Below, piece after piece: positions 1 to 31,812 of a DNA stretch of 31,812 bases. The notes beneath the pieces are model-generated. The model did not search any database. It saw nothing but the letters and a program-made list of their open reading frames with translations, and was not told the origin of the DNA. The first letter of the stretch is position 1; each line of letters starts with the position of its first letter. The position numbers and the translations under genes were made by a program. The DNA is from a virus, in the IMG/VR virus record IMGVR_UViG_3300048590_000137, positions 1 to 31,812 of that record, one strand, 5' to 3'.

Positions 1-1
1 G

Positions 2-1066
2 TCAGGCGGTCGGTTGAAGTACCGGGCTCGCACTGGTGGCGCCGGTCGTGGGTTCGCCGGAGCTGATCTCGTGGTGTACGACGAGGCGTACGCCTTGAAA
101 GCGGAGCACGTCGCCGCATCGCTCCCCACGTTGTCGACGTCGCCGAACGCTCAGGTGTGGTTCGCTTCATCGGCCGGACTGGGGTACTCGTCGGCGTTGT
201 GGCGACTGAGGGTGCGGGCGCTGGCCGGCGAGGCCGGCCGACTCGCTTACTCGGAGTTCACCGCCGAGGACGTGGCCCTAGATGCTCAGGGTCGACCGAG
301 GTCAACTCCGATCGACGTGGAGGATCGCCGGTTGTGGGCCCTGGCTAATCCAGCGGCGGGGTCGCTGATCTCATGGGAGTACCTCGAGGCCGAGTTCGCA
401 GCGATGGGCGAGGAGAAGTTCGCTCGGGAGCGTCTCGGTGTGTGGGATCCGTTAGAGGGTTCTGAGGGGCGGGAGCCGAAGATCCCCGCCGATGGTTGGG
501 CGGGAACAGCGACGGTTGACCTGCCGGCGATGGAACCGGGAAGTGTGGTGGTCGCGTTTGGTGTGACCCGCGACGGGTCGCATTCGTCGGTCGCCGTCGG
601 GGCCGGGTCGATCACATCCCCCTACGTCGAGCTGATCGAGCACCGCGAGGGAGTCGGATGGTTGCCGGCGTTCCTCGTGGAGTTGTGCCGTCGGTGGTCA
701 CCGCTAGCGGTCGGTTGCAACAATGCGGGGCCGGCTGGGGCGCAGGTGGCGCCGGTGCTCACAGCGATGCGTGATGCGGGGCTAGATCCCGACCTCATGC
801 ACCCGCTCGGTCCTGCTGCCTATCGGGATGCCTGCGGCGGGTTCTTCACTGATGTGATCGAGGGGCGCCTGCGCCGTCCGGCTGATGGGCAGGGCCCGTT
901 GGACCTGGCCGCGGGCGACGCTACGGAGCGCCCGCTTGGTGACGCATGGGTCTGGGATCGGCGGGCATCCACAGTGCCGATCTCACCGCTCGAGGCCGTC
1001 ACGATCGCTCGTGCGTTGCTTCCCGTGGAGGCTCCGGCCGCTCCGGCACCTGTGTACGCCTACTGA
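2..1066 (+). CDS. Terminase large subunit, 3' part (5' end outside window)
   Basis: The large terminase is the ATP-driven motor and nuclease that packages DNA into proheads. The frame is open to the left edge, so the N-terminal Walker A region is missing; the first in-window TTG at position 14 is probably internal. A Walker B-like stretch, DLVVYDEAYAL, follows a GAGRGF segment, as in phage terminases. The C-terminal half keeps the layout of the RNase H-fold nuclease domain seen in actinophage terminases, including GDAWVWDRR and ISPLEAVTIA. The three places where I expect catalytic aspartates read AFGVT, GCNNAGPAG and VPISPL, so the acidic residues look substituted (see findings). It lies directly upstream of the portal gene, as expected for a head module. 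Confidence 0.9.
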   Translation, partial: SGGRLKYRARTGGAGRGFAGADLVVYDEAYALKAEHVAASLPTLSTSPNAQVWFASSAGLGYSSALWRLRVRALAGEAGRLAYSEFTAEDVALDAQGRPRSTPIDVEDRRLWALANPAAGSLISWEYLEAEFAAMGEEKFARERLGVWDPLEGSEGREPKIPADGWAGTATVDLPAMEPGSVVVAFGVTRDGSHSSVAVGAGSITSPYVELIEHREGVGWLPAFLVELCRRWSPLAVGCNNAGPAGAQVAPVLTAMRDAGLDPDLMHPLGPAAYRDACGGFFTDVIEGRLRRPADGQGPLDLAAGDATERPLGDAWVWDRRASTVPISPLEAVTIARALLPVEAPAAPAPVYAY

Positions 1067-1082
1067 CTTCGCGAGGTGCCTG

Positions 1083-1217
1083 ATGTTGTCGACGGTGTTG
1101 GAAGTGCTCGGGCTCGCCACTTTGGTGGCCGCTGCCGCTCTGGTGTCGCCGGCCCTGGCGTTGACGGTGGCGGGTGCCTCGTTGCTGGTGGTGGGCCTGT
1201 TCATGGAGCCCCGCTGA
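1083..1217 (+). CDS. Small two-helix membrane protein
   Basis: A 44-residue ORF fills the space between terminase and portal. The start ATG has a GAGGTG ribosome-binding sequence about 4 nt upstream, and the stop overlaps the portal start as TGATG, so the two are probably translationally coupled. The sequence is almost wholly hydrophobic and fits two short membrane helices, VLGLATLVAAAALV and ALTVAGASLLVVGLF, ending in a basic residue. Small hydrophobic proteins occur at this position in other actinophages, but I know of no assigned function. It could be a holin-like or membrane-targeting peptide; that is inference. Confidence 0.65.
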   Translation: MLSTVLEVLGLATLVAAAALVSPALALTVAGASLLVVGLFMEPR

Positions 1218-2392
1218 TGGGATTGTTCCGGCGTCATTCGGAGCCCGAGGAGCGGTCGATCAACCTATCGGCCTACGCCGGGCTGTGGTCCGATTCGCTT
1301 TCCTATTCGCCGGTGCCGGTGGGTGTGCAGACGGCGTTGACGCACGCTGCATCCTCGGCGTGCATCGACCAGTTGGCGTCGTCAGTGTCGTCGCTTCCGG
1401 TGGACGTGGTCCGTTCGGTTGGTGATGTCCGCACGCCGGTGGTGCCGACGCCATCGCTGATCCGCGAGCCCTCGCCGCTCGTCGAGCAGGACGTGTGGTT
1501 CTACCAGCTTCAGGAGTCCCGGCTGACCGACGGGAACGCGTTCGGCGAGGTGCTCGGGGTCAGCCAGACCGGCTACCCGACGATGATCGAACTGGTCGAC
1601 CCAGTGCGGGTCATCAACCGTCGCATCGAGGGTGGCGTCCCGGCGGTGACCCTCAACGGGGAGACGCGCCGTCTGTGGCCTCACGGTGATCTGTGGCACT
1701 GCCCTGGTCCGTTCGTCCGTGCCGGGTCTCCGTTCGGGGATTCCCCGGTGGAACGGGCACGTTCCACGATCGGCGCAGCGATCGCCGCCCGTGACTTCGG
1801 CGCCCGGTTCTTCGGTGATGGCGGGCATCCCGGGGCGATCCTGCGCTCGGACCAGGAGATGACAGCGGAGCAGGCGAAGTCCTATAAGCGGGCGTTCATG
1901 GCTGCTACCCGGGGGAACCGGGAGCCGGCGGTGATGGGGTCTGGGGTCACCTACGAACCGATCACGGTCGAACCGAACAACTCGCAGTTCATCGACCTGA
2001 TGCGCTTCACGATCGAGGAGGCGTGTCGCTTCTGGCGGGTACCGCCAGCGATGGTCTACGCGGCAGTGTCCGGGCAGGCGGTCACCTACGCCAACGTGTC
2101 GCAGTCCGACCTCGCCTACCTGAAGCATTCGCTCGAGGGGCACCTTGTGCGAATCGAGAAGGCGTTGACCCGACTGCTTCCTCGCCCGCAGGTGGTGAGG
2201 TTCAACCGCTCGGCATTCTTGCGATCCGATCCGGGATCCCGGTCAGAGGTCGTCGACCGCCGGTTGAAGAACCAGACCCTGACCGTGAACGAGGCCCGGG
2301 CGCTCGAAGATGAGCCGCCGTTCACTGACCCTCGTTTCGACGAGCCGGGGATCCCCGGCGATGACGTCCCCCCGGAGGCCACAGATGGCTGA
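1217..2392 (+). CDS. Portal protein (HK97 family)
   Basis: The portal forms the dodecameric ring at one head vertex through which DNA enters and leaves. The protein is 391 residues, normal for HK97-type portals, and begins MGLFRRHSEPEERS. The chosen ATG overlaps the upstream TGA, whereas a longer in-frame start at 1076 would run through the preceding small gene. Family-typical features are the early ASSACIDQLASSVSSLPVDVV segment, a central stem-like region with GGHPGAIL, and the PPAMVYAAVSGQ turn. The C-terminus is acidic and Pro-rich. It sits between terminase and prohead protease, and its end overlaps the protease start by 8 nt. Confidence 0.92.
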   Translation: MGLFRRHSEPEERSINLSAYAGLWSDSLSYSPVPVGVQTALTHAASSACIDQLASSVSSLPVDVVRSVGDVRTPVVPTPSLIREPSPLVEQDVWFYQLQESRLTDGNAFGEVLGVSQTGYPTMIELVDPVRVINRRIEGGVPAVTLNGETRRLWPHGDLWHCPGPFVRAGSPFGDSPVERARSTIGAAIAARDFGARFFGDGGHPGAILRSDQEMTAEQAKSYKRAFMAATRGNREPAVMGSGVTYEPITVEPNNSQFIDLMRFTIEEACRFWRVPPAMVYAAVSGQAVTYANVSQSDLAYLKHSLEGHLVRIEKALTRLLPRPQVVRFNRSAFLRSDPGSRSEVVDRRLKNQTLTVNEARALEDEPPFTDPRFDEPGIPGDDVPPEATDG

Positions 2393-3098
2393 CGCACCGA
2401 AGGCGCTACTGACCCGCGCTGCCACCTTCGAGACCCGCTCCGCCGGGGATGACGGCTTCACCCTCGAGGGGTACGCGGCGGTGTTCGGGTCCCCCACCCG
2501 CATCGACTCGTGGGAGGGGATCTTCGACGAGAAGATCGAGCGGGGGGCGTTCGCGAAGACGCTCAAGGAACGGTCGCCCGTCATCCAGTTCGACCACGGC
2601 CACGACATCGCCACCGGTTCCGTGCCGATCGCCGCCGTGAACACGATTCGTGAGGACACGAAGGGGCTGTGGGTGTCGGCGCGCATGTTCGACAACCCGC
2701 GAGTGGAGCCGATCCGCCAGGCGATCGCTGGCGGCGCCATCGACGGCATGTCGTTCCGGTTCCGTGTGATCCGCGAGGAGTGGGACGAGACCGGCGACGT
2801 GCCATTGCGCACCATTCGCGAACTGGAGCTGTTCGAGCTCGGCCCCGTCGTGTTCCCGGCATACGCCGCCACTTCCGTGGGGGTGCGGTCGCTGCTCGCC
2901 GACCTCGACGAACCCCAGCGGCTCGCTCTACTGGCAGACCTCTCCGGCGTCGACGCCGCCCGTCAGGGCACCTCAACGCCACCCCCCAAGCCTGACGCCG
3001 CCCACGAGGGCACCTCAGGCACCACCGGCGGTCGCGACCCTCGCGCCGCACTCACCCTCGCAACCGTCATGCGGTTGAGTCGAAAGGAGAAGCCGTGA
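2385..3098 (+). CDS. Prohead protease (peptidase U35 / HK97 gp4-like)
   Basis: This serine protease matures the prohead by trimming the capsid delta domain. The protein is 237 residues from the ATG at 2385, preceded by CGGAGG at 2373-2378. A longer in-frame start at 2310 lies inside the portal gene with no supporting signal. Family landmarks are LEGYAAVFGS near the N-terminus, FDHGH with the likely catalytic His71, GMSFRFRV with the likely nucleophile Ser123, and FELGPVVFPAYA. The last 50 residues are Pro/Gly/Thr-rich and look like a flexible, possibly self-cleaved tail. It overlaps the capsid gene by 4 nt (GTGA). Confidence 0.92.
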   Translation: MADAPKALLTRAATFETRSAGDDGFTLEGYAAVFGSPTRIDSWEGIFDEKIERGAFAKTLKERSPVIQFDHGHDIATGSVPIAAVNTIREDTKGLWVSARMFDNPRVEPIRQAIAGGAIDGMSFRFRVIREEWDETGDVPLRTIRELELFELGPVVFPAYAATSVGVRSLLADLDEPQRLALLADLSGVDAARQGTSTPPPKPDAAHEGTSGTTGGRDPRAALTLATVMRLSRKEKP

Positions 3099-4519
3099 AG
3101 GCTCTCGAACTGGTGCGCGAGAAGCGCGCCGAACTGGAAGAGGCCCGGGACGCAGCCATCGAGGCGCTCGAAGCCGTGGCGACCGTCGCCCTCGAAGAGG
3201 AGCGGTCCCTGACCTCCGACGATGACGTGGCCATCGCCGCCCGGCAGGCCGAGGTCGCCGACATCGACGAGAAGCTCGCCGAGATCGACGCACGCGAAGC
3301 CGAGCTGCTGGAGATCGCGGAGCGCACCGCCGAGCGCGCCAAGCGTCCGTCGCTCCAGGTGATCGCCAAGCCCGACAGCACCGACGTGCTGGAGGACCGG
3401 GCGGCCACCCCACAGCAGCTCGCCGACGCGCTCACCCGTTCCCTGGAACACAAGGTGGAGCGCCCGGAGGACATGGACCACGTCCGCAAGCTGGTGATGC
3501 GTCACCGCGCTGACCGGGAATGGGCCCGTGCGCTGATCGTCCGCGCGACCGACGCGTACGAGTCCGGGTGGGCGAAGATGGTGACCGGCAACGAGTGGCG
3601 GCTCAGCGCCGAGGAGCGCACCGCGCTGTCCACCGTGACCGACGCCAACGGTAACTACCTCGTGCCGACCCACCTCGATCCGACGGTCATCCTGACCAAC
3701 TCGGGCACATCCAACGCCGTGCGCGGCATCTCCCGGGTCGTCACCCTGACCCGTCCCGGCGACACCTCCTGGCAGGGGATCACCTCCGCCGGTGTCACCG
3801 CGTCGTTCGACGCGCAGTTGACCGAGGTGTCCGACGACTCGCCGACGTTCGCCCAGCCCACGATCCCGACGCACAAGGCGCAGGCGTTCGTGCAGGCGTC
3901 CATCGAGGCGACCGAGGACATCGCCGGCCTCGCCGGAGAACTGCTGATGATGTTCGCGGATGCCCGCGACCGTCTCGAGGGGGCCGCGCATTGCACCGGC
4001 ACCGGCAGCGACCAGCCCACCGGCGTGTTCACCGCTCTGGATGCGAACACGAACGTGGAGCTCGTGTCGACGACGGCCGCCACCATCGGCAAGGTCGACC
4101 TCGACGCCGTCTACTCGGGGGTGCCCGTCCGGTTCCGCCCGAAGTCGACGTGGCTCACCCATCCGACCTGGTCGCTGGCCGTGCAGAACCTCGGTACCGC
4201 CGTCTCGGCGAACTACTCCACCGATCTGACCCAGGCGCCCGCCCAGCGGTGGCTCGGTCGTCCGGTGGTGGAGTCCGACGACGCTCCGGCAGTCGCCACC
4301 ACCACGGTCAGGGACAACCGGATCGTACTCGGCGACTTCTCGTCCTACGTCATCGTCGACAAGCCCGGCAGCTTCGCGGTGGAGTACATCCCCCAGATGT
4401 TCAACACGGCGAACAACCTGCCCGACGGCCGGCGCGGTTGGTACGCCTACTGGCGCACCGGTGCCGACTCGGTCAACGACCTGGCGTTCCGCCTGTTGCA
4501 GGACAAGACCTCGGCCTGA
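3095..4519 (+). CDS. Major capsid protein with N-terminal delta domain (HK97 fold)
   Basis: This is the main shell protein, 474 residues. The GTG start has an excellent ribosome-binding sequence (GAAAGGAGA, 3082-3090). Residues 1 to about 90 are highly charged and heptad-like (KRAELEEARDAAIEALEAV, IDEKLAEIDAREAELLEIAE), typical of the scaffold-like delta domain removed by the adjacent protease. The remaining 380 residues match the HK97 capsid pattern. They include an N-arm region around LSTVTDANGNYLVPTHLDP, a THKAQAFVQASIEATEDI stretch in the E-loop/spine area, and GTGSDQPTGVFTA. A strong hairpin follows immediately (4539-4568). No separate scaffold gene is seen, consistent with a fused delta domain. 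Confidence 0.95.
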   Translation: MKALELVREKRAELEEARDAAIEALEAVATVALEEERSLTSDDDVAIAARQAEVADIDEKLAEIDAREAELLEIAERTAERAKRPSLQVIAKPDSTDVLEDRAATPQQLADALTRSLEHKVERPEDMDHVRKLVMRHRADREWARALIVRATDAYESGWAKMVTGNEWRLSAEERTALSTVTDANGNYLVPTHLDPTVILTNSGTSNAVRGISRVVTLTRPGDTSWQGITSAGVTASFDAQLTEVSDDSPTFAQPTIPTHKAQAFVQASIEATEDIAGLAGELLMMFADARDRLEGAAHCTGTGSDQPTGVFTALDANTNVELVSTTAATIGKVDLDAVYSGVPVRFRPKSTWLTHPTWSLAVQNLGTAVSANYSTDLTQAPAQRWLGRPVVESDDAPAVATTTVRDNRIVLGDFSSYVIVDKPGSFAVEYIPQMFNTANNLPDGRRGWYAYWRTGADSVNDLAFRLLQDKTSA

Positions 4520-4538
4520 CCTGCCGGCGTCGACCCCC

Positions 4539-4568
4539 GGGGGTGGGCCGCTTCGGTGGCCCGCCCCC
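4539..4568 (+). terminator. 13-bp hairpin with UUCG tetraloop after the capsid gene
   Basis: A GGGGGTGGGCCGC arm pairs with the downstream G/C-rich arm around a C(UUCG)G tetraloop. It gives 13 consecutive pairs, including two G-U wobbles. It begins 19 nt after the capsid stop. No T-tract follows, so it may be a partial terminator, an mRNA 3'-end stabiliser or a processing site that sets high capsid expression over the genes downstream. A related hairpin lies at 15982-16000. Confidence 0.6.
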
Positions 4569-4596
4569 ACCCACATCATCCGAGCGGGGAGGCCGC

Positions 4597-4761
4597 ATGG
4601 AGATCACCGAGAAGGTCGTCGTCGACGGCCGAGAGTGGACTGTCGTTCACACATCCAAGGAACCGTCTGTCGTGGAGCAGGCGACCGCCGCCCCCGGGGA
4701 ACTGCGGGAGACGCGCAAGCGTCGCCGCCCATGGTTCTCCTCGTGGCGAACCGTCCGATGA
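4597..4761 (+). CDS. Small basic protein of unknown function
   Basis: This is a 54-residue ORF with a good GGGGAGG ribosome-binding sequence at 4586-4592, 4 to 5 nt before the ATG. The first half, MEITEKVVVDGREWTVVHTS, could form a short beta hairpin. The C-terminus is strongly basic and aromatic (RKRRRPWFSSWRTVR), suggesting contact with nucleic acid or membrane. Its stop overlaps the glycosyltransferase start as ATGA, so it opens the inserted glycosyltransferase and methyltransferase cassette and may couple its translation. I do not recognise a family. Confidence 0.6.
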   Translation: MEITEKVVVDGREWTVVHTSKEPSVVEQATAAPGELRETRKRRRPWFSSWRTVR

Positions 4762-5504
4762 TTCGAGGCGCGGTCACTGTCGGGTTCCTCCATCCCGGCA
4801 AGTGGTCGGCTGTGTTCGGCAACTCGCTCATGGAGCTGATGCTTCACGACGTGGCCGCCGAACAGCGCATGTTTCGGCATCGTCACGGGTGGATGGGTAA
4901 GGAGACCGGCGCAGGGCACATCCACGCCGGGCGTAACCGGATAGCCGCTGCTGTGCTCGACGAGTCCGAAGCCGAGTGGCTTTGGTTCGTGGACGCGGAC
5001 ATGGGGTTTGCGGGTGACACCGTGGATCGGCTCATAGCGTCAGCGGACCCGACGGAACGTCCAGTGATGGGCGGGCTGGCCTTCGCTCAGAAGTCCGATG
5101 GGGTCGGCGAGTTCGGTGCCAGGCGCTACCGGATGTGCCCGACCGTCTACCGGATGGGGGAGACCGACACGGAGGTGGGGTTCGCCCCCATCTTCGACTA
5201 CCCGAGAGGCGAAGTCGTCGAGGTCGCAGCCACGGGCTGCGCTTGCCTCCTCATCCACCGCGACGCTCTGGACAAGGTCCGCTCCGAGCATGGTGACCGC
5301 TGGTTCGACGGCATCGAGGTACCGAAAGGGCCCGGCGGTCGGACAGTGTTCGGAGAGGACATCTCGTTCTGCCTCAGGCTCGCAGCCTGTGGCATCCCAG
5401 TTCACGTCGATACCTCGGTCAGGACGACTCACGACAAGGGTGGGGTGTTCTTCGACGAGGAGACCTACGACCTTCAGCGAGCGATGCTTCGTGTTGGGTC
5501 CTGA
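4758..5504 (+). CDS. Glycosyltransferase, GT-A fold (family 2-like)
   Basis: The product is probably an enzyme that transfers a sugar from a nucleotide-sugar donor; acceptor unknown. It is 248 residues from the ATG at 4758, chosen because it overlaps the preceding TGA; an in-frame ATG at 4731 lacks that coupling. The DXD metal and donor-binding motif is FVDADMGF (Asp79, Asp81), preceded by AGRNRIAAAVL and WLWF. Further landmarks are VAATGCACLLIHRDAL and FGEDISFCLRLAACGIPVHV, matching the acidic ED motif of GT-A enzymes, and a C-terminal THDKGG. No membrane segment is seen. It is embedded in the head gene operon with a membrane protein and a methyltransferase. Confidence 0.85.
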   Translation: MIRGAVTVGFLHPGKWSAVFGNSLMELMLHDVAAEQRMFRHRHGWMGKETGAGHIHAGRNRIAAAVLDESEAEWLWFVDADMGFAGDTVDRLIASADPTERPVMGGLAFAQKSDGVGEFGARRYRMCPTVYRMGETDTEVGFAPIFDYPRGEVVEVAATGCACLLIHRDALDKVRSEHGDRWFDGIEVPKGPGGRTVFGEDISFCLRLAACGIPVHVDTSVRTTHDKGGVFFDEETYDLQRAMLRVGS

Positions 5505-6306
5505 CTCTGCCCGCTACCTGATCGCCGGCGAGGGCCTGCCGGTCGCCCGCCCGTTCCACCTCCGATGGCTGCTGCCGGCGGTGTGCCGGGACCGTCCGTC
5601 CCGGTGGCGTGCCGTGTGGTTCGCATCGTGGCCGATCGCCGCCTTCGGGTGCGCCTGGTGGGCGTCGGGGATGGTCGACGGGTGGCAGGTGCCGCTCGCC
5701 GCCGCTGCGCTCCTGGTGGCTCTCCCGGGCGTCTGGGGGCCGAGCGTCGCCCGTCCGATCGGTGTCGACATGCCGGCGCTCGCCGTCGGACTGATCGCTG
5801 CCGCACTTTGGGTCCACGGGCTCGATGTGCCCGCCGTTATCGTTGCGGCTCTCGCCGCCACCATGAAAGAGACCTCGCCTGTCTGGGTGGCGTTGTGGTG
5901 CTGGTCTCCGTGGCCGCTACTCGCCCTCGCCGCTCCCGCTATCGCCGCTATCGTGCGCCGCCCGGCGATCGATGAGGTGACCGCCCATCCGAACTTGATC
6001 CGGGTGCATGACCACCCGGTCCGGTCCGCCATGGAGCATCGGCGTGGCCGGTGGCGTGACGCCTGGACGATGGTCGCCCCGTGGGGAGCGACGCTCGCCG
6101 CACTGGTCGCACCAGACCGCCAGACCATCGCCACACTCGCCGTCGCTCACGCTCAACTACTGGTCGCCACCGACACGGTGCGACTGCTCGCCACGACGGC
6201 CGGGCCCGTGATGGCCCTCGCCGCCGCAGAGACCTACCCCGCGGCATGGCTGCCGTTGATCGTCGCCGCCCACGCCGTGTGGTGGCGCAAACCGGAGCTC
6301 GTCTGA
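5491..6306 (+). CDS. Polytopic membrane protein, possible GT-C-like glycosyltransferase
   Basis: This 271-residue protein has several hydrophobic segments, for example AVWFASWPIAAFGCAWWASG, VPLAAAALLVALPGVW, ALAVGLIAAALWVHGL and LLALAAPAIAAIV. The N-terminus DSARYLIAGEGLPVARPFH is reminiscent of the first loop of lipid-linked-sugar glycosyltransferases of the GT-C type, where an acidic residue lies just before or within the first loop. That comparison is from memory and weak. GTG at 5491 is preferred: it overlaps the glycosyltransferase end by 14 nt, while the longer frame is only a shadow of that gene. A multi-pass membrane protein among head genes is unusual. Its stop overlaps the next ATG (TGATG). 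Confidence 0.65.
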   Translation: MLGPDSARYLIAGEGLPVARPFHLRWLLPAVCRDRPSRWRAVWFASWPIAAFGCAWWASGMVDGWQVPLAAAALLVALPGVWGPSVARPIGVDMPALAVGLIAAALWVHGLDVPAVIVAALAATMKETSPVWVALWCWSPWPLLALAAPAIAAIVRRPAIDEVTAHPNLIRVHDHPVRSAMEHRRGRWRDAWTMVAPWGATLAALVAPDRQTIATLAVAHAQLLVATDTVRLLATTAGPVMALAAAETYPAAWLPLIVAAHAVWWRKPELV

Positions 6307-6794
6307 TGCACGCTGAGGCGCGGGAGTGGGTGCAGCGGTGGGCGCCTTCCGGGGCGCTCGACGTGCTGGACATCGGCGGCCGCGACGTCAACGGCACGGT
6401 GGTGGACCTGTTCGCCCCCGAGTGCCAGTGGGAAGTCGTCGACCTCCACGACGGCCACAACGTCACATGGGTGGGCGACTTCGTCGAGTTCTGCCCCGAC
6501 CGGCTCTACGACGTCGCCCTCTACCTCGAGGTGGCGGAGCACACCGCCGACTGGGCCGAGCATCTCAAAGTCGCCCGGGACTGCCTCACGTCCAGGGGTT
6601 CTCTGATCTTCACCGCGGCGGGCCCGAACCGGTCGCCGCATTCCGCTCTCGACGGCGGCCCGCTTCGTCCGGATGAGTACTACGCCAACGTCGACCCGGG
6701 CGCCTTGTCTGCCGTGCTGCGGCAGTTGTTCGGGTGGTCGTCGGTGCACATGAGCACCGACAGCACGGACGTGCGAGCGATCGCCAGGAGGTGA
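6306..6794 (+). CDS. Class I SAM-dependent methyltransferase-like protein
   Basis: This 162-residue protein is short but shows a Rossmann methyltransferase core. Motif I is LDVLDIGGRDVNGTVVDLF (Asp22, Gly24, Gly25), an acidic motif II region is WEVVDLHDGHN, and motif IV is YDVALYLEVAEHTADW. A post-core strand, GSLIFTAAGPNR, is followed by DEYYANVDP. The pattern resembles small methyltransferases that act on sugars or small molecules more than DNA methylases, since no NPPY or PC motif is present. Starting at the ATG in TGATG after the membrane protein, it belongs to the same inserted cassette; O-methylation of an added glycan is a reasonable inference. Confidence 0.75.
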   Translation: MHAEAREWVQRWAPSGALDVLDIGGRDVNGTVVDLFAPECQWEVVDLHDGHNVTWVGDFVEFCPDRLYDVALYLEVAEHTADWAEHLKVARDCLTSRGSLIFTAAGPNRSPHSALDGGPLRPDEYYANVDPGALSAVLRQLFGWSSVHMSTDSTDVRAIARR

Positions 6795-6798
6795 CCCG

Positions 6799-7374
6799 AT
6801 GGCCTACGTCACCCGCGCCCAGTTGCGGGCGCATCTCGGGTACCGCCCGGAGTTCGTCGAGGACGACGCGCAGATGGACGTGGCGATCTCCGCCGCTGAG
6901 GCGATGGTCGACGACTACTGCGGGCGGACGTTCGACGCGCCGACCGCATCTGACGAGCGCATCTACGACTCGTCCCGGTTGCGGACGCTCACCATCGACG
7001 ACGTGTCGGACACGGCTACCGCGGTTGTGGAGACGTCGTCGGATCGGTCGACGTGGACCGTCGAGGACACCGACGACTACTACTGGGACGTTCCCACCGG
7101 GTTCCCGGCGGTGGCGTTGTGCCGCATCTCCGATGCGTGGCCGGCCGGGTGGGTGCGGGTGACCGCCGATCACGGATGGTCCGCCGTCCCCGAACCGGTG
7201 ATCGCCGCAACCAAGCTCGCTGCGTCGCAGCTGCTGTCTCGCCGGCACTCACCGAACGGGATCGAGGTAGGCGGCGAGTTCGGCGCTGTCCGGTCGTCCC
7301 GGTTCCTCGACTCGACCGCCCAACTTCTCCTCGCCCCGTACCGTCGGGTGGGCGCCTATCTCGGTGTCGCCTGA
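6799..7374 (+). CDS. Head-tail connector protein (HK97 gp6-like)
   Basis: This protein forms the adaptor ring that sits on the portal after packaging. It is 191 residues with an exceptionally good Shine-Dalgarno (AGGAGGTGA, 6786-6794) just before the ATG. The N-terminus matches the helical Phage_connect_1 pattern: YVTRAQLRAHLGYRPEFVED, then AISAAEAMVDDYCGRTFD. The middle carries WTVEDTDDYYWDVPTGFPAV, and a C-terminal helix begins VIAATKLAASQLLSRR. Helix, beta insert, helix is the normal order. It overlaps the next gene (TGATG). The strong RBS suggests re-initiation of high structural expression after the glycosyltransferase cassette. Confidence 0.85.
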   Translation: MAYVTRAQLRAHLGYRPEFVEDDAQMDVAISAAEAMVDDYCGRTFDAPTASDERIYDSSRLRTLTIDDVSDTATAVVETSSDRSTWTVEDTDDYYWDVPTGFPAVALCRISDAWPAGWVRVTADHGWSAVPEPVIAATKLAASQLLSRRHSPNGIEVGGEFGAVRSSRFLDSTAQLLLAPYRRVGAYLGVA

Positions 7375-7763
7375 TGGACCTTGTCGCCGTACGGGAGGAG
7401 CTCGCTGAGGTGATCCGGGCGGGGGCGAGTGTCCCGGTGTTCGAGCTGCCGACCGCTGCGGTGTCTGCTCCGGGTGTGCTGTTTGGGAACCCTCGGGGTG
7501 AGTGGTCTCAGACGTTCGACGGTCAGGTGTCGGTGTCGTGGCCGTTGGTGGTGATCGTGTCCCGGTCGCATCCGGACATGTTGTCGCACATGGCGGAGCT
7601 GCTCTCCACGGGGACGGATCGGTCGATCGTAGATGCGATCAACGGGGCGGCGCCGGAGTCGTGCTCGTGGTGGCGTCCGGTCGGGTGGGATGAGTGGACC
7701 GATCTCGACCTCGGCGGGACGTCGTTCTGGGCGTGCACGGTCACGGTGGAGGTGTTCGGCTGA
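7374..7763 (+). CDS. Head-tail joining or tail terminator protein
   Basis: This 129-residue protein begins MDLVAVREELAEVIRAG and has a core of alternating strands (WSQTFDGQVSVSWPLVVIVSR, SFWACTVTVEVFG) around a helix, HPDMLSHMAELL. Its size, position between the gp6-like connector and the gp10-like protein, and alpha-beta layout fit a head-closure or tail-terminator protein. I cannot decide between these two from sequence alone. It is coupled on both sides by TGATG overlaps, so it is a constitutive part of the neck cluster. Confidence 0.7.
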   Translation: MDLVAVREELAEVIRAGASVPVFELPTAAVSAPGVLFGNPRGEWSQTFDGQVSVSWPLVVIVSRSHPDMLSHMAELLSTGTDRSIVDAINGAAPESCSWWRPVGWDEWTDLDLGGTSFWACTVTVEVFG

Positions 7764-8299
7764 TGGGGGTGTCGACGTCGCCGGAGCAGTTGGTGGCGAA
7801 GCTGGAACGCTCCGTGAAGAACGTGCAGAAGGCGACCAAGGACACGCTCTCCGATTCGGCCGACCTGGTGCGTGCGGCGGTCCTCGCTCAGGCGGCCGGG
7901 GAGATCGGAGCGGACCTCTCATTCGGCGGGAAGAAGCGGGTGGGTGTGTCCACGAAGGTCGCCGGGGATCAGGCGCAGGTGAAGGCAACCGGTCCGATGC
8001 ACTGGCTGGAGCGGGGCGTGAAGCCTCACGCCATCGCCCCGAAGAAGGCGGGCGGTTCCCGTGCTTCTCGCACGGCGTTCGTGGCGCAGGCTTTCGGGTC
8101 GGGTCCTATCAGCTACGGGCGTGGCCGCAAGTCCGGTGCCCTCCGCTTCGCGTCCGGTGAGTTCCGGCCGTACGCCCGCAAAGCAGGCCGGTTCACGCCG
8201 CGGCAGTCGTGGTCCAAGGGAGTCAACAAGGCGGAGCCGCTGGTGCGTCGCCGGTTCCGTGTCGGTGTCGGAAACGCAGCGCTCGCCCCGTTCCGCTGA
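7763..8299 (+). CDS. Neck / tail-completion protein (HK97 gp10-like)
   Basis: This 178-residue basic protein starts at the ATG overlapping the previous TGA. An N-terminal helix (SPEQLVAKLERSVKNVQKAT) is followed by SDSADLVRAAVLAQA, then strands containing KATGPMHWLERGVKPHAIAP. The latter is the signature region of the HK97 gp10 group, in which an E-x-G-x-x-x-H pattern recurs. The C-terminus is rich in Arg and Gly. Proteins of this group sit at the neck between head-closure ring and tail tube. The extra Arg/Lys-rich loop around residues 85-150 is longer than in the smallest members. Confidence 0.75.
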   Translation: MGVSTSPEQLVAKLERSVKNVQKATKDTLSDSADLVRAAVLAQAAGEIGADLSFGGKKRVGVSTKVAGDQAQVKATGPMHWLERGVKPHAIAPKKAGGSRASRTAFVAQAFGSGPISYGRGRKSGALRFASGEFRPYARKAGRFTPRQSWSKGVNKAEPLVRRRFRVGVGNAALAPFR

Positions 8300-8302
8300 C
8301 TG

Positions 8303-9301
8303 ATGACACGCGCCATGGTGGTCGGCCCGTTGGCCGACTGGTCAACCTACGACGTCGCGCGCGGATGGGCGGAAGGTCTCGGAGAGGTCGGCTGCCAGGT
8401 CGCCTACTACGACCTCTCGAAACGGGTGCTGTTCTACGCGGGGGTCGACCGGGGCGACGGTGACCGGATGGACCTCGACGAGGCCCGCCAGCTCGCCACG
8501 GTGAACCTCCTCGGCGAGGTGTACCGGTTCGATCCTGACGTGGTGTTCATCGTGCACGGGGCGCACGTGTGGCCCCCGCATCTCGCCAGCCTGCGCTGCC
8601 GTTCAGTGTGGGTGCTCACCGAGTGCCCGTATGAGACGGAGGCGCAGGCGCTCACTGTGTCCCACGCTGATCCGTCGCTGATCCTGGTGAACGATCCGCA
8701 CGGGGCGGACGTGTTCGCCCAGATCGCCCCGACCTACTACAGCCCGCACGCCTATCGACCCGGCGTGCACTGTCCGGATGGTCCAGCCCGGAAGTCCGAC
8801 GTGTGCTTCGTGGGCACCGCCTACCCGGAGCGGGTCGCGATGTTCGAGGCGGTCGACTGGTCGGGCGTCGACCTGGCGTTGCTCGGCATGTGGGAGACCC
8901 TCGCCGATGACTCGCCGCTGTGGCGCCATGTCGTCGAAGGCGGCTGTGTCGACAACGTCGAGACGGTCGAGTGGTACCGGGGCGCCGGCATCGGGCTGAA
9001 CATCTACCGCCACGGCGCCCACGGGGAGCACTCCACCGACGACGGCTACGCCATCGGTCCTCGTGAGGTCGAGCTGGCCGCTACCGGGGCGTTCTTCCTG
9101 CGTGACCCTCGCCCGGAATCCGATGAGCTGTTTCCGTTCCTACCGGCGTTCACCACGCCGGAGGAGTTGGCCGCGCTGGTCGCCGAGTGGCTGCCACGTG
9201 AGGACGACCGGGCTGCGCTCGGTGCCCGTGCCCGAGCGGCGGTCGCCGACCGCACCTTCGCCAACCATGCCCGTCGCGCACTGGCGCGGCTCGGGCTCTA
9301 A
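8303..9301 (+). CDS. Glycosyltransferase, GT-B fold (CgeB-like)
   Basis: This is a 332-residue soluble enzyme, probably transferring a sugar to a phage or host acceptor. The N-terminal Rossmann half holds FDPDVVFIVHGAHVW and SVWVLTECPYETE. The C-terminal half begins SDVCFVGTAYPERVAMF and carries ADDGYAIGPREVELAATG-type sequence ending AFFLRDPR. That corresponds to the donor-binding region of CgeB/GT4-like spore and phage glycosyltransferases, with an R-x-x-E-x-x-A-x-G pattern. ATG at 8303 lies 3 nt after the previous stop. It sits between the neck genes and the major tail protein. It differs in fold from the GT-A enzyme upstream, so two separate sugar-transfer steps are likely. Confidence 0.82.
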   Translation: MTRAMVVGPLADWSTYDVARGWAEGLGEVGCQVAYYDLSKRVLFYAGVDRGDGDRMDLDEARQLATVNLLGEVYRFDPDVVFIVHGAHVWPPHLASLRCRSVWVLTECPYETEAQALTVSHADPSLILVNDPHGADVFAQIAPTYYSPHAYRPGVHCPDGPARKSDVCFVGTAYPERVAMFEAVDWSGVDLALLGMWETLADDSPLWRHVVEGGCVDNVETVEWYRGAGIGLNIYRHGAHGEHSTDDGYAIGPREVELAATGAFFLRDPRPESDELFPFLPAFTTPEELAALVAEWLPREDDRAALGARARAAVADRTFANHARRALARLGL

Positions 9302-9328
9302 CCCACCCCCCACAGTGAGGAGGCCGTC

Positions 9329-9754
9329 ATGGCCGCTATCCATGGCCGCAAGGGCCGGCTGTTCGTCGACACGTCCTCGGCCGCCAACGGCTCCGCTGTC
9401 GAGTTGCCGTTCTTGGCGTCGTACTCGATCGAAGGCACCCGTGACAGGGTCGAGGTGACTGCCTTCGGGGACACCACGAAGACCTACGTGGCTGGCCTCG
9501 CCGATGCGTCCGGGTCGGTCGAGGGGTTCTACAACGACGCGAGCAACGACATCTACACGGTGTCGGATGGCAACGCCCGCAAGTTCTACCTGTACGTCGA
9601 CGGCACCGACGCGACCACCAAGTCGCCGATCGCCACAGGCAAGGGCTACTGGTACGGCACCGCCACCTTCGACGTGTCCACGTCCGGTGGTGTGGGCGAC
9701 GCGGTGAAGCTCACCCTGAACTGGTCCGCGGCGTCGTCGATCACGAAGCTCTGA
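9329..9754 (+). CDS. Major tail tube protein
   Basis: This protein would polymerise into the tail tube. It is 141 residues, a short but normal size for the simple tail-tube fold. A GAGGAGG ribosome-binding sequence (9315-9321) precedes the ATG, in keeping with high expression. The chain is almost all beta (GRLFVDTSSAANGSAVELPF, DRVEVTAFGDTTKTYVAG), with the family-like TAFGD and the loop GLADASGSVEGFYND, ending in VKLTLNWSA. The position just before the frameshifting tail chaperones and tape measure gene is decisive. Confidence 0.88.
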   Translation: MAAIHGRKGRLFVDTSSAANGSAVELPFLASYSIEGTRDRVEVTAFGDTTKTYVAGLADASGSVEGFYNDASNDIYTVSDGNARKFYLYVDGTDATTKSPIATGKGYWYGTATFDVSTSGGVGDAVKLTLNWSAASSITKL

Positions 9755-9760
9755 TCGGCC

Positions 9761-10120
9761 ATGAGCGGGGAGTTCGTGGTCAACACTCAGGGGGGACAGG
9801 TGCGGCTCGCCGACCTCCCCCTCGACGTCCTGGCGAAGATGGAGAAGGAGTCGGGCGTGCAGTGGCTCCGGCTGGTGCTCGCTCCTGCCACCACCGCGCT
9901 GTCGGCGTCGGTCGTCTACCGGACGTGTTGCGAGCACCTCGGCGTCGAACCCGAGGAGCTGACAGCGCGGCGGATCATCGAGGGCGACATCTTCACCGAA
10001 GGTGACGACGACCTCCCCACGATGTTCGAGGACGGGGCACCCGCCCCAAAAGCGGAGGGCGGGACACCGACACCTGGGTCATCTGGGGAGCCCGACGATT
10101 CGGATGGCCTCCCGACGTGA
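9761..10120 (+). CDS. Tail assembly chaperone, short form (gpG-like)
   Basis: This is the 119-residue unshifted product. The N-terminal domain is helical (LADLPLDVLAKMEKE, WLRLVLAPATTALSASVVYRTC) and the C-terminal tail is acidic and Pro/Gly-rich (PAPKAEGGTPTPGSSGE), as in gpG-type chaperones that coat the tape measure protein during tail assembly. ATG 9761 follows the tail tube stop by 6 nt. The gene contains the slippery heptamer CCCAAAA, which gives rise to the longer form listed separately. Confidence 0.85.
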   Translation: MSGEFVVNTQGGQVRLADLPLDVLAKMEKESGVQWLRLVLAPATTALSASVVYRTCCEHLGVEPEELTARRIIEGDIFTEGDDDLPTMFEDGAPAPKAEGGTPTPGSSGEPDDSDGLPT

Positions 10121-10173
10121 CGTTGCGGCAGCCACTGCGCGAGCTCCAGCTACTCGCGCTGTCCGGTATCTAG
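9761..10173 (+). CDS. Tail assembly chaperone, -1 frameshifted long form (gpGT-like)
   Basis: Reading the zero frame to 10051 and continuing in the -1 frame from 10051 gives a 137-residue fusion. The added 40 residues include DTWVIWGARRFGWPPDVTL and RQPLRELQLLALSGI, a compact Trp/Arg-rich helical domain of the kind seen in gpT extensions. It ends at TAG 10171-10173, 13 nt before the tape measure ATG. The -1 frame has no start codon of its own with a ribosome-binding sequence, so frameshifting is the natural way to express it. In lambda-type phages the G to GT ratio is essential for tail assembly. Confidence 0.8.
10045..10051 (+). other. -1 programmed frameshift slippery heptamer
   Basis: The heptamer CCCAAAA is in register C CCA AAA with the chaperone frame (codons at 10046 and 10049), the canonical X XXY YYZ arrangement. 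Slipping back one base lets the Pro and Lys tRNAs re-pair and opens the frame that ends at 10173. The sequence just downstream is G-rich (GCGGAGGGCGGG) and could form a stimulatory structure, which I have not folded. Confidence 0.8.
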
Positions 10174-10186
10174 AGGCGGTGATCTG

Positions 10187-12520
10187 ATGGCGACTGCAAC
10201 CGAGCTGCTGCGGCTGGTCATCGACGCCGACGCGAAGGGCGCGCTCGCTGGGATGGAAGCGGTCGGCGCGTCCGCCGAGAAGAACCTCGGCAAGACCGAC
10301 GACAAGATGCGCCGGATAGGTGCCGGGCTGACGACGTTTGGCGCAGGGTTGGCGACGGCCGGCGCGGTGGCGGGGGTCGGGCTGTTCAAGCTGGCGCAGA
10401 TGTCCGAGGACGCGGAGCAGCAGTCCCGGAAGCTCGCCAACTCGGTAGCGAACAGCGACCATGTGTTCCGGTCGAATGGTGACGCGCTGCGGGATCAGGC
10501 GCAGGCGCTGCAGCAGGTGACTGCGGCGGATGCCGATGCGGTGATCGGTGCTCAGTCGCTGCTCGTGCAGTTCGGCGAGACCGAGGCGCAGGTACAGACG
10601 CTTACGCCGTTGATGGTCGACTTGTCCCGCAAGATGGGTGTGGACCTCGATGTGGCGGCGAAGGCGATCGGCAAGTCGGTGGATGGCTCGTCGGGCGCGC
10701 TCAAGAAGATGGGGATTGAAGTCGATGAGGCGAAGTTCGCCATCGACCCGTTCGCTGCGACGGTCGAGGCGTTGCGGGGCACCGTCGGCGGGTTCGCTGA
10801 GCAAGAGGGCGCGTCGTTCAACGGCCAGCTGGAGATCCTCAAGAACAACCTCGGGGACCTCGGCGAGGCTGTCGGTGGCGGTGCAGCGGGTGTGCTATCG
10901 GACTTCACCGAGAAGCTTTCGGGGATGGCGCGCTACCTGGGGGAGACCAACCCTCAGATGGGTGAGCTGGTCGGCCGGATCGGTGCTATCGGGTCGGCTG
11001 CGGCGGTCGGCCTGGGCGGGCTGTCGTTTGTGGCCGGGCAGGCGCTCAAACTGCGCGATGTCCTAACGGTGGTGGGGGATGACGGTACCCGGTCGCTTAC
11101 CAAGATGGGGACAGCGATGAAGGGGCTGTCGATCGGTGCGGGGATCGTCGCTGCCGTGTGGGCGCTGGACGCTGGCATGAAGGCTCTGACGACGGACGCG
11201 GGGGACCTCGCTGCGAACATGGACCGGTTCAGTGCCGCGGATAGCGGAGCGAGGGCGTTTGGTGTGCTCGTCGAGCGCACGAAAGAACTCGACGGCGCGT
11301 GGGACGACGCGATGGACACCTTCATCGCAGGCCACGGAGAGATGGTCACCATCGGAGATGACGCAAACGCGATCTCTGTTGACATGAACAACCTCAAGAC
11401 GGCCTTCGAGGACGCGGCCAATGCCGGGAACTTTGAGCAGCTCGGCGCCGCTCTCGACTACATCGAGCAGCAGGGCTTCGATGCGGGTGCGGGGTTCACC
11501 AACTTCTCCGAGATCCTTGACGGTGCCAGGGAGCGGGTAGACGCTCACGCAGCCGCCACGGCTGCCGCCGCTGACCCGTCGAGCGAGATGGCTGAGGTGA
11601 TGGGCACCCTCGGCGCCGAGACCGAGGAAGCGGCGGACGCATTCCAGCAGTACGCCGACACCGTACTCGGGTCGCTGAACTCGATGACCGGGATGACCGA
11701 AGCAGCAATCGACCTTGCAGAGTCACAACGTGACGTGATGAAGGCCACAGCCGAAGTGCAACGGCTCGAGAAAGAAGGCAAGCGCGGCACAGAGGAGTAC
11801 GCCGCCGCCGTCGAGGAACTGAACGACGCGAACTGGGACGCCTCCAAGTCGGCGATCAAGCAGCAAGAAGCGGTGCAAAAGCTCAAGTCGGACCTCGACG
11901 CTGGGAGGATCTCCACGGACGCGGCGACCGCCGCTGTGGCGGACCTCGCTGCGTCGGGGGCGATCACCACCGACCAGGCGAACATCCTGAGCTTCGCCAT
12001 CGCCGCCGCGTCGGCGAAGGCGGACGAGCTCGGCCGGAAGAACCCTCGGCCAACGGTGGGGGCTGACACGAAGGGATTCTGGGAGAAGGTGCTGCCGGTC
12101 GCCGGGTGGGATCCTCCCGGCAAGTCCGGTCGGATCGATGCGGACGCTAGGCCGTTCTGGGGATCAGCGGATGCGGTGGAGCGGTGGAATCCGCCGACGA
12201 AGTACATCCAGCTGAGGGCACGGTGGGACGCCGCTTTGTCAAACTTCGGCCTGGGGGGGCGTGCCGCTGGCGGGCCCGTGTCGGCTCGCACGCCGTACAT
12301 CGTCGGCGAGGAGGGCCCTGAGCTGTTCGTGCCCGGGGCGTCCGGCACGATCGTGCCGAACCATCGCCTGGGGTCGTCGTCGTCGGGTTCGCCGGTCGGT
12401 GTGTCGACGGTGAATATCACTGTGAACGCTGTGTCGTCGCATGGGGTGGAGTCGGCGGTGGTCGATGCTCTGGCCCGCGCGAATCGGGCGGGGCTCGCCG
12501 CCGTGCCTGGGGTGCGCTGA
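10187..12520 (+). CDS. Tape measure protein
   Basis: This protein sets tail length. It is 777 residues, which at about 0.15 nm per residue suggests a tail near 115 nm. It starts MATATELLRLVIDADAKGAL, followed by long heptad-rich helices. Hydrophobic segments such as LTTFGAGLATAGAVAGVGLF (about residue 50) and AAVGLGGLSFVAGQAL lie within the first third. The C-terminus carries the actinophage-typical AAGGPVSARTPYIVGEEGPE and VPGASGTIVP, then a beta-like end NITVNAVSSHG. No lytic transglycosylase or peptidase domain is evident inside. The stop overlaps the next start (TGATG). Confidence 0.92.
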   Translation: MATATELLRLVIDADAKGALAGMEAVGASAEKNLGKTDDKMRRIGAGLTTFGAGLATAGAVAGVGLFKLAQMSEDAEQQSRKLANSVANSDHVFRSNGDALRDQAQALQQVTAADADAVIGAQSLLVQFGETEAQVQTLTPLMVDLSRKMGVDLDVAAKAIGKSVDGSSGALKKMGIEVDEAKFAIDPFAATVEALRGTVGGFAEQEGASFNGQLEILKNNLGDLGEAVGGGAAGVLSDFTEKLSGMARYLGETNPQMGELVGRIGAIGSAAAVGLGGLSFVAGQALKLRDVLTVVGDDGTRSLTKMGTAMKGLSIGAGIVAAVWALDAGMKALTTDAGDLAANMDRFSAADSGARAFGVLVERTKELDGAWDDAMDTFIAGHGEMVTIGDDANAISVDMNNLKTAFEDAANAGNFEQLGAALDYIEQQGFDAGAGFTNFSEILDGARERVDAHAAATAAAADPSSEMAEVMGTLGAETEEAADAFQQYADTVLGSLNSMTGMTEAAIDLAESQRDVMKATAEVQRLEKEGKRGTEEYAAAVEELNDANWDASKSAIKQQEAVQKLKSDLDAGRISTDAATAAVADLAASGAITTDQANILSFAIAAASAKADELGRKNPRPTVGADTKGFWEKVLPVAGWDPPGKSGRIDADARPFWGSADAVERWNPPTKYIQLRARWDAALSNFGLGGRAAGGPVSARTPYIVGEEGPELFVPGASGTIVPNHRLGSSSSGSPVGVSTVNITVNAVSSHGVESAVVDALARANRAGLAAVPGVR

Positions 12521-14475
12521 TGTCGACGGCGATGCCGGCGACGGTCACGGTCCAGTTCGGGTTCGGGTCGCCGCCTGACGCGGCGTCGCCAACCTGGGTT
12601 GATGTCTCGTCGTTCGTGATGGTGGCTGATGGGATCACGATCACACCTGGACGGACGGCGGAGCGATCCTCGATCTCACCGAGACGGCTGAGCTTCACTC
12701 TCGACAACAGCGACGGCCGGTTCAACCCGCGCAACGTGTCGGGGCCGTACTACGGCGACCTTGTCCCGCGGGTGCCGGTGCGGGTGCGTGTGAACTACAG
12801 CTCGACCGACTACACGTTGTTCCGCGGGTTTGTGGATGGCGGGTGGCCGCAGGACTTCGCCCAGCAGTCCCGGACGGTGCCGATTCAGGCGGTGGACGCG
12901 GTCGGGTGGGCGGCGCAGGCACCGACTCCACGCTCGGCGTATGAGGCTGAGGTGCAGAGGTTGCAGGAGGTGGAGGGGGCGACGCTGCTCGGCTGGATCC
13001 GTCCGCAGTCGGATGGGACGTGGGTGGAGCGCATGTCGGGTCACAACTGGCCGAACAGCGCAGCGTTCACCCGGACCGATGCGGGGGACGCGTTGGTCGA
13101 TGGTGACGAGGAGGGCGGGTGGGTGACCGAGACCGCATCGGGTGGCTCCGACCTGTCCGATAAGGTGCCCGCCCCGTTGTTCTCGACGGCGTCGAACGGG
13201 CTGATCGTGTTGTGGGTGCGGTCGTCGCAGACCACGGACATGGTGCCGATCGAGATCCAGCAGGACGACGACATGGTCCGCGTCACGTTGCGGGACGGCG
13301 ACGGGCTGTCGTTCCTGTCGATGCATGGCACCGACTGGCGCAACGACTACACACCCTCGCCGCTCATCGGTGAGGGATGGGACGTGCTCGACGGCCAGGT
13401 GCATATGGTCGCCTACAGCGCGTCGGCTGCGGATTTCGGCGATTGCTGGGTCGACGGCAAGCCGAAGCTGACGATCCCCTCGACGGCGACCGTGTCCGCG
13501 GGGACCGACAACTGGACGCTCGTCGGGCGGTACTCGTCATCGGGGGCGGTCGTCAACGGCGGGCAGGTCGACGGCGCCGTCGACCACATCACGTGGTGGA
13601 CCGACACCGCAGCATGGTCCGTCACCGTGGAGGAAGCGGTCACGTCGCTCCACAGCGCCGGGGTCCTCGCCCGTGCCGGAGACTCCATGTCGGAACGGAT
13701 GGCGTGGCTGCTGGAGTCGACCGGTTGGGGTCTCGTCGGCATCGTCGACTCGTCACAGATCGTCACCCAGCAGGGCTACCGGCGAGCCGGGTCCGTTCTC
13801 GAGCTGTTGCAGCGGTTGGAGGACACGGAGCAGGGCCGCATCTGGGTGGACAATGCCGGGCAGTTCCGGTTCTCCGGGCGGTCCTGGCCGACAGCCGACA
13901 CAGTGTCGTCCACGGTGCAGGCCACCTTCGGCGACACCGGCACCGATCTGCCGTACGCGGCGGCGCTGTCTCGCATCGTCGACGACGACCGGCAGGTGAC
14001 CAACGTCGCCCAGGTCACCCGCGAGTACGGCACCCAACAGATCGCGGAGAACGCGGCGTCCATCGCCGCCTACGGCCGTCGCCAGCCCGTCACACTCTCC
14101 AACCTCCTCTACGCCAACGACCGGCAGTCCAAAGCGGTAGCCGATTGGCTCGTTGCCACCCATGGCGAACCGCAGGCACGGGTCGAGGTGCTCACGTTCC
14201 ATCCGGCGAAGTCCCCCGCATCATTGGTGCCTCTCGCGGCACAACTGGAACCGGGGTGGCTCATCCGAGTGAACCGCGACGGGCTCACATTCGACGCTCA
14301 CGTAGTCGACGTCGGGCATCGCATTGGCGAGACATGGGAGGTGTCGCTCAACCTCGACGCATCGCGAGCGACGGACCTGACCGGGTTCACATGGGATGAC
14401 GGGTCCGGCACGGTCGGCACACCGTGGGATGACGGGACCGGCACCACGACCGGAGCGAAAGGCTGGGTGTTCTGA
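12520..14475 (+). CDS. Distal tail / baseplate protein with LamG-like insert
   Basis: This 651-residue protein follows the tape measure, the usual place of the distal tail (Dit) or Tal protein. The N-terminal 130 residues (VTVQFGFGSPP, SPRRLSFTLDNSDGRFNP, LFRGFVDGGWPQDF) resemble the tail-tip domain found in many actinophage minor tail proteins. Residues from about 205 to 385 form a beta-rich insert beginning GSDLSDKVPAPLFSTASNG and including WVDGKPKLTI and NWTLVGRYSS, with the pattern of a laminin-G/concanavalin-like lectin. The C-terminal third (SMSERMAWLLESTGWG, VLELLQRLEDTEQGRIWVD) returns to the baseplate fold. The insert may bind glycans; that is inference from fold. Confidence 0.78.
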   Translation: MSTAMPATVTVQFGFGSPPDAASPTWVDVSSFVMVADGITITPGRTAERSSISPRRLSFTLDNSDGRFNPRNVSGPYYGDLVPRVPVRVRVNYSSTDYTLFRGFVDGGWPQDFAQQSRTVPIQAVDAVGWAAQAPTPRSAYEAEVQRLQEVEGATLLGWIRPQSDGTWVERMSGHNWPNSAAFTRTDAGDALVDGDEEGGWVTETASGGSDLSDKVPAPLFSTASNGLIVLWVRSSQTTDMVPIEIQQDDDMVRVTLRDGDGLSFLSMHGTDWRNDYTPSPLIGEGWDVLDGQVHMVAYSASAADFGDCWVDGKPKLTIPSTATVSAGTDNWTLVGRYSSSGAVVNGGQVDGAVDHITWWTDTAAWSVTVEEAVTSLHSAGVLARAGDSMSERMAWLLESTGWGLVGIVDSSQIVTQQGYRRAGSVLELLQRLEDTEQGRIWVDNAGQFRFSGRSWPTADTVSSTVQATFGDTGTDLPYAAALSRIVDDDRQVTNVAQVTREYGTQQIAENAASIAAYGRRQPVTLSNLLYANDRQSKAVADWLVATHGEPQARVEVLTFHPAKSPASLVPLAAQLEPGWLIRVNRDGLTFDAHVVDVGHRIGETWEVSLNLDASRATDLTGFTWDDGSGTVGTPWDDGTGTTTGAKGWVF

Positions 14476-15021
14476 GTGACCACCGTGTACATCGACCCGC
14501 AGACGATCCACAATCCCGCCGCGGGAATCAAGCCACCCGCGACGTGGGGCGACACGGTGCGCGACAACCAGACCGCTTTCGCCGCGCCGCCGGCGGTGAA
14601 AGCACAACGCTCGTCGGATCAGACCGGCATCGTCACCGCCACATGGACACCGGTAGCGTTCGACGCCACCGATGCCTACGACACCGACGCTTTCCACGAC
14701 GTGTCGACCAATAACACGCGCATCACGGTCCCGTCGGGGCTGGGTGGCCGCTACCACCTCATCGGTAACTTTCCGTGGGACTCCAACACGGCCGGCACAT
14801 ACCGCCAGCTGGCGGTACGGCTGAACGGGACGACGTTCTTGGCGTCATGCAACCAGACCCCCGCAGGGTACGACCGTCAGGTGGTCAGTGTGGATGCCGA
14901 CCTATCGGCAACCGACTACGTCGAGTTGTGCGTGTACCACGACTCCGGTTCCAACCGTTCGTCGGGGATCACCACGCCGGCATTGTGCTGGTTCTCGGCT
15001 CGTCTTGTGGGGTGGGCGTGA
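14476..15021 (+). CDS. Minor tail protein with C1q/TNF-like beta domain
   Basis: This 181-residue protein starts at a GTG adjacent to the previous stop. The first 35 residues (IDPQTIHNPAAGIKPPATWG, then VRDNQTAF) match the short attachment segment found at the start of many phage tail proteins. The rest is all-beta with a jelly-roll pattern: TWTPVAFDATDAYDTDAFHD, GLGGRYHLIGNFPWD, YRQLAVRLNG and DYVELCVYHDSGSNR. Such domains are typical trimeric tips that bind receptors. It lies between the baseplate protein and the lysis genes. Confidence 0.7.
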   Translation: MTTVYIDPQTIHNPAAGIKPPATWGDTVRDNQTAFAAPPAVKAQRSSDQTGIVTATWTPVAFDATDAYDTDAFHDVSTNNTRITVPSGLGGRYHLIGNFPWDSNTAGTYRQLAVRLNGTTFLASCNQTPAGYDRQVVSVDADLSATDYVELCVYHDSGSNRSSGITTPALCWFSARLVGWA

Positions 15022-15025
15022 TCTC

Positions 15026-15286
15026 ATGATCGCCGCCATGTCGTTCGTGGAGATGGCCGGCGCGGTCGGTGTGGTCGCCGCCGCGCTGATCGGTGTGATG
15101 ACCCTGTTTGAGCGGATCACCGGCGCGTTCGGGCGGTGGGTGCGAGCGCAGATCACCCGGGAGCGCGCCGAGTCGGACCACTACGTGCGTCACCACCTCG
15201 GCCCGAACGGTGACACGTCACCGTTGTGGCGTCGGGTCGTGCGCCTGGAGCATCACCTCGGTCTCGGTGAGCACGACGCCGCCTGA
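15026..15286 (+). CDS. Small single-span membrane protein, holin candidate
   Basis: An 86-residue protein from the ATG at 15026; a second in-frame ATG lies four codons later. One membrane segment (AGAVGVVAAALIGVMTLF) near the N-terminus is followed by a long charged region rich in Arg, Glu and His (RWVRAQITRERAESDHYVRH) ending RLEHHLGLGEHD. Its place directly upstream of the endolysin suggests a holin or a membrane-anchored lysis accessory protein. An N-out type II or III holin normally carries a charged C-terminus, which fits. A tail-associated function remains possible. Confidence 0.6.
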   Translation: MIAAMSFVEMAGAVGVVAAALIGVMTLFERITGAFGRWVRAQITRERAESDHYVRHHLGPNGDTSPLWRRVVRLEHHLGLGEHDAA

Positions 15287-15314
15287 CGACCTGACCTGAC
15301 AAGGGGAGCAAGCC

Positions 15315-15755
15315 ATGGCCTACCAGCCTGTTTCGCGCGCCGAGATGCGCGCCCACACCGGACCACGTCCGGGCACCCGTGCACTGCATGACGTGCTCGT
15401 GTGGATGTTCTACGGCCGGGGCGTGACCTCCGGGGGCATCTACAACCGACGGTCGGTCCGCGGTGGCACATCGTGGAGTCTGCATGCGGTCGGCCGGGCG
15501 CTCGACCTCATGGTGCCCGTGGGGGATCCCGTCGGCTGGGAGATCGCGCTGCGTGTGATCCGGGCTGCCGAGGCGCTCGGTGTCGCCGAGGTGATCCACG
15601 ACCGGAAGCGATGGACCAAGGAGAAGGGGACCCAGCCCTACCGCGGGTCCAACCCTCACCGGGACCACGTGCACATCGGGATGACCGTCGACATGGCCGA
15701 CCGGCCCGACACGCCGGAGTTGCGGCGTTGGTTCGCGATCTTCGCAGGAGCGTGA
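15315..15755 (+). CDS. Endolysin, M15-type zinc peptidase
   Basis: This is a peptidoglycan peptidase expected to cleave the stem peptide or crosslink at lysis. The 146-residue protein has the M15 signature: SLHAVGRALDL gives zinc ligands His57 and Asp64, and NPHRDHVHIGM gives the third ligand region (Asp117, His118, His120). A GGGGAG ribosome-binding sequence precedes the ATG. No signal peptide and no cell-wall binding domain are present, so it is one of the shortest lysins and needs a holin for export. The flanking genes encode small membrane proteins, completing a lysis group within the tail operon. An alternative is a virion-associated peptidase. Confidence 0.85.
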   Translation: MAYQPVSRAEMRAHTGPRPGTRALHDVLVWMFYGRGVTSGGIYNRRSVRGGTSWSLHAVGRALDLMVPVGDPVGWEIALRVIRAAEALGVAEVIHDRKRWTKEKGTQPYRGSNPHRDHVHIGMTVDMADRPDTPELRRWFAIFAGA

Positions 15756-15757
15756 CC

Positions 15758-15937
15758 ATGCGCATGCCAACCGCCACCGAACGAGCCTGGGCGTACCGGG
15801 TGCTCGTCGCTCTCGTGCCCATTCTCGTCGGCTACGGGGTGCTCGACGAGAACACCGCTGCCGCGTGGCTCGGTGTCGCCGCCGCGACGCTCGGGCTCGG
15901 GCTCGCCACCGCGAACACCTCCACCACCCCCGACTGA
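15758..15937 (+). CDS. Holin-like protein (two TM, ANTST C-terminus)
   Basis: This is a 59-residue protein with AGGAG at 15745-15749 placed 8 nt before the ATG. Two membrane helices are visible, VLVALVPILVGYGVL and AAAWLGVAAATLGLGLATAN, separated by DENTA. The end, ATANTSTTPD, matches a motif common in small holin-like proteins of Streptomyces and mycobacterial phages, as I recall it. Position immediately after the endolysin supports a role in membrane permeabilisation. Confidence 0.75.
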   Translation: MRMPTATERAWAYRVLVALVPILVGYGVLDENTAAAWLGVAAATLGLGLATANTSTTPD

Positions 15938-15981
15938 CCCCGCTCACCCCCGTCAACTGACCGGCCCTGCCCCCTGCGGGT

Positions 15982-16000
15982 GGGGCCGCTTCGCGTCCCC
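15982..16000 (+). terminator. GC-rich hairpin with GCTTCG loop
   Basis: In the 85-nt gap after the holin-like gene, a GGGG run pairs with CCCC across an inner CGC-TTC-GCG stem-loop with one mismatch. The sequence GGTGGGGCCGCTTCG closely repeats that of the hairpin at 4539-4568. There is no T-tract, so full termination is uncertain; it may be a partial terminator or RNA-stability element before the fibre genes. Confidence 0.4.
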
Positions 16001-16022
16001 CCCCACAAACAGGAGACCATCC

Positions 16023-16451
16023 ATGGCAAACGCACTGTTCGACCCAGGCCGTGAGGGATTCCTCGCGGGTGAGATCGACTTCGACACGGCGACGATCAAG
16101 GCGGCGCTCGTGCGCGGCTACACGTTCTCAGCTGCGCACAAGTTCGTCTCCGAGGTGACCGGTGCCGGCGGCACGCTCGTGGCGACGTCCTCGGCGATCG
16201 CCTCGAAGACCGTCACGAACGGCATCGCCAACAGCGGCGTGTGGGACTTCGGCAACGTCGCTTCCGGTGCGGCGTGCACGCTGATCATCCTGTTCCAGTC
16301 GTCGGCTGTCGGTGGTGGAGCGGATGTCGCAGCGTCAGCGCAGCGGCTCATCGCGTGCATCGACACCGCGACGAATCTGCCGGTGACCCCGAACGGTGGT
16401 CAGATCACCTTCACGCCCGACAGCGGTACCAACAAGATCTTCAAGCTGTGA
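16023..16451 (+). CDS. Small phage structural protein (tail-associated)
   Basis: This 142-residue beta-rich protein begins MANALFDPGREGFLAGEIDF, followed by DTATIKAALVRGYTFSAAH. The opening, with a short N-terminus and then an INxxTxTIK-VxLV pattern, is widespread among phage structural proteins found near tail fibre genes in many genera; I know no biochemical function. AGGAG at 16011-16015 precedes the ATG. The Ala/Ser/Gly-rich strands (ASKTVTNGIANSGVWDFGNV) fit a small jelly roll or a decoration protein. It starts the fibre gene group after the hairpin. Confidence 0.65.
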   Translation: MANALFDPGREGFLAGEIDFDTATIKAALVRGYTFSAAHKFVSEVTGAGGTLVATSSAIASKTVTNGIANSGVWDFGNVASGAACTLIILFQSSAVGGGADVAASAQRLIACIDTATNLPVTPNGGQITFTPDSGTNKIFKL

Positions 16452-16461
16452 GAGGGGACTG

Positions 16462-18240
16462 ATGTCCTGGTCGATCCCGAACAAGGCGTCAGCGCCTGTC
16501 TCCACGGAACAGGCCAAGTTGTGGTCGTCCGCGCTCGGTGACCTAGTCGCGGGTGCCAACAGCTACGGGGTGATCTACGGCGGTGCGGTCACCTTCGACA
16601 CGGGCCGCACGTTTGACGTGTCGGCCGGTCAGGTGATGTTCGGGTCTGACACGGCTGCTGCCACGATGGTCGACGTCGCCGCGGATTCGGTGACGTTGGA
16701 CGCGTCGCCGACGCCGCGGGTGGATGTCATCCAGGTGGAGGACGATGGCACGGTGTCGGTCGTGAAGGGTGGCGCGTCGGGGGCCGAACCGGAGCCGACG
16801 ACGAACTCGTACCGGTCGATCAAGCTGGCCGCGGTGCTCGTGGATGGGGCGACGCTGTCCGCCGATCACATCTCGGATCGGCGGGTGATGGTCGCTCCGC
16901 GCTATCCGGGTGTGCGTCCGACGCTCACCCGGCGCACTCATTGCGAGTGGGCAACGACGACACCGACGACATCGACCGAGTACACCATCTTCGACAGCTA
17001 CGACACGAACTACGGCGGTGACGGCACGACCGGAGCCGGGTGGGTCTCCAAGCTGGCGTTCATGATGGGCACGAACAACGCCAACTGGCAGTGCGAGCGC
17101 ATCAAGATCTACTACGACGGCGAGGCCACGGCGACGGTCAACATCCCGCTGGCCGCGTGGTTCTCGGCGTGGCACATGACCCCCGGCTCGGGCTGGTCAT
17201 CGAACAGGATCCGGGAGTTCGCGACCTACGTCGACCGCAACGTAGCCGAAGGTGGTGGGGCGTCGGTCTACTACCACCGCGCGGATCTCACCTCCTACAT
17301 CGCCATCCCGTTCATCGACCGGGTCAAGATCACGGTGACCACCCCCGCGAGCTTCGGCACCTACGGGGCTGGCGCGCACTTCTCGATCGTCGACTGGCAC
17401 CGCGGATACGATCCGCGCTTCGGGGTCGGGACCGGACACCGCAAGCTGCGCGTCCACTGGCACACAGGGGCGAGCGAACTCGACGACGGCACGGACACGA
17501 CCGGGTACGCGTCGGAGGCGGTGAAGTCCGGGACGGTGCAGGGCGAGTTCCTGGATCTCGGTCCGGCAACCCAGCTCACGGCGCCGTGCACCGATGTCGC
17601 CACCACCCTCACCGTGAAGGACTCCTCGAATCTGACACAGCATGGGGCGGTCCCGTTCGACTGCTGGATCGAGAACGAGAAGGTCACGGTCACTGCCACC
17701 ACGTCGACGACGCTCACGGTGACCCGTGGTGTCGGTGGGACGACAGCGGTGGCGCATTCGGCGGACGCCGGTGACGACGATCCGCCGGTGCTTGTGGATG
17801 TGGTCCGCGACTTTGGCCCGGGCCGTGTCCGGTTTGTGTCGATGTCCGGTGGTGCCACGTCTCCGATCTGGATGGAGGGCCGTCACGGGATCGCGGTCGA
17901 TAGCGATCCGAGCTTCGCCGTGTTGGGGATGGGTACCGAGGATTTCTACAGCGCCGGCTGGTACAACTACGCGGTCCACGCTGGCGGTGAGGCTGCGTCG
18001 GCGTCGATGGGGTCGACCCTCTGCGGTTCCTGGTGGGCGCGTCAGTCCGGGAGCTGGGCTGCGGCGGCGAGCAAGATGCCGTTCTGGCGGGCGTTCCCTG
18101 TCGAGGGTGACCCTGCCGATCCGCTGCTGTTCTCCCGCGGGTTCACGTGGAAGACGCAGGTGTCGGAGGTCGGTCAAGGGTCGTGGTCCGGCGACACGAT
18201 GTGGGCCCACTCCACCTGTTTCTTCTACACGGAGGACTGA
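16462..18240 (+). CDS. Tail protein with GH172 (DUF2961) glycan-hydrolase domain
   Basis: This 592-residue protein probably belongs to the virion and cleaves a host surface glycan. Residues 1 to about 150 (SWSIPNKASAPVSTEQAKLW, VIYGGAVTFDTGRTFDVSAG, PTPRVDVIQVEDDG) are a phage baseplate attachment-type domain. From about 155 the pattern is that of GH172: IKIYYDGEATATVNIPLAAWF (from residue 214), YIAIPFIDRVKITV, SPIWMEGRHGIAVDSDP, then the hallmark GMGTEDFYSAGWY with Glu493 and Asp494. A beta insert (LTAPCTDVATTLTVKDSS onward, about residues 372-440) interrupts the domain. Known GH172 enzymes act on fructofuranosides or D-arabinofuranosides, including mycobacterial D-arabinan. Substrate here is inferred, not shown. 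Confidence 0.75.
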   Translation: MSWSIPNKASAPVSTEQAKLWSSALGDLVAGANSYGVIYGGAVTFDTGRTFDVSAGQVMFGSDTAAATMVDVAADSVTLDASPTPRVDVIQVEDDGTVSVVKGGASGAEPEPTTNSYRSIKLAAVLVDGATLSADHISDRRVMVAPRYPGVRPTLTRRTHCEWATTTPTTSTEYTIFDSYDTNYGGDGTTGAGWVSKLAFMMGTNNANWQCERIKIYYDGEATATVNIPLAAWFSAWHMTPGSGWSSNRIREFATYVDRNVAEGGGASVYYHRADLTSYIAIPFIDRVKITVTTPASFGTYGAGAHFSIVDWHRGYDPRFGVGTGHRKLRVHWHTGASELDDGTDTTGYASEAVKSGTVQGEFLDLGPATQLTAPCTDVATTLTVKDSSNLTQHGAVPFDCWIENEKVTVTATTSTTLTVTRGVGGTTAVAHSADAGDDDPPVLVDVVRDFGPGRVRFVSMSGGATSPIWMEGRHGIAVDSDPSFAVLGMGTEDFYSAGWYNYAVHAGGEAASASMGSTLCGSWWARQSGSWAAAASKMPFWRAFPVEGDPADPLLFSRGFTWKTQVSEVGQGSWSGDTMWAHSTCFFYTED

Positions 18241-18246
18241 CCGGCG

Positions 18247-21200
18247 ATGGCCGCTTCGGTCCGGTCTTGGGACGCTGAGAACGGGGCGGAGAACGTCACC
18301 TCGGTGACGCTCACCGATCCGGACTCGGGCACGTCCGGTGATCAGATCCTCTACTGGGTGTTCCGTCAGGGTGCCGGGCCGTCGGGTGCTGCTGACGCCC
18401 CGGCGACGCCGTCGGGGCTCACCAAGCGGTTCGACAACATCGGCACTCACGGTTCGAGGTCCTCCTACAGCAAGCACATGGAGGGGTACGACCTCTACGA
18501 CTGCGACGGGTCGGACCAGTCTGAGACGTTCACGGCGTCGACGGGCAATGCGGCAGACCGGGCCGGGGTGCTCGCCCGGATAGCCGGGGTCGACTCGTCG
18601 ACCGTCCAATATCACCAGACGACCGCTGGGAACGTCGCTAACAACGGCACGCTGTCGGCGTGGAAGTTGCCGAACGGCACCACCGACGCCATCGACTATG
18701 TAGACGGTGCGATCACGGTCATCGTCGTCGCGTTCTACGACGGCAACTCGGATGACCAGGACGTGACGATCGACGACTTCACCCTGGATGCCACGACGGC
18801 GGACATGGAGGTGGCCGACGGCACGACGCTGCGCCTGTTCCACCGGGTGTGGTCCGGCAGCGGCACGTCGAACCCGATCATCCGCAACGGCACCGGCGGC
18901 AACATCGCCCCCGTTGCGTTGGCGTGGACATTCGAGGCATCGTCTGCCGCGTCCCAGAACATCGACGGCACCGCCATCGGATCCGCTGAGACTCATGGCG
19001 GGGGTGCGGTCACGATCGGTGCTGTCAACCTGACAGGCACCGCGGTCGCGTCCGCTGAGGCGTTCGGCACGGGTGAGGTCGTCGGCCCGATCGACATGGT
19101 GGGTACGGCCATCGCGTCGGCCGAGGCGCACGGGACCGGAGCCATGTCCGGCGGTGTCATCGACATCACCGGCACCGCGATCGTGTCCGCTGAGGCGCAC
19201 GGCACAGGCACAGTGACCGGCGGTGAGGGCGAGGACTTCGAGGTAGGTGCCGGCTTCATCGGTGACCACGGGCCTTCCCAGGACATCGATGCGTCCGGGG
19301 CCGCCATCGAGTGGAATTCGGGTGGCCCCCAGCTCACCGGCATTGCCCGGAAGCTCTACCACTACCTCGCCACCCTCGACGACAACCAGTGCCTGCCCGG
19401 TGTCCAGAATGGCACGACCTCCGCCGGTGCCGAGGGACCCCCGGGGAGCTCCGGCGATCCTGACGCATGGGCGTCGTGGTTCGCGTCCACGGCGACGACC
19501 ACCACGGAGACATGGGGGAAGCACTCATCATCGTTGCGTCCGGCGATTGTCGGCCAGGAGATCCGCATCACTCCCGCGGGGAAGGAGCAGACGTCCGAGC
19601 CGTTGCAGGTGCTGCTCGACGCGTGGGTGGATCACGGGATCATCCCGCATCTCACGATGCAGGGACCATCGCCGTACCACCCGGACGGCCCGGTCGACAC
19701 CTACAAGGCGTACAAGAACCAGACGGACTCCGGGACGACCTACACCGCCCAGAGCGGCGACAACGTCGATCTGACCTTGTACCTCACCCCAGGCACCGAC
19801 CAGTACAACGACTGGAAGGCCCGGGTGGACGCGTACGCCCAGCGGATCACGGACTACTTCGTCGACCACGTCGACCTCGCAGGCAGCCCCGCTCCGGTCA
19901 TCTTCCGGCCCTTCAACGAGATGCAGGGGAGTTGGTGGTGGTGGGCGGCCGCCAACCATACATCCGCCGAGTTCGTCGCCCTCTGGCAACAGCTCTACGA
20001 CGTGCTGGTGGGTGATTGGGGGCTGTCCAACCTGATATGGGTGTGGGCGCCGGAGCAGTACGCCCGCATATTTTCTGCGCTCGGGTCCAACTACGAGTGG
20101 TCGGACTTTTACCCCGGGGATGCCTACGTGCATGTCACTGGGGTGTCCGCCTATCACGGGTACGATCCCGCGCTCCTCCAGTGCGGTCACGCGCCGACCG
20201 GTGGCGTCGGGACACTTTGCGCCAACGGCACGGACACGATGACTGCTCCGGGCGCCGGGAACTGGTACAAGCGGAAGACCTTCGCCTCGGACAACGATCA
20301 CATCACCGAGCAGTTCGCCGCGATCTCCTACCCGACCTACGCGCAGACCTCCCCCAGTTACGCGATGCTCGCCAACAACTGGGCATTGCTCGATGCGGTC
20401 GCCCCGAGCAAGCCGAAGTGTCTGGCGGAGGCCGATTGGCTGGTCGACCCGCAGACTCTCGCCGATCAGGGCACTCCCTTCTGCTTCCAGCATGTGTGGG
20501 GAACCCACTTCAATGTCACGATGCCCATGTATGCATCGACGGCGTTTGTGCACGATACAGCTGGCGAGTTCGGCGCATTCTCGGTCAGCAAGTCGGGCCG
20601 CGAGGGTGTCACTCAGGCCATCTACAACTCGCCGGGCAGCATTACGGCATCCGAGCTCCCTGATTGGGGCGCCTACGACGTCCCGGACGACGCCGAGGGC
20701 GTCACCGTGATCCAATCCGTCTCGAGCGCGGGGACGACATCGCCCGCCACCCTGACGATCTCTGGCACCACAGCCGACTCGTTGCTCATTGCCGTGGTGC
20801 GCGCGTACAACGTCGCCGCCATCACGACGCCAACGGGGTGGACCGCGGGCCCGGCCTACAACCCCGGCAATCCCCGTTTGGCTGTGTTCTACCGCCGGGC
20901 ACCCGGCGGTGATGTCATCTTGTCGGCGCCGCTGTCCGCTTCCGGTGTGTGGAACGTGCAGGCCATCGAGGTGGCTGGGGTTGTGGACGCGCCTATGGCG
21001 TTCACTGTGGGGGATGACACCGCATGGACCACGTCGGAGGTGTCTTCACCGGTCGCTGTCGACCGGGCGTCAGCGCTGACTGCCCCGGGGATCTCGGTCG
21101 TTGTCGCCGGGCTGAACGTCGGGTCGAACCCGTCGGTCCCCGGGGTGGCAATTGCTGCCACCGATGGCGGAGGCTCGTGGTCTCGTGTCGACCAGACGGG

Positions 21201-22095
21201 CATGGGGTCGTCGGTCTACTCGGTGATGGGGTGGCGGGCACAGGACGCCACCCCAGCTCCGGGCGCCTCGATCTCGTGGACCGGGTCCGAGACCTACGCC
21301 GTGTCGGCCATGATGCTGGCATGGGAGGCGACGCCGCGGGGCCAGGGGATCGCATCGGGTGAGGCTCACGGCACCGGTGCCGTCTCCAGTGGCGGCACCT
21401 CGCTCACCGGTCAGGCGATCGCGTCCGCTGAGGCGCACGGTACCGGGGCCATCGCTGTCGGTGCGGTCGACCTGACGGGCACAGCGATCGCGTCCGCAGA
21501 GGCCCACGGCACGGGCACGGTAAACCCGGGGGCTATCGGGCTCGCGGGCACAGCGATAGCGTCCGCAGAGGCCCACGGCACGGGCACCGTCACTCTCACG
21601 TCGAGCGTGCAGGACGTCGACGGCCAAGCGATCGCATCGGGTGAGGCTCACGGCACCGGGGCCGTCTCCATTGGAGCGGTGAACGTCACGGGCGCCGCTG
21701 TCGTGTCCGCTGAGGTGCATGGCACGGGCACGGTCACTCTCGGGACGACGATCGTCGGTTCCGCTCTCGCCTCAGGCGAGGCTCACGGCACCGGGGCCGT
21801 CTCCATCGGTGACGCGCTGCTCACAGGCCAGGCGATCGCGTCCGCTGAGGCGCACGGTGCCGGGGCCATCTCCACCGGCACTACCACCGTCGGCGGCCAG
21901 GCGATCGCATCCGCTGAGACATTCGGGCTCGGTCAGATCGTGCTTGGCGCACTCATCATCGGCGCGGCCATCGCCGCCGGCGAGGGCCACGGCACCGGGA
22001 CGGTCTCGGTCGGTGCGCCCCCAGCCCGACGGATCCGACGCTCAGCGCGTCGGCCCGACATGTCCCAGTCCGCACGTGAGGAGGGCGACAACTGA
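18247..22095 (+). CDS. Large tail fibre with GH26-like domain and two blocks of repeats
   Basis: This 1282-residue protein has a GGAGG at 18231-18235 before the ATG. Residues 1-235 form a beta domain. Four repeats of the type GTAIASAEAHGTGTV occupy about 241-327. A GH26-like (beta-mannanase clan) TIM barrel covers about 335-805: VIFRPFNEMQGSWWWW holds the probable acid/base Glu558 and CLAEADW the probable nucleophile Glu728, with NLIWVWAPEQ and YPGDAYVHVTGVSAYHG as family landmarks. The usual His before the acid/base is Asn here. A beta-sandwich follows (about 808-1030), then ten more repeats (about 1034-1260) and a basic tail. It is likely a tail fibre that cleaves or binds a mannan-like surface polymer. 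Confidence 0.75.
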   Translation: MAASVRSWDAENGAENVTSVTLTDPDSGTSGDQILYWVFRQGAGPSGAADAPATPSGLTKRFDNIGTHGSRSSYSKHMEGYDLYDCDGSDQSETFTASTGNAADRAGVLARIAGVDSSTVQYHQTTAGNVANNGTLSAWKLPNGTTDAIDYVDGAITVIVVAFYDGNSDDQDVTIDDFTLDATTADMEVADGTTLRLFHRVWSGSGTSNPIIRNGTGGNIAPVALAWTFEASSAASQNIDGTAIGSAETHGGGAVTIGAVNLTGTAVASAEAFGTGEVVGPIDMVGTAIASAEAHGTGAMSGGVIDITGTAIVSAEAHGTGTVTGGEGEDFEVGAGFIGDHGPSQDIDASGAAIEWNSGGPQLTGIARKLYHYLATLDDNQCLPGVQNGTTSAGAEGPPGSSGDPDAWASWFASTATTTTETWGKHSSSLRPAIVGQEIRITPAGKEQTSEPLQVLLDAWVDHGIIPHLTMQGPSPYHPDGPVDTYKAYKNQTDSGTTYTAQSGDNVDLTLYLTPGTDQYNDWKARVDAYAQRITDYFVDHVDLAGSPAPVIFRPFNEMQGSWWWWAAANHTSAEFVALWQQLYDVLVGDWGLSNLIWVWAPEQYARIFSALGSNYEWSDFYPGDAYVHVTGVSAYHGYDPALLQCGHAPTGGVGTLCANGTDTMTAPGAGNWYKRKTFASDNDHITEQFAAISYPTYAQTSPSYAMLANNWALLDAVAPSKPKCLAEADWLVDPQTLADQGTPFCFQHVWGTHFNVTMPMYASTAFVHDTAGEFGAFSVSKSGREGVTQAIYNSPGSITASELPDWGAYDVPDDAEGVTVIQSVSSAGTTSPATLTISGTTADSLLIAVVRAYNVAAITTPTGWTAGPAYNPGNPRLAVFYRRAPGGDVILSAPLSASGVWNVQAIEVAGVVDAPMAFTVGDDTAWTTSEVSSPVAVDRASALTAPGISVVVAGLNVGSNPSVPGVAIAATDGGGSWSRVDQTGMGSSVYSVMGWRAQDATPAPGASISWTGSETYAVSAMMLAWEATPRGQGIASGEAHGTGAVSSGGTSLTGQAIASAEAHGTGAIAVGAVDLTGTAIASAEAHGTGTVNPGAIGLAGTAIASAEAHGTGTVTLTSSVQDVDGQAIASGEAHGTGAVSIGAVNVTGAAVVSAEVHGTGTVTLGTTIVGSALASGEAHGTGAVSIGDALLTGQAIASAEAHGAGAISTGTTTVGGQAIASAETFGLGQIVLGALIIGAAIAAGEGHGTGTVSVGAPPARRIRRSARRPDMSQSAREEGDN
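18967..19227 (+). repeat. Four coding repeats before the GH26 domain
   Basis: Four imperfect copies of a unit of about 20-24 codons, each containing a form of (G)TAIASAEAHGTGxV. Individual cores are AIGSAETHGGGAV, AVASAEAFGTGEV, AIASAEAHGTGAM and AIVSAEAHGTGTV. The hydrophobic/Gly alternation suggests a beta-solenoid or extended fibre. Confidence 0.85.
21346..22020 (+). repeat. Ten coding repeats after the GH26 domain
   Basis: Ten imperfect copies of the same unit as at 18967-19227, with period about 20-24 codons. Cores 2-5 are nearly identical (AIASAEAHGTGxV or AIASGEAHGTGAV) and the last two diverge (AIASAETFGLGQI, AIAAGEGHGTGTV). DNA identity between neighbouring copies is high, so copy number can change by recombination. 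Confidence 0.85.
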
Positions 22096-22418
22096 TGTTC
22101 CGCATTGCGCTCGTAGCCGGGGAACGACCTGACCCGATCGACCACACCTTCCTCGACGACGACGGCGACGTGATCGACCTCACCGGCTGGGACGGAGAGG
22201 CGACATGGGAGCACATGTCGACCGGCGCCACCGGGTCGCTCGTCGGCGCGGTCGATGGTCCGACCGGGACGGTCACGGTCACCCTGACCGACACGGTGTG
22301 TGGCACTGCGGGTGTGGTGGACGTGACCGTGTGGGCCGGCGACGGATCCACACGCTACGCGTCGCCGGTCTACCGCCTGTCCCTCTCCGATCCTCCGGGC
22401 ACTGCGCCGAGCATCTGA
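22095..22418 (+). CDS. Small baseplate protein, BppU-like N-domain
   Basis: This 107-residue beta protein starts at the ATG overlapping the fibre stop. The order HTFLDDDGDVIDLTGWDGEA, SLVGAVDGPTGTVTVTLTD, VVDVTVWAGDG and YASPVYRLSL resembles the N-terminal Ig-like domain of BppU-type baseplate proteins, in which a polypeptide repeats the idea of a quantity defined by a strand pair. It may cap or organise the fibres. The similarity is by pattern only. Confidence 0.6.
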   Translation: MFRIALVAGERPDPIDHTFLDDDGDVIDLTGWDGEATWEHMSTGATGSLVGAVDGPTGTVTVTLTDTVCGTAGVVDVTVWAGDGSTRYASPVYRLSLSDPPGTAPSI

Positions 22419-22873
22419 TGGACGACGCCGAGCTTGCCGAGGTGGTGGAGATGGTCGCCCGGGTCACCAGCGACATGTGCCGCCGCTGGCCTGCGGACGC
22501 GGACGACCTCCGCCAGGAGGCGCTCATGCGGGCACTCGCCGCGAGACGTGAGAGCGCCCGCACCTACGCGGCGTGGCGTGGGGCGGTCGACTACTTGCGC
22601 CGCGTGTATGGGCGGGTGGGTGGTCGTCGGATCCAGTCCGCTCACGTCGCGACTGTCGGCCAGCTCCAAGCGGCGGAGCATCTCACGTCGACCACCCCCG
22701 ATCCCGCGGAACTCGCAGACCCTGCGTTGACGTGGGGGCTGACAGGGCGTCTCGAGGTCGTCGCCCGGTTGCTGGGGGCCGGGTGGCCGAAGTGGCGGGT
22801 GGCCGAGGTGTGCGGGGTGACGGCGGGGCAGGTGTCCCGTGCGTGCGCCCAGCTGCGCGAGGTCGCCGCCTGA
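22418..22873 (+). CDS. Sigma-70-like regulator, last gene of the late operon
   Basis: This 151-residue protein has a region-2-like helix pair, DADDLRQEALMRALAARRE and TYAAWRGAVDYLRRVYGR, and a C-terminal region-4-like HTH, LLGAGWPKWRVAEVCGVTAG followed by QVSRACAQLREV. The DLRQEAL segment recalls the core-binding DLxQExx motif of region 2. It is shorter than most ECF sigma factors and region 4 is reduced, so an anti-sigma or HTH-only DNA-binding protein is possible. ATG overlaps the previous stop (TGATG). As the last gene before a strong terminator it may control late or early transcription. Confidence 0.6.
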   Translation: MDDAELAEVVEMVARVTSDMCRRWPADADDLRQEALMRALAARRESARTYAAWRGAVDYLRRVYGRVGGRRIQSAHVATVGQLQAAEHLTSTTPDPAELADPALTWGLTGRLEVVARLLGAGWPKWRVAEVCGVTAGQVSRACAQLREVAA

Positions 22874-22911
22874 GGTCTCTGCCTAGGGGGTTGGGTCCCT
22901 CTCCCCGCTGC

Positions 22912-23136
22912 TCACCCCTTCCGATGGCAGACGCGATGAGGCCCCCTCACCCTCCGGGGTGGGGGGGCCTTTTGCGCGCCCGGGCTCGGTAGGTCCTTCA
23001 GACCGCCGCGCGAGAACGGCATCATCTCCAGATAGCTGGCGGCCTTCTTCGCCGCCTGCTCGTAGCCACGGGCGCGAGCGAGGCGCCGGTGCAGCGGTTC
23101 GCCGGTGGGTGCCGGTGGTGCGGGATGCAGTGACAT
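22912..23136 (-). CDS. Short leftward protein with an Ltp-type motif, possibly truncated
   Basis: This is a 74-residue reverse-strand ORF. Residues 24-49 (nt 22990-23067) read YEQAAKKAASYLEMMPFSR then GGLKDL. That closely matches the helical repeat of Ltp-family proteins (PF07553-type: A-x-x-YL-x-x-M-x-FS-x-x-GL-x-x-QL), which are superinfection-exclusion lipoproteins in some phages. Here the usual continuation is missing and the last third runs through the terminator stem (APPPRRV), and there is no signal peptide. A GAGG lies 13 nt upstream of the ATG. It may be a remnant or a short regulator; coding is plausible but not certain. Confidence 0.45.
   Translation of the reverse strand: MSLHPAPPAPTGEPLHRRLARARGYEQAAKKAASYLEMMPFSRGGLKDLPSPGAQKAPPPRRVRGPHRVCHRKG
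22939..22973 (+). terminator. Intrinsic terminator of the late operon
   Basis: A 14-bp stem (AGGCCCCCTCACCC pairing with GGGTGGGGGGGCCT, one G-U) closes a TCCG tetraloop and is followed by TTTT, so it is a classical rho-independent terminator. It lies about 65 nt after the sigma-like gene. The reverse-strand reading starts with AAAA and ends without T's, so it terminates rightward transcription only. Confidence 0.9.
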
Positions 23137-23154
23137 GCACTCATGGTGACCTCA

Positions 23155-23170
23155 TGCAACGCATGTTGCA
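23155..23170. promoter_or_regulatory. Candidate operator: inverted repeat TGCAAC-n4-GTTGCA
   Basis: Perfect 6-bp half-sites, TGCAAC (23155-23160) and GTTGCA (23165-23170), are separated by GCAT. A further GTTGCA lies at 23201-23206 overlapping the candidate -35, and ATGCA also occurs at 23125 and 23135. Such grouped half-sites next to a divergent gene pair suggest a regulator site. No repressor is encoded nearby, so the binding protein is unknown. Confidence 0.4.
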
Positions 23171-23201
23171 AGAGACCGGCAGAAAGTTTCCGCATCTAGT
23201 G

Positions 23202-23230
23202 TTGCATCTGCCGTGCAGCGGGTGTAGTAG
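23202..23230 (+). promoter_or_regulatory. Candidate promoter for the early operon
   Basis: TTGCAT (23202-23207) and TAGTAG (23225-23230) are spaced by 17 nt. The -35 resembles TTGACA but the -10 is a weak match to TATAAT. If used, transcription would begin about 9 nt downstream, near the GTG at 23239, giving a leaderless mRNA. No Shine-Dalgarno precedes that GTG, which agrees with leaderless initiation. Confidence 0.35.
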
Positions 23231-23238
23231 TAGACCCC

Positions 23239-23424
23239 GTGACCGGAAACAACTTGCTCACAACCGGACAGATTGCGTCGATGTTCGGAGTCCACCGCAC
23301 CACCGTGCATCGCTGGGTGGAAGCGGGCGACCTGCCCATCGCCCTCGAAGTCAACGGGGTGCGCATGTTCAGCGCCTCGGCTGTCGAGCGGTTCGCCGCC
23401 GAGCGGGAAGGCGCGAAGGCGTGA
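23239..23424 (+). CDS. MerR/excisionase-like helix-turn-helix protein
   Basis: A 61-residue DNA-binding protein of the small MerR-like or Xis type. LLTTGQIASMFGVHRTTVHR is a helix-turn-helix, followed by WVEAGDLPIALEVNGVRMFS, where a wing loops back, and ASAVERFAAEREG ends it. That is the typical layout of excisionase (HTH_17) domains: recognition helix, then WxxxGxLP with the R/M-F-S turn. It starts with GTG and has no ribosome-binding sequence (see candidate promoter). No integrase is visible in the window, so a control role rather than excision is equally likely. First gene of the early operon. Confidence 0.75.
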   Translation: MTGNNLLTTGQIASMFGVHRTTVHRWVEAGDLPIALEVNGVRMFSASAVERFAAEREGAKA

Positions 23425-23675
23425 CCGCCGGACCCGTCACCCCCGAAGCCGAACGCCAGGTCCTCGACCTCCTCGCCCGAGCCAACCGGTCAGGCATCAC
23501 CTCGCCGTCACTCGTCGCTCGCGCTGAGCGCATCGAGCGTCACCTCAACATCACCACCCCAGCTGAGCCGCCGCGCAGTATCGGTGACCTCATCGACCGT
23601 TTCGGCGATGACCTGTATCTCTGCTTCAACCTCACCGCCATCGGCGGCCCCTCCGCCTCGAGGGTTGCGCCGTGA
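23421..23675 (+). CDS. Small hypothetical protein, early operon
   Basis: An 84-residue protein starting at a GTG that overlaps the previous stop by 4 nt (GTGA). A helical N-terminal half (TPEAERQVLDLLARANRSG) is followed by SLVARAERIERHLN and a C-terminal SIGDLIDRFGDDLYLCFNL. The layout could be a small winged-helix or an accessory to the ParB-like protein that follows, but no motif is decisive. I recognise no family. Confidence 0.6.
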   Translation: MTAGPVTPEAERQVLDLLARANRSGITSPSLVARAERIERHLNITTPAEPPRSIGDLIDRFGDDLYLCFNLTAIGGPSASRVAP

Positions 23676-24511
23676 CCCTCGTCAACGCGGACACCGGCGA
23701 GGTCGTCGCCCACTCCCTCGCGGAGAACGAAGCGGTGATCGAGGCCGGGCTGGCGACGTTCGTCGAGGTTGGCCGGGCACTCATGGAGATCCGCGACGGC
23801 CGCCAGTACCGCAGCGCCGGATGGTCGGACTTCGACACCTACTGCCGGGAACGGTGGGGGATGGCCCGGGCCCATGCGTACCGGATGATCGAAGCCTCCG
23901 AGGTCGTATCCGAACTGTCTCCAATTGGAGACAAGCTCCCGACCTCGGAGAGCCAGGCCCGTGAGTTGGCCCCGCTCCGCGACGACCCCGAGGCGATGGC
24001 CGAGGTGATGGACGAGGTCACCACCGAAGCCGAACAGACCGGCACCAAGGTCACCGCCACCAAGATCCGCGAGAAGGTCACCGAGAAGATCGAAGCGCAG
24101 ACACCCACGATCGAGCAGCGGTGGGCGGCCGTCCTCACCCTCCACCCATACCTCGCGGACATCCCCACCCGCTACAAGGCCGAAGCCCTCGCCGGAGCCG
24201 AAGCCCTCACCCAGTTCGACACCACTGAACGGGCACGCCGCGAAGAGATCTTCCAACGGTGGGCACGCAGCCGACCCGACGCCGAGCGCGCCTCCCAACA
24301 AGCCGAACAACACACCAAAGCCGAGCACGCAGGCAACGAACTCCTCGACGCCATCGCCGTGTGCGAACGGTCCCTCGACGCATGGATGGCCCGAGCCGAC
24401 CAGCTCCCACCCGGACACGACATGCCCGTGCACGTCGCCGCAGCCGCAGCCGACCTCACCCGACGGCTGGCGGAGACCGCCCAGACCCCTCACCTCAGGA
24501 GCGTGCAATGA
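23672..24511 (+). CDS. ParB-like / DNA-binding protein without the nuclease motif
   Basis: This 279-residue, largely helical protein begins MTLVNADTGEVVAHSL. A region of ParB-type HTH character covers residues 30-80: LATFVEVGRALMEIRDG, SAGWSDFDTYCRERWG, then ARAHAYRMIEASEVVSEL, a layout found in phage and plasmid DNA-binding proteins where AHAYR is the recognition helix. Long charged coiled-coil-like segments follow (EAEQTGTKVTATKIREKVTE, TTERARREEIFQRWARSR). ParB catalytic motifs are not seen. GTG overlaps the previous stop by 4 nt. The function, possibly control of replication or copy number, is inferred. Confidence 0.65.
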   Translation: MTLVNADTGEVVAHSLAENEAVIEAGLATFVEVGRALMEIRDGRQYRSAGWSDFDTYCRERWGMARAHAYRMIEASEVVSELSPIGDKLPTSESQARELAPLRDDPEAMAEVMDEVTTEAEQTGTKVTATKIREKVTEKIEAQTPTIEQRWAAVLTLHPYLADIPTRYKAEALAGAEALTQFDTTERARREEIFQRWARSRPDAERASQQAEQHTKAEHAGNELLDAIAVCERSLDAWMARADQLPPGHDMPVHVAAAAADLTRRLAETAQTPHLRSVQ

Positions 24512-24876
24512 ACCTCGTGCAGGAGACCGCCAAGGGATTCGGAGCTGACCCGTTCACCATCGACGACCTCGCGGACACAGTCGCTCGAGAACACCCTGAC
24601 GTGCACGCCAAGCGTGTCGCCGCCGCTTGGCGGGGCTGGGTGCGTGGTCAGCTCCGCAAGGGGACCGGCGGTGACGCGCTCCCGTTCGCTCTGTCGATCG
24701 ACGATCACGGCACTTACCGGCAGCTGTCGTTCATGGACGTCGGCGAGTACCGGTTCGCGATCCGCAGGTACATGCGTCAGTCTCGACAGTCGCGGTCTGT
24801 GGCGTTCGCTCTGCTGGACGAGTGCAGGCGGGTGCATGGGGTGACCCTCGACATGGCCGAGGTGTTGGCGTCATGA
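24508..24876 (+). CDS. Hypothetical protein, winged-helix-like N-terminus
   Basis: A 122-residue protein with CAGGAG (24496-24501) ahead of the ATG and a 4-nt overlap with the previous gene. The N-terminus FTIDDLADTVAREHPDVHAK with RVAAAWRGWVRGQLRKG has the helix arrangement of a winged-helix domain. A strand-rich middle (DDHGTYRQLSFMDVGEYRF) and basic helix RRYMRQSRQSRSVAFALL follow. It may bind DNA together with the preceding ParB-like protein. Confidence 0.6.
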   Translation: MNLVQETAKGFGADPFTIDDLADTVAREHPDVHAKRVAAAWRGWVRGQLRKGTGGDALPFALSIDDHGTYRQLSFMDVGEYRFAIRRYMRQSRQSRSVAFALLDECRRVHGVTLDMAEVLAS

Positions 24877-24992
24877 CCGCCACGATCCTCGACTACGACG
24901 CCCACCCGATATGGCGTGCCCTCGCGTGGGCGGTGATCGCCGGCTGTGTGGTGTGGGCCGCATGGTCGATTCGACAGGAGGCCCGGCGATGA
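24873..24992 (+). CDS. 39-residue single-span membrane protein
   Basis: The ATG overlaps the preceding stop by 4 nt (ATGA). One membrane segment (LAWAVIAGCVVWAAWSI) is flanked by MTATILDYDAHPIWRA and a basic end, RQEARR. It is the first of a run of very small membrane proteins in this operon. Confidence 0.55.
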   Translation: MTATILDYDAHPIWRALAWAVIAGCVVWAAWSIRQEARR

Positions 24993-25168
24993 CCACCACC
25001 GACGTCGACATCGCACAGGCGCAGCTCAGCGACGCCCGCTGGCAGCGCGACGAGCTGCTCATGGCGATACGCCGCGCCGCCATCAACGACTGGGATCCCG
25101 AGTGGATCGCCCGTCTGGTCACCACCGCCCGCGACATCGACCGCACCAAGACCGGGGGTGTCGGATGA
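24989..25168 (+). CDS. 59-residue helical hypothetical protein
   Basis: ATG overlaps the previous stop by 4 nt. The sequence DIAQAQLSDARWQRDELLMA with AIRRAAINDWDPEWIARLV is amphipathic and helical, ending TARDIDRTKTGGVG. It resembles small coiled-coil adaptor proteins; no family recognised. Confidence 0.6.
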   Translation: MTTTDVDIAQAQLSDARWQRDELLMAIRRAAINDWDPEWIARLVTTARDIDRTKTGGVG

Positions 25169-25293
25169 TGAGACTCCTCCTCCTGGTCCTGCTCGCGGGC
25201 TGCCACCCGGTCGCCGATCCCCACCCTCTGCCGTGCGAGGTCGTGGGCCCGCACCGGTGCACGGTGGTCGTCCACGTGGACGGTGAGCGATGA
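25165..25293 (+). CDS. 42-residue candidate lipoprotein
   Basis: The protein starts MMRLLLLVLLAGCHPVAD: a very short signal peptide followed by the lipobox LAGC, with Cys13 as the candidate lipidated residue. The rest has two further cysteines (PLPCEVVGPHRCTVVV). ATG overlaps the previous stop by 4 nt. A phage-encoded lipoprotein might act at the cell surface, for example in superinfection exclusion; that is inference. The hydrophobic stretch is short (about 10 residues). Confidence 0.5.
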   Translation: MMRLLLLVLLAGCHPVADPHPLPCEVVGPHRCTVVVHVDGER

Positions 25294-25451
25294 GCGGCGA
25301 ACCGGAAGACATGTCGCACGTGCCTCTCTGGCTACGGGTAGCGGGGCCGCTTCCCAAGGTCCGACTGCGGCTCACCATCGACGGCAAGCCGATGCCGACC
25401 CGTGTCCCTGACTGGCCCATCGAGATGACCCGTGAACGGAGGCCGTCGTGA
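25290..25451 (+). CDS. 53-residue hypothetical protein
   Basis: Starts at ATG in the ATGA overlap. The middle is a beta strand pair (LPKVRLRLTIDGKPMPTRVP) and the end is basic (EMTRERRPS). Its context, between a lipoprotein candidate and a membrane protein, is the only clue. No family recognised. Confidence 0.5.
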   Translation: MSGEPEDMSHVPLWLRVAGPLPKVRLRLTIDGKPMPTRVPDWPIEMTRERRPS

Positions 25452-25690
25452 CCGACTGGCAGATCGCCGTGTTCCTCGTGACCCTCGCCGCAGTGTTCGC
25501 CGCCGGCTGGCTCATCGGTGAGCACCGGCAACGCCTCGCCGAGCACCGGCACCGCAACGAGTTGCGCCGCATGCTGGAGGAGATCCATCGGGAGCGGGGG
25601 GCGATCACCCTGGATGCGGTCGGGTGGGTGTGGGTGGCCGTCGCGCTGTGGGGGTGCGGACTGCTGGCTGTCTGGTGGTTCGGGTCGTGA
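25448..25690 (+). CDS. 80-residue membrane protein with two helices
   Basis: GTG start overlaps the previous stop by 4 nt. The first membrane helix is IAVFLVTLAAVFAAGWLIG. A basic coiled-coil-like cytoplasmic loop follows (HRQRLAEHRHRNELRRMLEE), then a second helix, AVGWVWVAVALWGCGLLAVW. Both termini would lie on the same side. Function unknown. Confidence 0.6.
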   Translation: MTDWQIAVFLVTLAAVFAAGWLIGEHRQRLAEHRHRNELRRMLEEIHRERGAITLDAVGWVWVAVALWGCGLLAVWWFGS

Positions 25691-25782
25691 GCGCCGTGCT
25701 GGTGGTGCTCGTCGTGTGGTTCGTGGTGTCGGTGCCGGTCGCCGTGCTGGCGGGGCGGTTCATGGCGGGGGGTCGGCGGTGA
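25687..25782 (+). CDS. 31-residue membrane peptide
   Basis: GTG in a GTGA overlap with the previous stop. The sequence SAVLVVLVVWFVVSVPVAVL is one membrane helix, followed by AGRFMAGGRR. Very short; its support is the clean coupling to the genes on both sides. Confidence 0.4.
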   Translation: MSAVLVVLVVWFVVSVPVAVLAGRFMAGGRR

Positions 25783-26111
25783 TCTGCGACCGGTGCGGGG
25801 ACGACATCCACCCGGTGTGGGCCGCCCACACAGCCGCCGACGGTGAGGACGTGTGCAGCGACTGCTGCGACGTGTGCGAGGAGGAGACCATGACCATGAC
25901 CATGGAGCCGGGGATCATCGGCTCGAACCTGCACTTCGCCGCGGCGGGCATCGACGTGTCAGCGCACGTCGATGACGACAGGAGAGCCCATCTGCGGATC
26001 AGCCCGGGCACGGTCATGCACGGGCTGACGATCTCCGGCAGCGCCGACGAGCTGCGGGCGGTCGCGTGGGCGATGCTCGGCGCTCTCGACGAGATCGAGG
26101 GGGCCGAGTGA
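25779..26111 (+). CDS. Small Cys-rich zinc-ribbon-like protein
   Basis: A 110-residue protein from a GTG in the GTGA overlap. It starts ICDRCGDDIHPVW and continues DVCSDCCDVCEEE: four CxxC-type pairs that would bind zinc. From about residue 38 a second part, MTMTMEPGIIGSNLHFAAAG and AHLRISPGTVMHGLTISG, is beta-rich. A GAGGAGGAG sequence before the repeated ATGs at 25890-25904 suggests an internal start giving the second part alone. Zinc ribbons occur in many small phage proteins that bind DNA or RNA polymerase. Confidence 0.6.
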   Translation: MICDRCGDDIHPVWAAHTAADGEDVCSDCCDVCEEETMTMTMEPGIIGSNLHFAAAGIDVSAHVDDDRRAHLRISPGTVMHGLTISGSADELRAVAWAMLGALDEIEGAE

Positions 26112-26869
26112 TGGAGTGGGTCGAGGTTGCGACGCAGGCGGAGCTGGATGCGCTGGCGGGGGTGGGTGCGATCGTTCACAGCGGTGTGTTCCACGCCTCG
26201 GACTCGGCGACGGTCCGCGCCTGGGGCTCGGCGACGGTCCGCGCCTGGGGCTCGGCGACGGTCCGCGCCTCGGGCTCGGCGACGGTCCACGCCTCGGGCT
26301 CGGCGACGGTCCACGCCTCGGGCTCGGCGACGGTCCGCGCCTGGGGCTCGGCGACGGTCCGCGCCTGGGGCTCGGCGACGGTCCGCGCCTCGGGCTCGGC
26401 GACGGTCCGCGCCTGGGGCTCGGCGACGGTCCGCGCCACACCATGGGTAGCCGTCCACCAGCACTCCACGGCAACCACTGTGCTCGGAGGGACACTCATC
26501 GACGCCACGAGCGTCGACACGCCTGAGCGGTGGCTCGCCCACCACGGGGTGCCAGTAGTCGACGGAAAGGCCGTCCTGGCCAAAGCCATCGACGACGACT
26601 GGAAGGGCACCCACAAGGTGCCCCGGCTGCTCTACCGGCCGGGTCGAACCGTCAAAGCACCGGACTGGAACCCCGCTCCCCGATGCGGAGGAGGGCTCCA
26701 CCTCTCACCCTGCCCGGCGATGGCGCTCCTCTACCACCCGGGCGCCACGAAGTTCGTGGCCGTCGAGGTGGACGTCGCCGACATCGTCATCCTCGACGAC
26801 AAGTGCAAGGCGCCCCGGGGCCGGGTGCTATTCGAGGTCGACATCGACGGCAACCGGAGGGCCGACTGA
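26111..26869 (+). CDS. Repeat protein with SATVRAWG solenoid and a C-terminal DUF7666-like domain
   Basis: This 252-residue protein starts at the ATG overlapping the previous stop. The N-terminal region (MEWVEVATQAELDALAG) leads into ten tandem octapeptides of the form SATVRAWG, SATVRASG or SATVHASG, which should build a beta-solenoid of the kind described for phage repeat proteins. The C-terminal third holds RCGGGLHLSPCPAMALLY and KFVAVEVDVADIVILDDKC. That pattern of a GGGLH segment and then strands resembles a DUF7666-like module, as I recall it. The biological role is unknown. The DNA repeats are listed separately. Confidence 0.7.
   Translation: MEWVEVATQAELDALAGVGAIVHSGVFHASDSATVRAWGSATVRAWGSATVRASGSATVHASGSATVHASGSATVRAWGSATVRAWGSATVRASGSATVRAWGSATVRATPWVAVHQHSTATTVLGGTLIDATSVDTPERWLAHHGVPVVDGKAVLAKAIDDDWKGTHKVPRLLYRPGRTVKAPDWNPAPRCGGGLHLSPCPAMALLYHPGATKFVAVEVDVADIVILDDKCKAPRGRVLFEVDIDGNRRAD
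26204..26443 (+). repeat. Ten tandem 24-bp repeats
   Basis: Ten in-frame copies of a 24-bp unit beginning TCGGCGACGGTCCGCGCC. Copies differ mainly at two sites, giving Trp or Ser and Arg or His at two octapeptide positions (R-A-W, R-A-S, H-A-S). There are no spacers, so it is not a CRISPR array. The copy number is prone to slippage and recombination. Confidence 0.95.
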
Positions 26870-27183
26870 TGGCCGGGCAGGCGCCGCTCGACGAGCTGGT
26901 GGTCGCGAACCTGTTGGGGGAGCTGGCAGCGGTGACGTTGGAGCTGGCGGCAGCGTCGGAGCGGCTCACGTCGGTCGCCGTCCAGTTCGGCAAGATCGCC
27001 CGCGGATGGGCCGAGTACGCGTCGAGCGGCATCGTGCTTCCTGAGCCGCCACCGCTGACCGCCGACGAGGCGGCCGAGATCGCCGCCACATGGAAGGCCA
27101 AGTACGCCGGGGACGGGGTCGCTCAGCCCGCCCCGGTCGCACCCGTCGTGCCCCCACACCCTCGCCACGGGGAGGACCGATGA
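26869..27183 (+). CDS. Helical hypothetical protein with Pro-rich C-terminus
   Basis: A 104-residue protein from the ATG at the TGATG junction. The N-terminus (LDELVVANLLGELAAVTLEL, then AAASERLTSVAVQFGKIA) is a helical bundle or coiled coil. A middle segment, PPPLTADEAAEIAATWKAKY, is followed by a Pro-rich end, APVAPVVPPHPRHG. No family recognised. Confidence 0.6.
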   Translation: MAGQAPLDELVVANLLGELAAVTLELAAASERLTSVAVQFGKIARGWAEYASSGIVLPEPPPLTADEAAEIAATWKAKYAGDGVAQPAPVAPVVPPHPRHGEDR

Positions 27184-27380
27184 CCGAGCGTCGTGGAGCA
27201 CGCGATCTTGCCGCCGCCATGGAACGACTCACCGGGCTCCTCGCCGGAGCGTCTGAGCTCGATTGGCCGGGTGTGATCCACGCGGCGTGCGACGAGATCG
27301 ACGACCTGCGCCACACGCGCACGATGCCGTCACCGCTCGTGGCGTGGGTGCGGTCGGTGATCGGGAGGTGGCCGAGGTGA
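27180..27380 (+). CDS. 66-residue hypothetical protein
   Basis: ATG in a 4-nt overlap. Helical N-terminus (DLAAAMERLTGLLAGASELD), then VIHAACDEIDDLRHTRTM and a hydrophobic C-terminus (LVAWVRSVIGRW). Likely all-helical and possibly membrane-associated. No family recognised. Confidence 0.55.
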   Translation: MTERRGARDLAAAMERLTGLLAGASELDWPGVIHAACDEIDDLRHTRTMPSPLVAWVRSVIGRWPR

Positions 27381-27652
27381 GCGCCACAGCCACCACATGC
27401 CGGTCGTGTGGCGCTCCGATCTGGTGGGCACACACCGCCGCAGGCCGTCTCATCCCCGTGGACAACGCGCCGGTCGACAGCGGAAACATCGTGACCACCG
27501 GGCGGCAGAACGTTAGCGAGTCCATCACCGGGGTGGTCTGTTCTCGACCCGAGGTGAAAGTCGAGGAACCCGGCATGCTCCCCGATGACCGTCCCCGGTA
27601 CGTCGCCCACTTCGCTACGTGTCCGAACGCCGACGAGTGGAGGAAGCGATGA
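27377..27652 (+). CDS. Zinc-ribbon protein of the actinophage type
   Basis: A 91-residue protein from GTG 27377 in a GTGA overlap. It begins MSATATTCRSCGAPIWWAHT followed by AAGRLIPVDNAPVDSGN: the CRSCGAPIxW-x-GRxIPVD arrangement of a small zinc-binding phage protein I recognise from other actinophages. A further Cys pair occurs later (VVCSRPEV and FATCPNADEW). Its role is not known; a single-stranded nucleic-acid or regulatory function is possible. Confidence 0.7.
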   Translation: MSATATTCRSCGAPIWWAHTAAGRLIPVDNAPVDSGNIVTTGRQNVSESITGVVCSRPEVKVEEPGMLPDDRPRYVAHFATCPNADEWRKR

Positions 27653-28149
27653 CCGCCACCGTCGTCGGCTTTGACGTGTCGCTCGCCCGTACCGGGTGGG
27701 CGGTGCTCGACTGGGACACCGGCACGCTGGTGCGCTGCGGGGTGATCGAGACGAACCCCAGGGACCCGTTCGTGGAGCGGCTGTGGGACATCCACCAGGG
27801 GGCGTGGGCCGTTGTGGACAGAGCCCTTGCCGAAGCGGTGGTGGCCGACGTCGGCCTCGAAGCTGGCATCCATCGGGGATCGGGCGCTGTGACCCGCAAG
27901 CTTGCTGCCGCTTGGGGTGCCGTGCTCATGGCGGCAGGGGACACGACTGAGATCGAGCCCGACACGGAACACCCGACGCCGGCCGAGGTGAAGAAGCTCG
28001 CCACCGGCAAAGGCAACGCGACGAAAGCGCAGGTGATGGCTGCCGCGTGTGAACGGTGGGGTTCCCCGGCAGCGGATGCAGACATAGCGGACGCCTGCTG
28101 GGTGGCCGAGTTCGTGAGGCAATCGAGGACCAATAAGGAGACCCGATGA
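27649..28149 (+). CDS. RuvC-like Holliday junction resolvase
   Basis: A 166-residue resolvase expected to cut branched DNA during replication and packaging. It has the RNase H-fold acidic set: VVGFDVSLARTGWAVLDW (Asp9), VGLEAGIHRG (Glu71), and near the C-terminus AADADIADACWVAEF with Asp143, Asp145 and Asp148. The Lys/Thr-rich segment PAEVKKLATGKGNATKAQ is the RuvC-type DNA-binding region. The size matches RuvC. AGGAAG precedes the ATG in the ATGA overlap. Phage RuvC homologs are common in this genome position. Confidence 0.85.
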   Translation: MTATVVGFDVSLARTGWAVLDWDTGTLVRCGVIETNPRDPFVERLWDIHQGAWAVVDRALAEAVVADVGLEAGIHRGSGAVTRKLAAAWGAVLMAAGDTTEIEPDTEHPTPAEVKKLATGKGNATKAQVMAAACERWGSPAADADIADACWVAEFVRQSRTNKETR

Positions 28150-28421
28150 AACTGAATGAAGATCCCATCGTCGTCGTCCGCAGCTCCGAGTCCGGAGTCT
28201 GGATCGGCACCGCCGTGGAACTGGAGGGCAACGCCATCCGCTTGACCGACGCCTACCGGGTTTGGAGCTGGGAGGGAGCCCTGGACACCACCGCGATCGC
28301 TGCCAATGGTGTGACGGGCGCCAAGATCGGAGCCCTCGCACCGACCGTGGTGGTGTTCGGTGTGTGCGACATCGTGTGGTCGAGTCGCGAGGCGTGGGAG
28401 TCGGTGGCGCGCCATGCCTGA
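28146..28421 (+). CDS. DUF6948-like hypothetical protein
   Basis: A 91-residue protein. IVVVRSSESGVWIGTAVELE, TDAYRVWSWEGALDTTAIAA and GVTGAKIGALAP resemble the DUF6948 family, in which a GVxxG motif, an aR-W-W-GA motif and a CxIxE-like strand are conserved; this is from memory. ATG in an ATGA overlap. Directly followed, overlapping by 8 nt in another frame, by a Gly-X repeat protein, an association I recall from other phage genomes. Confidence 0.65.
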   Translation: MKLNEDPIVVVRSSESGVWIGTAVELEGNAIRLTDAYRVWSWEGALDTTAIAANGVTGAKIGALAPTVVVFGVCDIVWSSREAWESVARHA

Positions 28422-28779
28422 CGACCGCGGCTCCGGCCGCGGCTCCGGCTACGGCGACGGCGACGGCTCCGGCTACGGCTACGGCGACGGCGACGGCGAC
28501 GGCTCCGGCCGCGGCTCCGGCCGCGGCTCCGGCGACGGCTCCGGCTCCGGCTACGGCCGCGGCTACGGCGACGGCTCCGGCTACGGCTCCGGCTACGGCT
28601 CCGGCTACGGCTACGGCGACGGCGACGGCTCCGGCTACGGCTACGGCGACGGCGACGGCTCCGGCTACGGCTACGGCTACGGCGACGGCTCCGGCTACGG
28701 CTCCGGCTCCGGCTCCGGCTACGGCTCCGGCCGCGGCTCCGGCTCCGCGATGGCGGAGCACCAACCGAAGGAGGAGTGA
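28414..28779 (+). CDS. Gly-X low-complexity protein
   Basis: A 121-residue protein of nearly unbroken Gly-X dipeptides (X is Ser, Tyr, Asp or Arg) from 28429 to 28746, 53 pairs, ending SAMAEHQPKEE. A start ATG at 28414 overlaps the preceding stop. Composition suggests a disordered, possibly condensate-forming or adhesive polypeptide. The next gene has its ribosome-binding site (AAGGAGGAG, 28768-28776) within the end of this ORF. Confidence 0.6.
   Translation: MPDDRGSGRGSGYGDGDGSGYGYGDGDGDGSGRGSGRGSGDGSGSGYGRGYGDGSGYGSGYGSGYGYGDGDGSGYGYGDGDGSGYGYGYGDGSGYGSGSGSGYGSGRGSGSAMAEHQPKEE
28429..28746 (+). repeat. 53 hexanucleotide GGC-NNC units
   Basis: An uninterrupted run of 6-bp units GGC plus TCC, TAC, GAC or CGC. 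Gly is always GGC and the second codon always ends in C, so variation is confined to its first two bases. The reverse strand reads as an Ala/Val/Gly-rich shadow, not a gene. Confidence 0.95.
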
Positions 28780-28784
28780 GGGAA

Positions 28785-29120
28785 ATGATGATCGAAGATG
28801 ACCTAGTTGCCCGGCTGCGGGAGCGGGACTCGTCGGTGTACGTGGATGGAGCTGCGAACTGGGTGATAGCTCGGCATCTGGGTTACCCCTCTCGCCCCGG
28901 TCAACTCGTCGTACACCTTCCGTGGCAGGCGGATGTTCTGCTCAGGGAAGCGGCCGACGAGATCGAGCGTCTGCGAAACGAGCTGGAGGCGATGCGAGTC
29001 CATGGCGGTGACCGAGCCCGCCTGACATGCCCCCGATGTCACCCCATCAAGCGGGATCTGCCAGCGATGCGCTGCATGACGTGCGGTACCGCGTTCAACG
29101 ACGAGGGGGTCGACCGATGA
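28785..29120 (+). CDS. Hypothetical protein with C-terminal zinc ribbon
   Basis: A 111-residue protein from the ATG at 28785, chosen over a GTG at 28776 because AAGGAGGAG sits 8 nt upstream. N-terminal half: MMIEDDLVARLRERDSSVYV and ADVLLREAADEIERLRNELE (coiled-coil-like). C-terminal half: LTCPRCHPIKRDLP with RCMTCGTAFNDEG, two Cys pairs forming a zinc ribbon. Likely DNA- or protein-binding; function unknown. Confidence 0.65.
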   Translation: MMIEDDLVARLRERDSSVYVDGAANWVIARHLGYPSRPGQLVVHLPWQADVLLREAADEIERLRNELEAMRVHGGDRARLTCPRCHPIKRDLPAMRCMTCGTAFNDEGVDR

Positions 29121-29374
29121 GCGGCCGCCAGTCGATCCACCCGCTCACCGAGGCGAGCATCGAACTGCAAGGTCCGAGCCTCATGGTCAGCCAGTTCGGA
29201 TGCGGCTGCGAGCTGCGGGATGGGTGGGAAGCGACAACCGGCAAGTGGTGGCTGTGCTCCTACCACGAAGGCTTCGAGGACGGCATCGAGCGGGCCGAGG
29301 CTGCCCGGTGTGCGTGTGGCCGTCCGGCAGCAGAGACCGTCGCCGGGCAACCCTGCTGCGGAGACGACCGATGA
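29117..29374 (+). CDS. Cys-rich hypothetical protein
   Basis: An 85-residue protein from the ATG in a 4-nt overlap. Cys and Trp are frequent (FGCGCELRDGWEATTGKWWL, CSYHEGFEDGIERAEAA, RCACGRPAAETVAGQPCCG). The two CxC sets plus the later C-C would suit zinc or iron-sulfur binding. No family recognised. Confidence 0.55.
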   Translation: MSGRQSIHPLTEASIELQGPSLMVSQFGCGCELRDGWEATTGKWWLCSYHEGFEDGIERAEAARCACGRPAAETVAGQPCCGDDR

Positions 29375-29751
29375 CCGGCCGGCTGGGTCCACCACCCGTC
29401 ACCGAACCCGACGAGCGGGCATGGATGGAGCACGCCGAATGCCGCGGGCTCGACCCTGCCATGTTCCACCCGGACCGCGGGGACATGGAGACGTTCCGCC
29501 GGGCGGTGGAGGTGTGCGAGGACTGCCCGGTGCGCGCCGAGTGCCTCGAGTGGGCGCTCACCGTGCCGGAGGTGTTCGGGGTGTGGGGCGGCCGTTCGGA
29601 GAAGGCGCGTCAGAAGATGCGGCGCGGGCGCAGGCTCGTGGACATCGTGCGTGAGTGCCGGACGTGCGGGGCTGAGTTCCGTCCGTGGCGCCGCGACCAC
29701 GTCCACTGCTCCGCGAGGTGCCGGAAGCGTGCCGCTGCGAGGGCATCGTGA
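29371..29751 (+). CDS. WhiB-like regulator fused to a C-terminal zinc ribbon
   Basis: A 126-residue protein with a WhiB domain at the N-terminus. The four iron-sulfur cysteines are Cys24 (AECRGLD), Cys49 and Cys52 (CEDCPV) and Cys58 (CLEWAL), followed by GVWGG (residues 70-74) and a basic KARQKMRR DNA-binding tail. Unlike simple WhiB proteins it continues into a second Cys set, CRTCGAEF (Cys96, Cys99) and CSARC (Cys113, Cys117), a zinc ribbon. WhiB proteins are found in actinobacteria and their phages, so this is good evidence for the host phylum. ATG in an ATGA overlap. Confidence 0.88.
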   Translation: MTGRLGPPPVTEPDERAWMEHAECRGLDPAMFHPDRGDMETFRRAVEVCEDCPVRAECLEWALTVPEVFGVWGGRSEKARQKMRRGRRLVDIVRECRTCGAEFRPWRRDHVHCSARCRKRAAARAS

Positions 29752-30560
29752 GAGAGCACGGCACCCACGCCCGCTACGTCGTCGACCGCTGCCGTTGCGA
29801 CCGATGCCGCGCCGCCACCCGCGAGTACGAGCGCGAGCGCCGAGCACGCATCGAACCGGCCTACGTCGCCGCCGGCCCCGCACGCCGCCACGTCGAAGAG
29901 CTCCGCGCCGCCGGGGTCGGCCTCAAGCAGGTGGCGAAGGCCGCAGGACTGCCACACGGGACGCTCTCCAAGCTGATCTACGGCGACAGCGCACGCGGCA
30001 TGGCGCCCTCGAAACGGGTCCGACCCGCCACCGCGGAGCGGATCCTGGCCGTCACCCCCGCGGACATAGCGGACGGAGCCCGAGTCCCCGCGGGCCCGAC
30101 ATGGGAACACGTCGAGCGCCTCGTCGCCGCCGGAGTGCCCCGCGTACGGATCGCGGAACGCATCGGTCAGACCCGAGCACTGCAACTCGGCCGCCAGTGG
30201 GTGCAGGCCCGCCACGCCCGGGAGATCGCCGCCATGGCCGCCGAGCTCGTGCCCGTCGAACCGGCCGACTTGGTCGACGACCGGGACCGGATCACTCTCG
30301 CTCTCGTCGAGATGCTGGAGGACCGCATCGACCAGGCGGGCTGGCGTGCCGAAGCAGCATGCCAGGGGCGTCCGACGTGGATGTGGTTCCCGGCCCGGGG
30401 TGACAGCGCCACCCTCCGCGCAGCCAAGCGAGTGTGCGGCGCCTGCCTGGTCCGTGACGACTGCCTGACGGCGAACCTCCACCAGCGCGACGGCGTGTAC
30501 GGAGGGCTGTCCGCCCGGGAGCGTCGAGCGCTGCGCAGCACCGAGGAGGTGGCGTCGTGA
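29748..30560 (+). CDS. HTH protein with C-terminal WhiB domain
   Basis: A 270-residue protein from GTG in a 4-nt overlap. The N-terminus carries RYVVDRCRCDRCRAATREYE (Cys15, Cys17, Cys20), a motif seen in actinophage proteins with a Zn- or DNA-binding start. HTH-like segments follow (AAGVGLKQVAKAAGLPHGTL, VAAGVPRVRIAERIGQTRAL). The C-terminal 75 residues form a second WhiB-type domain with Cys205, Cys230 (CGAC), Cys233 and Cys239, and GVYGGLS in place of GVWGG. It combines a regulator with an iron-sulfur sensor, directly downstream of a separate WhiB gene. Confidence 0.8.
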   Translation: MREHGTHARYVVDRCRCDRCRAATREYERERRARIEPAYVAAGPARRHVEELRAAGVGLKQVAKAAGLPHGTLSKLIYGDSARGMAPSKRVRPATAERILAVTPADIADGARVPAGPTWEHVERLVAAGVPRVRIAERIGQTRALQLGRQWVQARHAREIAAMAAELVPVEPADLVDDRDRITLALVEMLEDRIDQAGWRAEAACQGRPTWMWFPARGDSATLRAAKRVCGACLVRDDCLTANLHQRDGVYGGLSARERRALRSTEEVAS

Positions 30561-30760
30561 CCGACTACCCCTGCTCCGAACCGGCAACCGCCGACATCGT
30601 CGGCGCGCTGCGCGTCATCGCAGACGGGTTCACCGGGACCCTCGACCCGACCATCGGCCACGTGCTCAGCCTCGCCGCCCGACGCCTGGAACAGCTCTCC
30701 GCACGCCACGAAGCCGGGCTCGCCGCACGGGCCACCGCCATGCACAAGGGGACACCATGA
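30557..30760 (+). CDS. 67-residue helical hypothetical protein
   Basis: GTG in a GTGA overlap. Sequence PATADIVGALRVIADGF, DPTIGHVLSLAARRLEQLS and HEAGLAARATAMHKG fits three amphipathic helices. It may be a small helical adaptor for the nuclease that follows. No family recognised. Confidence 0.55.
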   Translation: MTDYPCSEPATADIVGALRVIADGFTGTLDPTIGHVLSLAARRLEQLSARHEAGLAARATAMHKGTP

Positions 30761-31812
30761 CCGACACGCTCACCCAGTCGACAGAACCACCGAGGGATCG
30801 TTGGGGGCGTTACCTCGTGCCCCGCGATGACGGAGACGACGGACGCGTGGCGCTCACTCGGGCCACGACCGTGGCCAAGGCGCCGGAGGATCAGGGAGGG
30901 CTCATGGCGTGGGAGGGGCGCATGGTCGCCCTCGGGCTCGCCCAGCGACCCGACCTCCTCGCCCTGGTCGCCACCACCGACCCCGACGACAAGAAGGCCC
31001 TCAACCGGATCTGCAACGACGCCAAGGAGGCGGGCGGCGCCACCAGGGCGCGCAACGCCGGCACCGCCGTGCACGCAGCGATCGAAGCCGTCAACCGGGG
31101 ACACGAGCCGCTGCCGCTCTTCGCCGCAGAGGTCGAGGCCTACCGGGCCGCGCTGGCCACCGCCGGGCTCGTGGCGGTGCCCGATCTCGTCGAGCGGATC
31201 GTGGTGGACCACGAGCGAGGCATCGCGGGGACGTTCGACGTGGCGCTGCGCGCTGCCGATGGCACGCTGTTCGTCGCGGATGTGAAGACCGGCAGCGTCG
31301 GCTACCCGGCGGCCTTCGCCATCCAGCTCTACATCTACGCCAGTGCCCCGCACCTCCTCTCCACGGACTTCGAGCGGCTCGAGGCGGCACCGGGATTCGA
31401 CCAGACGCGCGGGGTGATCATCCACCTCCCCGAGGGGGGCCCGTGCACCCTCCACTGGATCGACCTCACGATGGGCGCCCGGGGTCTCGCCGTCGCACTC
31501 GATGTCCGCAACTGGCGATCGGAAGCCAAGAGCAGCGCGCTGCTCTCGCCGATCGCCGAGAGCTCCGACGGTGGTCCTCCCTCCACCGCCGTCGTCGAGC
31601 GGGGGGAGGTGTCGGACGCTGGCACGGCTCCGGCACCTCCCCTGCCCACCAGGGAGCGCATCGAGTGGTTCGTGGCGCGCTACGACGAGCTGCGCGAGGC
31701 GGTGCCCGCTGAGCGCATCGCCCAGGGGTGGCCCGAGGGTGTGCCCGGGCCCCGCAAGGCCATCTCGTGGACCTCTGCGGAGATGGACGCTGCCGTGGCG
31801 CACCTCACCCGC
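30757..31812 (+). CDS. RecB/Cas4-type PD-(D/E)XK nuclease (3' end outside window)
   Basis: The frame is open from the ATG at 30757 (ATGA overlap) to the right edge, 352 codons. The nuclease motifs are in order: GTAVHAAIEA (His106), AGTFDVAL (Asp161), FVADVKTG (Asp175, Lys177) and AIQLYIYA (Gln190). This is the RecB/AddB/Cas4 arrangement of HxxxE-like, D, DxK and Q motifs. A Pro/Ser linker follows (about residues 270-300) and then ARYDELREAVP with an alpha-helical end. No cysteine cluster is seen, so it lacks the 4Fe-4S motif of Cas4 in the visible part. It is likely a recombination exonuclease that works with the RuvC-like protein. Confidence 0.8.
   Translation, partial: MTDTLTQSTEPPRDRWGRYLVPRDDGDDGRVALTRATTVAKAPEDQGGLMAWEGRMVALGLAQRPDLLALVATTDPDDKKALNRICNDAKEAGGATRARNAGTAVHAAIEAVNRGHEPLPLFAAEVEAYRAALATAGLVAVPDLVERIVVDHERGIAGTFDVALRAADGTLFVADVKTGSVGYPAAFAIQLYIYASAPHLLSTDFERLEAAPGFDQTRGVIIHLPEGGPCTLHWIDLTMGARGLAVALDVRNWRSEAKSSALLSPIAESSDGGPPSTAVVERGEVSDAGTAPAPPLPTRERIEWFVARYDELREAVPAERIAQGWPEGVPGPRKAISWTSAEMDAAVAHLTR

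Follow-up and report, generated by a model that had tools for sequence, protein, structure and literature searches.

A GH172 (DUF2961) domain with conserved catalytic residues in a phage tail protein, probably for trimming the sugar coat of an actinobacterial host

The locus and its phage

The DNA analysed here is a stretch of 31,812 bases (the window), and it comes from a tailed phage: it encodes terminase, portal, prohead protease, an HK97-type capsid protein, a tape measure protein and a series of tail genes, on the plus strand. The gene of interest, which we call P0001, encodes a tail protein of 592 amino acids. A phrog_644 gene ends 10 bases before its start, and P0002, which encodes a minor tail protein of 1282 amino acids, begins 6 bases after its end. 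The GC3 of P0001 (0.84) is like that of the remaining operon genes. The coordinates of the features are collected in the table.

The GH26 domain of P0002 matches the GH26 mannanase structures 6q75 and 4yn5. It is flanked by GEAHGTGAV-type repeat arrays; the closest related phage, L003, has a repeat array without GH26.

We place the host among the actinobacteria, and at no lower rank, because of the WhiB matches in the window and the relatives of the capsid protein. Among these relatives are loci with 51-56% identity in Nonomuraea wenchangensis, Acrocarpospora phusangensis and one actinomycete MAG, and phages of Mycobacterium and Gordonia with 39-44%. The WhiB matches are two overlapping open reading frames at 29200-30560, possibly duplicate regulators, with a RuvC-like gene upstream of them (27619-28149). 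Among the open reading frames scanned, no LysB was recognised. Between the head and the tail genes lies a glycosyltransferase-like gene (8303-9301; PF13524, E 4e-15), which is kept in the relatives G025 (50%) and G029 (42%).

Features of the P0001 locus (positions in the window)
Feature	Position	Strand	Basis
Tape measure protein and next tail protein (P0003), upstream in the same tail operon	10187..14475	+	phrog_1538/5062 (tape measure), phrog_5313
Swapped cassette, absent from L003	16452..21700	+	main blastn blocks run up to 16451 and again from 21701
P0001, 592-aa tail protein with split DUF2961/GH172 domain	16462..18240	+	open frame; PF11175 E 9.3e-13
P0001 N-terminal ~160 aa, probably a virion-attachment domain	16462..16941	+	weak phrog_358, phrog_877 and DUF4815 matches; inferred
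GH172 jelly roll 1, residues 161-336	16942..17469	+	PF11175 profile 5-68; alignments to cellular GH172 and 7V1V
Phage-tail insert, residues 337-440 (368-436 in the profile match), set in the jelly-roll linker	17470..17781	+	phrog_23837, phrog_1101, phrog_38058
GH172 jelly roll 2 with catalytic residues	17782..18237	+	PF11175 profile 113-216
WMEG; E472, predicted acid/base (alphaFFase1 E270)	17869..17880	+	alignments to cellular GH172 and 7V1V
GTED...W; E493, predicted nucleophile (E291), D494 (D292), W500 (W298)	17932..17961	+	alignments
P0002, 1282-aa minor tail protein; repeat regions on both sides of a GH26 domain (match on residues 492-637)	18247..22095	+	PF02156 E 3e-20; phrog_13352 minor tail

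Family membership and domain layout of P0001

The Pfam profile PF11175 (DUF2961) matches P0001 with an E value of 9.3e-13 and 48.7 bits, where the Pfam gathering cut-off is 27 bits. Both halves of the profile are found in order: profile positions 5-68 on residues 213-295, and 113-216 on residues 443-567. A profile built from 12 actinobacterial DUF2961 proteins alone also recovers the protein (E 2.6e-9), and hhalign matches its jelly roll 1 (E 1.5e-5, 79% probability). Judged by these matches, which are more than chance, P0001 belongs to DUF2961/GH172, at about 19-25% identity to the cellular enzymes. The first-pass annotation had proposed exactly this, a GH172 domain inside a phage tail protein, and the two profile halves together with intact catalytic acids bear it out. 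The three peptides that it had named, SPIWMEGRHG among them, all lie in the frame of P0001 and in the order it gave.

As a single query against the PDB, P0001 matched no chain. A profile of P0001 and six cellular members finds exactly four structures there, all GH172; as this profile is dominated by the cellular rows, we use it solely for carrying over residue numbering. AlphaFold prediction without an alignment says nothing on the fold, since a clear GH172 control (P0004) scores equally low (pLDDT 30, against 31 for P0001).

The DUF2961 domain of P0001 is split in two by an insert of about 100 residues (about 337-440). This insert matches families of virion structural, tail and tail fibre proteins (phrog_23837, E 4e-8; phrog_1101, E 2e-6; phrog_38058, E 3e-5). 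The linker between the jelly rolls is variable in cellular GH172, and thus the fold probably tolerates an insertion of a tail domain at this point. The N-terminal domain had been called baseplate-type; it gives weak profile matches to phrog_358 (E 6e-4), phrog_877 (E 0.007) and DUF4815 (E 0.03), which lend that name little weight. Since these 160 residues match phage families weakly, it is from position and context that we infer docking of P0001 to the tail. Neither the N-terminal domain nor the insert turned up when the related loci were searched by pattern.

The active site

The alignment with 7V1V reproduces the published numbering of alphaFFase1 for W267, E270, N272, E291, D292 and W298 (PMC8605356). 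The catalytic acidic residues are present in it: E472, E493 and D494. The two glutamates of P0001 are 21 residues apart, the same spacing as between E270 and E291 of alphaFFase1. Ten positions are invariant between P0001 and six diverse cellular members: E472, G473, D480, G489, G491, E493, D494, W500, R543 and Y589.

Around the catalytic residues the picture is mixed. In the -1 subsite, W298 corresponds to W500, and Y187' to F307; the Y187F mutant of alphaFFase1 retains 90% of its activity on pNP-alpha-D-Araf (PMC8605356). W267, of the -1/+1 subsite, is not kept: I469 is aligned with it and W470 is adjacent, at a position that varies in cellular members too. The calcium motif GGN.D, with the ligands N31' and D33', was not found in P0001, and N272 is replaced by R474. 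The motif is also absent from one actinobacterial clade of cellular enzymes (L191-L199). Neither W267 nor the calcium ligands define the family, since both vary among its cellular members. At position 299, alphaFFase1 has Gly, and ExoMA1, which is specific for arabinose, has Asn (PMC10509167); P0001 has Y501 here, a residue that would presumably keep fructose out. Retention of the catalytic residues when overall identity is down to about 20% points to a functional enzyme, but to no particular substrate.

A swapped cassette

Over the main shared blocks, the DNA of L003 (IMGVR_UViG_3300048589_000228), the closest phage, is 84-95% identical. These blocks are interrupted by the cassette listed in the table, the boundaries of which set aside short repeat matches; the left one, at 16451, is the end of the gene preceding P0001. 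Where the window has P0001 and the larger part of P0002, L003 carries a GDSL/SGNH-like hydrolase gene (L003 positions 10067-10996; PF13472, E 5e-7, slightly below the Pfam cut-off) and a repeat protein of the minor tail family of P0002. That sister phages differ in the carbohydrate-active enzyme at a single site fits the expectation for enzymes that act on surface glycans. By its place in the tail operon and its swap between close relatives, P0001 is a candidate virion-associated glycan hydrolase.

Relatives in phages and bacteria

Searches of INPHARED, IMG/VR and GTDB contigs gave no close homologue of P0001. Among 50,697 phage records and in IMG/VR there was no relative either, save a stand-alone GH172 gene of gut phages. 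DUF2961 is present in none of the 46 related phage records, many of which are fragments. Scans of IMG/VR for the motif G.GTED hit only LamG, SPRY and further proteins that were unrelated or matched by chance; such pattern-based scans detect only part of the GH172 family. A search of 396 actinobacterial genomes with the protein gave noise only, and a plasmid search found nothing. DUF2961 as such is carried by 25 of the 396 sampled genomes; hence the domain is available to actinobacterial phages.

Four INPHARED records with DUF2961, all named "UNVERIFIED Bacteriophage sp.", lack phage context and were not counted. By their open reading frames three of them (L209, L210 and L211; MT835583, MT835628 and MT836379) look like fragments of Bacteroidota polysaccharide-utilisation loci, and the fourth has no recognisable phage genes.

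The gut phage gene comes from two contigs, L213 and L214, found by a scan with an alignment of cellular GH172 members. Its product, P0004, is a DUF2961 protein of 342 amino acids (L213 positions 7884-8909, L214 positions 3888-4913; E 1.3e-78), with ExoMA1 as nearest solved relative (E 3e-55). In these gut siphophages the gene has its place precisely between Dit and Tal, two genes that overlap directly in related gut phages. The siphophages are kin of Oscillospiraceae/Blautia phages and unrelated to the phage of P0001. Between the two contigs the cassette is 98-100% identical, while the flanks are at about 85%, and behind it stands a strong hairpin followed by T's, resembling a terminator. The cassette looks like a mobile moron rather than a virion domain. 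It is of the same family as P0001 and likewise lies in a tail operon, but it encodes a full-length enzyme of cellular type, is not fused, and has its terminator-like hairpin.

The hypothesis and its alternatives

We propose, with somewhat better than even confidence, that P0001 is a virion-borne, trimeric, exo-acting alpha-furanosidase which trims a surface glycan of the actinobacterial host. Docking to the tail tip is probably the task of its N-terminal domain. The C-terminal two thirds would form the split double jelly roll and assemble into trimers with active sites at the subunit interfaces, like the cellular enzymes. With E493 as nucleophile and E472 as acid/base, the protein would act as a retaining exo-alpha-furanosidase and, at adsorption, remove terminal alpha-D-arabinofuranosyl or similar furanosyl residues from the glycan, and the neighbouring GH26 protein may act on another part of the host coat. 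In favour of this hypothesis are the family match in both halves, the conserved catalytic residues, the tail-type domain inside the GH172 domain, the gaps of 6-10 bp to tail genes, the cassette swap and the second phage group with an intact GH172 gene. Against it are the missing GGN.D, the changes of N272 to R474 and W267 to I469, the weakly recognised N-terminal domain, and the possibility that the domain is a non-catalytic lectin.

The jelly roll could instead have been kept as a trimeric, glycan-binding tip for receptor binding, without useful catalysis, and the lost calcium site, the changed subsite residues (I469, Y501, R474) and an identity of about 19-25% to cellular enzymes would fit. 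However, both catalytic glutamates, D494 and W500 stand at the exact spacing despite this very low identity, which is unlikely without selection for catalysis, and we therefore consider a pure lectin improbable. It is far less credible still that P0001 is an assembly artefact, with a cellular DUF2961 gene joined to a phage contig, or a passenger gene (moron) without a role in the virion. It is true that the contig is metagenomic, that P0001 has no close homologue and that the gut phage gene resembles a moron with its own terminator. But a single continuous reading frame joins the GH172 domain to the N-terminal extension and the phage-tail insert, the spacing in the tail operon is tight, and the flanks are present in the sister phage, with the boundary at a gene end.

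The first-pass annotation went further and saw in P0001 an arabinan depolymerase that opens the mycolyl-arabinogalactan or arabinomannan layer. A mycolata-specific enzyme of this kind would degrade the arabinogalactan or lipoarabinomannan (LAM) of a Mycobacteriales host and so open its envelope. Indeed, GH172 enzymes free D-arabinose from arabinogalactan and LAM, intact cell walls treated with NocGH172 give off labelled material (PMC10115798), and the capsid protein is related to those of Mycobacterium and Gordonia phages. We nevertheless judge this reading unlikely. The term depolymerase does not suit the family, as the GH172 enzymes characterised in PMC8605356, PMC10115798 and PMC10509167 work in the exo mode, setting free terminal sugars, and ExoMA1 without an endo enzyme does not act on intact LAM (PMC10509167). 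Nor did anything found show the host to be a mycolata: the nearer capsid relatives, those in Nonomuraea, Acrocarpospora and the actinomycete MAG, are prophages, and the open reading frames scanned include no recognised LysB. The partner enzyme, moreover, is of GH26, a beta-mannanase-type family. A depolymerase of arabinan is possible only if the host is of the mycolata and the action goes beyond the exo mode of the members characterised in these papers.

Significance and comparison with known systems

GH172 has until now been reported from cells only, and a phage tail protein is a new setting for it. A family survey found no virus-specific genes near DUF2961 (PMC8812541; 2022), a statement that is contradicted by two unrelated phage groups with GH172. 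The novelty that had been suggested, a new role for the family in phage entry, holds as regards its place in a phage tail (compare PMC8812541); hydrolysis of arabinan by a phage was already known from the active GH183 endo-D-arabinanase of the Gordonia phage GMA6 (PMC10115798). Tail-borne enzymes that cut sugars determine the host choice of many phages, and GH172 would be new among them. The bonds that the family cleaves, alpha-D-arabinofuranosyl and alpha-D-fructofuranosyl, are the target of few known enzyme families. Since both catalytic glutamates are kept in its GH172 domain, the virus is likely to trim a sugar coat of its host. We would put it a little short of even that a double jelly-roll enzyme family now serves as a working, trimeric part of a phage tail that trims glycans, and that GH172 genes were taken up into phage tail operons on two or more independent occasions.

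A related fold and the trimeric state are claimed to be shared by the GH172 family and the double jelly-roll capsid proteins (PMC8812541), and the common ancestry proposed for the two makes any further viral use of the family of interest. P0001 itself is not a capsid protein; the phage encodes its own, of HK97 type.

The nearest known systems are the GH172 exo-alpha-D-arabinofuranosidases and the alpha-D-fructofuranosidase: ExoMA1 (8IC8), alphaFFase1 (7V1V), the D. gadei enzyme (8AH3) and NocGH172, with 4KQ7 as a further, unassayed structure. P0001 resembles them in belonging by sequence to the double jelly-roll family and in having the Glu pair, the Asp and the Trp spaced as in alphaFFase1. 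It differs in its phage tail operon, its N-terminal extension, the tail domain between its jelly rolls and the lack of the GGN.D calcium motif. With GH183 (DUF4185) of GMA6 it shares being encoded by a phage and being directed (in the case of P0001, by prediction) at furanosyl glycans of the actinobacterial wall. The GMA6 enzyme, however, is a five-bladed propeller, endo-acting and shown to be active, whereas P0001 belongs by sequence to GH172, a family of unrelated fold, and is expected to be exo-acting.
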